Assembly: GCF_010093305.1 (NCBI RefSeq)
Contig: NZ_PDWS01000009.1
Location: forward strand, 1-64,000
From: Pseudoxanthomonas sacheonensis
GTDB taxonomy: Bacteria > Pseudomonadota > Gammaproteobacteria > Xanthomonadales > Xanthomonadaceae
Direction of reading: 5' to 3'
DNA: 64,000 bases
The first letter of the stretch is position 1. Each line of letters opens with the position of its first letter. The notes under the pieces were generated by a model. The model was not told where the DNA came from. It was given only the letters and a program-made list of their open reading frames with translations, and made no database searches. The translations under genes were made by a program, and so were the position numbers. Of the stretch, positions 1 to 64,000 are shown one piece after another.

Positions 1-180
1 ACCGGTTCCGGCCGAACTGGAGTGGAAGGTCTGCTTGAGCCCGTCGACGGTACCGTTGATCACGCCGCTGTCGAAACCGAACAGGAAGCCGCCGATGGTG
101 GCCACGCAACTGATCAGGATGATCAGCGGGGTGTTCTCGCCGCTGTCGGCACTGGTACTGCTCAGGGTGGCACTGGACAT
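1..180 (-). CDS. Sugar porter family MFS transporter, N-terminal fragment (probable xylose:H+ symporter)
   Basis: The gene starts at 180 and runs off the left edge, so only the first 60 residues are visible. They show a polar N-terminus, then a hydrophobic first membrane segment containing GGFLFGFDSGVINGT. That matches the first helix of the MFS sugar porter family (XylE/GalP/GLUT type). An AAGGTG ribosome binding site lies just before the ATG. It follows xylA by 35 bases and shares its strand, so it is probably the last visible gene of a xylB-xylA-transporter operon that brings xylose across the inner membrane. The xylose substrate is inferred from the neighbours, because the fragment carries no specificity residues. 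Confidence 0.85.
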   Translation of the reverse strand, partial: MSSATLSSTSADSGENTPLIILISCVATIGGFLFGFDSGVINGTVDGLKQTFHSSSAGTG

Positions 181-215
181 GGGTTCACCTTGGTAGAGGG
201 CGGCGGCGGGTCGGA

Positions 216-1562
216 TCAGGCGCGTAGCAAATACTGGTTCAGCAGGTTTTCGTAAGCTTCCTGCCGACCGCTGCGCTGCTGCGGCTCGCCGGCCTGCGAA
301 GCCTGCGCGACCAGGTCGGCCAACGTGCGCTGTCCGTCCTCGAACGCCTTGCCTTCGCCGCTGTCGAAGCTGGAATAGCGCTGCTTGCGCCAGCTCTCCC
401 AGGGCGAGGCCGTCAGCAGCGCATGCGCCACTTCCAGGCCGCGTGCGAAGCTGTCCATGCCGCCGATATGGGCGAGGAAAAGATCTTCACGATCGGTCGA
501 TTCGCGCCGCACCTTGGCGTCGAAATTCAGTCCGCCAGGTTGCAGGCCGCCCTGGCGCAACACCACCTGCATGGCGCCTACCGTGTCGTAGAGATCGCTG
601 GGGAACTGATCGGTGTCCCAACCGTTCTGCGCATTGCCGCGGTTGGCGTCGATGCTGCCCAGCATGCCCGCGTCGGAGGCCACCTGCAGATCGTGTTCGA
701 AGGTGTGTCCGGACAGCGTCGCGTGGTTGGCTTCGATATTGAGCTTGAAGTCTTTTTCCAGACCATGCTGGCGCAGGAAACCGACCACCGTGGCGCTGTC
801 GAAGTCGTACTGGTGTTTCATCGGCTCCATCGGCTTGGGCTCGATCAGGAAGTTGCCGGTGAAGCCGATGCTGCGGCCATAGTCGCGCGCCATGGTCAGG
901 AAACGCCCCATGTGCGCCAGCTCGCGTTTCATATCGGTGTTGACCAGGCTGGCATAGCCCTCGCGGCCGCCCCAGAACACATAATTCGCGCCGCCCAGTT
1001 CCACGGTGGCGTCCAGCGCGGTTTTCACCTGTACCGCAGCGCGCGCGACCACATTGAAATCCGGATTGGTCGAAGCGCCATTCATGTAGCGCGGATGGCT
1101 GAACAGGTTCGCCGTTCCCCACAGCAGCTTCATGCCCGTGGCATTCTGGCGTTCCTTGGCGATGGCCACCATATGGCGGACGTTCTTCTCGTACTGGCCG
1201 ACATCGTCGTTGTCAGGGGCCAGGTCGATGTCGTGGAAGCACCAGTACGGCACGCCCAGCTTGGTGAAGAATTCGAACGCCGCATCGGCCTTGGCTTCGG
1301 CCTTCTGCAATGCGCTGCCGGTGCCTGCGTCCCATGGATAAGCGCGGGTGCCGGGACCGAAAGGATCGTGGCCGGCATTGCAGAAGCTGTGCCAGTAGCA
1401 CACCGCGAAACGCAGATGTTCGGCCATGGTCTTGTCGCCGATGCGCTTGTCGGCGTCGTACACCTTGAAAGCCAGCGGGTTATCCGAATCGCGGCCTTCG
1501 AACGGGATGCGTCCGATGCCCGGGAAGAATTCTTTTTCGCCGACGAAATATTGACTGCTCAT
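216..1562 (-). CDS. xylA: Xylose isomerase
   Basis: A 448-residue class II xylose isomerase, the usual length. It interconverts D-xylose and D-xylulose in the cytoplasm with two divalent metals. The catalytic and metal-binding residues are visible: CFHD around residues 108-111, IEPKP (E241, K243), NIEANH (E277, H280), D305, and WDTD (D316, D318). The start [13 protein letters not shown] is the family's typical N-terminus. It lies between xylB (40 bases upstream) and the sugar porter (35 bases downstream). The order is therefore kinase, isomerase, transporter in one likely transcript under the xyl-box at 3120. Confidence 0.97.
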
Positions 1563-1602
1563 GAGGGGGTCCTACGGTTTTGTATCGGGTTGGAAAGGCT
1601 TG

Positions 1603-3096
1603 TCACGCGGCGTAGAGGCGCTGCGCGGCGGCAAGGTGGTCCAGGAAACGGCGGTAAGGCTCGCGGTAGGCGACCACCTGCCCGGCATCGGGCGTGCAGG
1701 TCAACGCCTGGTCGCTGATCGCGTGCGCGCCGACCAGTTCGGGCAGAGGAGTCCTGTCCCCCTGCGCTTGCGTGAGCGACCACAAGGCCTGCAGCGCAGC
1801 GCCGAATGCGGCGCCCTCGGCTTCGCGCGGTACTTCCACGGTCAAGCCGAACACATCGGCGACCATCTGCCGCCAGGCAGCGCTCGCGGAGCCTCCACCG
1901 GTCAGAACGATGCGGTCGAACGACATTCCCGCCGCGAGAAAGGCGTCGTATCCGTATTTCAGCGTGAACGTGGCGCCTTCCATGGCGGCGCGATAGAAAT
2001 GGGCCGGGCTGGCGTTGTGCAGGCTGAGACCGGTCAGCACGCCCTTGCCCAGCGGCAGGTCGGGCGTACGTTCGCCATTCAAGAATGGCAGCATGGTAAG
2101 ACCGTCGGCACCAGCGGGCGTAGCCGCGATATGCGCATCGCCCGCGCGCGTGCTGAAGCCGAACAGCCTGGCGATGGTCTCGGTGGCCACCGTGCAATTC
2201 ATGGTGCAGATCAGCGGCAGCCATCCTCCGGTGGAGGAACAGAACGCCGCCCAGCCGCCGGCCGGATCGATCACCGGCGTATCCGAATACGCGAACAGCG
2301 TGCCCGAGGTCCCCAGGCTCATCGCCAGCCTGCCGGGCACCACGCAACCGGTGCCGATGGCGGCCATCATGTTGTCGCCGCCGCCTACCGCGACCAGCAC
2401 GCCTGGCGACAGGCCCAGTTCTTCGGCACGGTCGGCGCGCAGGGGGAACACGCTGTCGGCGGCAACCAGCGGCGGCAGGCACTCGGTGAGATCGCGTTGC
2501 GGATCGATGGCTTTCAGCATCGCGGGCGACCATTGCCGCGTGCGCACATCCAGCCAACCGGTGCCCGAAGCGTCGCCGTGTTCGCAGAAGGCTTCGCCGG
2601 TAAGCCAGAAATTCAGATAGTCGTGCGGCAGCAGGATCCTGGCCAGGCGACGATAGACCTCGGGCCGGTGTTTGCGCGTCCACGGCAATTTCGAGGCGGT
2701 GTAGCCGGCCAGAATCGGATTGCCGGCGATGGCGATGCTGCGTTCTGCCCCACCCACCGCGTCCATGATTTCGACGCATTCAGCGCTGCTGCTGGTGTCG
2801 CACCATAGCTTGGCGGGGGCCAGGACTTCACCGTCGGCGCCGACGGGCACGAAGCCATGTTGCTGTCCGGAAACCGCAAGCGCCTGGATGTTCCTGCGAA
2901 GGCCCGGATCGATGTTGGCGAAGCATGCGCGTACGGCTTTGACCCACTCGCCGGGATGTTGTTCGCGGCTGCCGTCGTCGCCGCTGATGAGCTCCAGCGG
3001 CGCGCTGGCGGCCGCGACTACGCGCCGCGCTTGGTCGTCGTAGACGACGACTTTCACGCTCTGCGTTCCCGCGTCGATTCCGGCGGTAAAAGTCAC
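1603..3096 (-). CDS. xylB: Xylulokinase
   Basis: An FGGY-family kinase that phosphorylates D-xylulose to xylulose 5-phosphate. The N-terminal phosphate loop is IDAGTQSVKVVVYD, and VAVGGGDNMMAAIGTG and LTGGGSASAAWRQM mark the ATP-binding half. I place the start at the GTG at 3096 (VTFTAGIDAG, 497 residues). The frame stays open to an ATG at 3180, but that start would add about 28 non-family residues and would put the operator-like xyl-box inside the gene. The Shine-Dalgarno is weak (GCAGAG), so the start remains uncertain. It is the first gene of the xylBA-transporter unit. Confidence 0.93.
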   Translation of the reverse strand: MTFTAGIDAGTQSVKVVVYDDQARRVVAAASAPLELISGDDGSREQHPGEWVKAVRACFANIDPGLRRNIQALAVSGQQHGFVPVGADGEVLAPAKLWCDTSSSAECVEIMDAVGGAERSIAIAGNPILAGYTASKLPWTRKHRPEVYRRLARILLPHDYLNFWLTGEAFCEHGDASGTGWLDVRTRQWSPAMLKAIDPQRDLTECLPPLVAADSVFPLRADRAEELGLSPGVLVAVGGGDNMMAAIGTGCVVPGRLAMSLGTSGTLFAYSDTPVIDPAGGWAAFCSSTGGWLPLICTMNCTVATETIARLFGFSTRAGDAHIAATPAGADGLTMLPFLNGERTPDLPLGKGVLTGLSLHNASPAHFYRAAMEGATFTLKYGYDAFLAAGMSFDRIVLTGGGSASAAWRQMVADVFGLTVEVPREAEGAAFGAALQALWSLTQAQGDRTPLPELVGAHAISDQALTCTPDAGQVVAYREPYRRFLDHLAAAQRLYAA

Positions 3097-3119
3097 TGCA
3101 GCAACTCTGCCGGAAAAAA

Positions 3120-3133
3120 AGTTAGCGCTACCA
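3120..3133 (-). promoter_or_regulatory. xyl-box, probable XylR (LacI-family) operator
   Basis: Read on the minus strand this is TGGTAGCGCTAACT, 13 of 14 bases matching the xyl-box TGGTAGCGCTAACA that I recall for XylR in Xanthomonas campestris. It has the central TAGCGCTA palindrome and lies 24 bases before the proposed GTG of xylB. A repressor bound here would block initiation of the xylBA-transporter transcript. An exact copy lies at 11084 before the first TBDR gene. No xylR gene is in the window. Confidence 0.8.
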
Positions 3134-3380
3134 TTCCGGTGGCAAAAAAAAGACCAGCTGCTTGAAAGACTCGATTTCACTTCCCGCCCCGATCTGTGCC
3201 GCTGATGTTTCGCACTTTAACTATCGCTTCAAGAAAAAGCCTGCTGCAACGCAGAATATGTTTTAAATCAATGCGTTACTAGGCAGCAGTACGCGAATCC
3301 TTTCGGGACGCCAGTCGACAGGTTTTCGTTTCGGCGCCTTTTCAGCCTGGGTATGAAGACATCTCTTCCTGCTGGAACCA
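3134..3380. other. Intergenic region upstream of xylB
   Basis: No gene or RNA is visible. The region is less GC-rich than the flanking genes and must hold the xylB promoter, but I could not pick convincing -35/-10 boxes. It also contains the 3' flank of the DUF6445-type gene ending at 3381. Confidence 0.5.
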
Positions 3381-4076
3381 TCAGGGAACCACATCGATGA
3401 AGGTATTGATCGATAGCCGCCCCGTCACCGGATCGGCGGGCGGAACCCGCGCCTTGTCGATGCTGCCGGAGGGCAACGAATTTCGCCGATAAACCACCAT
3501 CCGGTTGAACACGCCTTCCACCTTGGCGACCCGCTCGAACAGCGCCGTGTCTTCACCGATGTAACCGTCCGCGACATCGCTGCCACGGCTCTCCTGTTCC
3601 AGGCAATCGAAGTACTCCTTCCGTCGTTGCTCGTCGATGTACTCGAAACCGGTGCGGCGGTGACGATAGAAGGCCGTTCCGCCCCAGTCTGCGTGGAACA
3701 GGTAATGCACGGTCGCCAGCCCCTCGCTGCGAAGCGAGTCGATGTGCGGTATGCGCTGCAGGAACAACAGCTTTTCCGCAGGCAGGGTCACCAGCGAAAA
3801 GTGGCACATCGGGAACACGAACCGGCCGGGTTCCAAGCCGAAGCATTCCTTCAACAACGGGTTCAGGGTCGTCTCGAGGAAGCGCTGGTACGACAGCGGC
3901 GCCTGGGCGCGGATGCCGGGGAACATCGAGGCTTGCCCGACGAAGTGGCTGCGCGCGGCTTTCCGCACCAGCCGCTCGGGATCGGAAACGAGATTGTCGA
4001 TGACCAGCAGCGGAGCGCCCTCCGTTCCGATCGAAAGCTTGCGGACCTGGAGGCCGGGGTGATGGTTCAGAAGCAT
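3381..4076 (-). CDS. DUF6445-type protein, possible 2OG-Fe(II) oxygenase-like fold
   Basis: 231 residues with no signal peptide. The central part has HIDSLRSEGLATVHYLF followed by WGGTAFYRHRRTGFE. I associate this pattern with the DUF6445 family, which is often found beside tryptophan-halogenase-like genes in Xanthomonas and Caulobacter relatives. The HxD pair followed by a histidine-rich strand recalls iron/2-oxoglutarate oxygenases, but that is inference and no activity is known to me. A GAGGAAT ribosome binding site precedes the ATG. It follows the halogenase gene by 28 bases and ends the SapC/cupin/halogenase cassette. Confidence 0.7.
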   Translation of the reverse strand: MLLNHHPGLQVRKLSIGTEGAPLLVIDNLVSDPERLVRKAARSHFVGQASMFPGIRAQAPLSYQRFLETTLNPLLKECFGLEPGRFVFPMCHFSLVTLPAEKLLFLQRIPHIDSLRSEGLATVHYLFHADWGGTAFYRHRRTGFEYIDEQRRKEYFDCLEQESRGSDVADGYIGEDTALFERVAKVEGVFNRMVVYRRNSLPSGSIDKARVPPADPVTGRLSINTFIDVVP

Positions 4077-4104
4077 GCGTATTCCTCGCTGGCCCCACGC
4101 ATGG

Positions 4105-5628
4105 CTACGCCGGCGTCGATCTCGCCCCCCACACCTCGGGCGCGGCCTTGCAATAGCGCTCTATGAATTCCTGCTGCGACGGCATCTGCGCGACCGTCCG
4201 CTCGATCGGCTGCCGGATCGAATCCAATAGCTTGCGCATGTCCTGATCGGGCAACGCGCGCGCCAGCGGGTGATGCTGCTCCGGCTCGATGCCCTGCCCC
4301 AACAGCACGTGCGTCCACGAGTCCACCCGGAACAGTTCATCCGCGCCCTGCCATGCGTGTGCACGCTCGCGCCACGCGCGCAGGCGCATCGCCAGCGATT
4401 CGGGCAACTCCATCTCGCGGCATTCTTTCCACATCGGCTCGTCGCGCTGGTTGGCGTGGTAGTGCAGGATGATGAAGTCGCGCACATGCTCCATTTCGGC
4501 GCGGCTGACGTCGTTGTAGATATCGACCAGCGAGGGTGCGATTCCATCGAATGGGAACAGCTGGATCAGGCGCACCACGGCGCTGATGGCCAGGTGGATG
4601 CTGGTCGATTCCAGCGGCTCGATGAAGCCGCTGGCCAGGCCCAGCGACACCACGTTCTTGTTCCACGCCTTCAACCTGCGGCCGGTGCGGAACGGTACCA
4701 GCCACGGATCCTTGATGGGCCTGGCGCCGACGTCCTGCAACAGCTTTGCCCGTGCTTCGTCGTCGGACATGTGGCGGCTGGAAAAGACCAGCCCGCAGCC
4801 GACGCGGTGCTGCAGCGGGATATGCCAACGCCAACCGGCTTCGTGGGCGATGGCGCGGGTGTAGGGCACGGGCGGACCGACCGATTCGGTCTGCACCGCC
4901 ACGGCGCGGTCGCTGGGCAGCCACTGGTTCCAGTCCTCATAACCGGTGTGCAGGGCCTGCTCGATCAGCAGGCCGCGGAAGCCGGTGCAGTCGATGAACA
5001 AGTCGCCCTCGACGACCTGCCCGTCTTCCAGCACCAGCGCTTCGACGAAGCCGCTATCCGCATGCTGCCTGACTTCGTGGATCTTGCCCTCCATGCGCTT
5101 CAATCCGTAGCCCTCCGCAATGCGGCGCAGGAAGCGCGCATACAGGCTGGCGTCGAAATGGTAGGCGTAGTTGACCTGCGGCTGTTGCGGCAATGCGAAC
5201 CGGTCGTCGCGCGAAGCGACGGTTTCCAGACAGAAATCGCCCAGTTCCGATTGCATGCCGCGGCGCAGGCTGTCGAGCCAGAAATGATGGAAAGGACAGA
5301 CCAGCGTGCCCTGCCCTGTGGTTCCGAAAGGATGGATGTACCGCTCACCGGGCCGGCGCCAGTTCTCGAACGAGATCGAAAGCTTGAAAGTGCCGGCGAC
5401 GGCGCGCAGGAATTCCTGTTCGTCGATCTGCAGGAAACGGTGGAAAGTGCGGATCGGCGGCACCGTCGATTCGCCGACGCCGACAGTGCCGATCTGTTCG
5501 GACTCGACCAGGGTGATGTCCAGCCTGTCACGGAACTGGTGCGACAGGGCGCAGGCGGCAAGCCAACCCGCGGTGCCGCCGCCGGCGATCACCACCTTGC
5601 GTATTTGCCCTTTATCCGATCTGTCCAA
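4105..5628 (-). CDS. Flavin-dependent tryptophan-halogenase-like protein
   Basis: 507 residues of the PrnA/RebH-like flavin-dependent halogenase family. Visible hallmarks are the FAD loop GGGTAGW (16-22), the catalytic-lysine segment GTFKLSISFENW (Lys82), the halogenase signature WRWHIP (266-271) and FIEPLEST (335-342) with the conserved glutamate. On residues alone it should be catalytically competent. The start appears to be TTG at 5628, with GGGGAGAG close upstream; no ATG precedes the FAD loop. Relatives next to TBDR genes in Xanthomonas have been reported to brominate indoles in vitro, but the natural substrate is unknown. It lies between the cupin and DUF6445-type genes. Confidence 0.88.
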   Translation of the reverse strand: MDRSDKGQIRKVVIAGGGTAGWLAACALSHQFRDRLDITLVESEQIGTVGVGESTVPPIRTFHRFLQIDEQEFLRAVAGTFKLSISFENWRRPGERYIHPFGTTGQGTLVCPFHHFWLDSLRRGMQSELGDFCLETVASRDDRFALPQQPQVNYAYHFDASLYARFLRRIAEGYGLKRMEGKIHEVRQHADSGFVEALVLEDGQVVEGDLFIDCTGFRGLLIEQALHTGYEDWNQWLPSDRAVAVQTESVGPPVPYTRAIAHEAGWRWHIPLQHRVGCGLVFSSRHMSDDEARAKLLQDVGARPIKDPWLVPFRTGRRLKAWNKNVVSLGLASGFIEPLESTSIHLAISAVVRLIQLFPFDGIAPSLVDIYNDVSRAEMEHVRDFIILHYHANQRDEPMWKECREMELPESLAMRLRAWRERAHAWQGADELFRVDSWTHVLLGQGIEPEQHHPLARALPDQDMRKLLDSIRQPIERTVAQMPSQQEFIERYCKAAPEVWGARSTPA

Positions 5629-5676
5629 TTCACTCTCCCCTTTTGCAACGGATGCGGCACGAGGACCGTTCGCACC

Positions 5677-6708
5677 TCAGCGATTCAGCTTTCCAATCAG
5701 CATGGCGCGGATCCGCCGCGCGAGCGTTTCGTCCACGGGCCCCAGCACGTTGCGCGCCGCATCCGGCAAATGTTCGCCCGCCCGCTCGGCCGGCCCGAAG
5801 ACGTAGTACTCGAACACGTCCCGCCAGGCCTGCTTTTCCCTTTCCGGCCGGTCGCGGATCGTCCACAGCGCGTGGTAAAGCGCATGCATCGGCGTGGGCA
5901 CGTAAGCGGGCGAACTGCTCCACCAGTAATTGACCAGCACGTTGAACGCGTCCAGCGCCTGCACATGGTGCCACCACATGCTGGGGATGAAGATGGCGTC
6001 GCCCGGCTCCAGCAACGCGCTTTGACCGCGTGCCAGCGCGTCGCGGAAGTGCGGATAACGTTCGAAGTCGGGAGCGGCGAAATCGACCACGCTCACCGCC
6101 TGCCCGCCGGGCGTCGGCTCCAGCGGACCAGGATAGAGATTGGCGATCTGCTCCGGCGGAAACAACGTGAACCGCCGCCGCCCGACCGTGCAGCAGGCGA
6201 TGTTATTGGGCGCGTCGTAATGGCACGAGGCGGTAACGCGATTACCGACCCAGATACTGGGCGGAGCCTGCACACCATGCGCGGCGAAGTCGAGATCGTT
6301 CCCGGCCCGGAAGCCCGGCAGACAACCCTCGATCGGCAGCGACGCCACGTAGTAGGTGGGCGGATGCGCGTCGTCCGCATGCGCGGCGATTTCATCCAGC
6401 ACCCGATCGAGCCCGCCGCGCCGTACTTCGCAATTCAAGCCGGTGAAATCGTCGTTGTAGAACGGACGCCCGGCCACTTCCGGTCCGCCATAGGAATACT
6501 GTACCGGCGCGCCGTTGTAGTAGCCGCGCAAATAAGCCATCGCCGCCTGCATGGATTCCAGTCCGGCCCGCACCAGTCCCCAGTCGCGCGCGATGCCTTT
6601 CAGCAACGCCGGCTGTCCCACTGCCAACAACTCGTCCAGCGGCAGCGCGTCGGGCCGGCAGCCTTCGATCACGCGGATATCGCCGGCCACCTCGACCATG
6701 CCGTTCAC
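5677..6708 (-). CDS. Cupin-8/JmjC-domain protein
   Basis: 343 residues of the cupin_8 (JmjC-like) group, whose members are often iron- and 2-oxoglutarate-dependent hydroxylases. The iron ligands are visible as HYDAPNN (HxD) and a distal histidine in MWWHHV, with CCTVGRRRFTLFPPEQ between them. No signal peptide is seen, so it is probably cytoplasmic. The GTG at 6708 overlaps the sapC stop as GTGA, suggesting translational coupling. An in-frame ATG at 6699 is an alternative start. The halogenase-like gene follows 48 bases later. The substrate is unknown; hydroxylation of a protein or small molecule is inference from the fold. Confidence 0.82.
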   Translation of the reverse strand: MNGMVEVAGDIRVIEGCRPDALPLDELLAVGQPALLKGIARDWGLVRAGLESMQAAMAYLRGYYNGAPVQYSYGGPEVAGRPFYNDDFTGLNCEVRRGGLDRVLDEIAAHADDAHPPTYYVASLPIEGCLPGFRAGNDLDFAAHGVQAPPSIWVGNRVTASCHYDAPNNIACCTVGRRRFTLFPPEQIANLYPGPLEPTPGGQAVSVVDFAAPDFERYPHFRDALARGQSALLEPGDAIFIPSMWWHHVQALDAFNVLVNYWWSSSPAYVPTPMHALYHALWTIRDRPEREKQAWRDVFEYYVFGPAERAGEHLPDAARNVLGPVDETLARRIRAMLIGKLNR

Positions 6709-7463
6709 GCCGCGCGTTCGGGCGCCGCAGCGTCGCGCTCGCGCAAGCGGCGCTGTTTTTCGGCCATCAACCGGCGCACGTTGTGCAGCGAAGCCAACAC
6801 CAGGTAGGCGCCTTCGAGGAAGCCGGCCTGGTTCAGGCGGTGCAGCGATCCGGCGTCGAGCGCGGCCAGTCTCTCGCGATCGATGCCGTACAGGCCGCTC
6901 ACGCTGACGCGGTGCTTGTCCTCCAGTTGAACCTCCAGATTGACCGGCTGGATGAGGCTCATGGAATCGAACGCGGCGAACATGGCCGCACCGAACTCCA
7001 CACCGTCGCGAATGCCGCGCAGCACGCCGGCGATGTGTTGCAGGTAAGGACTGTTGCCGCCTTGCGGCAGGAACACCGGTTCGCCTTCGCTGAAACTGAC
7101 GCGCGGATGCTCCAGATCGACATGCATGACCGGCTCGTTACGCAATTCGCCGTCGATGCGCTGCTCCTGGAAGCCGATCAGGAACGGCCCCTTGGCGATG
7201 GCGCCCGGCAGGTAGGCGGCATTCCAGCGGCCGTCCTGCAGGAACAGATTCTCATGCTGTTCGAACCCCAGCAGCGCCACCGATTGCCATTGGCCGCTGT
7301 CGCCGTCCTTGCGGAAGAAGATCGGATACTCCCTTTGCAACTCGGCGTACTCGCTAGGGAACGCCGGCACCATGCCGATGTCGTCGCCGAATTGGCGGCC
7401 GAAGCCGGTGACCACGCGCAGGTCCTTGTGGGTCACGTTGTCGAGCAGTTCGTATCGGGCCAT
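6705..7463 (-). CDS. SapC-family protein
   Basis: 252 residues resembling the SapC family, named after a Campylobacter surface-layer gene region. The N-terminal half carries FPSEYAELQREYPIFFRKD and a GFQEQRI segment. I chose the ATG at 7463 (MARYELLDNVTHKDLRVV) because the frame upstream is non-family sequence crossing the terminator. It heads the cassette SapC, cupin, halogenase, DUF6445, and overlaps the cupin start by four bases. In related bacteria this family recurs beside sugar TBDRs, but its role is not established. It is separated from the receptor by a strong hairpin, so expression may depend on read-through or a second promoter. Confidence 0.85.
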   Translation of the reverse strand: MARYELLDNVTHKDLRVVTGFGRQFGDDIGMVPAFPSEYAELQREYPIFFRKDGDSGQWQSVALLGFEQHENLFLQDGRWNAAYLPGAIAKGPFLIGFQEQRIDGELRNEPVMHVDLEHPRVSFSEGEPVFLPQGGNSPYLQHIAGVLRGIRDGVEFGAAMFAAFDSMSLIQPVNLEVQLEDKHRVSVSGLYGIDRERLAALDAGSLHRLNQAGFLEGAYLVLASLHNVRRLMAEKQRRLRERDAAAPERAA

Positions 7464-7560
7464 CAGGATTCCAGCGATTGAATGGATGCGACTCGGTCCA
7501 CGGCGACGATTGCAGAAAAACCTTGCGCCGGCAAGCGAAAACGCTTGTGCCGAAGGCCCC

Positions 7561-7593
7561 AATAAAAGGGACCGCTGCTTGCGCAGCGGTCCC
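7561..7593 (-). terminator. Rho-independent terminator after the first TBDR gene
   Basis: A perfect 11-bp stem, GGGACCGCTGC (7568-7578) with GCAGCGGTCCC (7583-7593), has a four-base loop. On the minus strand it is followed by TTTTATT. On the plus strand it is followed by GCTTTT, so it could work in both directions. It lies 38 bases after the receptor stop and about 100 bases before sapC. It probably makes receptor mRNA more abundant than the downstream cassette. Confidence 0.9.
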
Positions 7594-7630
7594 GCTTTTG
7601 ACGACGTTCCAAGCGCGGACTTCGCTGAAC

Positions 7631-10600
7631 TCAGAACTTGTAGCGCACCCCGAGCATGTAGCGCGGGCTCTGATCGGCCAGTTTGACGATCTGCTTGTCG
7701 GTGCGGGCGTGCCAGCGCACGTCCTCGCCGGTCAGGTTGATCGCCTCCAGGCCGAACGACCAATGGTCGTCGAGCGCGTAGTTCACGCTCAGGTCCCACT
7801 GCTCGTAGGCTTCCACGTAGTACGGATTGCGGCTGCCGCCCTGGTTGGCCAGGATCAGGTACTCGTCGCGCCAGTTCCAGGCCAGTCGCACCGACCAGCC
7901 ATACTTTTCATACATGAACATGGCGTTGGCGGTATCGCTGAGGCCCGTCAGGGCGAACTGGTCGATGCCCGGATCACCCGCATCGTCATAGCCCACATCG
8001 CCCTTGACGACAGTGTAGTTGGCCAGAACGCCGAAGCCGCTGTCACCAAAGAAGTACTGGCCACCCAACTCCCAACCGTGCAACTTGGACTGGTTCTGAT
8101 TGACCGGCCGGTTGACGTTGAACATGTACAACGGATCGTCGGCTTCGCCGACCAGGTTGTACGCGGTTTCCGTCGCCAGTTGCTGCGCGCCGGTACCGTT
8201 GAAGGCCGCCAACCCGGCGGGATCGTTGCGCAATAGCGCCAGCGCGGTGAACAACGAAGTGTCGTTGGCCGAACAGGCCGCGGCGTTGGCGGCGCCCACC
8301 TGGGTCACACATGCCGCACTGGTAAGGAAAGCCAGGGCGGCCTGCGCATCCGGACCCGAAGTCGGATCCCGCAGCCCGTAAAGCGACTCTTGGCCGACGG
8401 TATTACCGATGAAGTTGTCGACCGACTTGTTCCAGTAGGTCAGCGACAGGTAACTTGCATCCGCGAAATACCACTCCAGCGCCAAGTCCAGGTTGTCCGA
8501 TTCCAAGGGCATCAGGCCTGGGTTCTGAGCGTTCCCGCTGGCGCGAGCTGCGGAGTCGAGCAGGACCGAGCCAGACGGTTGTTGTGCGCCAGGACCGGCA
8601 TACAGGTTGCCGTAGGGTGCACGCGCGATGGTTCTGCCGAACGAGGCGCGGCCCTTCAGCTCATCGGTGAAATCGATGCTGAAATCCAGATTGGGCAGGA
8701 TATAACTGTAGCTGTTCTTCTCGCTGTACGGCTGCTGCTCATCGGACAGCACGATCCTGAAATCGTTGTTCGCCGACCATTCGATTGCTTCCGGTATGGC
8801 GATCACCGAAGTCGAGACCAGGTCCGTCTTCTCGTAACGAATGCCGATGCGGGTGTTGGTGCGCATCCCGCCCAGCTCGCCCTCCAGCTGTATCTGCATG
8901 TAGGCGGAGTTGGTCTTTTCTTCGACACGGTTGTCAGCCGCGTTCTGCGGACTCACGCCGATGCTGGCACCGTAATGGTCGGCGGCCCATTGCGCCAACT
9001 CGCCAGCATCGCCCCGCCACGCGCCATTGCTGCTGCCGACGTTGTAATCGTTGAACAGACCCGCGATGTCGTACGGCTTGATCAGATCCATCAGGCCGTT
9101 GGCGACGTCGCTATCCACGTTGGCAACGCCCCAGTCGCCCAGGGTCGAATAGTTTTCCGCAGCCTGCAGCCGGTGGGTCGAAGACTTGGAGCTGTCGACG
9201 CCGAACTGGAAACGGCCGCTGTCGAAAGTCCATTCGCCGTCGATACGGCCCTGCTTGATTTCGCTGACCTGGGTCTGTGCGTTGATTCGCAGCACCTGCG
9301 AGCCGATTTCGCCCTCGACGAAGCCAGGGTTCACGACACCGTTGGTACCGGCCAGCGCGTCTGCGGTGCTCGGATACCAGGTCTGCGAGCCCCGTGGCAG
9401 TCCGCTGTTGAAGAACAGCTCCTGTACCCACGACCCGCCGCAGTGCGGGCCGGTGGTGCAATTGTTGGTGCCCGCGATACTCGAGAAGATCGAGCCGCCG
9501 CCGGTCAACGGGTCGTTCGGCCGGCTCTCGTTCTTGGAGTTGTGCGCGTCGAAACTCAGGCGGAAGTCGTCGCTGACATCCCAAACCGCATTGAAGCCCA
9601 GCGAGCTCAGCTTGTATTTCTGCATGCTGCGTTGCTGTTCCAGGCCGAAGTCCTTGGTGCCGGCGATTTCGCGGATGTAGACCGGGGTGGCCACTGCGCC
9701 GCTGGTATCGAACTCGACGTCGGTGTACTGGCTGTTCTGCAGCCACATGCTTTGCTCGCCACGATTCTCGGTGATTTCGTTGGTCGAGTAGGTGTAGTCC
9801 AGGGTCAGGGTCAGGCTGTCGATCGGCGCGAACTGCACCACCGCCTGTCCGTTGACCCGCTCGCGCTCGAACTCGGAGAAGGCATAGCGCAAGTCGTTGG
9901 GACGGGCGTAGAGCTCACCGATGGCGGGCGCGTTCACTACGTTCGGGTTGCCGGGCATGGTCCCGGTCCACTGCTGTATGTTCCAGTAGTTCTCGGTCGC
10001 CTGCACCGAGCCGCCCTTGCGCTTCTGCGAACTCGCGCTGACGCCTATGCCGAAGGTCTTGTCGGCATTGGTGAAGCTGAAGATACCGGACACCTCCGGG
10101 GTGATGTCGTTCCCGAACGGCTGCGACCGGTCGGAGACCGCCTTGACGCCGGCACTGGCGACAATGCCCTCATGGTTGAAGGGCTTGTCGGTCAGGATGT
10201 TGATGGTCGCGCCGATGCCGCCGCTCGGAACCTGCGCCTGACCGGTCTTGTAGACCTCGATGCCGCTGATCGCCTCGGCCGCAAGCTGGGCGAAGTTGAA
10301 CGCGCGGGTACCGCCGTCCACGCCGCCGATCGCCACCTGGCCGGCCGCACCAAAGGCGTCTGCGCCGGGCATCTGGCGGCCATTGAGGGTGACCATGTTG
10401 AACTGCGGACCGAAACCGCGCGCGGTGACCTGCGCGCCTTCGCCATCGCGGCGCTCGATCGAGATGCCGGTGATGCGCTGCAAAGATTCGGCCAGGTTGG
10501 TGTCCGGGAACTTGCCGATGTCCTCGGCGCTGATCGCATCGACCACGCCGGCGGAGTCGCGCTTGATTCCCATCGCCTGGTTGAGGCTGCTGCGGATGCC

Positions 10601-10756
10601 CGTCACCACGACGGTATCGAGCGTCGTGGCGTCGTCGGTCGCCTGCTGCGTGCCCTGTGCGGGTGCGTCCTGCGCAAAAGCAGGATTGATGATCAGCATA
10701 CCGCCAACGAAGGTGAACATGGCCTTCGACTTGAACCGCTTCGACTTGTGACTCAT
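7631..10756 (-). CDS. TonB-dependent receptor, probable xylan/xylo-oligosaccharide uptake
   Basis: 1041 residues. A signal peptide ending near ...NPAFAQ is followed by a TonB box-like stretch TTLDTVVVTG. The plug domain (about 60-230) contains ISIERRDGEGAQVTARGFGP. A 22-strand barrel ends in RYMLGVRYKF with the terminal phenylalanine needed for outer-membrane insertion. It belongs to the Xanthomonas/Caulobacter carbohydrate TBDR group. A GAGGAAAT ribosome binding site supports the ATG at 10756. The substrate is inferred from the exact xyl-box at 11084 and the nearby xylBA genes; no xylanase gene is in the window. The four-gene SapC cassette lies downstream of a terminator. Confidence 0.93.
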   Translation of the reverse strand: MSHKSKRFKSKAMFTFVGGMLIINPAFAQDAPAQGTQQATDDATTLDTVVVTGIRSSLNQAMGIKRDSAGVVDAISAEDIGKFPDTNLAESLQRITGISIERRDGEGAQVTARGFGPQFNMVTLNGRQMPGADAFGAAGQVAIGGVDGGTRAFNFAQLAAEAISGIEVYKTGQAQVPSGGIGATINILTDKPFNHEGIVASAGVKAVSDRSQPFGNDITPEVSGIFSFTNADKTFGIGVSASSQKRKGGSVQATENYWNIQQWTGTMPGNPNVVNAPAIGELYARPNDLRYAFSEFERERVNGQAVVQFAPIDSLTLTLDYTYSTNEITENRGEQSMWLQNSQYTDVEFDTSGAVATPVYIREIAGTKDFGLEQQRSMQKYKLSSLGFNAVWDVSDDFRLSFDAHNSKNESRPNDPLTGGGSIFSSIAGTNNCTTGPHCGGSWVQELFFNSGLPRGSQTWYPSTADALAGTNGVVNPGFVEGEIGSQVLRINAQTQVSEIKQGRIDGEWTFDSGRFQFGVDSSKSSTHRLQAAENYSTLGDWGVANVDSDVANGLMDLIKPYDIAGLFNDYNVGSSNGAWRGDAGELAQWAADHYGASIGVSPQNAADNRVEEKTNSAYMQIQLEGELGGMRTNTRIGIRYEKTDLVSTSVIAIPEAIEWSANNDFRIVLSDEQQPYSEKNSYSYILPNLDFSIDFTDELKGRASFGRTIARAPYGNLYAGPGAQQPSGSVLLDSAARASGNAQNPGLMPLESDNLDLALEWYFADASYLSLTYWNKSVDNFIGNTVGQESLYGLRDPTSGPDAQAALAFLTSAACVTQVGAANAAACSANDTSLFTALALLRNDPAGLAAFNGTGAQQLATETAYNLVGEADDPLYMFNVNRPVNQNQSKLHGWELGGQYFFGDSGFGVLANYTVVKGDVGYDDAGDPGIDQFALTGLSDTANAMFMYEKYGWSVRLAWNWRDEYLILANQGGSRNPYYVEAYEQWDLSVNYALDDHWSFGLEAINLTGEDVRWHARTDKQIVKLADQSPRYMLGVRYKF

Positions 10757-11083
10757 GAGTATTTCCTCAGCACTGGAGTTGGACGGCCAACGGCAAAGTC
10801 ATTTACTGCATGCGACGCGGCCTTGGCCAAGGCCGCCTTTCGTGCGTGGCACCGGAATCTGCACCCTGTCATGTGTTCTCCCCTCTCTGTTTCGATCCAT
10901 GGATGTACCGCCCTCCCCTTAGGGCCCCGCGGGCCGCAGCCCGTCCTCTCTCCTAAACCAGGCATTCTGCGAACGCCCTTGCAGCAATATCGGTTGCTGG
11001 CTCTGGCAAATCGAAACTGTGTGCAACCGCAACGCTTCACAACGTTTCCGCACAAATCAGCCCATGCCGGGATTCTGTCGTTT

Positions 11084-11097
11084 TGGTAGCGCTAACA
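11084..11097. promoter_or_regulatory. xyl-box, exact copy, upstream of the first TBDR gene
   Basis: The plus strand reads TGGTAGCGCTAACA, identical to the Xanthomonas xyl-box as I know it. It lies 328 bases before the TBDR start, so a long leader or an upstream promoter is implied. Together with the copy before xylB it ties the receptor and xylose genes into one predicted XylR regulon. Confidence 0.85.
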
Positions 11098-11216
11098 TGG
11101 GATTGAAGCAATCTACTGACGCTCGCCTGTGTTTGTCACCATGCAGTGCAGCAGAAACCGCTTCCACAGCGATTGCTCGCGTACGCGACGCGATGGAATC
11201 CGCTAGCGACGCCAGC

Positions 11217-11234
11217 GACTGGATCGATTCAAAA
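11217..11234. promoter_or_regulatory. Possible operator of the N-glycan LacI regulator
   Basis: GACTGGATCGATTCAAAA shares 13 consecutive bases, TGGATCGATTCAA, with the palindrome before the glucokinase gene (28822). It lies 120 bases beyond the xyl-box, upstream of the xylan-type TBDR and just past the GH47 3' end. It could put that receptor under double control, or be a chance match. Confidence 0.4.
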
Positions 11235-11322
11235 GCGCTGGAGACGATGGTCCGACGTGTCATGAGCGGGGCGACCAGCAACAGCGCACCGACGAACGAA
11301 GCCTCAGGCGGATCGACGTGCG

Positions 11323-12747
11323 TCAATCGTTCCAGGTGCGCCTTAAAGGATGGGCCTCGGTGTTGAACACCATGCCGTCGAAATCCAGCGCCTTGCCCGG
11401 AGCGAACAGCAAGTAGTAGTACTTGAAGGTTTCCGCGAACAGGAAGCTCTCCATCGAATCTTCCTTTTCCTTGCTGCGCACGTCCTTCAGAGCGGCGAAA
11501 CCGTGCCCGGTACGGGTATGGCGGACGAAATCCCGGAAGAACTCCTTGCCCATGCCACGATAACGCGCGTCGCCGGTGTAGCGGTACAGGTAATAGGCCG
11601 ATTCCACTATCTCCGGGCGCAACGGATAGCCGGGCGAACGCACCTGCATATCCGCATAATCGATCGATTCCGGTTCGATGCCGTGCAGGCGCCACATCTT
11701 CAGACCGGACTCCTGCAGGCGTTTGGCGCGGTCCAGGTCGCCGCCCAACGCCAGCAGTGCCGGCATGAACGCATCCAACGCACCGTAGACCGTCTGCGTG
11801 CGGGCGCCGGTGTTCATGTCGGCATAGCCGTACCAGAGTTCGCCACCGCGCACTTCATCGGACAGGTAGCGATTGATCGGGCCGATGCTTTCGTCCCACA
11901 TGCGTTTGCAGTCGTCGTCGCCGAAGAGTTTCCAGCATTTGTAGAGGTATTCGTAGTACGAATCGATGCCGCCGGCGATGTGGCTGGTAGGATTGGTCCA
12001 CTCACCGGTTTGCACGTCGATGCTCAGACCAACCAGCCCGATCTTCGAGCGGCGGTTGAAGGTTTCCACCAGAGCACGCTTGGCCTTGTCGTAGTAGACC
12101 GGATCGCCGGTGAGCTTGCTCAGCGTACCGAATTCCAGCAGCAGCGTACCGGTTTCCGCAGGATTGCTGATGGTTCCCCGCACTTTGCCGGTACGCAGGT
12201 TGACGTGGGTATAAGGCAAGCCGGTCCGGGTATCGAATACCGGCAACAGGCGCTTTCCGAGGTCTTCGGCAAGACTCAGCAGGCGCTTGTCGCCGGTCAA
12301 TTGATATCCGGAAATCAGGCCGCCCAGTAGGCGGATGGTGATTTCGAAGTTCTGTACGTACATGTCGCGATCGAACGACAGCTGGCCGACGATCAGTTCG
12401 CGGGCTTCACCGGCTTCCTTGTCCAGTCCCAGCAGCACCAGGGTATCCAGCGCGTCGACAGGCGACATCAACAGGGAGTGCTGGTACCAGTCGCGTGGCG
12501 CGGCGCTGAGCGGCTTCAGATCGTCGTGGCCTTTCGCGAAACGCATGTAGCCCTGCCAGGCGTGGCGCGCCTCGGCGCGCACTTGCTCGGCCAACCGCGC
12601 GGACTCCCGGGCCTCGACGGCCGGCACGGCTTCGACGACATGCTTCGGCACGCCGTCGCTATCCGGCGTTTGCGCACCTGCCGTCCAAGCCAACAACGAC
12701 AACAATACGATGCCGGCCACTGCCCTGCCCTGCTTTCCCTGGAACAT
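11323..12747 (-). CDS. Exported GH47 family alpha-1,2-mannosidase
   Basis: 474 residues. A signal peptide (LLSLLAWTAGAQ) is followed by a GH47 (alpha/alpha)7-barrel. Family landmarks are LRPEIVES (about residue 376), MESFLFAETFKYYYLLF and the terminal VFNTEAHPL, which supplies the calcium-binding threonine. GH47 enzymes are inverting, calcium-dependent and cut Man-alpha-1,2-Man in high-mannose N-glycans; they are common in eukaryotes and less common in bacteria. I start at the ATG at 12747, which has AAGGAAG at good spacing, rather than the ATG at 12765, which lacks a site. It follows the mannose isomerase by 117 bases and probably acts in the periplasm or at the surface. Confidence 0.9.
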   Translation of the reverse strand: MFQGKQGRAVAGIVLLSLLAWTAGAQTPDSDGVPKHVVEAVPAVEARESARLAEQVRAEARHAWQGYMRFAKGHDDLKPLSAAPRDWYQHSLLMSPVDALDTLVLLGLDKEAGEARELIVGQLSFDRDMYVQNFEITIRLLGGLISGYQLTGDKRLLSLAEDLGKRLLPVFDTRTGLPYTHVNLRTGKVRGTISNPAETGTLLLEFGTLSKLTGDPVYYDKAKRALVETFNRRSKIGLVGLSIDVQTGEWTNPTSHIAGGIDSYYEYLYKCWKLFGDDDCKRMWDESIGPINRYLSDEVRGGELWYGYADMNTGARTQTVYGALDAFMPALLALGGDLDRAKRLQESGLKMWRLHGIEPESIDYADMQVRSPGYPLRPEIVESAYYLYRYTGDARYRGMGKEFFRDFVRHTRTGHGFAALKDVRSKEKEDSMESFLFAETFKYYYLLFAPGKALDFDGMVFNTEAHPLRRTWND

Positions 12748-12864
12748 CGGATTCTTCCTTGTCATCTATGGAATACGGTCATGGCTTGCCGGCCGCAATG
12801 GCGCCGGCCAGCGAATGTCGCGCCATTGCGCAGCGCCAAGACCCGTCACGGGCCTGGGCAGGCC

Positions 12865-14076
12865 CTAGTTGCGGTCGCCGTGCCTCACCACGTTCAACAC
12901 TTCGTGGCAGGCGCCCATGGTGTGGTAGTCGGTCTTGCCGGCCGGGCTCTTTTCGTCGCTGTATTTGCGGTTGTCCGCATCCAGGATGCGGTACCACGCG
13001 CCGTACCGGTGGTCGACGAAATGCTTCCAGGCGTAATCCCACAACCGGTCGTACCAGCGCCAGTACGTCTCGTCGCCGGTGCGTGCGGCCAGCAATGCCG
13101 CCGCCGCCAGCGATTCGGCCTGCACCCAGAAGTACTTGTCGTCGTCGCAGACGCTGCCATCCGGCGCGAAGCCGTAATAAAGGCCGCCTCGCGCCTCGTC
13201 CCAGGATCGCGAGACTGCGGTGTCGAACAGATGGCGCGCGGTAGGTACCAGCCAATCCGCGTCCACGTGCCGGTCCAGGATCAGCAGCAGTTTGGTCCAT
13301 TCGGTCTGGTGGCCGGGCTGGAAACCCCAGGGGCGGAACAGATGCTTGGGATCGTCCAGGTTGTAGTTCCAGTCGATGTTCCACTGCGTGTCGTAGTGCT
13401 CCCACACCAGACCGTCGGCCTTGGCCGCCTGGCGCCGGGTCATGTGGTCGGCCAGGGTCAATGCGCGATCCAGGTAGCGACGCTCGCCGCTGGCCTCGAA
13501 AGCCGCCAGCATCGCTTCGCACATGTGCATATTGGCATTCTGTCCGCGGTAATCGCTGAAGTTCCAGTTCGCATCGGCCTCGTCCTTGTACAGGCCGAAC
13601 TCGGCGTCCCAGAAATACCGTTCCAGCAGCGCCCAGGTTTCGTCCATCCAGCCGCGCGCCTCTTCGAGGCCGGCTTTCAGGCCGCAGGAATAGGCCAGCA
13701 ACACGAAGGCCACGCCGTAGCAATGGTTCATGTCGTCTTCGACCCGGCCATCGCGCAGGGTCCAGGCATAACCGCCCGTCGCCGGATTGCGATGGACCTC
13801 GCGCAGATAGCGCAGCCCATGCTTCACGGCATCCAGATACGCGGCATCGCCGAACTCGCGGTAGGCCATCGCATAGTTGAAGACGAAACGCGTGCTGCTG
13901 ACCAGATGGCGGTGCGTAGCGTCGTAGACCGAGCCGTCGTCGCGGAAGTAATGGAAGAACCCGCCCGCCGGATCGATGGCCCGCGGGTGGTAGAACGCCA
14001 TGGTCTTGGCGATGTGCGCGCGCAGGAATTCCGCAGAGCGGAAATCGGGCGGCGTGGCGTCAGATGGAGTGCTCAT
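12865..14076 (-). CDS. D-mannose isomerase (AGE superfamily)
   Basis: 403 residues of the N-acylglucosamine 2-epimerase superfamily, mannose isomerase branch. It would convert D-mannose to D-fructose in the cytoplasm. Visible landmarks are RPWGFQPGHQTEW (catalytic His256 region) and the C-terminal DYHTMGACHEVL carrying the second catalytic histidine. There is no signal peptide. The start has CAGGGA upstream and overlaps the fructokinase stop by 17 bases, so the two are co-translated. This gives a route mannose to fructose to fructose 6-phosphate that bypasses mannose 6-phosphate isomerase. Epimerisation of GlcNAc is less likely given the context. Confidence 0.87.
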   Translation of the reverse strand: MSTPSDATPPDFRSAEFLRAHIAKTMAFYHPRAIDPAGGFFHYFRDDGSVYDATHRHLVSSTRFVFNYAMAYREFGDAAYLDAVKHGLRYLREVHRNPATGGYAWTLRDGRVEDDMNHCYGVAFVLLAYSCGLKAGLEEARGWMDETWALLERYFWDAEFGLYKDEADANWNFSDYRGQNANMHMCEAMLAAFEASGERRYLDRALTLADHMTRRQAAKADGLVWEHYDTQWNIDWNYNLDDPKHLFRPWGFQPGHQTEWTKLLLILDRHVDADWLVPTARHLFDTAVSRSWDEARGGLYYGFAPDGSVCDDDKYFWVQAESLAAAALLAARTGDETYWRWYDRLWDYAWKHFVDHRYGAWYRILDADNRKYSDEKSPAGKTDYHTMGACHEVLNVVRHGDRN

Positions 14077-15064
14077 ATTTTCCCTGCAAGAGATGGTTGA
14101 CTTCTGCTAGCGACGGCATGGCGGCGAAAGCGCCTTTCCGGGTCACCGCCAGCGCGCCTACTGCGGCGGCGAAGCGGATGGCGTCTTCGATGGCTTCCTG
14201 GCGCAGGCAGAATTCCGCGAAGCCGTGCCCATCGCCTCCCGCTTCGCCCATGCGGAACAGCAATCCGCCGACGAAGGCGTCGCCGGCAGCGGTGCTGTCG
14301 CGTACTTCCACGCGGAAACTTTCCACCTGCCCCGAGGCATGGCGGGTGAACCAGCGGATCGCCGCGGCGCCGTCGGTCACGATGATCCATCGCGCCTCGC
14401 CTCCGAACAGGCGCTTGAGCACCGCCGATTCGCCGGTGGCGCCGCCGCCGAATGGATGCGCCAGGTATTCCAGTTCCTCACGCGCCAGTTTGATCAGATC
14501 GGCGTTGGCGAGCGCCTCCCACAGGCGCGGCGCCGGATCGATGCCTGCGGGCCACAGCGCTGGCCGCAGGTTCAGATCCAGGCTGACCACCGCGCCTGCC
14601 GCACGCGCGCGCAGCATGCCGTTGAACGTGGTTTCGGCGATGGTCGCTTCGGTCAGGCTGTTGGAACAGACATGGAAAGCGCCCGTGCCGGCAAAGCAGC
14701 TGGCCTGGAAATGCTCGGTACGGAACAGCAGATCCGCGGCGGGCGGACGATAGAAGCTGAAACTGCGCTCGCCCGTCGCATCCAGCGCGACGAAAGCCAG
14801 CGCGGTCTTGGCCTCGCCGGTGCGCACTACGCAATCGGTGGCGACGCCGGCCGAGGCCAGGCTTTGCAACAGGAAATCGCCGAACATGTCTTCGCCCAGC
14901 ATGCCCGCGAAATGCGCATCCGCGCCCAAGCGCGCCGTCGCGACGGCCACGTTGGCCGGCGCGCCGCCGGCGTATTGCAGGAAGGCGCGCGGCGTATCGG
15001 CCGTTGTCGGCGGTTGCGCCAGCAGATCGATCAGGGCCTCGCCAAAACAAACGATCTTCGACAT
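14060..15064 (-). CDS. PfkB-family carbohydrate kinase, probable fructokinase
   Basis: 334 residues, ribokinase/PfkB fold. The N-terminal signature is FGEALIDLLAQPP and GGAPANVAVATARLG; the C-terminal signature is DSTAAGDAFVGGLL with the catalytic aspartate. Fructokinase is the best call because it overlaps the mannose isomerase, whose product is fructose; a 2-keto-3-deoxygluconate kinase is the main alternative. I start at the ATG at 15064 (MSKIVCFGEAL), since residues upstream are not family-like. Eight bases separate it from a remnant of a sugar permease gene, so transport and phosphorylation were probably once in one operon. Confidence 0.87.
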   Translation of the reverse strand: MSKIVCFGEALIDLLAQPPTTADTPRAFLQYAGGAPANVAVATARLGADAHFAGMLGEDMFGDFLLQSLASAGVATDCVVRTGEAKTALAFVALDATGERSFSFYRPPAADLLFRTEHFQASCFAGTGAFHVCSNSLTEATIAETTFNGMLRARAAGAVVSLDLNLRPALWPAGIDPAPRLWEALANADLIKLAREELEYLAHPFGGGATGESAVLKRLFGGEARWIIVTDGAAAIRWFTRHASGQVESFRVEVRDSTAAGDAFVGGLLFRMGEAGGDGHGFAEFCLRQEAIEDAIRFAAAVGALAVTRKGAFAAMPSLAEVNHLLQGKYEHSI

Positions 15065-15072
15065 CGCCGGCC

Positions 15073-15291
15073 TCACGCTTCCTTCGCCAGGGCGACGGAA
15101 GCCGGGCGCATGGCGCGCTCGCAATTCGATTCGAATGCCGCCTTCAGATGCGGGATCAGGATGCCGTTGAGGCAGGCCATGAATCTCTTCGTGAAGAAGA
15201 TCGTGGCGACCGCCGGAAGCGCCATGCGCGTATCGATCGCAAGGGCCGGCGTACCGGCCTCGCGCGGAAGGAGGGTATGGGAAACATGCAT
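15073..15291 (-). pseudogene. Remnant of an FHS-family (FucP/GluP-type) sugar permease
   Basis: A 72-codon frame. Residues 30-52 (FFTKRFMACLNGILIPHLKA and following) strongly resemble the first helix and loop of the fucose/glucose/galactose permease family, whose members read FFxWGFxTxLNDILIPHLKxxF. After about residue 60 the match ends and the frame stops (ALAKEA). The remaining 350 or so residues of a normal permease are missing, and the tryptophan and glycine of the helix are altered. This looks like an internal deletion that removed most of the gene. The position between the LacI regulator and the fructokinase suits a mannose/fructose permease. The identification is from memory of the motif. 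Confidence 0.7.
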
Positions 15292-15339
15292 GCGTTTACG
15301 CGCCTCGTAATGCGGCAGGAACGGACGAAGAAAATGGCA

Positions 15340-16416
15340 TCAGTTGCGCGGCGGACCGCTGCTCTCCCGGACGCGCAGCTCCGCTGGCGCGATGGTGCGC
15401 TGCGACTTGGCATCGGGTTCGCCGACCCGGCGCAGCAGCAGTTCCGCCGCTTGGCGGCCGCGTTCGCGCGGATCGACCGCCATTGTCGTCAGCGGCGGCG
15501 TGGTGACGGCGGCCTCGGAAATATCGTCGAATCCGGTGACGGCGAAATCGCTGCCCGGGCGGATGCCGCGCGATATCAGGCCCAGCATCAGGCCCAGGGC
15601 GACGGTATCGTTGTAGCAGACGGCCGCCGTGGGCGCCCGCTCGCGCGCGAACAGCTCGCCCGTGCGCGCTGCCGCCTCCAGCCGGTTAGGCGCCGATTCG
15701 ATCATCCATTCCTCTTCGACCTTCAATCCAGCCTCGGCCATCGCTTGCGCATAGCCCGCGCGGCGTTGTTGGCAGGAACTGGAATCGGCATGGCCGCCAT
15801 AGAAAACGATGCGGCGGTGTCCCAATTCGATCAGGTGCGCGGTCGCGGTATGCGCACCCCGCTGATTGTCCAGCGCCAGGAAGTCCCACTCGGCGCCGGA
15901 CAGTTCGCGATTGAACAGCAGGACGTTGCTGTGCGCACCCAGCACCTGGCGCAGTTGCGCGGCATCGCTGCCTTCGGCCGGTGACAGGATCAACCCGGCC
16001 GGGGTGTGCTCCATCAACGAAGCGAGCACGGCCTGCTGGCGTTCCGGCGACTCGCCCGTACTGCCCAGCAGCGTCACGTAGCCTTTGGCTCCCAGCGCCT
16101 CATCCACCCCGGCTGCGAATTCGGCGAAGAACGGGTTGGACAGATCGTTGATCACCAGCGCGATGCTGGACGAGACCTGCCGGCGCAGATTGGCCGCGCC
16201 CCGGTTGTAGACGTAGCGCTGGCGGCGTAATTCCGCCTCGACCTTGGCGCGCGTATCCACGTGCACCAGCGGACTGCCGCGCAGCACCAGCGAGACGGTG
16301 GCGCGCGATACGCCGATGGCGTTGGCGATATCGGTCACCGTCACCGGCCGATGGCCGGATTTGCGCCCCCCGGCCGAACGTGCGCCTTTTCCTGCGGCAG
16401 TGTCTTTGTTTTTCAT
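15340..16416 (-). CDS. LacI-family transcriptional regulator of the N-glycan locus
   Basis: 358 residues. A basic N-terminal tail precedes the LacI helix-turn-helix VTVTDIANAIGVSRATVSLVLRG (about 25-47) and hinge helix. The periplasmic-binding-protein-like sensor domain follows (IALVINDLSNPFFAEFAAGV ... GFDDISEAAVTTPPLTTM). It lies between the GH92 gene and the mannose catabolic genes on the same strand. A GATCGAAC-centred site abuts its own start codon, and related palindromes precede GH20, the second TBDR and glucokinase. I infer that it represses these and is induced by a mannose-derived sugar. The effector is not visible in the sequence. Confidence 0.9.
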   Translation of the reverse strand: MKNKDTAAGKGARSAGGRKSGHRPVTVTDIANAIGVSRATVSLVLRGSPLVHVDTRAKVEAELRRQRYVYNRGAANLRRQVSSSIALVINDLSNPFFAEFAAGVDEALGAKGYVTLLGSTGESPERQQAVLASLMEHTPAGLILSPAEGSDAAQLRQVLGAHSNVLLFNRELSGAEWDFLALDNQRGAHTATAHLIELGHRRIVFYGGHADSSSCQQRRAGYAQAMAEAGLKVEEEWMIESAPNRLEAAARTGELFARERAPTAAVCYNDTVALGLMLGLISRGIRPGSDFAVTGFDDISEAAVTTPPLTTMAVDPRERGRQAAELLLRRVGEPDAKSQRTIAPAELRVRESSGPPRN

Positions 16417-16431
16417 TTGGATCGAACTATT
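16416..16431. promoter_or_regulatory. Operator-like site at the lacI start codon
   Basis: TTTGGATCGAACTATT matches the locus consensus TTTAGATCGATCTAAA at 12 of 16 positions, with the central CG typical of LacI operators. It touches the ATG and overlaps the space between AGGGAA and the start. Binding would block its own expression (autoregulation). Symmetry is weaker than at the other sites. Confidence 0.5.
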
Positions 16432-16538
16432 CCCTATGGAGACGCCAGCCTAAACCATCGCGTTGCGGAAAAATGCCATGCCGGCCGCCTGTCGGCGGGA
16501 GAGAGGACCAACTCGGCGGCAGGCACGGCGCAACCGGA

Positions 16539-19010
16539 TTACTCGGGTACCGCGGCCGAAGGCTGCGGCACCGCACAAAACGACGTCGGCAGATCCTGGG
16601 GCCGAGTGCCCCATCCCGCCGTCGGTGGGACGGACGTCAAGGAATAGGCGATGGTTCCGCCCTGCCGCAACTTGCTCCAATCCAACCAGACCTGCGGATG
16701 CGCGGCGCCGTCCACGCGGACGCCTTCGACGTACTGCAGGCGATCGCCATCGGCGCCCGGCGCATCGATCCGCAGCGTCTTGCCCCGGCCGATATCCAGT
16801 TCGATCCGGCTGAAGCGCGGCGCGTGCAGCAGGAACTGGCCGCTACCCGGCACGGCGGGATACAGGCCCATCGCGCTGAACAGATACCAGGCCGACATCG
16901 TGCCCAGGTCGTCGTTGCCGGTGACGCCGTTCGGCGCATCGGTGAACAACTGTTGCGCCGCGCGCAGCACGGTGGAGGTCTTCCACGGCTGTCCGATCAG
17001 GGTGTACATCCACGGCGAATGCAGATCCGGTTCGTTGTTGGGGTTGTAGCGGTACTGGTTGTAGTAGCTGTACGGCCCCACCACCCACTCCTTGCGCGCG
17101 GCATGCAGCGGGTCCTTCGCCAGTGCGTCATAGGCGAAGAAGGCGTCCAGCCGCTGGCCGGTCTTTTCCGCGCCGTGCATGGCCTGGACCAGGCCGGGCA
17201 CGTCCTGCTGCGCCAGCCACTGGTACTGCCATGCCGTGCCTTCGTGGAACCCATGATTGGAGCGTGGACTGTAGTGGCCTTCCGCAGGCGTGTACCAGCC
17301 GCCGCCTTGCAGGCGTGGACGCGGAAAACCGGTGAAGCCGGTTTCCTCGTCGCGTACATCGGCATCCCAAACCTGCCGCCAGTTGCGTCCGCGCTGGCGC
17401 AGAACGGCCGCATCGCCGGGCAATCCAAGGCCGTCGGCCATCTGCGCCAGCGAACAATCGGCCAACGCGTATTCCAAAGTAGCAGAGCCGCCATGATGCG
17501 GGTCCACGTCCATGCCCTTGGACGGGAAAGCGCGGTCGTACTGCACGAAGCCCTGCGCCAGATAGTTGGGGTTGCCCGATCGTCCCGCATGGCGCGAATT
17601 CGTCGGCGGAACCCCGAAAGCGTTCTGCCGCAGCGCCGCGTACGCTTGTTTTTCAAGACCATCCAGCGCGCCGAACCGCCACAAATCCACCAGAGACGGC
17701 GTCACCGGATCGCCGGTCATGATGTTGGTGTCGAAATTCGCGTATCCCCAACGCGGCAGCCATCCGCCCTGCTCGTGGATGGCCAACAGCGAACGGGCGA
17801 TATCGCGGGCGCGCTGCGGCCGCAACAACGCCAACAGCTGGTTCTGCGAACGGTAGGTATCCCACAGCGAAAAATATTCGTAATAGGTCCAGCCATCGGC
17901 GCGGTGGATCTGCCCGTCGTAGCCCCGGTAGCGGCCGTCGGCGTCGCTGCCTGTCAGCGGTTGCAGCAGCGCATGGTAGAGAGCGGTATGGAACACGGTG
18001 CGGTCGTCGCCGCTGCCGCCCTGTACGCGCACGGTGTCCAGCTCCTTGCGCCATGCCTCCTGCGCCTGTCTACGCATCCGGTCGAAGGCCATCGGCTTGC
18101 CGCCCTGCATGCCTTCCTGGCGCAGGTTGTTCCGCGCGCCTTCGGCGTCGACATGGGAAATGGCGCTGACGGCTGTCACCGTTCTGCCGTTGCCGGTGTC
18201 GAAGCTGAGCCAGGCGCCATTCGGCTTGATTTCGCCTTCCATGCTGTGGCGCGACCCCGCCACGCCGCCGCTCTCGCCCCAGGTGCCGAAAGCCTTGAAC
18301 GGCCGATCGAACTCCAGCCGGAACCAGGTGGTGTACTGATGTCCGCCGCAGAAGCTGTTGGTCACCAGCCTACCTTCCACGGCATGGTCGCCCACGATCT
18401 CCACCGTACTGCCGACGACCGTGTGGCGTTCGTTGGCCTGGCCCACATTGATCAGCACGTGGCCGGTCTCGGCGCCGGCCGGAAAGGTATAGCGCTCGGC
18501 GGCCGCGCGGGTCAGTGCGGTGGCTTCTGCATCGATGCCGCCGTAGTCGAGCAGGCGGACTTTGTAATAACCGGCCTGGCCTATCTCGCCGTCGTGGCTG
18601 TAACGCGAACCGTATTGCTTGTGGTCGAAACTCTTGGGCTTGGCGGTATCGAAATCTCCGCCGGGGCCGATGCCGCCGGTGACCGGCAGCACGGACACCT
18701 GCCCGCCCTGCTCCCAGCAGCCCGCGCCGGAAAGGAAGGAATGGCCGAAGCCGCGGATCTTGGGGTCGTCGTAACGCCAGCCCGAATAATGCTCGCCGAT
18801 GGGGCTGACCTGGATCAGGCCGAACGGCGCCGACGCGCCCGGAAACGTATTGCCGTCGTCCTTGCTGCCGATGAAGGTGTTGACCGCCGCCGCGGCATCC
18901 CGGCCGCTCGCGCCACCCGCGGCTGCGGGTGGCGAAAACGGAACCGCCAGCAACAGCGCCGCCGCAACGCATAAAGCGCGGGGGAAAACGTTCGCGGCGA
19001 CATCATTCAT
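16539..19010 (-). CDS. Exported GH92 alpha-mannosidase
   Basis: 823 residues. A signal peptide (CVAAALLLAVPFSPPAAAGG) leads into the GH92 N-terminal beta-domain (VNTFIGSKDDGNTFPGASAPFG). The catalytic (alpha/alpha)6 domain shows the general-acid motif EGTAWQYQW (near residue 588) and the metal/base motif GNDDLGTMSAWYLFSAMGLYP (near 699). GH92 enzymes are calcium-dependent exo-alpha-mannosidases on N-glycans, often alpha-1,2. I chose the ATG at 19010 (MNDVAANVF), preceded by CGAGG, over one at 19055. It starts 53 bases after the GH20 stop and is probably co-transcribed with it. Its function overlaps with the GH47 enzyme. Confidence 0.94.
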   Translation of the reverse strand: MNDVAANVFPRALCVAAALLLAVPFSPPAAAGGASGRDAAAAVNTFIGSKDDGNTFPGASAPFGLIQVSPIGEHYSGWRYDDPKIRGFGHSFLSGAGCWEQGGQVSVLPVTGGIGPGGDFDTAKPKSFDHKQYGSRYSHDGEIGQAGYYKVRLLDYGGIDAEATALTRAAAERYTFPAGAETGHVLINVGQANERHTVVGSTVEIVGDHAVEGRLVTNSFCGGHQYTTWFRLEFDRPFKAFGTWGESGGVAGSRHSMEGEIKPNGAWLSFDTGNGRTVTAVSAISHVDAEGARNNLRQEGMQGGKPMAFDRMRRQAQEAWRKELDTVRVQGGSGDDRTVFHTALYHALLQPLTGSDADGRYRGYDGQIHRADGWTYYEYFSLWDTYRSQNQLLALLRPQRARDIARSLLAIHEQGGWLPRWGYANFDTNIMTGDPVTPSLVDLWRFGALDGLEKQAYAALRQNAFGVPPTNSRHAGRSGNPNYLAQGFVQYDRAFPSKGMDVDPHHGGSATLEYALADCSLAQMADGLGLPGDAAVLRQRGRNWRQVWDADVRDEETGFTGFPRPRLQGGGWYTPAEGHYSPRSNHGFHEGTAWQYQWLAQQDVPGLVQAMHGAEKTGQRLDAFFAYDALAKDPLHAARKEWVVGPYSYYNQYRYNPNNEPDLHSPWMYTLIGQPWKTSTVLRAAQQLFTDAPNGVTGNDDLGTMSAWYLFSAMGLYPAVPGSGQFLLHAPRFSRIELDIGRGKTLRIDAPGADGDRLQYVEGVRVDGAAHPQVWLDWSKLRQGGTIAYSLTSVPPTAGWGTRPQDLPTSFCAVPQPSAAVPE

Positions 19011-19063
19011 CAAGACAGACCTCGGAACTGGGATTGACGGAACACGGAATGCCATGCGCCTCG

Positions 19064-21286
19064 CTACTCGACGACGATTTCGTCCACGAAGAAATACGCC
19101 GGATGCCCGGCGCCCTTGTGGCCGGCTGGCAAATTGCCGTACCCCTCCACTTCCATGCGGACATAGCGCGCGGTCAATGGCTCTTTAGCATGGAAGGCCG
19201 CATCTTCGACTTGCCGCTGGTCGTCGTCCGCAGCGGCATCGAAGGACCGCGCATACACCTGTGTCCACTGTTTGCCGTCGGAAGACACCGAATACCGCAC
19301 GGCCTTCGGCAGCAGGATCCAGGCGTTGCTCTGTTGCAGGAATCTGGCGCTGATGGCATTCACCGGCGTCGGCTTTTGCAGGTCGATGCTGGCGCGAAGA
19401 ACCTCGCCCTGCCAACCGGTCCACAGGCCATCGGCATGGCTGTCTCCGCCCAGCATCCCGTCGGCCAGCACCTGTTCGCCCGCCTGGCGATAGTTCTGCT
19501 GCGGTTGGGAGGAATACTGGATCGGCTTGCCCGCGCCTTTATGCTCCAGCACCAGCAGATCGCGCGGAGAGGCATAGGCGCGATCGCCTCGGAACGGAGT
19601 AATCCTGAATCTGCCAGCTTGGCGCAATGTCAGCGAATCGGCGAACTCCGGCGAACTCGGCACCGGATCGCTGCCGTCGGTGGTATAGCGCAGTCGCAGG
19701 TCGGCGAAGCCGCGGTCGGCATCGACGCGCGGCGCCTGTTCCGCGGAATCCCAGGCGACATGGAAATCGACGACGTTCCTGTCTTCGGGGCCAAAGCCCA
19801 CCTGCCATTTCTCCAGCCTGCGATAGTGCGACCGCAACCGTCGCAGGAAATCCGGATAGTCGCGCGTCGCCGCGCCCCAGGTCACGTCCGCGAATGCTAT
19901 CAGGCGCGGATACAGTAGGGTTTCGGCATTGGCCGTTGTGACCCATTCGGTCCACAGCGGCGCTTCGGCGCCGAGCACCTGTTCGCGATAGGCAGCGTAG
20001 GCGGCCGGAACAATCTCAGTGGCGTAGACCTTTTCCAGGGTGAGGGCGCTCAACGGCGAATCCAGATAGAACGGACCGGCGCTGACGATCTTGTTCCCAT
20101 TGGCTAGCGCCTTGATGCCTTCGGCATCCCCGCGCCAGACTTCGACGATCGCGTTGCGGTCCGCACCGCCTTCCAGGATTTCGTCCCAGCCGATCAGGGT
20201 TCTGCCCTTACCGGCGAGGTAGCGCTGGATACGCTTGACGAAGTAGCTTTGCAGCTCGTGTTCGTCCTTGAGACTCTCGTCGCGCAGACGTTTTTGCGAC
20301 GAGGCGCTTTCCCGCCAACGATCCTTCGGCACTTCATCGCCGCCGATGTGGACGTAGGGCGCGGGGAACAGCGCGATCACTTCATCGAGCACGTTTTCGA
20401 TGAACTCAAAGGTGAATTCGTCGCCGACGCAGTAAACGTCTTCGATCACGCCCCAGGCATTCGGGACATCGATCGGCTGTTTGCGGCACGAAAGTTCGGG
20501 ATAGGACGCCAGGGCCGCCGAGGCGTGCCCCGGCATTTCGATTTCCGGAATCACCGTGATGTTGCGCAGACGGGCATATTCGACGATGTCGCGGATCTGG
20601 TCCTGGGTATAGAAACCGCCATAACGGCTGCCGTCGGCCTCGGTGCGCCAGGCCCCGACTTCCGTCAATTTCGGGTACTTCTTGATTTCGATGCGCCAGC
20701 CCTGGTCGTCGGTCAGATGCCAGTGGAAAGTATTGAGTTTGTAGTAGGAAAGCAGGTCGATCTGCTTCTTGACGAACTCGACCGGCATGAAATGCCGCGC
20801 GACATCCAGCATATGTCCGCGATAGGAGAACTGCGGCGCGTCCTCGATGTAGACCGCCGGAACCGGAATGGATGCCTGCCCCTGCTTCAGCGGAAAAAGC
20901 TGACGCAGCGTCTGCACCGCCCACAACAGCCCGCGGTGGTTCGACGCCGCCAGAACGATCCGGTCCTTTCCGACGGCCACGCGGTAAGCCTCCTCGCCCG
21001 CGATTTCCGGATCCAGGCGCAGCTCGATGGCCTTTCCCTTTCGTCCCTCCGCCAGCGCCAGCCCGGTATCGCCACCGATCGTACTGCGCAGGAAATCCGC
21101 GACCTCGCGGCTGCGCACGTCGTCCGGTGCGACGATGCGGACATTGCGATCCAGGCGGAAAGACCCATCGCGACGCTCAAGGCGCTGCGGTTGCGGAATC
21201 AGGTCCTGAGCCGCTCCAGGAACGCTCACCCCGGTCGCCAGCAAGCAGATCAGCAGTGCTGCGGTGGATCTGATGTTTATCGGCAT
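19064..21286 (-). CDS. Exported GH20 beta-N-acetylhexosaminidase
   Basis: 740 residues with a signal peptide (AALLICLLATGVSVPGAAQ). A GH20b-like domain (about 25-150) precedes the GH20 barrel carrying HIGGDEVPKDRW (Asp-Glu catalytic pair near residue 315) and WHLTDDQGWRIEIKKYP. The C-terminal part has a chitobiase-C-like stretch (LRYTTDGSDPVPSSPEF) and a discoidin-like end (TARYVRMEVEGYG). It removes terminal GlcNAc by substrate-assisted catalysis, here most likely from complex N-glycan antennae. I start at the ATG at 21286 (MPINIRSTAAL), with GAGGC upstream. A palindrome at 21396 lies in its promoter region, and GH92 follows on the same strand. Confidence 0.94.
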   Translation of the reverse strand: MPINIRSTAALLICLLATGVSVPGAAQDLIPQPQRLERRDGSFRLDRNVRIVAPDDVRSREVADFLRSTIGGDTGLALAEGRKGKAIELRLDPEIAGEEAYRVAVGKDRIVLAASNHRGLLWAVQTLRQLFPLKQGQASIPVPAVYIEDAPQFSYRGHMLDVARHFMPVEFVKKQIDLLSYYKLNTFHWHLTDDQGWRIEIKKYPKLTEVGAWRTEADGSRYGGFYTQDQIRDIVEYARLRNITVIPEIEMPGHASAALASYPELSCRKQPIDVPNAWGVIEDVYCVGDEFTFEFIENVLDEVIALFPAPYVHIGGDEVPKDRWRESASSQKRLRDESLKDEHELQSYFVKRIQRYLAGKGRTLIGWDEILEGGADRNAIVEVWRGDAEGIKALANGNKIVSAGPFYLDSPLSALTLEKVYATEIVPAAYAAYREQVLGAEAPLWTEWVTTANAETLLYPRLIAFADVTWGAATRDYPDFLRRLRSHYRRLEKWQVGFGPEDRNVVDFHVAWDSAEQAPRVDADRGFADLRLRYTTDGSDPVPSSPEFADSLTLRQAGRFRITPFRGDRAYASPRDLLVLEHKGAGKPIQYSSQPQQNYRQAGEQVLADGMLGGDSHADGLWTGWQGEVLRASIDLQKPTPVNAISARFLQQSNAWILLPKAVRYSVSSDGKQWTQVYARSFDAAADDDQRQVEDAAFHAKEPLTARYVRMEVEGYGNLPAGHKGAGHPAYFFVDEIVVE

Positions 21287-21395
21287 AACAGGCCTCGAAG
21301 CGTGTTGCGGCAGCTGGAACAACCGGCCGGCAAAGAGAGCCGGCCTTGGTCTGGCAAGCGGGACCATCGAATCGCTCGAACGATCGGATGAACCG

Positions 21396-21413
21396 ATATA
21401 GATCGATCTAAAT
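21396..21413. promoter_or_regulatory. Palindromic operator upstream of the GH20 gene
   Basis: ATATAGATCGATCTAAAT has symmetrical GATCGATC at the centre and eight of nine matched pairs. It lies 110 bases before the GH20 ATG and resembles the sites at 26236 and 28822. It is probably bound by the LacI protein encoded at 15340-16416. Confidence 0.65.
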
Positions 21414-21601
21414 TCAATACCGCTTCATGCTGGTTCGCAATTCCGCAATGGAAAAAGACAGAAGAAATACTGGATAACATTTATAAATCAATGATTTGGC
21501 ATCGCGCGAACGCCCATGCAGGCAACGCAGAAAACGGACTTCGGTCGCATACTGCGCAATCTCCGCAGCTGCCGGCAGGCGATCGAGCGGGCAGGCCATG
21601 A

Positions 21602-22975
21602 TCAATGCCGTGCTTGTGCGGTTTCGACCACGATGACGCTGGCGATCGGATCCGGCGCAATAGCGGGTACCGCCAAGCTCGCGCCCTCTTTCGCGTACTG
21701 GATCTTGAGCGGTTGGTCGGGCGCCGCAAGCAGGTAGGCCCGGCTGTACTGGATACCCATCGGAAGCGCCAACCGGCCGTCCTTGGGCCAATCGAACACG
21801 TGCAAGTACAGCCGTCCCGGCTTGCGGGTCACCCTGCCCCATGCCAAAGGCGCATCGAACGGGCTGGCCTGCGTGCCGTAGATGGATTCTCCGTTGGCCT
21901 TCATCCACTTCCCTACTTCCGACAAGCGTTCGACCGAAGGCTGCGGAATCAATCCTTCGGCGGTGGGGCCGACGTTGAGCAGGTAGTTGCCGCCCTTGCT
22001 GGCGATATCGATCAGGTTGCGGACGATGGTTTCCGGAGATTTCCAGTGGTGATCGTTCTTATTGAAGCCCCAGTGATCGTTGAGGGTCATGCAGGATTCC
22101 CAGTAGACGCCCGGGCCGTAGCCCAGCGGCGGGATTTCCTGCTCGGGCGTGCCGAAGTCGCCGACTCCCTCGCCTTTGTCCATGCCCTGCATACCGTCGC
22201 GGCCTTTGCCGATGCGATTGTTGATGATCAGGTCCGGGTTGAGCGAATGCAGATAAGCGTACAGTTCGCGGCCGTCTTCGTTCGTCCACCAGTTCAACCA
22301 TTCGCCGTCGAACCACAGGATCTCGGTGCCGGTCCCGGTCACCAGCTCCTTCAGCTCGGCCTTCATCTCGTCGATGTACTCGCGCTTGCGCTGCGGATCG
22401 ATCCTGGTCGGGTTGTACCGCCCTGGTATCTCTCCCGATTGGGAAGGATGGTGCCAGTCCATGATCGAATAGTAGGTGCCGAAATGCAGGCCTTGGCGGC
22501 GAGCCGCATCGGCCAGCTCTTTCAACACGCCTTTGCCATAGGGCGTGCGTTCGGCGATGTTGTAGTCGGTCGCCTTCGTGTCCCACATCGCAAACCCTTC
22601 ATGGTGCTTGCTGGTGATCACGATGTACTTCATGCCGGCGTTCTTGGCGATGCGGACCCATTCATCCGCGTCGTACTTCACCGGAACGAAATGCTCGGCA
22701 AGCCGCTCGTACTCTGCGCGCGGGATGCGTGCCTCATCCATGATCCATTCGCCGTAGTTCTTACCCTCCTTCCATTCGCCGCCAGGCACTGCGTACAGGC
22801 CCCAATGGACGAACATGCCGAAACGGGCGTCGGTCCACCATTGCAACCGCTCCGCTTTCTGCTCGGCGGTCTCTACCTGCGCTTGTGCTGCCTGCGCAAA
22901 GACGGCGCTGGAGGTCAACGCGGCAGTGGGAATCACTACAGCAAGTGCGAGACGCAACAGCCATGAAGGTTTCAT
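21602..22975 (-). CDS. Exported GH29 alpha-L-fucosidase
   Basis: 457 residues with a signal peptide (LALAVVIPTAALTSSAVFAQ). The GH29 barrel starts at WWTDARFGMFVHWGLYAVPGGEW. It includes ITSKHHEGFAMWDT and the nucleophile segment LWFDGEW (aspartate near residue 221), then a small C-terminal beta domain. It removes L-fucose, a decoration of plant and animal N-glycans. I start at the ATG at 22975 (MKPSWLL), because the longer frame upstream encodes no family sequence. It follows the second TBDR by 169 bases, separated by a hairpin, and precedes GH20. The family's acid/base residue is poorly conserved and I did not assign it. Confidence 0.93.
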   Translation of the reverse strand: MKPSWLLRLALAVVIPTAALTSSAVFAQAAQAQVETAEQKAERLQWWTDARFGMFVHWGLYAVPGGEWKEGKNYGEWIMDEARIPRAEYERLAEHFVPVKYDADEWVRIAKNAGMKYIVITSKHHEGFAMWDTKATDYNIAERTPYGKGVLKELADAARRQGLHFGTYYSIMDWHHPSQSGEIPGRYNPTRIDPQRKREYIDEMKAELKELVTGTGTEILWFDGEWLNWWTNEDGRELYAYLHSLNPDLIINNRIGKGRDGMQGMDKGEGVGDFGTPEQEIPPLGYGPGVYWESCMTLNDHWGFNKNDHHWKSPETIVRNLIDIASKGGNYLLNVGPTAEGLIPQPSVERLSEVGKWMKANGESIYGTQASPFDAPLAWGRVTRKPGRLYLHVFDWPKDGRLALPMGIQYSRAYLLAAPDQPLKIQYAKEGASLAVPAIAPDPIASVIVVETAQARH

Positions 22976-23107
22976 AACATATGACTCCAGATCGGTGGGA
23001 ACAGACGCTACGAACCCAGCGGACGCTTCTGCTTGATCTCGACATTGGATGGCGCCACAAACCGTCCACATCGGAGCGAGAGGACAGACGGCCCACGGAC
23101 ATCGCAC

Positions 23108-23131
23108 CCTGGCCCCGTTGCGGGGGCCAGG
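23108..23131. other. Strong hairpin between the second TBDR and GH29 genes
   Basis: CCTGGCCCC (23108-23116) pairs perfectly with GGGGCCAGG (23123-23131) over a six-base loop. No T-run follows on the minus strand. It is more likely an mRNA 3'-end stabiliser or a partial terminator than a classical one. Confidence 0.6.
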
Positions 23132-23144
23132 ATAGCCACGGCGA

Positions 23145-26100
23145 TCACTCGAAACGGAACACGTATTCCAGCGCGAATTCCCGGCCGATGGGCGACCATA
23201 CGCGATCATTCGAGAACACGTAATCGCCTTTGAACGGATCCTTGTAGCCGGCGTTGTCGAACAGGTTATTGACGTAGAGATTCACGCTGGCTTTGTCGGT
23301 GATCTTGTAACCGGCGGTCAAGTTGAAGATCACCGGCGCCTTCAAGCGGGTCCAGTACCGCGGCGCGGTCGCGTTGAAATTGGCGCTGGTGGGATCGGTT
23401 CCCACGCAGGTGTCGTCGTCTATCGCCGTACCTCGCTCGCCATTGGCGAACGGCCAGCAGCCGCCGAAATTGGCGCCCCTGACTCTGGACAGGCGGGTGA
23501 CCAGCAAGGTGCTGTTGAAGTTGCCCATCTCCCAACCCACGCTGGCGCGCAGCTTGGTGTGGATATCGTTATGCGCGCCCTTCTTGCCATCGGTCCATTC
23601 GGCGGCTTCGGAATCGCGTGTCGACAGTTTCATCAGGTTGGTGTAATTCAAACCGAAGGTGAAATCGCCGAACCGTTCGGTGGGCAGCCGGTACTTCGCG
23701 GCCACGTCGAAACCGGCGACCCGGCGGCCGGACTTGTTGATGGGACCTTCCCGGACGCCGGTGATGGCTCCATTGGGGCCGTCGCGATCGATGCGCGACT
23801 GCATCAACTGGCAGAAATCGGCGGTGGGCGCCTGTCCGGTCAACGGATTGACGTAAGGCGCGCCGTCGACGGTCTTGCCCAGCGCGCAACCGAGTTCGGC
23901 GGCCAGGATGTCGTTGAGGCCGATGTTCTCGATGGCGTTCTTCAGCTCGATGTTCCAGTAGTCCGCGCTGACCGACAGGTTGTCGCGGATGTCCCAGACG
24001 AAGCCGGCCGTCCACGACTGGCCTTCCTCGTACTTCAGCAACGGCGAACCTTCGCGGCTGGTCACCGAACGGTAGTAGCTGCTGGTGGCCGGGTCGCTGT
24101 CGCCATTGGACGGCACGCACTGGCCGTAATTTCCTTGTTGGCCGCAACGCAGCGCATCGACGAGCTGCACGTAGGACTGGCCCCCTTGGGCGTAGACGTA
24201 GTGCATGTCCGGCGCACGGAAGCTGGTGGCGTAAGAACCACGCACCAGCAGATTGTCGAGTGGACGCCACTCCAGTCCGGTCATCCAGGTGACCTTGGAG
24301 CCGTCCAGGGTTTGACTGTAGTCGTCGTAGCGAGCGGCAACGTTGGCGGTAGCCGAACCCAGCCACGGCGTCTTGCTGTCCCATAGCGGCACACGGAACT
24401 CGCTGCCCAGAGCCCAGCGCGTGCGCGATCCGCCGCCCAGGTCGTAGCCGTAGTACGGGCTGCCGTACTCGGTCACGAACAGATTCGGACCTGGCGCGGT
24501 CTGGCCGAGCGCGGGTACGGTCTTCGGATCGGGATGGATGCCATAGCTCTGCCGCGCCGCTTCGGCCACGGCCGCGAAGCTGATCGGCCCCGCCCAACCC
24601 TTGAACAGATCGCCGGAGATCACGAACTGGAACTGGTTCGACTCCGATTCGGCCCGGTCGTGGCCATGGGTGGATATCGCCCCCCATTGCTGCTTGTCGA
24701 TCGGGGTGAAGAAGCGGTTGACGTCGGCCGTGTAGATGGGCGTCCCGACCGGAACGCCCGCGTAGCTGGCGTCCGTTACGCCCTGTTGCGCGCCCAGGTA
24801 ATAGTTGTTGACCAACGCAGGCACTGCGGCCGGATAGCTCTTCTTGAGCTTGTATTCGGCATGGTCGAACGAGGCTTCCCAATCGAAACGGTCCGCGATG
24901 CTGCCGTTCAGGCCGAAGGCGACGTCATAGGAACGCTCATTGGTATAGGTCAGCGCGTCGCCGATTTCGCGGCGCGTGAAGAAGCGCTTGCCTTCCACAT
25001 AGGCGCCGATGCCCTGGTCGTACCACTTCACCTGCGGCACGTAGCCCATCGCGAAATCACCGATGCTGCTGGTGCCCTCGGCATCGAATACCGACACGCT
25101 CGACCAAGCGTGCAGCTTGTCGCTGAAATCGTAGGTACCGTACAGGTACAGCGAAGCGCTTTCCTGGCCGTCGCTGATCGTCCAGTTGTGGAAGTTCTTG
25201 GCGTTGGCGCAATACTGGCCCATCGACGGCCCCAGCGTATGCGTGGCCTGGTTGTACTCGCGATAGTCCTGCAGACTGGCCACCCCGCCAAAGCCCCGGC
25301 TGTCGCAGGCGCCGGCCGGCGGAGAAATACGCATACCGTTGTCCACGCGGCTGATGCGGGCGGTATCGTAGTAATTGTTGAAGTGGTTGCCCTTGGCAAG
25401 ATCGGCTTCGCTCAAGCTGGGACGCTCGGCGTCGTTCTCCGAATCCATGAAGTCGCGCTGGCCGGCGAACAGCGGCTCGCGCTTGAAGTACTGCAGCGAA
25501 TAGGTCAGGTTCCATTTTTCGCCGCTGCGTCCGCCCGTCCACGAAAGGTCGGCCAGGTCGCGGCCGCCGCGCGTGGAAACACCGCCCTTGATGCGCAACT
25601 CATCGCCGGTGAAGTCCTTCTTCAACACCACGTTGATCACGCCGGCGACCGCATCGGAACCGTAGATGGCCGATGCGCCGGAGGCCAGTACTTCGATACG
25701 TTCGATGGCCGCGGCCGGGATGTTGCTGAAGTTCTGGAAATTGCTCTGGCCGCCGTAGGGCAACGGGTAGTCGGCGGCGCGATGGCCGTTGATCAGCAGC
25801 AGACTGCGGCCGGGCCCCATGTTGCGCATGTTCAGCGGGCTGGCATTGCTGGTGTGCTGACCCCACTGCGCGTCGCCTTCGACCGTACCGATCGCTTCGG
25901 TCAGCGTGCTCAACGCGTCGTAAGCGGTGGCGAATCCCTCTTTCCTGATCTGATCGCCCGTGATGATGTTGACCGGTGCCGGGCCTTCCACCTGAGCGCG
26001 CTTGATGCGCGAACCGGTGACCGTAACGGTATCGAGCTGGGTGGCGTCGGGCTCGTTGCCTGAGGCCTCCTGGGCCGCCGCGGCCACGGGCATGATCGCC

Positions 26101-26153
26101 AACAGCAGCGAGCTGGTCAGAACATTGCGACGAAAGCGAATGGATTTGTCCAT
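23145..26153 (-). CDS. TonB-dependent receptor of the N-glycan locus
   Basis: 1002 residues. A signal peptide ends near PVAAAAQ, followed by a TonB box-like TQLDTVTVTGSRIKR. The plug domain has RNMGPGRSLLLINGHRAADY and GASAIYGSDAVAGVINVV. The long barrel ends in FALEYVFRFE. It is of the type with an internal plug GSDAVAGV loop seen in many sugar and peptide receptors of Xanthomonadaceae. I start at the ATG at 26153 (MDKSIRFRRN). Its position beside GH29, GH20 and glycosylasparaginase suggests uptake of N-glycan fragments across the outer membrane. A palindrome at 26236 and an inverted repeat at 26348 lie upstream. Confidence 0.92.
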   Translation of the reverse strand: MDKSIRFRRNVLTSSLLLAIMPVAAAAQEASGNEPDATQLDTVTVTGSRIKRAQVEGPAPVNIITGDQIRKEGFATAYDALSTLTEAIGTVEGDAQWGQHTSNASPLNMRNMGPGRSLLLINGHRAADYPLPYGGQSNFQNFSNIPAAAIERIEVLASGASAIYGSDAVAGVINVVLKKDFTGDELRIKGGVSTRGGRDLADLSWTGGRSGEKWNLTYSLQYFKREPLFAGQRDFMDSENDAERPSLSEADLAKGNHFNNYYDTARISRVDNGMRISPPAGACDSRGFGGVASLQDYREYNQATHTLGPSMGQYCANAKNFHNWTISDGQESASLYLYGTYDFSDKLHAWSSVSVFDAEGTSSIGDFAMGYVPQVKWYDQGIGAYVEGKRFFTRREIGDALTYTNERSYDVAFGLNGSIADRFDWEASFDHAEYKLKKSYPAAVPALVNNYYLGAQQGVTDASYAGVPVGTPIYTADVNRFFTPIDKQQWGAISTHGHDRAESESNQFQFVISGDLFKGWAGPISFAAVAEAARQSYGIHPDPKTVPALGQTAPGPNLFVTEYGSPYYGYDLGGGSRTRWALGSEFRVPLWDSKTPWLGSATANVAARYDDYSQTLDGSKVTWMTGLEWRPLDNLLVRGSYATSFRAPDMHYVYAQGGQSYVQLVDALRCGQQGNYGQCVPSNGDSDPATSSYYRSVTSREGSPLLKYEEGQSWTAGFVWDIRDNLSVSADYWNIELKNAIENIGLNDILAAELGCALGKTVDGAPYVNPLTGQAPTADFCQLMQSRIDRDGPNGAITGVREGPINKSGRRVAGFDVAAKYRLPTERFGDFTFGLNYTNLMKLSTRDSEAAEWTDGKKGAHNDIHTKLRASVGWEMGNFNSTLLVTRLSRVRGANFGGCWPFANGERGTAIDDDTCVGTDPTSANFNATAPRYWTRLKAPVIFNLTAGYKITDKASVNLYVNNLFDNAGYKDPFKGDYVFSNDRVWSPIGREFALEYVFRFE

Positions 26154-26235
26154 TTTTGTAATCCCCGATGATGATGATCGAACGACAGGCGGAACCGTTG
26201 CGTTCACGAAACTTGCGTAGATTCGAATTTCAGGC

Positions 26236-26253
26236 GTTTAGATCGTTCTAAAA
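26236..26253. promoter_or_regulatory. Palindromic operator upstream of the second TBDR gene
   Basis: GTTTAGATCGTTCTAAAC is symmetrical in eight of nine pairs around a central CG. It lies 83 bases before the receptor ATG in an AT-rich promoter region. It is the best-formed member of the set at 16416, 21396 and 28822. Confidence 0.7.
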
Positions 26254-26347
26254 CAAAGAACAAGCCTCCCCTCCGGATCGACTGAAAACTTAGCACGACA
26301 AAAAATCGCACTGCATTGCGCAGTACGATAAAAACTAATGTGATTAT

Positions 26348-26372
26348 TTTCAGTGTAATTTAATCACTGAAA
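26348..26372. promoter_or_regulatory. AT-rich inverted repeat, possible second regulator site
   Basis: TTTCAGTG (26348-26355) and CACTGAAA (26365-26372) are perfect inverted copies around the spacer TAATTTAAT. The site differs from the GATCGATC palindromes, so another regulator may bind here. It lies 195 bases upstream of the second TBDR start. Confidence 0.5.
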
Positions 26373-26759
26373 TCAGGTACTTGATTACTGTGCTACGGCT
26401 AACAGATCAATTTCATACTGTGAGTAGCGACAAAGCTGCGCAGAAAGTCGCCCGCACCACTCGAACGGACAAGCTCTCGGGATGGATCAAGCGGACCATG
26501 CTTGGCAGCGAACGGGCAAATGCCGCTTCTGCGCATAGCAAGTGGATGGCGACTCGTGCAAGAACTTCATTGCAGAAGCACACGGGAATTGCGGCCGTTG
26601 CCAAATACGCAATTACATATGGCACCGCGCCGATCGCAATCCCCGACATTTAGTCAGCTGCCGCATGGCGTCGTATCGCTCTTCCGCAGCGCAAAGGGAA
26701 CCTACAGTCGAGCCAACCGGCGCGCAGAATGGAAGCGGGCTATTGCCGCCAGGGACAGG
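26373..26759. other. Intergenic stretch without a recognisable gene
   Basis: It lies between the second TBDR promoter region and the 3' end of the glycosylasparaginase gene. Short frames exist on both strands (for example 26413-26649 minus, 26381-26653 plus), but neither resembles a known protein or shows a good ribosome binding site. No terminator is clear. Confidence 0.4.
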
Positions 26760-27767
26760 CTATATCTGCGTGGTGGCGTAGACGGAAGCGGATCCGCGCA
26801 GGTCCTCGCGCTTGTCCGCATCGCAAACCGCGTAAACGAAGCCTTTGTGCAGCGCGAACGCGCCGACTTCGCCGTGTTTGTTGAGCGCCAGGAAACAGAC
26901 CTGCAGGGTCTTGCTGGCTTCGGGCCGCTTGCGCACTACCCGGTCGATGGCTTCCCTGCAGGCGTCCGCAGGGCTGCGCCCTTGCCGCATCAATTCCACC
27001 ACCAGGAAACTGGCGGCATTGCGGATCATTTCTTCGCCGACCCCGGACGCCGTGGCCGCGCCGACTTCGTTGTCTACATACAGGCCCGCTCCGATGATGG
27101 GACTGTCCCCCACCCGGCCGTGCATTTTCCAGGCCATGCCGCTGGTGGTGCAGGCGCCCGCAAGCTTGCCCTGCGCGTCGATGGCGAGCATGCCCAGGGT
27201 GTCGTGGTTGTCCTTGTTGCCGGGCTGGCTGCGCCGCTCGGCGTTGATTTCCGGCTCGTATTCGGCGGTCTTCAGCCAATCGCGCCAGGCCTGCTCCGCG
27301 GTGGGCGTCAGCAGGCGCTGTTTGGCGAAGCCTTGCTGCACCGCGAACTGCTGGGCGCCTTCGCCCACCAGCATCACGTGCGGCGTCTTCTCCATCACCC
27401 GGCGGGCGACCGAGATCGGATGCGCGATGTCCTGCAAGGCGGCCACCGAGCCGCAACGGCCATCGCCATCCATGATGCTGGCGTCCAAGGTGAGCACGCC
27501 ATCCCGATCCGGTCTGCCGCAACGACCGACGGTGGGGTTGCACAGTTCGCTTTCGGCCCAGCGCGCGCCCGCTTCGACGGCATCCAGCGCGCTGCCGCCC
27601 GTTCCCAATACACGCCAGGCCGCCGAATTGGCCTGCACGCCGAAATCCCAGGTGGCCACCACGCGCGCGCCTGCGAAGGCGCCTGTCGGTTGCGCACGCA
27701 TGCCGGGCACCGTCAATGCGCCGGCGGCCAGCATTCCGGCCTGCAGGAATCGTCTGCGATCGATCAT
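26760..27767 (-). CDS. Tat-exported glycosylasparaginase (N4-(beta-N-acetylglucosaminyl)-L-asparaginase)
   Basis: 335 residues of the N-terminal nucleophile family. The N-terminus MIDRRRFLQAGMLAAGALTVPG is a twin-arginine signal. The self-cleavage site is HDTLGM, with Thr190 as the predicted new N-terminal nucleophile. Downstream are GRVGDSPIIGAGLYVDN and ATASGVGEEMI, as in aspartylglucosaminidases. The enzyme splits the GlcNAc-Asn bond and so detaches the glycan stem from asparagine. The ATG overlaps the glucokinase stop by four bases (ATGA), so the two are coupled. Finding it with mannosidases, fucosidase and hexosaminidase is the strongest argument that this locus targets N-glycans. Confidence 0.92.
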   Translation of the reverse strand: MIDRRRFLQAGMLAAGALTVPGMRAQPTGAFAGARVVATWDFGVQANSAAWRVLGTGGSALDAVEAGARWAESELCNPTVGRCGRPDRDGVLTLDASIMDGDGRCGSVAALQDIAHPISVARRVMEKTPHVMLVGEGAQQFAVQQGFAKQRLLTPTAEQAWRDWLKTAEYEPEINAERRSQPGNKDNHDTLGMLAIDAQGKLAGACTTSGMAWKMHGRVGDSPIIGAGLYVDNEVGAATASGVGEEMIRNAASFLVVELMRQGRSPADACREAIDRVVRKRPEASKTLQVCFLALNKHGEVGAFALHKGFVYAVCDADKREDLRGSASVYATTQI

Positions 27768-28807
27768 TCCGTTATTCCCTCTTCGGCATACCACACCGCC
27801 GCCCCGATCACTCCCAACTGGCCATGATCGACGCGCCAGACCGGCGTGTGCCGCAAGACCTCCGACAGCACGCCCTTGTTGAGGTAGCGCGCCTGGAAGC
27901 CGCCGCGGCGCAGGAAGCCGTCGATATGGCCGGAAATACCGCCCGCCAGATAAACGGATTTCGCGCCGAAGGCGATCGCCAGATCGCCCACCAGACTGCC
28001 CAGCCAAGCGCAGAAGACTTCCATGCATTCCACCGCCAGCGCGTCCTCGCCCGTCTGCGCTGCGGCGATCAATTGCTCTGTCGTGTTCCAGCGCGGGGCG
28101 ACACCGCGCAGTTCGCACAGGCAGGGGTACAGGTTCATCAGGCCGCTACCGGACAGCACGCGTTCGTTGTCCACGTGCGGCCAACGCGCCATCAGCAGGC
28201 GCAGGATGTCCAGCTCCAGCGCATTGCCCGCCGCCAACGCGGAATGCCCCACTTCGCTGGCCAGTACGGGCCGTGCGCCGCCTTCGAACCGCAATGCGGC
28301 GCCCAGACCCGTTCCCGGTCCCAGCACGAGCGCTGGCCATTGGAAGGAATGCTCCGCATCGCCGCTCAGGGCAGACAGTTTGCCGGGGTCGAGGTAGGGC
28401 ATCGCATGGGCCACCGCCTCGAAATCGTTGATGAGCCGCAACTCCTCCAGCCCGGCGGCAAGCCGCGTGCTTTCCAGCGACACGGGCCAGGGAAGGTTGG
28501 AGTTCACCAGCGTATCGCCGTCCAGCAAACCGGCGATGGCGACGACCGCGCGCCGCGACTGCCCGGAAGCTCCCTGGCCATCCGCGAAATCGCGCAGGAT
28601 CGCGGCCAGGCTCGGATACTCGGCACACGCGTGCCGGTGGAAGGCGACGACTTCCGGCGCCCGCCCCGGCGCGACGTGGACCAGGGCCACCCTCGCATAG
28701 GTGCCGCCCACGTCGGCGACGATCAATGGATCCAGCGAATGCTCACCGTGGGGCGCAAGAGTTTGGGGTGCTTCAAGATTGACCGGATACGACACCGCTG
28801 CGTTCAC
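27764..28807 (-). CDS. glk: Glucokinase (Glk family)
   Basis: 347 residues of the bacterial Glk family. It phosphorylates glucose with ATP in the cytoplasm. The phosphate loop is IVADVGGTYARVALV (about 29-43) and the second signature is VLGPGTGLGAALR; SGGISGH-like AGGISGHIDGF lies near the C-terminus. The start appears to be GTG at 28807, giving a roughly 25-residue tail before the domain; a later start is possible. It is followed by glycosylasparaginase with a four-base overlap and preceded by a palindrome at 28822. A role in this locus for glucose, or loosely for mannose or GlcNAc, is inferred. Confidence 0.87.
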   Translation of the reverse strand: MNAAVSYPVNLEAPQTLAPHGEHSLDPLIVADVGGTYARVALVHVAPGRAPEVVAFHRHACAEYPSLAAILRDFADGQGASGQSRRAVVAIAGLLDGDTLVNSNLPWPVSLESTRLAAGLEELRLINDFEAVAHAMPYLDPGKLSALSGDAEHSFQWPALVLGPGTGLGAALRFEGGARPVLASEVGHSALAAGNALELDILRLLMARWPHVDNERVLSGSGLMNLYPCLCELRGVAPRWNTTEQLIAAAQTGEDALAVECMEVFCAWLGSLVGDLAIAFGAKSVYLAGGISGHIDGFLRRGGFQARYLNKGVLSEVLRHTPVWRVDHGQLGVIGAAVWYAEEGITE

Positions 28808-28821
28808 TCACTTGTCCCATC

Positions 28822-28839
28822 AATTGGATCGATTCAATT
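28822..28839. promoter_or_regulatory. Palindromic operator upstream of glucokinase-glycosylasparaginase
   Basis: AATTGGATCGATTCAATT is symmetrical in eight of nine pairs around a central CG and ends 15 bases before the GTG of the kinase. At that position a bound repressor would cover the promoter or ribosome binding site. Confidence 0.65.
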
Positions 28840-29174
28840 CGCCGATCATGTGGCATCGGAAGCCAATTGAAAAGTTGTGCCCACCATACTGCAGCGTAGC
28901 CAGGTCCTTTCAAATCGGGGCCGCATCGATGTCCTTGTCCAGATTACCCACTTTCCAGGACATTACATGACATCGGAATGACTTTGCGGAACCACGAGTC
29001 CCTGATTCGTGCAATTCCTTGTCTCATCCCTGACCCGATTCCAGCCCGGATCGCTGTCCCATGCCCATTCTATTCAGCTTGCTCGCGCGAGCACAGTCGC
29101 CGGCCGGCAACGGACTCTGCCGTGATCGAGCACGGCAGAGCCGGAGACGGACACTCCAACCCACACGGATCGAG
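28840..29174. other. Intergenic region between glucokinase and DsbA-like genes
   Basis: Apart from the glucokinase promoter region and the hairpin at 29115-29140, I see no gene or repeat here. Confidence 0.45.
29115..29140 (-). terminator. Hairpin after the peroxiredoxin/DsbA-like operon
   Basis: CTCTGCCGTG (29115-29124) and CACGGCAGAG (29131-29140) form a perfect 10-bp stem with a six-base loop, 35 bases past the DsbA-like stop. No T-run follows, so terminator function is uncertain. Confidence 0.45.
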
Positions 29175-29714
29175 TCACGAGCCCTGCAACTGCAACTCAC
29201 GCATCGCCTTCAGCAGCTCGATCAGACTGCCCGCGTCGCGCGGCCCGTCGTAACGCTCGCCGTTGATGAACAAGCTGGGCGTGCCGTTGACGCCGCTGCG
29301 GACCCCGGTGAGAAAGTCGTGGCGCACGCGGCCCTCGTACTCTTCGTCCAGCACGGTTTGGAACAAGGCTTCATCCAGGCCCAGTGCCCGGGCATGTCCG
29401 GCCAGACTGCGATCGTCCAGTTCCGACTGGTGCTCGTATAGCCGGTCGTGCATTTCCCAGAACTTGCCTACCGTGTCGGCGGCTTCGGTCAGCTCGGCGG
29501 CATGCACGGCATGGGGGTGCGCTTCGGCCAGCGGAAAATGACGGAACACGAAGCACAGGTCATCGCCCATGGCTGCCTGCACAGCCTTGATCTCGGGATA
29601 CTGCTCGCCGCAATACGGACATTGGAAGTCGCCATATTCCACCAGCACCAGCGGCGCATCCCGCGGGCCTTGCGCGTGATCGGCCGGACCCACATCGGGC
29701 TTCAGAAGGCTCAT
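29175..29714 (-). CDS. DsbA-like thioredoxin-fold protein, cytoplasmic
   Basis: 179 residues with a thioredoxin fold of the DsbA/FrnE type. The active site is FQCPYCGEQYP (about 30-40), and a cis-proline loop NGTPSLFINGERY follows a helical insert. There is no signal peptide, so unlike DsbA it should act in the cytoplasm as a thiol oxidoreductase. The start overlaps the end of the peroxiredoxin gene by four bases. That pairing suggests it reduces or regenerates the peroxiredoxin, which is inference from context. Confidence 0.85.
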   Translation of the reverse strand: MSLLKPDVGPADHAQGPRDAPLVLVEYGDFQCPYCGEQYPEIKAVQAAMGDDLCFVFRHFPLAEAHPHAVHAAELTEAADTVGKFWEMHDRLYEHQSELDDRSLAGHARALGLDEALFQTVLDEEYEGRVRHDFLTGVRSGVNGTPSLFINGERYDGPRDAGSLIELLKAMRELQLQGS

Positions 29715-30208
29715 GCTTTCGCTCCGGCGGAAGTAGGCAGTTTCTCCAACGCTTCCAGAATGCCGTCGGCGCCCGGGTTGATGCCGCTGGGCGATACATA
29801 GCTCCAGCGGACGATGCCTTCGGCATCGATCACGAACAGCGCCCGCTCACTGATGCCTTCCGGCATCTGGTACACCCCGTACAACCTCGAAACCGCGCCC
29901 TTGGGCTCGAAGTCGGACAGCAAGGGGAAATGCAGTTTGCGATCCAGCGCGAAGGCCGCATGGCACCGTGCGCCGTCGACCGAGATACCGATGACGGCCG
30001 CGTGGAAACGCCGGAATTCGGACAGCAGTTCGTTGTACAGCGACATCTGGTCGCCGCAGACCGGGCTCCAATCGGCCGGATAGAACGCCAGCACCACCGG
30101 ATGGCCGCGCAGCTGGGAAAGCGAGACCGTTTGGTCCGGAGTGGAATGCAAAGTGAAATCCGGCGCCTGCTCGCCGATGGCTGGCATGGGGGACGAAACT
30201 TCTGGCAT
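29711..30208 (-). CDS. AhpC/TSA-family peroxiredoxin
   Basis: 165 residues. The peroxidatic motif is YPADWSPVCGDQM with Cys51, and the arginine/tryptophan partners sit in IVRWSYVSP. A second cysteine at about position 82 could be a resolving residue, or the enzyme may be 1-Cys, as in AhpE/BCP relatives. It reduces hydroperoxides in the cytoplasm. The DsbA-like gene overlaps its 3' end, forming a two-gene thiol redox unit. Confidence 0.88.
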   Translation of the reverse strand: MPEVSSPMPAIGEQAPDFTLHSTPDQTVSLSQLRGHPVVLAFYPADWSPVCGDQMSLYNELLSEFRRFHAAVIGISVDGARCHAAFALDRKLHFPLLSDFEPKGAVSRLYGVYQMPEGISERALFVIDAEGIVRWSYVSPSGINPGADGILEALEKLPTSAGAKA

Positions 30209-30430
30209 GGGGAAGTGCTCCGGTCAGGACGTGATGGGCGACAGGATTGCCTTTGTTACTGGCGCCGCATATTAGACGCGGACACGTTAGGGACTGGTCA
30301 TTCCACTCCTCCAAGGCCCGAATGCCTGGGGACTGATTGTCGATTCAGCAGTTCCTGGTTCGTCATGGATAGGTAAGGCCCGGAAAGACAAGAAACAGCC
30401 CGGCAACCACCCTGGACAGGAGGAACGACA

Positions 30431-30856
30431 ATGCGATTCATGGTGATGGTCAAAGCCAGCAAGGAATCCGAAGCCGGCGTGATGCCCAGCGAGCAACTGC
30501 TGGCCGACATGGGCAAATTCAACGAGGAACTGGTCAAGGCAGGCGTACTGTTGGCCGGCGAAGGCTTGCAGCCCAGCTCGAAAGGCGCACGCGTGCGTTT
30601 CTCCGGCAGCAAGCGCACGGTCGTCGACGGACCTTTCGTCCAAACCGGCGAGCTGGTCGCGGGGTTCTGGCTACTGCAGGTGAAGTCCAGGGAAGAAGCG
30701 ATCGAATGGGTGAAACGCTGCCCCAACCCCATGCCGGGCGAATCGGAAATCGAGATCCGACAGGTGTTCGAGCCGGAGGATTTCGGCGCCGAATTCACGC
30801 CCGAGTTGCGGGGGCGGGAACAGCGGCTGCGAACCGGGGTTGCGAGGAAGCAATAA
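30431..30856 (+). CDS. YCII-related (DGPF) domain protein
   Basis: 141 residues with a ferredoxin-like YCII/DGPF domain, showing MRFMVMVKASKESEAG at the start and VDGPFVQTGELVAGFW in the middle. A strong AGGAGG site precedes the ATG. No enzymatic role is established for this group. It is followed 75 bases later by an ECF sigma factor of the kind (ECF42) that typically sits beside DGPF genes. It is therefore probably a partner or target of that sigma factor. Confidence 0.88.
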   Translation: MRFMVMVKASKESEAGVMPSEQLLADMGKFNEELVKAGVLLAGEGLQPSSKGARVRFSGSKRTVVDGPFVQTGELVAGFWLLQVKSREEAIEWVKRCPNPMPGESEIEIRQVFEPEDFGAEFTPELRGREQRLRTGVARKQ

Positions 30857-30931
30857 CGGAATCGCCGAGCGGCATGAACAAGCTGCACCGCAACTTGCAT
30901 GGACGCGGCGGCAATGGTCTGATCGGCAACG

Positions 30932-32224
30932 ATGACGACTTCGGATACACACCGCGCGATCGATGCTGTCTGGCGAATCGAGTCGGCGCGCCTCATAGCC
31001 GGTCTGGCGCGCATGCTGCGCGACGTCGGCCTGGCCGAAGAGCTGGCGCAGGACGCGCTGGTCATCGCCCTGGAGAAATGGCCCGAATCCGGAGTGCCCG
31101 ATAACCCGGGCGCATGGCTGATGGCCACCGCCAAGCATCGCGCCATCGACCGCCTGCGCCGGATCAAGCTGCAGCAGCGCAAGCACGAAGAGCTCGGCCA
31201 CGAGCTCGAACGCGACTGGGAAGACGCCACCGCGGAATTCGAAGCCAACGCGGACGACGACATAGGCGACGACCTGCTGCGGCTGGTGTTCACCGCCTGC
31301 CATCCCGTGCTTTCGATGGAGGCGCGGGTGGCCTTGACCCTGCGCATGCTGGGCGGATTGACCACCGATGAAATCGCGCGCGCCTACCTGGTGTCCGAAT
31401 CCACGGTGGCCCAGCGCATCGTGCGCGCAAAACGCACGCTGGCCGAGGCGCAGGTTCCTTTCGAAGTGCCGCGCGCCGACGAACTGGGCGAACGCCTGTC
31501 GTCGGTACTCAGCGTTATCTATCTGATCTTCAACGAAGGTTATTCCGCGACCGCCGGCGACGACCTGATACGGCCCGCCCTGTGCGAGGAAGCCTTGCGG
31601 CTGGGCCGCATCGTCGCCGAACTGGCGCCGGAGGAACCGGAAGTGCATGGACTGGTCGCGTTGATGGAAATCCAGACCTCGCGAACGCGGGCACGCACAG
31701 GCCCGGACGGCGCCCCGGTGCTGTTGCTGGACCAGGACCGCTCGCGCTGGGACCGGTTATTGATACAACGCGGCTTCGCAGCGCTGACGCGCGCCCGCAA
31801 GCTTCGCGGTGCGCTGGGGCCTTACTCCCTGCAGGCCGCGATCGCGGCATGCCACGCGCAAGCGACGACCGCCGAAGAGACCGACTGGAAAACCATCGTG
31901 GCGCTGTACGACGCCCTGTCGCAGCTCACCCCCTCTCCTGTCGTGGAGCTCAATCGCGCGGTGGCGGTATCGATGGCTTTCGGACCCGCCGCGGGCTTGG
32001 AGCTGGTCGATGCGCTGGTCGCTGAGCCTGCCCTTGCCAATTACCACCTGTTGCCGAGTGTGCGCGGCGATCTGCTGGCCAAACTGGGGCGCCATCAAGA
32101 GGCGCATGCCGAGTTCATGCGCGCGGCCGGGTTGACCCGAAACAACCGCGAGCAAGAGTTCCTGACCGAGCGGGCGCGCGTTTCCGCGCCGGACATGGCG
32201 CCTCCGTCGGAAATGAAACAGTAG
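30932..32224 (+). CDS. ECF42-type RNA polymerase sigma factor with DUF6596 C-terminal domain
   Basis: 430 residues, much longer than a plain ECF sigma factor. Region 2 is near residues 10-75 (LAQDALVIALEKWPESGVPDNPGAWL). Region 4 has MLGGLTTDEIARAYLVSESTVAQRIVRAKRTL (about 140-170). The rest is the long helical C-terminal extension (LSVIYLIFNEGY ... LNRAVAVSMAFGPAAGLELVDAL) seen in the ECF42/SigJ-like group, thought to replace a classical anti-sigma factor. The DGPF partner lies directly upstream. No anti-sigma gene is present. Confidence 0.92.
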   Translation: MTTSDTHRAIDAVWRIESARLIAGLARMLRDVGLAEELAQDALVIALEKWPESGVPDNPGAWLMATAKHRAIDRLRRIKLQQRKHEELGHELERDWEDATAEFEANADDDIGDDLLRLVFTACHPVLSMEARVALTLRMLGGLTTDEIARAYLVSESTVAQRIVRAKRTLAEAQVPFEVPRADELGERLSSVLSVIYLIFNEGYSATAGDDLIRPALCEEALRLGRIVAELAPEEPEVHGLVALMEIQTSRTRARTGPDGAPVLLLDQDRSRWDRLLIQRGFAALTRARKLRGALGPYSLQAAIAACHAQATTAEETDWKTIVALYDALSQLTPSPVVELNRAVAVSMAFGPAAGLELVDALVAEPALANYHLLPSVRGDLLAKLGRHQEAHAEFMRAAGLTRNNREQEFLTERARVSAPDMAPPSEMKQ

Positions 32225-32276
32225 ATGCGGTCGCAACCAGCGGCAACAAATAAGAATATGCGTCAGCAAACACATC

Positions 32277-32339
32277 GTAGGGCGGGCATTGCCCGCCGAA
32301 AGGATCTCGAACGCTCGCGGCGGGCAATGCCCGCCCTAC
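32277..32339. repeat. GTAG-type REP doublet (REPIN-like)
   Basis: Two perfect inverted 22-base arms, 32277-32298 and 32318-32339, begin and end with GTAG/CTAC. Each arm is itself palindromic (GGCGGGCATTGCCCGCC). GTAG-headed REPs are known from Stenotrophomonas and relatives and are mobilised by RAYT transposases. The element lies between the sigma factor and yceI. Confidence 0.85.
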
Positions 32340-32392
32340 CTGTTGCCAACCACTTCGGGTAATCGCGAAAGCAGGCCAGGCGTGAGGGCCGA

Positions 32393-32980
32393 TCAGGGCT
32401 TCGGAGCCTTCTCCGGCACCACCGCTTCCATCTGTATGCGCAGGTTCACGTCCATGCTGAAACCGTAGTCCTTGCCGGCGGAGAGTCCGAATTCATCGCG
32501 TTTGAACACGGCCGAGGCGTCGGCGCCGCACAGTTCGCGCTTGAACATGGGATGCGGAATGCACTTGAAACGGTTGATCTTCAACTCGACCGGCCGGGTG
32601 ACGCCGTGCAAGGTCAGCTCGCCCACGACGCGGGTAGGCGCTCCATCGGCGAAGTCCACCAGCTTTCCCTTGTACGTGGCCTGCGGATATTTGGCGCTGT
32701 CGAAGAATTCCGGCGACACGGCTTGCTCGTTCATCGCATCCAGGCCGAAATCCACGCTGGCGATGTCTATCTTGACGTCCACGCTGCCCGTCGAAGCTTC
32801 TTTGTCCAGGACCATCACACCGGAAGTCTTGTTGAACTTCCCGCGCCAGAAAGAAATGCCCATGTGGTCGGCTTCGAAACTGGGATAGGTATGCATCGGA
32901 TCGATGTCGTAGCTGACCGGGGCGGCGTACGCGGTGGCGCATGCCGAAGCGAGAACGGTTGAAAGGAGGACTCGTTTCAT
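32393..32980 (-). CDS. YceI-family periplasmic protein
   Basis: 195 residues. A signal peptide (LLSTVLASACATAYA) precedes a YceI lipocalin-like barrel: YDIDPMHTYPSFEADHMG, SVDVKIDIASVDFG and GELTLHGVTRPVELKIN. Family members bind polyisoprenoid-like lipids in the periplasm, and their physiological role is often unclear. I start at the ATG at 32980 (MKRVLLSTV). It stands alone between two repeat elements. Confidence 0.9.
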   Translation of the reverse strand: MKRVLLSTVLASACATAYAAPVSYDIDPMHTYPSFEADHMGISFWRGKFNKTSGVMVLDKEASTGSVDVKIDIASVDFGLDAMNEQAVSPEFFDSAKYPQATYKGKLVDFADGAPTRVVGELTLHGVTRPVELKINRFKCIPHPMFKRELCGADASAVFKRDEFGLSAGKDYGFSMDVNLRIQMEAVVPEKAPKP

Positions 32981-33075
32981 TTTTTCGTACCTGTCGTTGA
33001 GGGAATGTTGATTGGTGGCTGTTGATTGACGCATTTCGGCGCTCGACTCCAAGGGGACCTCCGAACAACCCGAAT

Positions 33076-33148
33076 GTCATCCCGAGCGTAGCGAGGGATC
33101 TGCTGTGCTGCGGGGATGAAGCAGATCCCTCGCTACGCTCGGGATGAC
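33076..33148. repeat. Paired inverted repeat, CCCGAGCGTAGCGAGGGAT family
   Basis: Perfect 29-base arms at 33076-33104 and 33120-33148 are separated by 15 bases. The core CCCGAGCGTAGCGAGGGAT recurs at 52255-52319 in this window and, as I recall, in intergenic regions of many bacteria. The stem could end transcripts between yceI and the GST gene. Confidence 0.85.
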
Positions 33149-33173
33149 AGGGAAAGGATTGTTCGGACCCTCA

Positions 33174-33821
33174 CTAAGCGGGAAACATGGAAAAATAGGG
33201 TTGCGCTTCCACAAGCGCCCGCGCATAAGACGGCCGCTCCATCAGGCGACGCAGATAGGCGTATACCTGCGGGTAATCATCGGCCAGGGGCATCACCTTG
33301 TCGGCATAGAACAGAGCCGGCGCCGCGGAACAGTCCGCCAGGCTGAAACCCCCGCCCGATGCCCACGTCCGCTCGGCCATGTCCTTTTCGACGATGCCGA
33401 GGGCCGTACGCATCGTGTCGCGCGCATGTTCCACGCCATGCGGATCGTGGCTACCTTCAGGCCGCAAGCGGTCGCCGACGATCTTCTGCATGGGCAGATG
33501 CACGTACAGGTCGAAGAAACGATCCAGGAACCGGACCTCGCGCGCCAGCTCGGAATCATCCGGGATCAGTTTCGTCCTGCCTGGATAATGCTGCTCCAGG
33601 TATTCGATGATGATGCTCGATTCCGGGACCGTCCTGCCGCGGGCCTCGTCGTGCAGCACCGGGAACTTCCCTATCGGCCAAAGGCGCAGGAACTCGGCAC
33701 GGTGGTCGGGATCGGCCAGGTCGACCAGCTTGGGAACGAAGGGCGCTCCGTTCTCGTACAGGGCGATCAGCGCCTTGTGGCAGAAAGAAGAAAGCGGGTG
33801 ATAGTGGAGTATCAATGGCAT
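33174..33821 (-). CDS. Glutathione S-transferase family protein
   Basis: 215 residues. The thioredoxin-like N-terminal domain (LHYHPLSSFCHKALIALYENG, then KFPVLHDEARGRTVPESSIIIEYLEQHYPG) carries the cis-proline and the ES glutathione-contact motif. The helical C-terminal domain includes FSLADCSAAPALFYAD. The substrate is unknown. AAGGAAAT precedes the ATG at 33821. A DUF1428 gene lies 33 bases upstream on the same strand, so the two may be co-transcribed. Confidence 0.9.
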   Translation of the reverse strand: MPLILHYHPLSSFCHKALIALYENGAPFVPKLVDLADPDHRAEFLRLWPIGKFPVLHDEARGRTVPESSIIIEYLEQHYPGRTKLIPDDSELAREVRFLDRFFDLYVHLPMQKIVGDRLRPEGSHDPHGVEHARDTMRTALGIVEKDMAERTWASGGGFSLADCSAAPALFYADKVMPLADDYPQVYAYLRRLMERPSYARALVEAQPYFSMFPA

Positions 33822-33854
33822 GCATATTTCCTTGGCGGTGGCCGCAGCCGGCTA

Positions 33855-34214
33855 TCAGAGTTCGACCAGGCTCTTGAAGCCGCCGAAGATCATCCGTTTG
33901 CCGTCGAACGGCAAGTTCTTGGGATCCATCATGCTGTCGAGCCGCGGATCGGCCATGACCTTCTTGTTGATCCGGTCCCGCTGCGAACGCGATTTGTACA
34001 CGATCCAGGAGAACACCACGGTCTCGTCCTTCTTCAGCTTAACCGCCAGCGGGAACGAGGTGAGCTTGCCGGGCGGCACGTCGTCGCCCACGCATTCGAT
34101 GTAGGACAGCGCACCGTACTCCATCCAGATCTTGCCGGCCTTGCGCGACAAGCTGCGGTAGGCGGCCAGTTTCTTGACCGGTACCGCCAGCACGAATCCG
34201 TCGACGTAGCTCAT
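33855..34214 (-). CDS. DUF1428 family protein
   Basis: 119 residues. MSYVDGFVLAVPVKKLAAYR at the start and PFDGKRMIFGGFKSLVEL at the end match the DUF1428/YbaA family, small dimeric alpha-beta barrels of unknown function. GAGAGGG precedes the ATG at 34214, which I chose over longer frames. It lies between the acyl-CoA operon and the GST gene. Confidence 0.88.
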   Translation of the reverse strand: MSYVDGFVLAVPVKKLAAYRSLSRKAGKIWMEYGALSYIECVGDDVPPGKLTSFPLAVKLKKDETVVFSWIVYKSRSQRDRINKKVMADPRLDSMMDPKNLPFDGKRMIFGGFKSLVEL

Positions 34215-34395
34215 GGAACCCTCTCTTCGATTGACGCCCTTTCCGGGCGGGATATCAATGCATCGAATGAGCGGGGCCGGAATCGACAAAGGTGCCGACG
34301 GCGGTGGTTTTCCGTTCCGCCGGCTACAGACTGGCGAGAGGGCTCGGCCCTGACCGGGACCCCTGCCGATCCGGACTTTCCGGCAGCCCGGCCGC

Positions 34396-35298
34396 TCAGC
34401 CCCGCAGCGCGGCCTGGAGTTGCGCGCGCAGTTCGGGCTTGTGGACGAAGGGATCGGTCGGGTTGCGCAGCGCCACCACGTCTTCGGCCTGCTGGCGAAC
34501 GCCTTCCAGCGCATCGGGATGGGAGACGATGTAGAAGGAATCGCTCCGTATCGCAACGAAAGTTCGCTGGGCGATATCGGCTGCGGTAAGTTTGCCCGAG
34601 GTGACCGCCTTGCTGACCATGGCCTGGGCGATCATTTGCGAACGGGTGGTCGGGGTCGCATTGACCAGATCGGCTGGCCGGTTGCGGTGCGACTGATGGA
34701 TGCCGGTGGGCACGAAATAAGGACATAGCACCGAGCAATGCACCTGATCGGTCACCAGGGACAGATCGTGGAAGAGCGTTTCGCTCAAGGACACCACCGC
34801 GTGCTTGGACACGTTGTAGGCACCCAGGTTCGGTTGATTCAACAAGCCCGCCATCGACGCCGTGTTGACGATATGGCCGCGATAGCCGGGATCGGCCTTG
34901 GCCGCGGCCAGCATCAGCGGGGTGAAAACGCGCACGCCGTGGATCACGCCCCACAGATTCACGCCCAGCGCCCATTCCCAGTCGCGCACGGTGTTTTCCC
35001 AGATCAGTCCGGCAGCACCGATACCGGCGTTGTTGAACACCAAGTGCACGCTGCCGAAAGCCGCCACGGTGGCTTCGGCAAGTGCCTCGATCTGTGCGCC
35101 GTTGGAAACATCCACTACCTGTGCGATGACTTCCGCGCCCTGCGCCTCCACCTCGGCACGCGTTTGCTCCAGTGCGTCGGCCTGGATATCGGCCAGCACC
35201 AGCTTCATGCCCAGCGATGCGCCGATGCGCGCGAACTCGCGGCCGAATCCCGAACCCGCACCGGTGATCACCGCCACCTTGCCCTTGAATTCCTTCAT
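34396..35298 (-). CDS. SDR-family oxidoreductase
   Basis: 300 residues of a classical short-chain dehydrogenase. The nucleotide-binding motif is ITGAGSGFGREFA (about 12-24), the strand motif is NNAGIGAAG, and the active-site YNVSKHAV supplies Tyr and Lys. A C-terminal extension of about 50 residues follows the core. I start at the ATG at 35298 (MKEFKGKVAVITG). It is the last gene of the acyl-CoA operon, 40 bases after the other SDR. An acyl or hydroxyacyl substrate is inferred from context. Confidence 0.88.
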   Translation of the reverse strand: MKEFKGKVAVITGAGSGFGREFARIGASLGMKLVLADIQADALEQTRAEVEAQGAEVIAQVVDVSNGAQIEALAEATVAAFGSVHLVFNNAGIGAAGLIWENTVRDWEWALGVNLWGVIHGVRVFTPLMLAAAKADPGYRGHIVNTASMAGLLNQPNLGAYNVSKHAVVSLSETLFHDLSLVTDQVHCSVLCPYFVPTGIHQSHRNRPADLVNATPTTRSQMIAQAMVSKAVTSGKLTAADIAQRTFVAIRSDSFYIVSHPDALEGVRQQAEDVVALRNPTDPFVHKPELRAQLQAALRG

Positions 35299-35338
35299 GC
35301 TGCCCTCCCAGGCGATGCTTCGTTCAAACCGCGCCCGT

Positions 35339-36118
35339 TCAAACCGCGCTATAGCCGCCGTCCACCGCCAGTATCTGGCCGGTAATATGCTTACCCGCAT
35401 CGGATGCGAACAACAAAGCCGCGCCCTTGAGGTCCTCCTCGTCGCCCAGCCGTTGCAGCGGCGAATTGCCGATCAGCGTCTCCTCGCCCAGCGCCTTGAT
35501 CAGCCCCTGCGACATCTTCGAAGGAAAGAACCCCGGAGCCAGCGCGTTGACGGTAATGCCGTACCTGCCCCACTCGCCCGCCAATGCACGGGTGAAGTTC
35601 ACCAGCGCGCCCTTGCTGGTGTTGTAGGCGATGGTCTGCATGGCGCCGGGCGGATTGCCGCGCAGGCCGGCGATGGAAGCGATATTGAGGATGCGGCCGT
35701 ACCTGCGCGGAATCATCGAGCGCTTGCCGATCTGCTGGGTGAGCAGGAACAGGCCGCGCATGTTGAGATTGAACACCTTGTCCCAGGCCTCGGCCGGATA
35801 GTCCTCGGCCGGCGCGCCCCAGCTTGCGCCCGCGTTATTGACCAGGATATCGACGTGCCCGAGCTTCCCGATCGCCGCACCGGCCAGTAGCGCGATATCG
35901 GCGTCCTTCGAGCCGTCGGCGGCCACCCAGTCGGCGTCTATCCCCAGTTTCTGCAGATGCGTCTGCGCCTGCTGCAATTCGTCCGCCTTGCGGGCCGACA
36001 GCACGATCCGGGCGCCGTAGCATCCCAGCGCTTCGGCCATCTGCAGGCCCAGCCCGCGTGAGCCGCCGGTGACGAGCGCGGTCCTGCCGGTGAGATCGAA
36101 AATATTCTTGTCAGCCAT
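35339..36118 (-). CDS. SDR-family oxidoreductase, 3-hydroxyacyl-type
   Basis: 259 residues. The coenzyme loop is VTGGSRGLGLQMAEALG, with NNAGASWG and active-site YNTSKGALVNFTRALAGEWG; GMN-like ending GQILAVDGGYSAV is typical of FabG-like enzymes. An aspartate-poor loop suggests NADP rather than NAD, weakly. It starts 24 bases after the acyl-CoA dehydrogenase and probably acts on a beta-hydroxyacyl-CoA in the same pathway. Confidence 0.88.
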   Translation of the reverse strand: MADKNIFDLTGRTALVTGGSRGLGLQMAEALGCYGARIVLSARKADELQQAQTHLQKLGIDADWVAADGSKDADIALLAGAAIGKLGHVDILVNNAGASWGAPAEDYPAEAWDKVFNLNMRGLFLLTQQIGKRSMIPRRYGRILNIASIAGLRGNPPGAMQTIAYNTSKGALVNFTRALAGEWGRYGITVNALAPGFFPSKMSQGLIKALGEETLIGNSPLQRLGDEEDLKGAALLFASDAGKHITGQILAVDGGYSAV

Positions 36119-36142
36119 GTTCTATGCCTTGCGAAGAGGGAA

Positions 36143-37969
36143 TCAGAAAAAAGCGTCCTGCATGTCCAGTGCGGTGCGGTCCAGACTGGCCAGCAGATCG
36201 AGCTGGGCATCGACCTTGGGCAGTTCCCAACGGAAGAAGTAACGCATGGCGCTGCGCTTTCCTTCGTAGAAACCGCCCTCCTTCGCTTCCGCCGCCAAAG
36301 CCTGCTCCAGCCATATCCAGGCGATGGCGATGTGGCCGAAGGCTTCCAGATAGACGGTCGCATTGGCCAGGGTCAGCTGCGCATCGCCCGCCGACCACAA
36401 GATGCGCGTCACTTCGGAAAGACGCTGGAAACGCTGCTCCAGGGCATTGGCGGATTCGGCCAGGCTCCCGTGCGCCCGCGCCTTGCCGACGGTTTCGGCC
36501 ACCCGGCTCGCGAACGATTTGAAAGCCGCGCCGTTTTCCGCCACCACCTTGCGGCCCAGCAGATCCAACCCCTGGATGCCATGCGTGCCTTCGTGGATGG
36601 GATTGAGGCGGTTGTCCCGGTAGAACTGCTCCACCTTGTAGTCGCGTGTGTAGCCGTAGCCGCCATGCACCTGGATAGCCAGGTCGTTGGCGGCCAGGCA
36701 CCACTGCGAAGGCCAGCTCTTGGCGATGGGCGTCAGGATGTCGAGCAAACGCGTCAGCTCCGCGCGTTCATCGGCATTGGTGGTCACCCGAGCCTGATCG
36801 ACCAGCCGCGCGCAGTAAAGATTGAAAGCCAAGGCGCCTTCCACATACGACTTCTGCGCCAACAGCATGCGTTTCACATCGGCGTGATGGACGATGCGGG
36901 TCTGCGGACTGGAAGGATCCTTGCCTTCATTGCCGATAGGACGGCCTTGCGGCCGGTTGCGCGCGTACTCCAGCGCATGCAGATAACCGGTGTAGCCCAG
37001 CGCCACCGCGCCCAGGCCTACGCCAATACGCGCCTCATTCATCATGTGGAACATGTAGGCCAGACCGTGGTGGGCTTCGCCGACCAGATAGCCGACCGCC
37101 CCGCCTTTTCCGCCGGGACGATGGCGCGTGCCTTCGCCGAAGTTCAACAGGCAATTGACCGTGCCGCGGTAGCCCATCTTGTGGTTGATGCCCGCCAGTT
37201 GCACATCGTTGCGCTCGCCGAGCGTGCCGTCTTCGCCAACCAGGAACTTGGGCACCAGCAGCAGCGAAATCCCTTTCACTCCCGGGATCAGCCGGCCATC
37301 CGGTCCGGGAATCTTCGCCAGCACCAGATGCACTATGTTCTCGGACAGTTCGTGGTCGCCGCCGGAGATCCACATCTTGTTGCCGGTCACGCGGTACTGG
37401 GGACCGAAAGCGGATTCGCCTTCGTAGTCGGCGCGCGTGGCGATGTCGGACAATGAGGAGCCCGCTTGCGGTTCCGACAGGCACATGGTGCCGAAATAAC
37501 GGCCTTCCAGCTCCGGCCTGACGAACGCCTGGATCTGCGCCTGACTGCCATGCGCCAGCAGCAGATTGGCGTTGCCCATGGTCAGCAGCGGATAGGCGCT
37601 GGTGGCGACGTTGGCCGCATACAGATAGGTCAGTCCCGCTTTCTCCACTACCGCCGGCAACTGCATGCCGCCGAGCGCGTAGTCGTGTCCGGCGGCGATC
37701 AATCCTGCATCGGCGAAAGCCCGCAGCGCCGGTCCGACTTCCTCTATCACCGCGACCGAGTTGCCGTCGAAATGCGGCTCGTGCTGGTCGGCTTTCTGAT
37801 TGTGCGGAGCGAACAGTTCGGTGGCGATGCGCTCGCAGGTATCCAGTGCCGCGTCGAAGGTTTCGCGGCTGTGGTCGGCGTAGCGTTCGGCACGGATCAG
37901 GGACTCGACGTCCAGCCATTCGTACAGCAGGAATTGCAGGTCGCGACGCGAGAGCAGCAGCGAGTCCAT
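36143..37969 (-). CDS. Acyl-CoA dehydrogenase, long form with extra C-terminal domain
   Basis: 608 residues, the length of the FadE-like branch with an additional C-terminal domain. Landmarks are YLYAANVATSAYPLLTMGNANLL, FGTMCLSEPQAGSSLSDI (FAD-binding), KMWISGGDHELSENIVHLVLAKIPG and IQVHGGYGYTRDYKVEQFYRDNRLNPIHEGTHGIQ around the catalytic base region. The usual glutamate base appears as E in HEGTHGIQ. I start at the ATG at 37969; a longer frame starts at TTG and is less likely. It oxidises an acyl-CoA using FAD and an electron-transfer flavoprotein. Confidence 0.92.
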   Translation of the reverse strand: MDSLLLSRRDLQFLLYEWLDVESLIRAERYADHSRETFDAALDTCERIATELFAPHNQKADQHEPHFDGNSVAVIEEVGPALRAFADAGLIAAGHDYALGGMQLPAVVEKAGLTYLYAANVATSAYPLLTMGNANLLLAHGSQAQIQAFVRPELEGRYFGTMCLSEPQAGSSLSDIATRADYEGESAFGPQYRVTGNKMWISGGDHELSENIVHLVLAKIPGPDGRLIPGVKGISLLLVPKFLVGEDGTLGERNDVQLAGINHKMGYRGTVNCLLNFGEGTRHRPGGKGGAVGYLVGEAHHGLAYMFHMMNEARIGVGLGAVALGYTGYLHALEYARNRPQGRPIGNEGKDPSSPQTRIVHHADVKRMLLAQKSYVEGALAFNLYCARLVDQARVTTNADERAELTRLLDILTPIAKSWPSQWCLAANDLAIQVHGGYGYTRDYKVEQFYRDNRLNPIHEGTHGIQGLDLLGRKVVAENGAAFKSFASRVAETVGKARAHGSLAESANALEQRFQRLSEVTRILWSAGDAQLTLANATVYLEAFGHIAIAWIWLEQALAAEAKEGGFYEGKRSAMRYFFRWELPKVDAQLDLLASLDRTALDMQDAFF

Positions 37970-38003
37970 GCGTCGCCTCAACCGTTGGCGGGAAGAAGGC
38001 GCA

Positions 38004-39071
38004 TCAGGCGCGTCCGGCCTGTTGCGCGAAACGCCAGCCCAGTTCGGCCAACGGTTTGGCCTGGCGTCCGTATTCGGCGGCCTGCGGGCTGCTGGCGGTG
38101 CCTTCCTGCACGCGCTTGGCGATGCCCTGCAGGATCGCGGCGATGCGGAAGAGGTTGTAGGCCAGGTAGTAGCTCCAGTCGCCGGCCGCGCTGCGGCCGA
38201 TGCGCCGTTCGTAGGCGGTCACGTATTCGGACTCGCTTGGAATGCCCAGCGCTTGCAGGTCCAGCCCGGCCAGGCCGCGCATCGCCCCGCCCGGCACGAT
38301 ATGCCAGCTCATCAAGTGGTAGGCGAAATCGGCCAGCGGATGGCCCAAGGTGGAAAGCTCCCAGTCGATCACCGCCAGGATGCGCGGTTCGGTGGGGTGG
38401 AAGATGACGTTGTCCAGCCGGTAGTCGCCGTGCACCAGCGACACCTGCGGACTTTCTTCCTGTGGTATGTGCAGCGGCAGCCATTCGATCAGCTTGTCCA
38501 TGGCCTCGATGCTGCCGGTTTCGCTGGCGCGGTACTGGCGCGTCCAGCGATCGACCTGACGCGAGAAGTAATTGCCGGCCTTGCCGTAGTCGGCCAATCC
38601 CAGCGCGGCGAAATCGACATCGTGCAGTGCGGCGATGACGCGATTGAGCTCGTCGTACAAGGCGGCCCGTTCGGCCGGTTCGACGCCCGGCAGCGATTGC
38701 TCCCAGAAGATGCGCCCTTCCACGAAATCCATCACGTAGAAAGCGCGCCCTATCACCGATTCGTCTTCGCACAGGCAATGCATGGCCGCCACTGGAACCG
38801 CACTGCCGGCCAGCGCGGCCTGCAGCCGGAACTCGCGCTCCACCGCATGCGCCGAGGGCAACAGCTGGGCTACCGGTGCTGGCTTGGAGCGCATGACGTA
38901 CTGGCGCTGGGGAGTGCTCAGCAGATAGGTCGGATTGGACTGGCCGCCCTTGAAGCGGGAGACCTGGATGGGACCCTCGAACCCGACGATGTGCTGTTGC
39001 AGATACGCGTCCAGGGCTCCTGTATCGAAAGGATCCTGCGTTGCGCCGCTGGATTTCGCTTCGACGGTCAT
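38004..39071 (-). CDS. APH-fold phosphotransferase, ACAD10/11-like
   Basis: 355 residues of the aminoglycoside-phosphotransferase fold. The nucleotide part reads FKGGQSNPTYLLS; the catalytic loop is LVHGDYRLDNVIFH and the metal motif is VIDWELSTLGHPLADFAY. This branch corresponds to the kinase domain of ACAD10/ACAD11, which phosphorylates 4-hydroxyacyl-CoAs. Here it sits 34 bases before an acyl-CoA dehydrogenase, so a hydroxyacyl-CoA route is a reasonable inference. Antibiotic resistance is unlikely. I start at the ATG at 39071, preceded by CCAGGCGA. It is the first gene of the operon facing the IclR gene. Confidence 0.88.
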   Translation of the reverse strand: MTVEAKSSGATQDPFDTGALDAYLQQHIVGFEGPIQVSRFKGGQSNPTYLLSTPQRQYVMRSKPAPVAQLLPSAHAVEREFRLQAALAGSAVPVAAMHCLCEDESVIGRAFYVMDFVEGRIFWEQSLPGVEPAERAALYDELNRVIAALHDVDFAALGLADYGKAGNYFSRQVDRWTRQYRASETGSIEAMDKLIEWLPLHIPQEESPQVSLVHGDYRLDNVIFHPTEPRILAVIDWELSTLGHPLADFAYHLMSWHIVPGGAMRGLAGLDLQALGIPSESEYVTAYERRIGRSAAGDWSYYLAYNLFRIAAILQGIAKRVQEGTASSPQAAEYGRQAKPLAELGWRFAQQAGRA

Positions 39072-39152
39072 GCGTTCGCCTGGCGCGATGAAGCCGTGGA
39101 TAGCTGTCGGGAACGGTGGCGCGCGTCTGGCATGGACATGGGTAAGCAATCT

Positions 39153-39175
39153 TTAGTTCTGTATGATGGAACTAA
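39153..39175. promoter_or_regulatory. Operator-like site of the acyl-CoA operon
   Basis: TTAGTTC, nine bases, GAACTAA: a perfect 7-bp inverted repeat. It lies 81 bases upstream of the phosphotransferase ATG. The same arms recur at 39291 next to the IclR gene. Confidence 0.8.
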
Positions 39176-39290
39176 GTTCCTGAGTATCGATCCATCGTAC
39201 TGAGTGACTTTGGTCTAAACAAGTTCGACAGTCGTTACGCGGCTAGTTTGCGGGGTCGCATGCCTTTCACGGCTACGCAATGATCAACAC

Positions 39291-39309
39291 AGTTCTGTAA
39301 TGCGGAACT
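39291..39309. promoter_or_regulatory. Operator-like site in front of the IclR gene
   Basis: AGTTC, nine bases, GAACT, with a spacer (TGTAATGCG) resembling the copy at 39153 (TGTATGATG). It ends 18 bases before the regulator ATG, suggesting autoregulation by IclR. Confidence 0.8.
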
Positions 39310-39326
39310 AACTGGAGATACCGGCA

Positions 39327-40145
39327 ATGGGCAACCCCAAACGCAAGCTCGACGCCTTCAGTCCTCTCGTCGACGAACGCCATCCGCAGTTCGTCACCGC
39401 CATCGCACGCGCGTTCTCGATTCTGCGCTGCTTCGAATTCGGCACCCAGCATTTGGGCAACCAGGAACTGGCGCGGCGGACCGGCTTGCCCAAGGCCACG
39501 GTTTCGCGGCTGACGTTCACTTTGTCCTCGCTCGGCTATCTCACTTATTCGGCCGCGTTGGAGAAATATTCTTTGGGCACGGCCGTGCTGTCGCTCGGGC
39601 ATGCCTTCATGAAAGGCAACGATGTGGTGGCCATCGCCCGTCCGTTGATGCGCGAACTGGCGGAGTACACGCAATCGGCGGTGATGCTGGCCGCCGCCGA
39701 CGGTATGCGCATGGTGTTGCTGGAGGTTTGCCAGGGCGACCCTACTTTCCAGATGAAGCTGGAACCCGGCGCTCGCGTGCCGCATGGCTCCACCGCCTTG
39801 GGCCGGGCCGACCTGGCCTCGCGCCCGCAGGAGGTATTCGACCGCAATCTGGCCGAGTTCGAGGCCGAATGCGAACCGGGCCTGTGGCCGAAGATCCGCA
39901 GCGGCATCGTGCGGGCGCGGCAGGACTACGAGAACTACGGCTTCTGTTTCTCGCTGGGCGACTGGAACCCGGATGTGTTCGCCATCGGCGTTCCCATGGT
40001 CTCGACCGATCGCAGTCGGGTGCTGGCGTTCAATTGCAGCGGGCGGGTGTCGGTGATGACGCGGGAGAAGCTGGTGCAGGATTTCGGGCCGAAGTTAGTG
40101 GCTTTGCGCGACAAGGTTTATGAAATGACTGAGGGAAGGTTCTGA
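39327..40145 (+). CDS. IclR-family transcriptional regulator
   Basis: 272 residues. A winged helix-turn-helix (LGNQELARRTGLPKATVSRLTFTLSSLGYLTY, about 42-72) precedes the IclR effector-binding domain (DGMRMVLLEVCQGDPTFQMKLEPGARVPHGSTALGRA). It is divergent from the phosphotransferase/acyl-CoA dehydrogenase/SDR operon. Two copies of AGTTC-N9-GAACT lie between them, so it very probably controls that operon and itself. The effector is unknown and could be an acyl-CoA or an organic acid. Confidence 0.92.
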   Translation: MGNPKRKLDAFSPLVDERHPQFVTAIARAFSILRCFEFGTQHLGNQELARRTGLPKATVSRLTFTLSSLGYLTYSAALEKYSLGTAVLSLGHAFMKGNDVVAIARPLMRELAEYTQSAVMLAAADGMRMVLLEVCQGDPTFQMKLEPGARVPHGSTALGRADLASRPQEVFDRNLAEFEAECEPGLWPKIRSGIVRARQDYENYGFCFSLGDWNPDVFAIGVPMVSTDRSRVLAFNCSGRVSVMTREKLVQDFGPKLVALRDKVYEMTEGRF

Positions 40146-40190
40146 GGGGAAATGTCTTCCGTCACATGCTCAACGCTGCTGGCGGCTCGC

Positions 40191-40346
40191 TTAGCCACTG
40201 CCGGAAAGCGGCGGCAGAGGCGGACTATCCCCGTACTCGGGTAATAAGCGGAGCATCAGAATTGCAGTGTGCTCGATGCCTCCGAAGGCCAGGACAAAGC
40301 GGCCGACTTCCAAAGCCCACGGATCGTGCCCATCTTTGATAGTCAT
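40191..40346 (-). CDS. Small protein of unknown function, possibly a truncated gene
   Basis: 51 residues from the ATG at 40346, which has AGGGGAAA at proper spacing. The middle (DPWALEVGRFVLAFGGIEHTAILMLRLLPEYGD) looks helical and protein-like. It resembles the N-terminus of longer uncharacterised proteins, after which this frame stops. It may be a remnant. Confidence 0.4.
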   Translation of the reverse strand: MTIKDGHDPWALEVGRFVLAFGGIEHTAILMLRLLPEYGDSPPLPPLSGSG

Positions 40347-40469
40347 GGATTTCCCCTGCGAAGCCATAGCTTGCATCAACGCACGCTCTTTAAGACGCGC
40401 GGCAGCCCGTACTGATTACCGAAAAACAATTAGGGCCACCTCGCGGCAGCCCTAAGTGTTTGAATCAAT

Positions 40470-40545
40470 TGGCGTCCCCACGGGGATTCGAACCCCGGTG
40501 TCCACCGTGAAAGGGTGGTGTCCTAGGCCTCTAGACGATGGGGAC
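40470..40545 (-). tRNA. tRNA-Glu (anticodon TTC)
   Basis: Read on the minus strand, a 76-nt cloverleaf: acceptor GTCCCCA with TGGGGAC, anticodon loop CTTTCAC (anticodon TTC), T-arm GGTTCGAATCC. The 3' CCA is encoded. It is followed by the gap before the IclR region. Confidence 0.97.
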
Positions 40546-40593
40546 GCTGTGAAACTTGTTCCCTACCCCGAACAGGCCTAATTGCCGGGATAT

Positions 40594-40669
40594 TGGTGGA
40601 GCCAGGCGGGATCGAACCGCCGACCTCCTGCATGCCATGCAGGCGCTCTCCCAGCTGAGCTATGGCCCC
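40594..40669 (-). tRNA. tRNA-Ala (anticodon GGC)
   Basis: Read on the minus strand, a 76-nt cloverleaf: acceptor GGGGCCA with TGGCTCC, D-arm AGCTCAGCTGGGAGAGC, anticodon loop ATGGCAT (anticodon GGC), T-arm GGTTCGATCC, with CCA encoded. It lies 48 bases upstream of tRNA-Glu in the same direction; the two may share a transcript. Confidence 0.97.
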
Positions 40670-40788
40670 ACGGGCTGGAAGGAGCGGAATTCTAGCTATC
40701 GCCCACGCATCGCGCAAGCTCTGTGACGAAGAAAGATGACTATTGTTTTCAGATTCGCCGCCGCGCGCAGGCGCCTACCAGCGACTTT

Positions 40789-41283
40789 TCAGTCCGCCGT
40801 GGCCACTTCCGCCACGTTTTCATCGCAGCGGCGCAGCGTGGCCACGCCATGGCCGCGCTCGGCCAGATATTCCAGCCACTTGCCCAGAAAGGTATTCATG
40901 CGCATGCGGTGGCCGATCAGCTCGGCCGGCGGCGGGTACATGCCGATCGCGTCCTGCCAGCGGCGGCCCACGTAGCAGTGCGTGGCCTCGGCCTGGCGCG
41001 CGTCGCGGTACACGCGCACGAAGGCCGAAGGGTCCGGCTCGCCGGTCTGCGGATCGCGCAGACCGTAGGTGAGGCGAAGCTCGACCGTATAGCGATGGGT
41101 CTGGATCACATCCAGATACAGGTCCAGCCCGTCGCCGATGCTGGACAGGTAGCGCCCCTCCACCAGATCGCCCGGCGCGAACAACCGGGTCAGTCTGGCG
41201 TGATTCTCCGCGTACAGCGCCATCAGCCAACCGAAACGGTTGAGTTTGGGGATGTTCGCAGTGCGGGCGACGGCTTGAGCCAT
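40789..41283 (-). CDS. DUF1249 family protein (YqiB-like)
   Basis: 164 residues. LMALYAENHARLTRLFAP and the string of short beta strands (LDLYLDVIQTHRYTVELRLTY, then FVRVYRDARQAEATHCYVG) match the DUF1249/YqiB family, cytoplasmic proteins of unknown function. It lies alone between the tRNA pair and ppsR. Confidence 0.85.
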   Translation of the reverse strand: MAQAVARTANIPKLNRFGWLMALYAENHARLTRLFAPGDLVEGRYLSSIGDGLDLYLDVIQTHRYTVELRLTYGLRDPQTGEPDPSAFVRVYRDARQAEATHCYVGRRWQDAIGMYPPPAELIGHRMRMNTFLGKWLEYLAERGHGVATLRRCDENVAEVATAD

Positions 41284-41424
41284 AGGCCGATCCTACACGT
41301 TGATTCGCGATTGCGGCAGCATTGACGAATCGCGCAGAACGGCCTAATTTAAGGTTCCTCCGCACGCCGTTCGGCCTGCGCGATTCCCACCGGCCTTCCA
41401 CGCACGCCGGCCTGCCCTCCCCGC

Positions 41425-42246
41425 CTAGAACATCTCCCGCTGCAACCCCAGCGTGGACATCACCTTGCTGGCGATTTCCTCGATGGACGTGTGCGTGGTG
41501 CTCAGCGTGGGAATGCGCTCCATCTGGAACATGCGCTCGGCGGCCAGCACCTCGCTTTTGCAGGTTTCCAGCTTGGCGTAGGCCGAATTGGGGCGGCGTT
41601 CCTGGCGGATCTGCTGCAAGCGTTCCGGATCGATGGTCAGGCCGAACAACTTGCGCCGATGCGCGCGCAGGCGGACCGGCAGGCGGTCGGTTTCCAGGTC
41701 CTGGTCGGTCAGCGGGTAATTGGCCGCGCGGATGCCGTAATGCAGCGCCAGATAGACGCAGGTCGGGGTCTTGCCCGCGCGGGACACCGCGACCAGGATC
41801 AGATCGGCCTCGTCGTAGTTGATGGCGATACCGTCGTCGTGGGTCAACGCGTAATTCATCGCGTTGATGCGGCGGTGGTAGGTCTCGAAATTCACCAGAC
41901 CATGCGCCTGCCCCACCCGCGACTGACGCAAGGCGCCCAGCTCCTTCTCCATCGGGTCGATGAAGGGCGCAAACACGTCCAGCATCAGCGCCCCGCTTTC
42001 GGCCAGGACCTCGCTGATGGCGGGGTCTACGTTGGAGTGGATCACGATGGGGCGGGCCTCGTGGCGCTGCCCGGCAGCGCGGATGCGTTCGGCGGCCTCA
42101 TGCGCCTTGAGCGGGTCGTCAACGAAGGAAATGCGGTCGGTAACGAAACTGAACCCACTGAACTGGGTCAGCAGGCTGTGGCCGATGGTCTCTGTGGTGA
42201 TCCCCGTACCGTCCGAGACATAGAACACAGGTCGCACGTTGGACAT
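41425..42246 (-). CDS. ppsR: PEP synthase regulatory protein (bifunctional kinase/pyrophosphorylase)
   Basis: 273 residues of the DUF299 family. The N-terminus [20 protein letters not shown] and the phosphate-loop-like [20 protein letters not shown] are diagnostic. It switches PEP synthase off and on by ADP-dependent phosphorylation and Pi-dependent dephosphorylation of a threonine. It is divergent from ppsA, which starts 147 bases away. I start at the ATG at 42246 ([12 protein letters not shown]). Confidence 0.95.
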
Positions 42247-42393
42247 CGATACCACTCCTTCATCAACATGAAAACACTGGAAAATCAAGCTTGTCTGGGC
42301 TTGTCTTGCACTGCATCATAGCGATTCTTCCCATGGACACGGCCCTCGCCGTTGATCTTCGGCGAGGCGCACGACCGCTTTGGAGCGTTGCGC

Positions 42394-44796
42394 TTGAACC
42401 AGACCAGCTTGAATCAAAGCATCCTGTGGTTGCACGACCTGCGCCTGGCCGATCTGGCCCGGGTAGGCGGCAAGAATTCCTCTTTGGGCGAAATGATCGG
42501 CCAGCTGGCCAATCTGGGCGTTTCGGTCCCCGGAGGCTATGCGACCACCGCGGAAGCCTTCAAGGACTTCATCGCCTACAACGACCTGTCCAAGCGCATC
42601 TTCGACAAGCTGGCCACGCTGGACGTGGAAGACGTGGATGCATTGACGGTCGCCGGCAAGGAAATCCGCGACTGGGTGATCGAAGCGCCGCTGCAGCCGC
42701 AGTTGGACGCCGATATCCGCACCGCCTACGCGCAACTGGCCGCCGACAACGGCGGCGGCGATATCGCGGTGGCGGTGCGTTCTTCGGCCACCGCCGAGGA
42801 TCTGCCTGACGCCAGCTTCGCTGGCCAGCAGGAGACCTTCCTCAACGTCACCGGCGCCGATGATGTCGTGCACAAGGTCAAGGAAGTCTTCGCCAGCCTC
42901 TACAACGACCGCGCCATCGCCTACCGCGTGCATCACGGCTTCAAGCACGAAGACGTGTTCCTGTCGGCCGGCGTGCAGCTGATGGTGCGTTCGGACGTGG
43001 GCGCTTCGGGCGTGCTGTTCACTCTGGACACCGAATCGGGCTTTCGCGACGTGGTGTTCGTCACTTCCAGCCTGGGCCTGGGCGAAATGGTCGTGCAGGG
43101 CGCGGTCAACCCGGACGAGTTCTACGTCTACAAACCCACCTTGAAGGCTGGAAAACCAGCCATCCTGCGCCGTTCGCTGGGCAGCAAACTGCTACGCATG
43201 GTCTATTCGGACCAGCCCGGCGAGCGGGTGAAGATCGAGGACACGCCAGCCGAGCTGCGCAACAAGTTCTCCATTTCCGACGAAGACGTGCAGGCGCTGT
43301 CGAAACAGGCGCTGACCATCGAAGAACACTACGGCCGCCCGATGGACATCGAATGGGCCAAAGACGGCGTCAGCGGCAAGCTGTACATCGTGCAGGCGCG
43401 CCCGGAAACGGTGAAATCGCGCGGCAAGGCGACCCAGATCGAGCGCTACCACCTACTGGAACGTGGCCAAGTGATCGCCGAAGGCCGCGCCATCGGCCAG
43501 AAGATCGGCAGCGGCGTGGCGCGCGTGGTGCGCAGCCTGGCCGACATGAACCGCGTGCAGCCCGGCGACGTGCTGGTGGCCGACATGACCGACCCGGACT
43601 GGGAGCCGGTGATGAAGCGGGCCTCGGCCATCGTCACCAACCGCGGCGGCCGCACCTGCCACGCCGCCATCATCGCCCGCGAGCTGGGCGTGCCGGCAGT
43701 GGTCGGCACCGGCAATGCACTGGACCATATCGAAGACGGCAAGGAAGTCACCGTCAGCTGCGCCGAAGGCGACACCGGTTTCATCTACGGCAGCACGCTG
43801 AAGTTCGAGCGCATCACCACCGATCTGGCCGACATGCCCCCCGCCCCGCTCAAGATCATGATGAACGTAGCCAACCCGGAGCGCGCGTTCGACTTCGGCC
43901 AGTTGCCCAATGCCGGCATCGGCCTGGCGCGGCTGGAAATGATCATCGCCAGCCATATCGGCGTGCATCCCAATGCGCTGCTGGAATACGATCGCCAGGA
44001 TGCGGAAACCAAGCGCAAGATCGATGCGAAGACCGCAGGCTACGCCGATCCGGTGAGCTTCTACGTGGACCGTTTGGCCGAAGGCATCGCCACCATCACC
44101 GCCTCGGTCGCGCCCAACCCGGTGATCGTGCGCCTGTCGGACTTCAAGTCCAACGAATACGCCAACCTGATCGGCGGCGCCAACTACGAACCACACGAAG
44201 AGAACCCGATGATCGGTTTCCGCGGTGCCAGCCGCTATGTCGATCCGTCGTTCGAGCCCGCGTTCGCGCTGGAATGCAAAGCCGTGCGCAAGGTGCGCAA
44301 CGAGATGGGCCTGGACAATCTGTGGGTGATGATCCCGTTCGTGCGCACGCTGGACGAGGGCCGCAAGGTCATCGAAGTTCTGGCCAAGCACGGCCTCAAG
44401 CGCGGCGATCATGCTGAAGGACAGCAGGGCCTGAAGATCATCATGATGTGCGAGGTGCCGTCCAACGCGTTGCTGGCCGACGACTTCCTGGACATCTTCG
44501 ACGGCTTCTCCATCGGCTCCAACGACCTTACCCAGCTCACCCTGGGCCTGGACCGCGACTCCAGCATCGTCGCGCACCTGTTCGACGAGCGCGACCCGGC
44601 GGTGAAGAAGCTGCTGTCGATGGCGATCAAGAGCGCCAAGGCCAAGGGCAAGTACGTGGGTATCTGCGGACAGGGCCCGTCCGACCACCCGGATCTTGCG
44701 GACTGGCTGATGCAGGAAGGCATCGAGTCGGTGTCGCTGAATCCCGATACCGTGGTCGATACATGGCTGCGCCTGGCCAAGCTCAAGGCGCAGTAA
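42394..44796 (+). CDS. ppsA: Phosphoenolpyruvate synthase
   Basis: 800 residues, close to the E. coli length. It makes PEP from pyruvate, ATP and water for gluconeogenesis. The ATP-grasp N-domain ([18 protein letters not shown]), the phosphohistidine domain with [21 protein letters not shown] (His near 423) and the C-terminal TIM barrel ([31 protein letters not shown]) are all intact. The start appears to be TTG at 42394 with GGAG nine bases upstream; an earlier in-frame TTG at 42352 has no clear site. A MscS channel gene follows after seven bases. Confidence 0.94.
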
Positions 44797-44803
44797 GCCG
44801 ACG

Positions 44804-45733
44804 ATGATCGCGCAAGCCGTCCAAAAGAATGCCGCTTCCGCAGGGCATCGTGCATTGGATTTCGACAGCATCGACTGGCTTGCCCTACTGACGAACTGGG
44901 TGGTCGCAGCGCTGATCGTATTGATCGGCTTTTGGCTGGCCAAATGGATCAGCCGGGCGATCGAAAGAGCTTTGACACGTGCCCACGTGGAAACCACGCT
45001 TTCGGGTTTCCTGCGAAACGTCAGCTACGCAGCAATGATGGTGGTGGTATTCATCGCCGCGTTGCAGAAGATCGGAGTGCCAACCACTTCCGTACTGGCG
45101 GTCGTCGGCGCGGCCGGGTTGGCGGTCGGCCTGGCCCTCAAGGATTCGCTATCCAATATCGCCTCCGGCGTGATGCTGATCATGCTGCGCCCGTTCCGCG
45201 ACGGCGACAGCGTGCAGATCGCGGGCCTGGAAGGTACGGTGGAAGAAGTCCGCATCTTCCAGACCCGCATGCGTACGGCCGACAACCGCCTGATCATCCT
45301 GCCCAACAGCATGATCACCACCGCGCCGATCATCAACTTCACCGCCAAACCCCAGCGCCGTATCGATATCCCATTGACGGTGCGGTACCAGGACGATCCG
45401 GCACGGGCAAGGGAGATACTGTTGGCCATCGCCACTGCCAATCCCCTGGTCCTGAAGGATCCTGCTCCGGCGGTGGATATCGCGCGGTTGAGCGAGGGCG
45501 GCGTGGACATGACCCTGTTCGCCTGGGCCAAGACCAAGGACGTGGGCGAAGCGAAGAACCGGATCGCCGAAGCCGTGCGCAGCCAACTGCTGAGCCATGG
45601 CATGTCTTTGCCTTTACCCCCGCGCGACCTGCACGTGTATCACCACAATGCCGACGGTACACCGCTGACCGAGATCGTCACCCGTTCGGTCGCCGACGAT
45701 GGAGATGCGGTTTCCGCAAAGCCTCCGGCGTAG
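44804..45733 (+). CDS. Small-conductance mechanosensitive channel (MscS family)
   Basis: 309 residues. Three membrane helices lie between about 28 and 118. The pore helix AVVGAAGLAVGLALKDSLSNIASGVMLIMLRPFRDGD is the MscS signature, followed by the soluble beta and alpha-beta vestibule domains. It lets ions out on osmotic downshock. The ATG is seven bases after the ppsA stop, so it may be read through from ppsA. A REP doublet follows immediately. Confidence 0.93.
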   Translation: MIAQAVQKNAASAGHRALDFDSIDWLALLTNWVVAALIVLIGFWLAKWISRAIERALTRAHVETTLSGFLRNVSYAAMMVVVFIAALQKIGVPTTSVLAVVGAAGLAVGLALKDSLSNIASGVMLIMLRPFRDGDSVQIAGLEGTVEEVRIFQTRMRTADNRLIILPNSMITTAPIINFTAKPQRRIDIPLTVRYQDDPARAREILLAIATANPLVLKDPAPAVDIARLSEGGVDMTLFAWAKTKDVGEAKNRIAEAVRSQLLSHGMSLPLPPRDLHVYHHNADGTPLTEIVTRSVADDGDAVSAKPPA

Positions 45734-45749
45734 GGGCGCGCAGGGGCGC

Positions 45750-45838
45750 GTAGGAGCGACGTAAGTCGCGAAGGCTTTCTCGGGTGAACGGCCATTCCGA
45801 TCGGACCGGCCTTCCTTCGCGACTCACGTCGCTCCTAC
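45750..45838. repeat. GTAG-type REP doublet
   Basis: Inverted 25-base arms, 45750-45774 and 45814-45838, with one mismatch. Each begins GTAGGAGCGACGT, and the outer ends are GTAG/CTAC. The element lies between the convergent MscS and orn genes, where it could act as a two-way terminator. Confidence 0.85.
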
Positions 45839-45846
45839 AAGAGCCT

Positions 45847-46407
45847 CTAGCCGGCCAGTTCTGCCAGATGCTTGCGGTAGTGGCGCAATTCCTCGATGGA
45901 ATCGCGCACGTCGCTGAGCGCGGTATGCGCCGACTGCTTGCGCACGCCTTCCAGCACGCTCGGCGCCCAGCGGCGCGCCAGTTCCTTGAGCGTGCTGACG
46001 TCCAGATTGCGGTAATGGAAGTATTTCTCCAGCCGCGGCATCAGCCGGTGCAGGAAGCGGCGGTCCTGGCAGATCGAGTTGCCGCACATCGGCGAGGCAT
46101 TGGCCGGCAGCCATTCGGCCAGAAACGACACCGTCTGGGCCTCGGCCTGGCCCAGCGTGACCGTGCTCTCCACCACCCGCTTCCATAGCCCGGAACGGGT
46201 GTGCTGGGCGCGATTCCAGTCGTCCATGGCTTCCAGCACCGCTACGGGATGGGCGATGGCGAACTCGGGTCCTTCGGCCAACACATTCAACTGCGAATCG
46301 GTCACCACCGTGGCGATCTCGATGATGGAGTCCTGGCCGGTGTCCAGCCCGGTCATTTCCAGGTCGATCCAGATCAGGCGGTCGCTATTGGGGTTGTTGG
46401 CTGACAT
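45847..46407 (-). CDS. orn: Oligoribonuclease
   Basis: 186 residues of the DEDDh exonuclease family. [22 protein letters not shown] supplies the first two acidic residues; [18 protein letters not shown] and [18 protein letters not shown] carry the others and the histidine. It degrades short oligoribonucleotides and pGpG from c-di-GMP turnover. I start at the ATG at 46407 ([13 protein letters not shown]); upstream codons are not family-like. Confidence 0.96.
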
Positions 46408-46512
46408 GCGTCGGTCTTGGTCCTTGAGGCTGCGCATCGCCGTCGGCGAGCGTGTTTTGCGGAAAGATCGCATTGTGCCGCATCATAACGCAGCTCCCCA
46501 CGGGCACAGGCC

Positions 46513-46980
46513 ATGCTCCAGAACAGCGACCAGTACACGCACTACGCCACGCTCACCGCGATGCTGGCGCCGGCTTTCTTCCTCACGGCGACGGCCTCCT
46601 TGCTGCTGTCGGCCAACAACCGGCTGGCCAGGATCATCGATCGCGCGCGTACGCTGCTCAAGGAACTGCACGCCCTGGACGACCCGCTGCAACGCGCGCT
46701 TTACGAACAGCGCATCGCGCTGCAGCGCCGGCGCAGCCTGATCATCCTGCGCGCGGGCCAGCTGCTGTATGGCGCCATCAGCCTGTTCGTGGGCACCAGT
46801 CTGGCGGTGGCCGCGGACAATCTGCTGGCGCACCGGCTGGGCATGCTTCCCACCGTGCTGGCGGCCCTGGGCGTGCTGGCGATGTTCGCCGCCAGCCTGT
46901 TGCTGGCGCGCGAGTCGACGCTGGCGGTCAAGGCGGTCAACGAGGAAATGGACCACCGCCATATCGCCAAGCGGGAGTAG
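46513..46980 (+). CDS. DUF2721 family membrane protein
   Basis: 155 residues with three predicted membrane helices: AMLAPAFFLTATASLLLSA near the start, LLYGAISLFVGTSLAVAA, and VLAALGVLAMFAASLLLA. The conserved NNRLARIIDRAR loop fits the DUF2721 family of unknown function. It is divergent from orn, and a REP doublet follows. Confidence 0.85.
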   Translation: MLQNSDQYTHYATLTAMLAPAFFLTATASLLLSANNRLARIIDRARTLLKELHALDDPLQRALYEQRIALQRRRSLIILRAGQLLYGAISLFVGTSLAVAADNLLAHRLGMLPTVLAALGVLAMFAASLLLARESTLAVKAVNEEMDHRHIAKRE

Positions 46981-46987
46981 AACGCCT

Positions 46988-47060
46988 GTAGGAGCGGGCC
47001 CTGCCCGCGAGCTCTCTTGTGGGATACAGGCAAGAGCTCGCCGGCAGGGCCCGTTCCTAC
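46988..47060. repeat. GTAG-type REP doublet
   Basis: Inverted arms begin GTAGGAGCGGGCCCTGCC at 46988 and end in CTAC at 47060. AGAGCTCG/CGAGCTCT inner copies extend the pairing with a few mismatches. It sits between the convergent DUF2721 and tadA genes. Confidence 0.8.
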
Positions 47061-47063
47061 ATT

Positions 47064-47543
47064 TCAATCCAGTAGCGGCTTGCCGCGCTTGGCCCGGAAA
47101 TAGTTGGTCAGGCGGCGCGAGGCTTCATCGGCCAGCAATCCGGATACGACTTCGACGCGGTGGTTGTGGCGCGGATCGGCCAGCAGGTCGAACACGCTGC
47201 CGCAGGCACCGGTCTTGGGATCGCTGGCCGCGTACACCAATCGCGCCACACGAGCGTGGACCATCGCCATCGCGCACATGGCGCACGGTTCAAGGGTCAC
47301 ATAGAGCGTGCTGCCGACCAGACGGTGATTGGCCAGCTTGGCTCCGGCGCGGCGCATGGCCACGATTTCGGCATGCGCGCTGGGGTCGTGCTCGGCCAGG
47401 TTGCGGTTCCAGCCTTCGCCAAGGATTTCGCCATTGGCGCCGACAAGCACGGCGCCCACCGGAATCTCGTCATCCTCGCGCTCCGCCTTGTCGGCGAGCG
47501 CAAGCGCATGACGCATCCAGGTTTCATCGTCCTGCGGAGACAT
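47064..47543 (-). CDS. tadA: tRNA-specific adenosine deaminase
   Basis: 159 residues of the cytidine/deoxycytidylate deaminase fold. The zinc site is HAEIVAMRRAG (His/Glu) and TLEPCAMCAMAMVHARV (two cysteines). It converts adenosine to inosine at the wobble base of tRNA-Arg(ACG). The ATG shares one base with the guaA stop, so the two are probably co-transcribed. Confidence 0.95.
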   Translation of the reverse strand: MSPQDDETWMRHALALADKAEREDDEIPVGAVLVGANGEILGEGWNRNLAEHDPSAHAEIVAMRRAGAKLANHRLVGSTLYVTLEPCAMCAMAMVHARVARLVYAASDPKTGACGSVFDLLADPRHNHRVEVVSGLLADEASRRLTNYFRAKRGKPLLD

Positions 47544-49111
47544 CACTCCCACTCGATGGTCGCCGGCGGTTTGCCGCTGATGTCGTAGACCACGCGCGAG
47601 ATGCCGCGCAGTTCGTTGATGATGCGGTTGGAGACCGTGCCCAGGAAATCGTACGGCAGGTGCGCCCAGTGCGCGGTCATGAAGTCGATGGTTTCCACCG
47701 CGCGCAGCGCGATCACCCACTCGTAGGCGCGCGCGTCGCCCACCACGCCCACCGACTTCACCGGCAGGAACACGGCGAAGGCCTGGCTGGTCTTGTCGTA
47801 CAGGTCGGCCTTGCGCAGTTCTTCGATGAAGATCGCATCGGCCTGGGCCAGCAGCTCGGCGTATTCGCGTTTCACTTCGCCCAGGATGCGCACGCCCAGG
47901 CCGGGGCCCGGGAAGGGATGGCGGTAGACCATGGCGCGCGGCAGGCCCAGCTCGACACCCAGGCGCCGCACTTCGTCCTTGAACAGTTCGCGTAGCGGTT
48001 CCACCAGACCCATCTTCATGTGCTCGGGCAGGCCGCCGACATTGTGATGGCTCTTGATCACGTGCGCCTTGCCGGTCTTGCTGCCGGCCGATTCGATCAC
48101 GTCCGGATAGATCGTGCCCTGCGCCAGCCAATTGGCGTTGGCCAGCTTGCTGGATTCCTCATCGAAGATCTCGACGAACAGGTTGCCGATGATCTTGCGC
48201 TTGGCTTCGGGGTCGGCCACGCCTTGCAGCGCCTTGAAATAGCGGTCGGCCGCATTCACCCGGATCACCTTGACGCCCATGTGCTCGGCGAACATCGCCA
48301 TCACCTGGTCGCCTTCCTGCCAGCGCAGCAGGCCGGTATCCACGAACACGCAGGTCAGCTGTTCGCCGATGGCCTTGTGCAGCAGCGCGGCGACCACCGA
48401 GGAATCGACGCCTCCGGACAGACCCAGGATCACTTCGTCCGATCCTACCTGCGCACGCACGCGCTCGATCTGGTCGTCGATGATATTGGCTGCGGTCCAC
48501 AAGGTGGCGCAGCCGCAGATATCGACCACGAAGCGGCGCAGCAGCGCCTGGCCCTGCAGGGTGTGGGTGACTTCGGGATGGAACTGCACGCCGTACCAGC
48601 GCTTGTCTTCGTTCGACATCGCCGCAACCGGAATGCGGTCGGTGATGGCGGTGATGGTGAAACCAGGCGGCGCCTTAGAGACGTGGTCGCCGTGGCTCAT
48701 CCAGACATTCAGGCGCGGCGGTTTGCCGGCGTGGTCGTTGAGGCCCTTGAACAGGGCGTCGGGCGCGATGACTTCCACTTCGGCATGGCCGAACTCGCGC
48801 GCATCCGCCGCTTCGGTGGCGCCGCCCAGCTGGGCCGCCAGGGTCTGCATGCCGTAGCAGATGCCCAGGATCGGCAGTCCGGAGTCGAACACTTGCTGCG
48901 GCGCGGCCGGGGCGCCGGCTTCGGTGGTGGATTCCGGGCCGCCCGACAGGATGATGCCCTTGGCGCCGTAGGCCGCGATTTCCGCCGGATCGTGGTCCCA
49001 GGCCCAGATCTCGCAGTAGACGCCGATTTCGCGGATGCGGCGTGCGATCAGCTGGGTGTACTGCGCGCCGAAGTCGAGGATCAGGATCTTGTCGGTGTGG
49101 ATGTTGGTCAT
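47543..49111 (-). CDS. guaA: GMP synthase (glutamine-hydrolysing)
   Basis: 522 residues. The class I glutamine amidotransferase domain has [11 protein letters not shown] (nucleophile Cys) and FHPEVTHT (His/Glu). The ATP pyrophosphatase domain has [19 protein letters not shown], and the dimerisation domain ends PATIEWE. It converts XMP to GMP. I start at the ATG at 49111 ([15 protein letters not shown]). It lies between guaB and tadA on the same strand, although a repeat cluster separates it from guaB. Confidence 0.97.
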
Positions 49112-49128
49112 AGGGCCGGGAATCGAGA

Positions 49129-49199
49129 ACGGAGAATCGGGAATAGGCAAAGCGTGTCGGCGATGAGGACTGATCGATTCCCGATTCCCGATTCCCCAT
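49129..49199. repeat. GGGAATC-type heptamer repeats between guaB and guaA
   Basis: Degenerate tandem copies of GGGAATC/GGGAATA on one strand face copies of GATTCCC on the other (GATTCCCGATTCCCGATTCC). A similar cluster occurs around der at 59758-59783 and 59880-59923. These look like a genome-specific intergenic repeat. Confidence 0.65.
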
Positions 49200-49213
49200 T
49201 CGCGGATGGGCGT

Positions 49214-50707
<1,494 letters not shown>

Positions 50708-50759
50708 CTATTTTGGCGGCTCAAATGTCCCTACGCGGACGATGCAACGAAGTGTTGCG

Positions 50760-50907
50760 CTCCCTTCTCCCCTCGGGAGAAGAGCCTGCCCCGTACTTGA
50801 TACGGGGTGCCCGAAGGGCGGATGAGGGTACGGCGGAGTCCAGTTGGTTCTCACGCTACTGACTTCGCCGCACCCTCACCCCAACCCCTCTCCCGCTGGG
50901 AGAGGGG
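50760..50907. repeat. CTTCTCCC/GGGAGAAG-type intergenic repeats
   Basis: Three nested hairpins: CTTCTCCC-CTC-GGGAGAAG (50764-50782), a CCCCGTA palindrome (50790-50808) and CCCCTCTCCC-GCT-GGGAGAGGGG (50885-50907). Between them lie GGATGAGGG and its inverse CCCTCA. The same family recurs at 56967-57103. The last hairpin directly follows the folD stop and could end that transcript. Confidence 0.75.
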
Positions 50908-50909
50908 CT

Positions 50910-51791
50910 TTAAGCTGCGGCTTCCGCCGCCTCCAGCGTGTTCTGCATCAGCGTGGCCACGGTCATGGGCCCTACCCCGCCTGGAACCGGGGTGATCCAG
51001 CTGGCACGCTTGGCGGCGGCGTCGAAGCCCACATCGCCGACCAGGCTGCCGTCCTCCAGGCGATTGATGCCCACGTCGATGACCACCGACCCGGGCTTGA
51101 CCCACTCCCCCGGGATCAAGCCGGGACGGCCGGCGGCCACCACCAGGATGTCCGCGTCGCGCACCCTCGCCTCCAGCACGGCGGCGGGCGTGAACTTGTG
51201 GCAGCTGGTCACCGTGCAGCCCGCGATCAGCAGCTCCAGCGCCATCGGCCGACCCACATGGTTGCTGACCCCGACGATGGTCGCGTTCTGGCCGCGCACC
51301 GGCTTGTCGGTGTAGCCCAGCAAGGTGGTGATGCCGCGCGGCGTGCAGGGACGCAGGCCGAACTCGCGCAGTGCCAGGTGGCCGACGTTTTCGGGGTGGA
51401 AGCCGTCCACGTCCTTGCGCGGGTCGATGCGGTGGATCAGGCGGCTGGCATCGGGAATGCCGGGCAGCGGCAGCTGGACCAGAATGCCGTGGACCTTGGG
51501 GTCGGCATTGAGCCTGTCGATCAGGGCCAGCAACTCGTGCTCGGAAGTCCCGGCCGGCAAATCGTGGTCGAAGGCCTCTATGCCGACCTTCTCGGCCGCG
51601 CGGCGCTTGTTGCGCACATACACGGTGGAAGCCGGGTCGCCCCCGACCAGGACCACCGCCAGGCCCGGGCGCGGCAGACCTGCGGCGACGCGGGCGTCGA
51701 CCTTGGCCTTGAGCTCGTCGAGCAGGTTCTCGGCGATGCGGCGGCCGTCGAGGATGCGGGCGGTATGGGCGCTGGGGGAAGCTGGGGTCAT
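50910..51791 (-). CDS. folD: Methylenetetrahydrofolate dehydrogenase/cyclohydrolase
   Basis: 293 residues. The folate-binding N-domain has [22 protein letters not shown] (catalytic lysine region) and [12 protein letters not shown]. The Rossmann C-domain has [18 protein letters not shown] and IDVGINR. It interconverts methylene- and formyl-tetrahydrofolate. The usual SRxVG is SNHVG here, with Asn-His in place of Ser-Arg downstream; this could affect NADP contacts. It is divergent from the DUF1244 gene. Confidence 0.95.
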
Positions 51792-51840
51792 CTAGGGCGC
51801 GGGTGTAAAGTCGTTGGCCCCTATTGTCCCCGATTCAGCC

Positions 51841-52137
51841 ATGTCCGACACCACCGAACTCGAAGCCGCCGCCTTCCGCCGCCTGCTGCGGCACCTCAAC
51901 GTCGAACGCAGCGACGTACAGAACATCGATCTGATGATCCTGGCCGGCTTCTGCCGCAACTGCCTGTCCGACTGGTACCGCGAGGCCGCCGAAGCCGCCG
52001 GACAGCCGATGAGCAAGGACGAAGCGCGCGAGCGCGTGTACGGGATGCCGTTCGCGGAATGGAAGGCGAAGTTCCAGCAGGAAGCCACACCGGAGAAACT
52101 GGCCGCATTCGCCGAAGCGCAGCGGGGCCACGGCTGA
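51841..52137 (+). CDS. DUF1244 family small protein
   Basis: 98 residues. RHLNVERSDVQNIDLMILAGFCRNCLSDWYREAAE with a CxxC pair, and RVYGMPFAEWKAKFQ, match the DUF1244 family of unknown function. I start at the ATG at 51841, since an earlier ATG at 51814 adds non-family residues. It stands alone, divergent from folD. Confidence 0.88.
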   Translation: MSDTTELEAAAFRRLLRHLNVERSDVQNIDLMILAGFCRNCLSDWYREAAEAAGQPMSKDEARERVYGMPFAEWKAKFQQEATPEKLAAFAEAQRGHG

Positions 52138-52254
52138 TGCGGCGGCTGGTGAACCCGCTGCTCGGCATCGCCGTGCCGTAGGCGCTGCTTCTGCTTTATG
52201 CGGGCATCTGCACCCTGCACTTCTTCAGGCAACTTCCAGACAACTCGAATGCTA

Positions 52255-52319
52255 TCCCGAGCGTAGCGAGGGATTTGCTCTTGCCTGCAAAAGCAGCAGA
52301 TCCCTCGCTACGCTCGGGA
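52255..52319. repeat. Paired inverted repeat, CCCGAGCGTAGCGAGGGAT family
   Basis: Arms 52255-52279 and 52295-52319 are inverted copies with one mismatch, of the same family as 33076-33148. It lies between the convergent DUF1244 and Kef-type genes. Confidence 0.85.
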
Positions 52320-52347
52320 CGACAAGACGAGGGTCGTTGGGACCCAC

Positions 52348-54219
52348 TTAACCGGTGCGCGAATCCGGATCGGGACTGTTGATGATGTCCGCGGTTTCCT
52401 TGTTCAAGGCCTGTCCTTCGCGCTTGGGCGTGGTGAACGGCGTGGGCGTGGGCTTGGGAGCGTTGCCCAACATCAACGGAATACCGGCGCGAACGTCCCC
52501 GGCCGCCATTTCCAGTTCGAAACGTTCGGCATCCCGGCGCCGGATCTCGGTGGCGATGCGTTCGGCCTCTTCCTGCGCGACTCCCAGCTCGACCAGCGCC
52601 GCGACGCCGAAATTCACCGCCGATTCGAACGTCTCCCGGATCTGGTAGTCCACGCCGGCGTTGATCAACTCCAGCGAATGCTCGCGGTCGTAGGAGCGCA
52701 CCAGCAGCCGCGCCTGCGGGAACTGCGCCTTGGCCAGTTCCACGATGCGCGTGGCCGCAACCTTGTCGTCGACGCACACCGCGATCGCGCGCGCGCTGTC
52801 GGCGCCCGAAGCGTGCAGCACGTCCAGCCGCGTGCCGTCGCCGTAATAGATCTTGAAACCGAACTCCTCGGCGCTGCGGATCATCTCGATGTCGGTGTCG
52901 ATAATGGTCACGTCCACGTCGCGCGCCAGCAGCGACTGGCTCATGACCTGGCCGAAGCGGCCGAAACCGATGATCAGCACGCTGCCGCTCAGTCCGCGCG
53001 CCTCGTCGATGCCTTCCAGCGACTCCTGCGCCTTCGGCGTCACCCGCCTGAGCAGGATCACGAACAATGGCGTCAGCCCCATCGACAGCACCACGATGGC
53101 GGTGAGGTTGGCGTTGACCGTGGCGTCGATGACACGGGCGGCGGCAGCCGCGGAGAACAGCACGAAGGCGAATTCGCCGCCCTGCGCCATCAACACCGCC
53201 CGGTCCAGCGCCTCGCGGTGCGGGCTGCGGGTGGCACGGGCCACCACATAGATGCACAACGCCTTGGTCGCCATCATCGCCAGCACACCGGACACGATCA
53301 GCGGCCAGTTGCGCGCCACCACGGCCAGATCCAGCGACATGCCGACGCTGAGGAAGAACAGGCCCAACAGGATGCCGCGGAAGGGTTCGATGTCCGCTTC
53401 GATCTGGTGGCGGAAGGTGGATTCGGACAACAGCACTCCCGCCAGGAACGCGCCCATCGCCATCGACAGGCCGCCGATCTGCATCAGCAGCGCCGAACCC
53501 AGCACCACCAGCAGCGCCGCCGCGGTCATCACCTCGCGCGCCTTGGCAGTCGCGAGAATCCGGAACAGCGGATTGAGCAACCAGATACCCGCGGCGATGA
53601 GTCCAGCAAGACTGGCCACGCCGATGCCCACGCTCAGCCATCTGGAGCCATCGGCATGGTCCGGCACCACGGGGGACATGAAGGCGACGATCGCCAGCAA
53701 CGGCACGATCAACAGGTCTTCGAACAAAAGGACCGATACGATCTTCTGCCCGCGCGGCAGCGCGATGTCGCCGCGTTCGCCCAGCAATTGCATGACGATG
53801 GCCGTCGAGGTGAGCACGAAACCGGCCGCGCCGACGAAAGACACCGGCACGCTGAAACCGTAAGCCAGCCCGACGCCAGTCAATGCGACCGTGCAGACCG
53901 CGATCTGCAGGCTTCCCAATCCGAATATCTGCCGACGCAGGCCCCACAGGTGCGAGGGCCGCATCTCCAGACCGATGACGAACAGGAACATCACCACGCC
54001 CAATTCAGCGACATGCAGGATGGATTGCGGGTCGGAAAACCAGGCGAAGCCGAAGGGCCCGATCAACAACCCGGCGGCCAGATAGCCCAACACCGAGCCC
54101 AGACCCAGGCGGCGGAACAGAGGCACGGCTACTACGGCCGCACCCAGCAGTGCGACGACCTTGATCAGATCGCTGGAGACGGCTTCTGTGGCCAAACTGG
54201 AATTTCCTGCGGCGGGCAT
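52348..54219 (-). CDS. Kef-type potassium/proton antiporter (CPA2 family)
   Basis: 623 residues. About 12 membrane helices form the CPA2 exchanger domain (LGYLAAGLLIGPFGF, AELGVVMFLFVIGLEMRPSHLW). The cytoplasmic RCK_N domain follows (VLIIGFGRFGQVMSQSLLARDVDVTIIDTD), then a short tail. It resembles KefB/KefC, glutathione-gated potassium efflux systems that protect against electrophiles. No KefF/KefG ancillary gene is adjacent. LtrA and a small membrane protein lie upstream on the same strand. Confidence 0.92.
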   Translation of the reverse strand: MPAAGNSSLATEAVSSDLIKVVALLGAAVVAVPLFRRLGLGSVLGYLAAGLLIGPFGFAWFSDPQSILHVAELGVVMFLFVIGLEMRPSHLWGLRRQIFGLGSLQIAVCTVALTGVGLAYGFSVPVSFVGAAGFVLTSTAIVMQLLGERGDIALPRGQKIVSVLLFEDLLIVPLLAIVAFMSPVVPDHADGSRWLSVGIGVASLAGLIAAGIWLLNPLFRILATAKAREVMTAAALLVVLGSALLMQIGGLSMAMGAFLAGVLLSESTFRHQIEADIEPFRGILLGLFFLSVGMSLDLAVVARNWPLIVSGVLAMMATKALCIYVVARATRSPHREALDRAVLMAQGGEFAFVLFSAAAAARVIDATVNANLTAIVVLSMGLTPLFVILLRRVTPKAQESLEGIDEARGLSGSVLIIGFGRFGQVMSQSLLARDVDVTIIDTDIEMIRSAEEFGFKIYYGDGTRLDVLHASGADSARAIAVCVDDKVAATRIVELAKAQFPQARLLVRSYDREHSLELINAGVDYQIRETFESAVNFGVAALVELGVAQEEAERIATEIRRRDAERFELEMAAGDVRAGIPLMLGNAPKPTPTPFTTPKREGQALNKETADIINSPDPDSRTG

Positions 54220-54266
54220 TACAGGTTAACCGCTGCCAGCCGCGATTCCGAGTCCGGACGAAGCTT

Positions 54267-55457
54267 TCAGTGTTTCGTACGCGGCACTCTGCGCAGGGCG
54301 AAGCTTTCCCAAGCCGCGACCAGGACCATCACGCCGGTGGTGAACGCGCCCAGAGCCAATGCCGACAACTGGTGCGCGAATGCGAAAGGCGCCACCGCCG
54401 CCAACAGCGCAAGCCCCGCCAGATGCGACAACGGGGGCAGTTTGCGGTCGTTCGATGTCCATTTGAACAAGGCATTGCCCAGCAGATACAGCGCCGGGCC
54501 GGCAAGAATGACGGCGACGCCCAAGGTTTCGGCATGCCCGGGATGCACCAGCACGATTTCATCGGCCACCGCGCAGACGATGATGCCGGCGACGATCAGC
54601 AGATGCAGGTAGGTGTAGGCCAGACGCGCGATGCGGCCAGGGTCGTCGGAATGCGCGATGCGGTGGCTGGCGCGTTCGGAGGCAGTGTCGAAATACATCC
54701 ACCACATGGCCACGCTGCCCAGGAAGGAAACCAGGAAGGCGGCTACGGTGGCGGGGTTGGTCGGCAATCCGGCGAATGTCGCACCCGTGACCAGGATCGA
54801 TTCGCCTAGCGCGATGATCACGAACAACGCGCAGCGTTCGGCTATGTGGCCGCCGTCCACATCCCATTCCGCCGTGGTCGAACGCCCCAGCCCGGGCACC
54901 CAGAAGGCGACCGATGGCGATACGTATTCGATGGCGATGGCCACCAGCCACAAACCGGTGCGTAGCGCGCCCTGCTCGAAACCACCCCATACCCAGAACA
55001 CCGCGGAAGCCAGAAACCAGATCAGGATGCGTTGGAAATTATGCGACTGCGCGGCTCCTTCCCCGCGCAGAGCCCAGAGCATGAACAAGTTGCGGCCCAC
55101 TTGCATTGCCGCGAAGGCGCAAGCGAACAGCAGGCCTTTTTCGCCGAACGCTTCCGGTATGGAAGACGACATCAGCAGCCCGCCCAGCATCAGCGCGAAC
55201 AGCATGACCCGCACCGGCACTTTTTCCGGATCCAGCCAGTTGGTGACCCACGAGGTGAATATCCACAACCACCACACCGCCATCAGCAGCATCAGCGTAT
55301 GCAGCGCGCCGGTCGGCGTCAGATGGGCCAGCAGGCCGTGCGACAACTGGGTGACGGCGAAAACGAAGACCAGATCGAAGAACAACTCGACCATGGAGAC
55401 CTTGCCGCTGTCGTGCTGGCCACGTTTGCGCAGCAACGAATGGGAATGGATGTTCAT
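54267..55457 (-). CDS. Low temperature requirement protein A (LtrA family)
   Basis: 396 residues with roughly ten membrane helices. The N-terminus VSMVELFFDLVFVFAVTQLSHGLL, followed by HIAERCALFVIIALGESIL, is the LtrA signature. The name comes from a Listeria cold-growth phenotype; the biochemical function is not known. It is 47 bases upstream of the Kef-type antiporter gene and 34 bases after a small membrane protein gene. Confidence 0.9.
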   Translation of the reverse strand: MNIHSHSLLRKRGQHDSGKVSMVELFFDLVFVFAVTQLSHGLLAHLTPTGALHTLMLLMAVWWLWIFTSWVTNWLDPEKVPVRVMLFALMLGGLLMSSSIPEAFGEKGLLFACAFAAMQVGRNLFMLWALRGEGAAQSHNFQRILIWFLASAVFWVWGGFEQGALRTGLWLVAIAIEYVSPSVAFWVPGLGRSTTAEWDVDGGHIAERCALFVIIALGESILVTGATFAGLPTNPATVAAFLVSFLGSVAMWWMYFDTASERASHRIAHSDDPGRIARLAYTYLHLLIVAGIIVCAVADEIVLVHPGHAETLGVAVILAGPALYLLGNALFKWTSNDRKLPPLSHLAGLALLAAVAPFAFAHQLSALALGAFTTGVMVLVAAWESFALRRVPRTKH

Positions 55458-55491
55458 ACTAGCGATCCTTTCGCGAACCCGTGTCGCGGCA

Positions 55492-55743
55492 TCAACGGCC
55501 GCGGCCCTTCCAGGCCAATAGCCATGCGCCTAGTACGGGGATCGCGAAGATGACCGACTGGATCGGCAACTCTTCCTGCAGCGAATATCCGTGCGACATG
55601 CCGGTGCGCAGATTCCACAACGTCGCCAGCAACCAGACAGCCGTGAATATCCAGGCGGTAGTGGTGCGTTTGGCGGACTTGGTCAACCACATAGCCAACG
55701 CCATGAACACCAGACCGGTCACGATGAAAATGAGGGTACGCAT
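55492..55743 (-). CDS. Small membrane protein of unknown function
   Basis: 83 residues from the ATG at 55743 (MRTLIFIVTG). Three hydrophobic stretches are visible: LIFIVTGLVFMALAMWL, TAWIFTAVWLLATLWNL and IQSVIFAIPVLGAWLLAW. The last residues are basic. I do not recognise a family. It precedes LtrA on the same strand with a short gap. Confidence 0.7.
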   Translation of the reverse strand: MRTLIFIVTGLVFMALAMWLTKSAKRTTTAWIFTAVWLLATLWNLRTGMSHGYSLQEELPIQSVIFAIPVLGAWLLAWKGRGR

Positions 55744-55808
55744 AGCCAACTCCCCAGTTGAATGATCTCATGGCGAACGATATCGGATTTTCTTCTGCGA
55801 CGGTCGAA

Positions 55809-56942
55809 TCAGCCCCCGCAGAATTTCTGATAATCGATATAGCCCGGAAACGGCTTGTCCGGCGCGCAAACCACGCAATCGGGGTCCGGCCGCAAGCGCA
55901 TTTCACGGAAGCGCATTGCCAGCGCATCGAATTGCAGCAACCGACCGCTCAGCGGTTCGCCGATGCCCAGCAACAGCTTGATCGCCTCGTTGGCCTGCAG
56001 CAGCCCGATCACGCCGGGCAATACGCCCAGCACGCCGGCCTCGGCGCAATTGGGCGCGAACTCGGCCGCCGGCGGTTCCGGGAACAGGCAGCGGTAGCAC
56101 GGCGCCTGCCCGCGATGGCGGCCGGCGTCGAACACGCTCACCTGCCCTTCGAAACGCTGCACTGCGCCGTACACCAGCGGCTTGCCCAATTTCACGCAGG
56201 CGTCGTTGAGCAGATAGCGCACCGGAAAATTGTCGGCACCGTCGATCACCACATCCACGTCCGCCAGCAGGCGTTCGATGTTGCCGGCCACGACGCGTTC
56301 GGCGACCGCTTCGATCCGCGTGCGCGGATTCAAAGCCGAAAGCGCGATCTGGGCCGAGACGACCTTCGCTTCGCCTATCCGCGCCTCGGTATGCAGGATC
56401 TGGCGCTGCAGGTTGCTGCGGTCTACCACGTCGTCATCTGCGATACGCAGATGGCCGATTCCCGCTGCGGCAAGATAGAACGCCGCCGGCGAACCCAGCC
56501 CGCCGGCGCCGATCATCAACACCCGAGAAGCCTCGAGTTTGCGCTGGCCCTCCACACCCACTTCCTGCAGGCGCAGATGGCGCGAATAGCGGTCCATGAA
56601 ATCGGCTTCATCGGCATCCAACTGCGGCCTGACCACCGGCAGACCTTCGGCCATCCAGCGCGTGGTGCCGCCGGCGACGGAAGACAGATTCAGGTAACCG
56701 GCCTGGTTGAGGAAGGCAGCCGACTGCATGGATCGGGCGCCGCTCTGGCAGATCAGCAGGATCTCCGCGGCGCGTTCGGGCAGGTGCAGGCCGGGGTCGG
56801 CTTCCAGATCGGCTTTGGCTATGCCCAGCGAACCTTCGGCCTGCCCGCCGGCGCGCTCGTGCGCTTCGCGGACATCGATCAGTACGGCGCCATGGGTCTG
56901 GCGCTGGCGGGCTTGGGTGGGGGTGATTTCGGGGATGGACAT
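55809..56942 (-). CDS. moeB: Rhodanese-MoeB fusion, sulfur-carrier adenylyltransferase
   Basis: 377 residues. A rhodanese domain (about 8-110; VLIDVREAHE, active Cys65 in LLICQSGARS) is fused to a ThiF/MoeB E1-like domain. The latter has VLMIGAGGLGSPAAFYLAAAG, DVVDRSNLQRQILH and two zinc CxxC pairs (CYRC, CVVC). It would adenylate and thiolate the C-terminus of MoaD or ThiS. I start at the ATG at 56942 (MSIPEITPT). It lies next to moeA, so molybdopterin synthesis is the likely main role. In many species the rhodanese is at the C-terminus; here it leads. Confidence 0.88.
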   Translation of the reverse strand: MSIPEITPTQARQRQTHGAVLIDVREAHERAGGQAEGSLGIAKADLEADPGLHLPERAAEILLICQSGARSMQSAAFLNQAGYLNLSSVAGGTTRWMAEGLPVVRPQLDADEADFMDRYSRHLRLQEVGVEGQRKLEASRVLMIGAGGLGSPAAFYLAAAGIGHLRIADDDVVDRSNLQRQILHTEARIGEAKVVSAQIALSALNPRTRIEAVAERVVAGNIERLLADVDVVIDGADNFPVRYLLNDACVKLGKPLVYGAVQRFEGQVSVFDAGRHRGQAPCYRCLFPEPPAAEFAPNCAEAGVLGVLPGVIGLLQANEAIKLLLGIGEPLSGRLLQFDALAMRFREMRLRPDPDCVVCAPDKPFPGYIDYQKFCGG

Positions 56943-56966
56943 GGCGGGATTATCGCGCTGTTTGCT

Positions 56967-57103
56967 TCCCTTCTCCCACTGGGAGAAGGTGGCGCGTAGC
57001 GCCGGATGAGGGAGGGAGAACGACTTGCAAGAAGAAGGTTCAGTCAAGCTGATGATCCACTCCCTCATCCGCCCTTCGGGCACCTTCTCCCTCCGGGAGA
57101 AGG
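56967..57103. repeat. Paired CTTCTCCC-type inverted repeats
   Basis: CCTTCTCCC-ACT-GGGAGAAGG (56969-56989) and CCTTCTCCC-TCC-GGGAGAAGG (57083-57103) are flanked inside by GGATGAGGG and CCCTCATCC. The two units thus form one large inverted repeat filling the gap between moeA and moeB. The same family is at 50760-50907. Confidence 0.8.
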
Positions 57104-57107
57104 AAAG

Positions 57108-58325
57108 CTAGTACGCCAGCACTTCCACGACGCTGCCTTCTTCGAATTCCTGTACCCCCTCCCCCAAAACGATCAGGACATCGCTGTCGGCCGCCGCACG
57201 CAGGCGGTGGGAGGCATCGGCGCTGTTCGGCGCCACGCCAAGCACGCCGTCCTGTCCGCACTGCAGGCGCCCGCGCAGGAACTCCAGGCGCTCGTGCGAT
57301 TTATTCCACGACGCTGTGAGCCGCGCGAAACGCCTTGCACGCGGCTCCGCCCTGCCCTGCAAGCCGTCCAGCAACTGGCGCCCCAGGGTGAGAAAAGTGG
57401 CGAGCACCGAAACCGGATTGCCGGGCAAACCCAGAAACAGCGCCCGATCCAGATTTCCGAAAAGCACCGGCATGCCCGGTTTCATTTTCACTTTCCAGAA
57501 GTGGATCTCGCCCTGCGCGCCCAGCAGCGCGGGCAAGTGGTCTTTCTCACCGGCCGAAACACCGCCGCAGGTGATGACCAGGTCGAACGCCGAAGCCGCA
57601 TCGCGCAGCGCGGTTTCGATGCGGGCCGGGTCGTCCGGCAAAGCTGGCCAAGCGACGGGTTCCAGGCCTTCCGCGCGCAGCAGACCCATCAACAGCTCGC
57701 GGTTGCTGTTGTAGATCTGCCCGGGAAGCAGCGGCAACCCCGGCTCCACCAGTTCATCGCCGGTAGTGAACACCGCGACCGTGGGGCGTTGCGAGACTTC
57801 CAGCTCGGCCACGCCCAGCGCGGCCGCCAGACTGACGCGCGCGGGAGACAGGACCGAGCCTGCGCGGAGCACCACGTCGCCGGCCCGCACGTCTTCGCCG
57901 GCGCGGCGAATGTCGGCACCAGCCGCCACGCCTGCCGGCACCGTCAGCAAGCCATCGTGTTCATGCGTCTCTTCCTTGATGACGACCGTATCGGCACCGG
58001 CCGGAAGCGGCGCACCGGTGGTAATGCGGATGCATTGACCGGATTGCAGCGCCTGGGCCAGCAGCGGTCCTGCGAACTGCGCACCGACGATGCGCAACTC
58101 CGTATCGTTTCCCGGATGCAAATCGGCATGGCGCAGCGCGAAGCCGTCCATCCGGCTGTTGTCGAAAGCGGGCAGGTCGATGGGCGCGCTGAGGTCCTGC
58201 GCCAGGATGCGTCCGTCCACTCGTTTGATCGCCAGGCGTTCATGGCCGAGCCTGCGCTCGGCCGCGACCCGCTCCACGATGCGCACGGCATCGTCGTAGC
58301 CGATGCGTGTGGGAAAGCCGTCCAT
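57108..58325 (-). CDS. moeA: Molybdopterin molybdenumtransferase
   Basis: 405 residues of the MoeA family. DLPAFDNSRMDGFALRHAD in domain I-III, TGAPLPAGADTVVIKEE, TTGDELVEPG, and TCGGVSAGEKDHLP in the MPT-binding domain are present; PGNPVSVLATFL follows. It inserts molybdenum into MPT-AMP. I start at the ATG at 58325 (MDGFPTRIG); a GTG 12 bases upstream is possible. It lies 24 bases after der and precedes moeB across a repeat. Confidence 0.94.
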   Translation of the reverse strand: MDGFPTRIGYDDAVRIVERVAAERRLGHERLAIKRVDGRILAQDLSAPIDLPAFDNSRMDGFALRHADLHPGNDTELRIVGAQFAGPLLAQALQSGQCIRITTGAPLPAGADTVVIKEETHEHDGLLTVPAGVAAGADIRRAGEDVRAGDVVLRAGSVLSPARVSLAAALGVAELEVSQRPTVAVFTTGDELVEPGLPLLPGQIYNSNRELLMGLLRAEGLEPVAWPALPDDPARIETALRDAASAFDLVITCGGVSAGEKDHLPALLGAQGEIHFWKVKMKPGMPVLFGNLDRALFLGLPGNPVSVLATFLTLGRQLLDGLQGRAEPRARRFARLTASWNKSHERLEFLRGRLQCGQDGVLGVAPNSADASHRLRAAADSDVLIVLGEGVQEFEEGSVVEVLAY

Positions 58326-58349
58326 CGTCCCCGCCACCGGAGGCCGCGC

Positions 58350-59750
<1,401 letters not shown>

Positions 59751-59757
59751 ATTGAAA

Positions 59758-59923
59758 ACCGGGAATCGGGAATGGGGAATGGGAACAGCGGATTCCCAGT
59801 CGCCCGATTATCCTCCATCCGACCGCGGAAAATCGAAAATGACGGATCGAGCTGGATCGGGGTCGCTACCGCGCCCTAGCGACTCCCTGTTCTCGACTCC
59901 CTGTTCTCGATTCCCTATTCCTG
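59758..59923. repeat. GGGAATC-type heptamer repeats between der and bamB
   Basis: GGGAATCGGGAATGGGGAAT starts near 59761, and related CTCCCTGTTCTCGA/TTCCCTATTC copies lie at 59880-59923. These are the same class as the cluster at 49129. I see nothing else in this 175-base gap. Confidence 0.6.
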
Positions 59924-59925
59924 CC

Positions 59926-61092
59926 TCACTGCAGGCGGAATGCGGTCAGTTCGCCTTCGACGTTCTGCACCAGCAGGATCCCGTCGGCCACCACCGGCTT
60001 GGCGCGCACCGCCTTGCCGCCGACTCGTTCGCGGGCCGCTTCCTCGCCGTTGTCCAGGCGCAGCCAATGCACGTAGCCGTCGAAATCCCCGACCACCGCG
60101 TAATCGCCGTGCACCGTCGCCGCGGTCAGCGAGCGGCGGGCCAGGGTCACGTTGGACCACATCGGCGCACCCGAGCTCTTGTCCAGCGCCCAGACCGAAC
60201 CGGCCGGATCGGCGACGATCACACTGCCCGAGGACAGGCCCAGCCCGCCCGGTCCGCCGTTGTCGCGGGTCCACAGCGGACGGCCGCTGGGGCCATCGAT
60301 GGCGACCGTTTCCTTCTTGAAGCTGGTGGCATAGACCGTGGTGTCGTCGAGCACGGCGGCGCCATCGACGTCGGCCATGCGTTCCAGTTCGGTGCGCCCC
60401 TCGGGCACGCCGATAACCTGATTCCACAGCGGACGCCCGTCGTTCAAGCCCATGGCCGAAAGCGTGCCATCGTCATTGCCGACGAACACCACGCCCGGAC
60501 CCAGGGTCACCGGCGCATTGCCGCGAACGGTCAGACTTGGAAGATCATGGTTGGAGAACCAGCGACGCTCGCCGGTGGCGGCATCGAAAGCCGAAACGCG
60601 GCCATCGTTGGACCGTACCAGCACCAAACCCTGCCCGACGGCGGGCGCTGCGATCACTTCGTTGGGCACCTTGGCCTGCCACTTCTCCGCACCGGTGGCC
60701 GCATCCAGCGCGATCACCTTGCCGTCCAGCGAACCGATCACCACCAGCCCATCGCCGGCACCGGGACCGCCGGACAACCTTTCTTCGGACTCGTATTCCC
60801 ACACGGTCTTTCCGGTCTGCAGATCGAAAGCGCGCACGCCGCCCTCCACAGCCGCCGCATAGACGCGGCCATCGGCCACTGCAGGACCCTGGTTCACGCC
60901 CAGACGGTCTTCGCCCTTGCCCGCGTTGGCGCTCCACAATTTGGAAACAGTGGCGGTAGCGGTGAAATCGACCAGCTCGGCCGGCTCGGTGGGTTTGCCG
61001 TCGTCCTTGTCCTTGCTGAACCAGCCTTTGACCGTGCTGCAGCCGGACAACACCATCGCCAGGACCGCGATCGCCATAATGCGTTTGAACAT
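59926..61092 (-). CDS. bamB: Outer membrane protein assembly lipoprotein BamB
   Basis: 388 residues. A lipoprotein signal (AIAVLAMVLSGCS) is followed by an eight-bladed PQQ-like beta-propeller with repeated WxxxxG-type motifs such as VWALDKSSGAPMWSN and VIALDAATGAEKWQA. It is part of the BAM complex that inserts beta-barrel proteins, including TBDRs, into the outer membrane. I start at the ATG at 61092 (MFKRIMAIA). It follows yfgM by 14 bases and precedes der. Confidence 0.95.
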   Translation of the reverse strand: MFKRIMAIAVLAMVLSGCSTVKGWFSKDKDDGKPTEPAELVDFTATATVSKLWSANAGKGEDRLGVNQGPAVADGRVYAAAVEGGVRAFDLQTGKTVWEYESEERLSGGPGAGDGLVVIGSLDGKVIALDAATGAEKWQAKVPNEVIAAPAVGQGLVLVRSNDGRVSAFDAATGERRWFSNHDLPSLTVRGNAPVTLGPGVVFVGNDDGTLSAMGLNDGRPLWNQVIGVPEGRTELERMADVDGAAVLDDTTVYATSFKKETVAIDGPSGRPLWTRDNGGPGGLGLSSGSVIVADPAGSVWALDKSSGAPMWSNVTLARRSLTAATVHGDYAVVGDFDGYVHWLRLDNGEEAARERVGGKAVRAKPVVADGILLVQNVEGELTAFRLQ

Positions 61093-61106
61093 GAAAACCG
61101 GCCTCA

Positions 61107-61739
61107 TCAAGTTGGCTGCGCGGGCTTGGGCGGTGTGCCGCCCAGATCGCTGAGTTTCAGCTCGACCAGGCGACGCTGCGGCGCAGCCACATCCATCGCG
61201 GTGAGAGCCTTCAAATAAGTGTCGCGCGCCTGATCCCGCTTGCCCGTGGCCAGCAACGCATCGCCGCGCGCTTCCAGGCTGGCGCTGTCGGCGGCGTCGC
61301 CCAGGACTTTCAGGGCCTCTTCGCCCTTGCCGGCATCGGTCAGCAGCTTGGCGAGGCGCAAGTCGACCAGCGATTGCAGATTCCCGTCGGCCTTGATGCC
61401 GCGGAGCGTGGCGATCGCGGCTTCGGCCTGGCCGGCATCGACCTGGGCCTTGGCCAGCCGCAGCGCGGCAAGATTCGCATACGCGTTGCCGCTTTCAAGC
61501 TTGCCGACTTCGGCCTGGGCCTTCTTCAGATCGGCCGCGCCTATGCTGTCCAGCGCGGCCTGGTAACTTACATTGGCCTGTTCGGCTTGCTGTACCTGCC
61601 GCTTCTGCCACCACTGCCAGCCAAAAATAACCGCGAGTCCCAAGGCTATGCCGCCGACCAATCCGGCGCCGTTGTTTTTCAGCCAATTGCGGACGCGCTC
61701 GCTTTGTTCGTGCTCATCGAGCAGATCGTCGATCGCCAT
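61107..61739 (-). CDS. yfgM: YfgM-family TPR membrane protein
   Basis: 210 residues. A cytoplasmic N-terminus (DDLLDEHEQSERVRNWLKNNG) precedes one membrane helix (GLVGGIALGLAVIFGWQWW, about 28-46) and a periplasmic TPR-like helical domain. In E. coli YfgM is an ancillary SecYEG/PpiD partner in periplasmic chaperoning. It lies directly before bamB and der. Compared with E. coli, ispG and hisS are absent between rodZ and yfgM. Confidence 0.92.
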   Translation of the reverse strand: MAIDDLLDEHEQSERVRNWLKNNGAGLVGGIALGLAVIFGWQWWQKRQVQQAEQANVSYQAALDSIGAADLKKAQAEVGKLESGNAYANLAALRLAKAQVDAGQAEAAIATLRGIKADGNLQSLVDLRLAKLLTDAGKGEEALKVLGDAADSASLEARGDALLATGKRDQARDTYLKALTAMDVAAPQRRLVELKLSDLGGTPPKPAQPT

Positions 61740-61816
61740 GCGTACTCTCGCCCCGTCTGAGCGGGGTCTTCGATTCGGGGTTGGACGGGATTATCCGGTG
61801 GGGACCCGTACGCAGG

Positions 61817-62650
61817 TCAGTTGGCGACCGGCGCAAGGGAACCATCAGAGGATACCGCAAAGCGCGCAATGTTCGCTCGCTTGTACGGCGTCAGGTCCAC
61901 CGTACTACCTGCTTGCTGAACCACGACCGCCGCTGCGTTGCCCAACACGACACGTCCGACTTCCCCGTTGCGGAAACTGCGTTCCTCGCCCGCCTTGAGC
62001 AGGCCGTACTCGAGATTGACGCCACCCGGCGCGTCGATCTGTACCCAGCTGTCGCCCGTCATGCGCAGGGTCAGTCCGCTGGCGCCGTTGCGCGGCAGCG
62101 GCGTCAGCGACGCGACATACGGTGCGGCTTGCGTACTGGCGGCGGCCGGCGGCTTGCCGGCGACGCCGCCCTGCTCGGCCGACGCCGCTGGCGCGGGCAC
62201 GACGTCCAGCGAAGCGGTGGCCTGGGAGCCTTGACCCAGATGCGATTGGGTAGCCACCCAGACCGGCACCGCGATCGCGGCCGTGATGACCACGTAGACC
62301 GCTCGGCGCGCAACGCTTTCCAATACCCGTTGATAGCGGGGAGTGTGGCTGTGGCTGACCAGTTCCACCGGGCGCACGCCCTGCAAGTCGGCACGTTCCA
62401 GATACGGCTCGATATCGACCTTGAGCAGCCTGGCGTAACTGCGCAGCTGCCCGCGCAGGAACACCGGCGCGCCCAGCACCTGCCAGTTCTCTTCTTCCAG
62501 CGCCTGCACTACGCGGACAGGCATTTTCAATTGACTGCCCACCTCCTGCAGACTCAGTCCCGCACGCTCTCGCGCCTGGCGCAGGGCGGGCCCGCAGCCT
62601 TCGGCATAACGACCCGCAGACGTCGGGTCCAGTGGTGTCTGGTCAGTCAT
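61817..62650 (-). CDS. rodZ: RodZ-like helix-turn-helix membrane protein
   Basis: 277 residues. An N-terminal HTH (LRQARERAGLSLQEVGSQLKMPVRVVQALEEENW, about 22-56) is followed by a single membrane helix (AVYVVITAAIAVPVWVA, about 120). A proline/alanine-rich linker and a C-terminal beta domain of DUF4115 type (LTLRMTGDSWVQIDAPGG) complete it. RodZ links MreB to the cell-wall elongation machinery. I start at the ATG at 62650 (MTDQTPLDP). It overlaps the pilF 3' end by eight bases. Confidence 0.92.
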   Translation of the reverse strand: MTDQTPLDPTSAGRYAEGCGPALRQARERAGLSLQEVGSQLKMPVRVVQALEEENWQVLGAPVFLRGQLRSYARLLKVDIEPYLERADLQGVRPVELVSHSHTPRYQRVLESVARRAVYVVITAAIAVPVWVATQSHLGQGSQATASLDVVPAPAASAEQGGVAGKPPAAASTQAAPYVASLTPLPRNGASGLTLRMTGDSWVQIDAPGGVNLEYGLLKAGEERSFRNGEVGRVVLGNAAAVVVQQAGSTVDLTPYKRANIARFAVSSDGSLAPVAN

Positions 62651-63461
62651 GGCCTTGTTTTCCCCAGGGGTCCGCGGTAACCACATCGGGGAACTCCGCC
62701 CGTAACCGCTGAACATATCGGCTGGCGGCGGCCTTGTCGCCCAGCTTTTCTTCTATACCAGCCGCCAGTTGTAGCACGGCTGCGCTGGCGGGTGCAGCAG
62801 CCAATCTTCGTTCTGTGAAGGCCCTCGCTTGAAAATAGCGACCCTGGCGGTATTCGCTCTCGGCCAGGGAGGCCAGCGCATAGGCGTTTTGCGGTGCTAT
62901 CGAGAGCGCTTTGCGCAGATCGCGGTCGGCGCGTTCGTACTGGCCGGTCTTCAGCGCGCAGCCGCCTGCGTTGGCCAGGGCCGATTCCGGCGTGCCGTAA
63001 TCCGGCGCCGCGAGCGCCCGGTCGAACCAGACCAGGGACTCGGCGGGAAAGCCGTTGCCGCACAGCCAGGCGCCGTAGTTGTTGAGCACTCCGCCCCTCT
63101 TGGGCGCGGCCTCGGCGGCACGCTTGAAGTATTCCCCGGCCTGGGCGCTCGCCCCTTTCTTGTCGGCGATGACCGCCAGCAGGGTCAATGCCTCGACGGA
63201 GGAAGGGTTCGCCTTGAGCGCTGCGGAAGCCTCGGCCTCCGCCATCTTGAGGTCGCCCGCGTTGAGCCGTTGCTCTGCCAGGCTCAGCCTGCGCTCGGCC
63301 GCCATCCGTTGGGTGGTCTTGGCGTCGTCGACGACATGGTAGTCGGGCGCCACGTATTCGGCCCGCTGCTCCTTCATGGCGGGCACCATGAAGGCCCGGC
63401 ATGCGGTCAGCAGCGGCAACAGCAGCAGTACGGCGAATGCAGCGCTACGCAGCCGCATCAT
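62643..63461 (-). CDS. pilF: Type IV pilus biogenesis/stability lipoprotein PilF (PilW)
   Basis: 272 residues. A lipoprotein signal ([12 protein letters not shown]) is followed by TPR repeats ([29 protein letters not shown] and later copies). PilF pilots the PilQ secretin to the outer membrane. It overlaps the rlmN end by 17 bases and rodZ by eight, so rlmN-pilF-rodZ form one transcript. No pilus gene is otherwise in the window. Confidence 0.93.
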
Positions 63462-64000
63462 CGATCCCTTGCGACTGCAGGTGCAGGCGGAACTCGGCCT
63501 GGCGCCGCGTGCGGTCGACCACCTGCCCCTTCAGCTGGCCGCAGGCCGCATCGATATCGTCGCCGCGCGTACGCCGGACCATGGTGAGCACTTGCGAATC
63601 CAGCAGGATCTTCTGGAAGGCGCGGATGTCGGCATCGGTGCTGCGCTCGTAGCGCGTGCCGGGAAACGGGTTGAAGGGGATCAGGTTGACCTTGCCCGCA
63701 TCCTTCGACTGCACGGCGTTGTCGAACTGGCGCATCAGGCGCGCCAGTTCGCGCGCGTGCTGGGGCTGGTCGTTGACGCCGCGCATCATGGTGTATTCGA
63801 AAGTCACCGAATCGCGCTTCTTGTTGTGCCGCACGTAGCGCGCGCAGGCGGCCATCAGTTCGGCGATCGGGTATTTCTTGTTCAACGGAACCAGCTCGGT
63901 GCGCAGCTCGTCGTTGGCCGCATGCAGCGACACCGCCAGCGACACGTCGGATTCGACCGAAAGACGGTCGATCATCGGCACCATGCCGGCGGTGGAAAGC
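63445..64000 (-). CDS. rlmN: 23S rRNA/tRNA adenine C2-methyltransferase RlmN, C-terminal part
   Basis: The 3' end of a radical-SAM methyltransferase that is cut by the right window edge. The visible part has [41 protein letters not shown] and the terminal [15 protein letters not shown], whose cysteine is the resolving residue of the dual-cysteine mechanism. The radical-SAM CxxxCxxC lies outside the window. It methylates A2503 of 23S rRNA and A37 of some tRNAs. Confidence 0.95.

What the first reader, a model, noticed from the sequence alone, without database searches (positions are those of the whole stretch)
3381..7463. TBDR-linked SapC / cupin-8 / halogenase / DUF6445 cassette of unknown purpose
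Seen: four tightly packed genes behind a sugar receptor. They encode an apparently intact flavin halogenase (Lys82, WRWHIP, EPLEST), a JmjC protein with an HxD...H iron site, a possible second oxygenase and SapC. Known: similar cassettes recur beside TBDRs in Xanthomonas and Caulobacter relatives, yet no pathway has been shown. Inference: together they could oxidise or halogenate one shared target, perhaps an aromatic side chain of the receptor or a surface protein, when the carbohydrate is present. This is the best candidate for an undescribed system in the window.
Basis: partly seen in the sequence, partly recalled or inferred. Interest (0 to 1): 0.8.

Follow-up and report, generated by a model that had tools for sequence, protein, structure and literature searches.

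The report
Sugar-receptor-bound oxidation and halogenation gene cassette
Four genes, for three oxidising or halogenating enzymes and a helper protein, recur beside one type of sugar-uptake receptor in many bacteria; what they modify is unknown, but the tight bond suggests the receptor itself or another surface protein.

Summary
In detail: behind a TIGR01782 TonB-dependent receptor (TBDR) lie SapC, a FIH-like Cupin_8 oxygenase, a flavin halogenase and DUF6445 on one strand. The module is real: in a tree of 112 TBDRs the 23 with SapC+Cupin_8+halogenase fall in one clade of 24; searching 299 genomes with the receptor, 25 of 30 close hits carry the full cassette, 1 part, 4 none locally. More distant versions sit beside other TBDRs on five plasmids. 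Cassette paralogues mostly follow their receptors; sugars and operators vary. Halogenase and Cupin_8 keep catalytic residues. DUF6445 is predicted as a 2OG-Fe(II) oxygenase, but the window copy lacks the third iron ligand (H202P, 1 of 94). SapC has a confident model without a PDB match; in 12 of 50 other loci it lies near giant ORFs. I favour receptor or surface-protein tailoring (0.45). Against the aromatic-residue idea, four sister receptors without a local cassette keep the clade's tryptophans. Here the receptor shares a xylose-type operator with xylB.

The parts
3381..4076 (-). DUF6445 (PF20043): 2OG-Fe(II) oxygenase fold; H111 and D113 present, H202 replaced by Pro in this copy
4105..5628 (-). 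Flavin-dependent halogenase (PF04820), Xcc4156/BrvH subgroup; K82, W266-P271 motif, E337; start codon TTG uncertain
5677..6708 (-). Cupin_8 / JmjC-like 2OG oxygenase, nearest solved relatives FIH and JMJD5; Fe site H163, D165, H247; overlaps SapC by 4 nt
6705..7463 (-). SapC (PF07277), confident AlphaFold model without PDB fold match; family-wide residues H12, E38, N72, P86, D116, F131
7568..7593 (-). Terminator-like hairpin (11 pairs, then TTTTATT) between TBDR and SapC
   Evidence: 8 terminator-like sites in the region, 7.3 in shuffles; this is the longest stem
7631..10756 (-). TonB-dependent receptor TIGR01782, member of the cassette-linked clade
11084..11097 (+). Palindromic LacI-type operator-like site TGGTAGCGCTAACA upstream of the TBDR
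3120..3133 (-). Same site with one mismatch (TGGTAGCGCTAACT), near the start of xylB
1603..3180 (-). xylB xylulokinase (true start probably inside this ORF); neighbour, not part of the module
216..1562 (-). xylA xylose isomerase; neighbour, not part of the module
11323..12765 (-). GH47 alpha-mannosidase family; neighbour of the next sugar cluster

Best explanation
A TBDR-dedicated oxidative tailoring module. Shown: one TBDR clade and the same-strand cassette SapC / Cupin_8 / halogenase (with DUF6445 in some) are inherited largely as a unit while neighbouring sugar genes and operators differ, and the halogenase and Cupin_8 keep their catalytic residues under purifying selection. Inferred: the proteins, which show no export signal, act in the cytoplasm on the receptor precursor before it is exported, or on another surface protein made with it. 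SapC, whose relatives in some other bacteria lie near giant surface proteins, would recognise or hold the client; the FIH-like Cupin_8 would hydroxylate a side chain (Asn, Asp or His most likely; N664 of the receptor is the best lead), the open-pocket halogenase would brominate or chlorinate an aromatic residue, and DUF6445, where intact, would hydroxylate a further residue (Pro or Lys by fold). In this genome DUF6445 is probably impaired and the set would be induced with xylose genes. Purpose (guess): tuning ligand binding, or protecting an exposed receptor against phages, bacteriocins or proteases.
For: The 23 full cassettes of the first set fall in one TBDR clade of 24 among 112 TBDRs; with more sequences a clade of 86 holds 83 linked, 2 partly linked, 1 locally unlinked (most were picked because they are linked). 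Reverse search: 25 of 30 TBDRs of 900 bits or more in 299 genomes have the full cassette beside them, 1 part, 4 none (places held; the model was built from linked TBDRs and two candidates per genome were scored). 55 of 66 halogenases of 153 bits or more in 12 cassette-bearing genomes lie within 6 kb of a listed TIGR01782 TBDR, 3.5 expected. DUF6445 as bait: 62 of the 80 loci nearest to the window (of 476 relatives) have TBDR, SapC, Cupin_8 and halogenase within 6.5 kb. Cupin_8 as bait in plasmids: at the best place of 10 of 10 records SapC is adjacent. Distances correlate: TBDR-halogenase r 0.86, TBDR-SapC 0.75, TBDR-Cupin_8 0.66, 0 of 1000 permutations as high, and cassette paralogues mostly follow the TBDR paralogue. 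The enzymes belong to groups with known protein or peptide substrates: FIH/JMJD5, OGFOD1/Tpa1/PHD2/LH3 by fold, and BrvH/Xcc4156, for which the authors suggest a peptide substrate (PMC5945002, PMC7336383, passages seen). SapC without halogenase or Cupin_8: ORF of 1500 aa or more in 12 of 50 loci, against 2 of 31 loci with them (both odd, L088 and L119) and 0 of 18 halogenase loci without SapC; annotated cases.
Against: Covariation does not name a target: sisters without a local cassette keep W660, W542, D209, E221, N302, H405. One-clade linkage is not exclusive: on five plasmids SapC, Cupin_8 and halogenase, in more distant versions and divergent layout, lie beside TBDRs outside the clade (L289, L290, L291, L292; L313, its TBDR not placed in a tree), and Cupin_8 with halogenase but without SapC beside others (L121, L122, L129, L132). 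Distance correlations also reflect species history. No enzyme of the module has been shown to act on a protein. 38 of 50 lone SapC loci show no ORF of 1500 aa, and in family f38 lone SapC lies beside FAD-linked oxidases. TBDR-clade linkage would also follow if the enzymes acted on that clade's ligand.
Confidence: 0.45

Rival explanations
1. The enzymes act on a small molecule that this TBDR clade imports with or attached to its oligosaccharide, or on an indole-like signal made in response; hydroxylation and halogenation detoxify or convert it.
For: The cassette-linked TBDR clade has its own invariant pocket-like residues, so it may have its own ligand; MFS transporters and GH3/GH1/GH67 enzymes are among the frequent neighbours; BrvH and the Xcc enzymes brominate free indoles (PMC5945002, PMC7336383, passages).
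Against: In 102 ORFs from 17 of 23 cassette loci no enzyme family is constant (best 9 members, MFS); operators vary; the authors report low indole activity of BrvH and no free-Trp activity; SapC has no small-molecule role known to me; sisters without a local cassette keep the same pocket residues.
Confidence: 0.25
2. The module modifies or escorts a different exported protein, or helps TBDR assembly without lasting modification; the receptor is only its marker.
For: SapC relatives near autotransporter, LEPR-XLL and DUF4214 proteins; halogenases also pair with other TBDR clades and one in this genome lies beside a TBDR with a carboxypeptidase-regulatory-like N-terminus (by eye).
Against: In one search a TBDR is present in 22 of 22 loci with Cupin_8; I saw no second surface protein that is constant, though I did not search for one systematically.
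Confidence: 0.15
3. A sensing device: O2- and flavin-dependent enzymes report redox or oxygen state and gate sugar uptake, as FIH and PHD2 do for HIF.
For: Cupin_8 is nearest to FIH and DUF6445 folds like PHD2/OGFOD1.
Against: No regulator belongs to the module; similarity of fold is not evidence of sensing.
Confidence: 0.1
4. Neutral hitch-hiking of unrelated genes behind a mobile sugar locus.
For: The genes sit between a xylose and a mannose-type cluster; relatives are on plasmids.
Against: Same order in Alpha- and Gammaproteobacteria, rearranged versions that stay together, correlated distances, dN/dS 0.035-0.125 for halogenase, SapC and Cupin_8.
Confidence: 0.03

Closest known systems
BrvH and Xcc4156 brominating flavin halogenases (PDB 6FRL, 6Y1W)
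   Same: Same subgroup: the window halogenase scores 560 bits with 6Y1W, 544 with 9LUQ, 461 with 6FRL; catalytic Lys, Glu and WxWxIP motif present
   Different: The word TonB does not occur in either text, so the cassette is not discussed as TBDR-linked there; activity of the window enzyme is untested
CUT loci (carbohydrate utilisation loci containing TBDRs) of Xanthomonas and Caulobacter, notably the xylose-induced XCC2828 / CC0999 pair
   Same: TBDR with carbohydrate enzymes; operator-like palindrome; in this genome two TBDRs have the site upstream (C44 and C33), as two xylose-induced TBDRs are reported in Xcc (PMC1790865, passages)
   Different: The CUT definition in the passages names no oxygenase, halogenase or SapC; I could not check that XCC2826-2827 are these genes
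FIH / JMJD5 protein hydroxylases (JmjC, Cupin_8)
   Same: Sequence match E about 1e-20 to FIH, HxD...H site intact
   Different: The FIH match covers only residues 158-268; Arg where FIH has its 2OG-binding Lys (recalled); substrate unknown
OGFOD1 / Tpa1 / PHD2 / LH3 prolyl and lysyl hydroxylases
   Different: 9-16% identity; window copy lacks the distal His
RiPP tailoring clusters with halogenase or cupin-like hydroxylase (MibH, named in PMC7336383; PbsQ, PMC12257519, passages)
   Same: Oxidative tailoring of ribosomal peptides by the same enzyme classes
   Different: No precursor peptide noticed (no dedicated search); gaps between the cassette genes are mostly short
SapC of the Campylobacter fetus S-layer locus (recalled)
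   Same: Pfam family PF07277 is named SapC
   Different: Partner here is a TBDR, not an S-layer protein

Membership tests
Flavin-dependent indole/tryptophan halogenase | PF04820 above cut-off, FAD motif, catalytic Lys, WxWxIP, active-site Glu | tested here: met
   656 bits, cut-off 21; K82, W266-P271, E337
Flavin-dependent indole/tryptophan halogenase | Halogenation with FADH2, O2 and halide | not testable with these tools
   needs enzyme assay
Cupin_8 / JmjC 2OG-Fe(II) oxygenase | HxD...H iron triad | tested here: met
   H163, D165, H247 in 99 of 99
FIH-type protein hydroxylase | hydroxylates a protein side chain | not testable with these tools
   sequence similarity only
2OG-Fe(II) oxygenase (DUF6445) | double-stranded beta-helix fold | tested here: met
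2OG-Fe(II) oxygenase (DUF6445) | complete iron triad in the window copy | tested here: not met
   H111 and D113 present, position 202 is Pro; 93 of 94 have His
SapC (PF07277) | Pfam model above cut-off | tested here: met
   220 bits, cut-off 28.9
SapC (PF07277) | relation to a known fold | tested here: inconclusive
SapC (PF07277) | role in surface-protein secretion | not testable with these tools
   neighbourhood only
CUT locus | TBDR next to carbohydrate-degrading enzymes | tested here: met
   TIGR01782, GH47, xylA, xylB
CUT locus | sugar-specific regulation | tested here: inconclusive
   operator-like sites; no expression data
RiPP cluster | precursor peptide gene | not tested
   no dedicated search
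Anti-phage defence system | match to PADLOC models | tested here: not met
   0 hits for 4 proteins at E 0.01

The most novel reading that the evidence does not exclude
A dedicated protein-modification pathway for outer-membrane transporters: SapC presents the nascent receptor (or a co-made surface protein) to a FIH-like hydroxylase, a brominating halogenase and, where intact, a prolyl/lysyl-hydroxylase-like enzyme. It would be the first halogenation or hydroxylation of a nutrient receptor that I know of, give BrvH/Xcc4156-type halogenases a native protein substrate, and make SapC a new client-recognition fold for surface proteins.
Probability: 0.33. Interest if true: 0.92.

Novelty: new variant of a known kind. 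Interest (0 to 1): 0.68.

Why it matters
The native substrate of BrvH- and Xcc-type halogenases is stated as unknown in PMC7336383 (passage); this work ties relatives of that subgroup to one TBDR clade and to two other oxygenases and SapC, so the question becomes a mass-spectrometry test on a named protein. It also gives SapC, found in 104 of 299 Pseudomonadota genomes sampled and without a sequence match in the PDB, a confident model and a testable role with exported surface proteins. If the receptor is modified, uptake of plant sugars would be tuned by protein halogenation or hydroxylation; I found no paper describing that in ten searches of an open-access library, where most subscription papers are missing.

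Tried and rejected
Aromatic target by covariation: W660 looked striking (79 of 79 linked against 2% of 63 unlinked) but is kept in sisters without a local cassette, so I do not count it as evidence; a cassette elsewhere in G126 and G234 could act in trans, so it is not excluded either. Presence or absence of DUF6445 within the clade (62 against 17) gave top differences G729, S730, A804, Q379 that look clade-like; one Pro (P929, 85% against 35%) is far down the list. A xylan-only role: dropped because operators and neighbours vary. Defence: no PADLOC hit. Viral contigs: 8 pattern matches, no relative of DUF6445 confirmed. SapC against viral models: none at E 0.001. Pfam counts around lone SapC (107 ORFs, loci up to L113 only because of the size limit) were mixed: OEP 6, ShlB 2, RTX 2, but also FAD oxidase 7, N-formylglutamate amidohydrolase 5, response regulator 5. 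The genome-wide operator scan has a high background: 8 matches at 6 places against 3 for the reversed pattern, and two places lie by OmpA- and LysR-type genes. Papers: the three listed were not opened; one hit for SapC was a clay name. A list of neighbours of named loci made was not scanned. Rows dropped: 16 halogenase rows under 153 bits and the TBDR rows under 391 bits; 10-base dud locus L050. Long antisense ORFs in GC-rich loci inflate; each of its 12 loci also has at least one ORF with 10% or less Lys+Arg.
Full report
What is there. On the minus strand behind a TIGR01782 TBDR (10756-7631) lie SapC (7463-6705), a Cupin_8 protein (6708-5677, overlapping SapC by 4 nt), a flavin halogenase (5628-4105) and DUF6445 (4076-3381); xylB and xylA follow. 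The window is part of contig C44 of a 4.04-Mb genome; the nearest named locus is Pseudoxanthomonas sp. CF125 (DUF6445 96% identical). The genome has one SapC, two full-length halogenases and one strong DUF6445.

Conservation. SapC occurs in 104 of 299 Pseudomonadota genomes. I fetched 20-kb stretches around part of the SapC hits and called the five families with profiles started from the window proteins: of 80 loci with SapC (window included) 30 have a halogenase and 22 a Cupin_8 of this type, and the 22 all have a TBDR. The order TBDR-(halogenase)-SapC-Cupin_8-halogenase-(DUF6445) recurs in these and in named Alpha- and Gammaproteobacteria. In 12 genomes chosen because they carry cassettes, 55 of 66 halogenases lie within 6 kb of a listed TIGR01782 receptor, with 3.5 expected from genome size and receptor number, and 40 of 115 receptors have one. 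With DUF6445 as bait, 62 of the 80 loci nearest to the window have all four partners within 6.5 kb, 74 a halogenase, 3 nothing. With Cupin_8 as bait in plasmids, SapC is adjacent at the best place of 10 of 10 records.

The cassette follows a receptor clade, not exclusively. In a tree of 112 TBDRs the 23 full-cassette receptors sit in one clade of 24 (support 0.64; 0.99 with the next sister), the 24th having a halogenase only. With 79 linked receptors and added loci the clade has 86 members and support 0.98: 83 linked, L127 and L295 partly, L297 not. Searching 299 genomes with a receptor model gave 30 hits of 900 bits or more; comparing places have the full cassette, G122 has SapC and two halogenases, four have none in a 20-kb stretch. 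Against exclusiveness: on five sphingomonad plasmids SapC, Cupin_8 and halogenase, in more distant versions and with at least one gene on the other strand, lie beside TBDRs outside the clade (L289, L290, L291, L292; L313, whose TBDR I did not put in a tree; L292 falls just outside). Distances between families correlate in 23 loci (TBDR-halogenase 0.86, TBDR-SapC 0.75, TBDR-Cupin_8 0.66; 0 of 1000 permutations as high), and in genomes with two cassettes each component is mostly closest to the matching cassette of another genome, most cleanly in G284, G031 and G283, less so in G276 and G186. Species history contributes to these correlations.

The sugar is not the constant. In 102 ORFs from 17 of the 23 cassette loci the most frequent families are MFS transporters (9), GH3 (6), LacI regulators (5), GH1 (4) and GH67 (2). 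In the window a palindrome TGGTAGCGCTAACA lies at 11084-11097 upstream of the TBDR and, with one change, at 3120-3133 near the start of xylB (0.2 expected). In the genome the degenerate pattern has exact sites at six places (8 matches, 3 for the reversed control): among them one upstream of a second, cassette-free TBDR, one beside an alpha-galactosidase gene near it, and one between a lactonase-like gene and a sugar transporter gene; two others lie by OmpA- and LysR-type genes. Upstream of linked TBDRs the pattern with up to one mismatch occurs in 37 of 79, in 0 of 79 shuffled and 6 of 61 unlinked receptors; some others carry different LacI-type palindromes. Xcc XCC2828 and Caulobacter CC0999 are reported as conserved, xylose-induced TBDRs (PMC1790865, passages seen); whether their neighbours are these genes I could not check. 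PMC4046712 lists XCC2826/XCC2828 as 'Xylan degradation I' (one table passage).

SapC elsewhere. In plasmid records SapC follows a 16-kb autotransporter gene (Agrobacterium), a 38.7-kb LEPR-XLL gene with HlyD and a site-2 protease between (Pseudosulfitobacter) and a DUF4214 gene (Sulfitobacter); two other cases, in Pseudomonas and Rhodospirillum, show no such gene directly upstream. Of 50 SapC loci without halogenase or Cupin_8, 12 have an ORF of 1500 aa or more, against 2 of 31 with them and 0 of 18 halogenase loci without SapC.

Residues invariant in linked receptors and rare elsewhere include W660, D209, N302, E221, H405, W338 and D941. If the halogenase needed W660 as target and nothing else kept it, receptors without the cassette should lose it; the sisters L298-L301 keep it. 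Caveat: G126 and G234, the genomes of L299 and L301, have a cassette elsewhere. Only 14 positions are at least 92% conserved in linked receptors and absent from all four sisters; none is Trp, one is Tyr (Y914), two are Phe, four are Asn. N664 (94%; G, S, T, S in sisters) is the most interesting because it lies four residues after W660, in what I take by recalled TBDR topology to be an extracellular loop.

Verdict. A real, widely shared module inherited mainly with one receptor clade, with no function found in the literature I could search. I put 0.45 on tailoring of the receptor or a co-made surface protein, 0.25 on a small-molecule role, 0.15 on a different exported client or assembly aid, 0.1 on sensing. 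The enzyme families are known and CUT loci are known, so I file the locus as a new variant of a known kind; the modification pathway itself, if shown, would be new.

Noticed in passing
window 3381-4076 (codon 202 of DUF6445): The third iron ligand His of the DUF6445 family is Pro here (1 of 94); CF125 keeps His. Loss or sequencing error.
   Followed up: yes
window 11323-26207: Next cluster looks like an N-glycan/mannose utilisation locus: GH47 and an AGE-family mannose-isomerase-like enzyme, then by eye a PfkB sugar kinase, LacI regulator, GH92-, GH20- and GH29-like enzymes and a second TBDR (names recalled, not tested).
   Followed up: partly
L122 12769-14205, L125 10386-11846, L128 9467-10837, L129 3994-5481, L138 11240-12718: Tandem halogenase clusters, most of them behind TBDRs, in which one copy has lost the catalytic Lys, suggesting pseudo-enzyme partners.
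   Followed up: partly
L088 13921-16740 and L119 3465-5846: Halogenase-like proteins with Arg for the catalytic Lys near SapC, in loci that also hold an ORF of 2000 aa or more, an odd third context.
   Followed up: no
L281 6657-6917, L285 7791-8009: A small DUF6447 protein sits beside SapC in Pseudomonas and Sulfitobacter plasmids.
   Followed up: no
L006 10303-14966 (G000 C22): The second halogenase of this genome lies beside a TBDR with a carboxypeptidase-regulatory-like N-terminus, with LacI, GH3 and sugar ABC transporter genes nearby (names by eye).
   Followed up: no
L289, L290, L291, L313: Novosphingobium and Sphingomonas plasmids carry SapC-Cupin_8 divergent from TBDR-halogenase, still adjacent; the three TBDRs tested (L289-L291) lie outside the main clade.
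   Followed up: partly
L091, L094, L100, L102, L104, L106, L107: In genomes of family f38 (unnamed) a lone SapC is next to what looks like a FAD-linked oxidase (D-lactate-dehydrogenase type); reason unknown.
   Followed up: no
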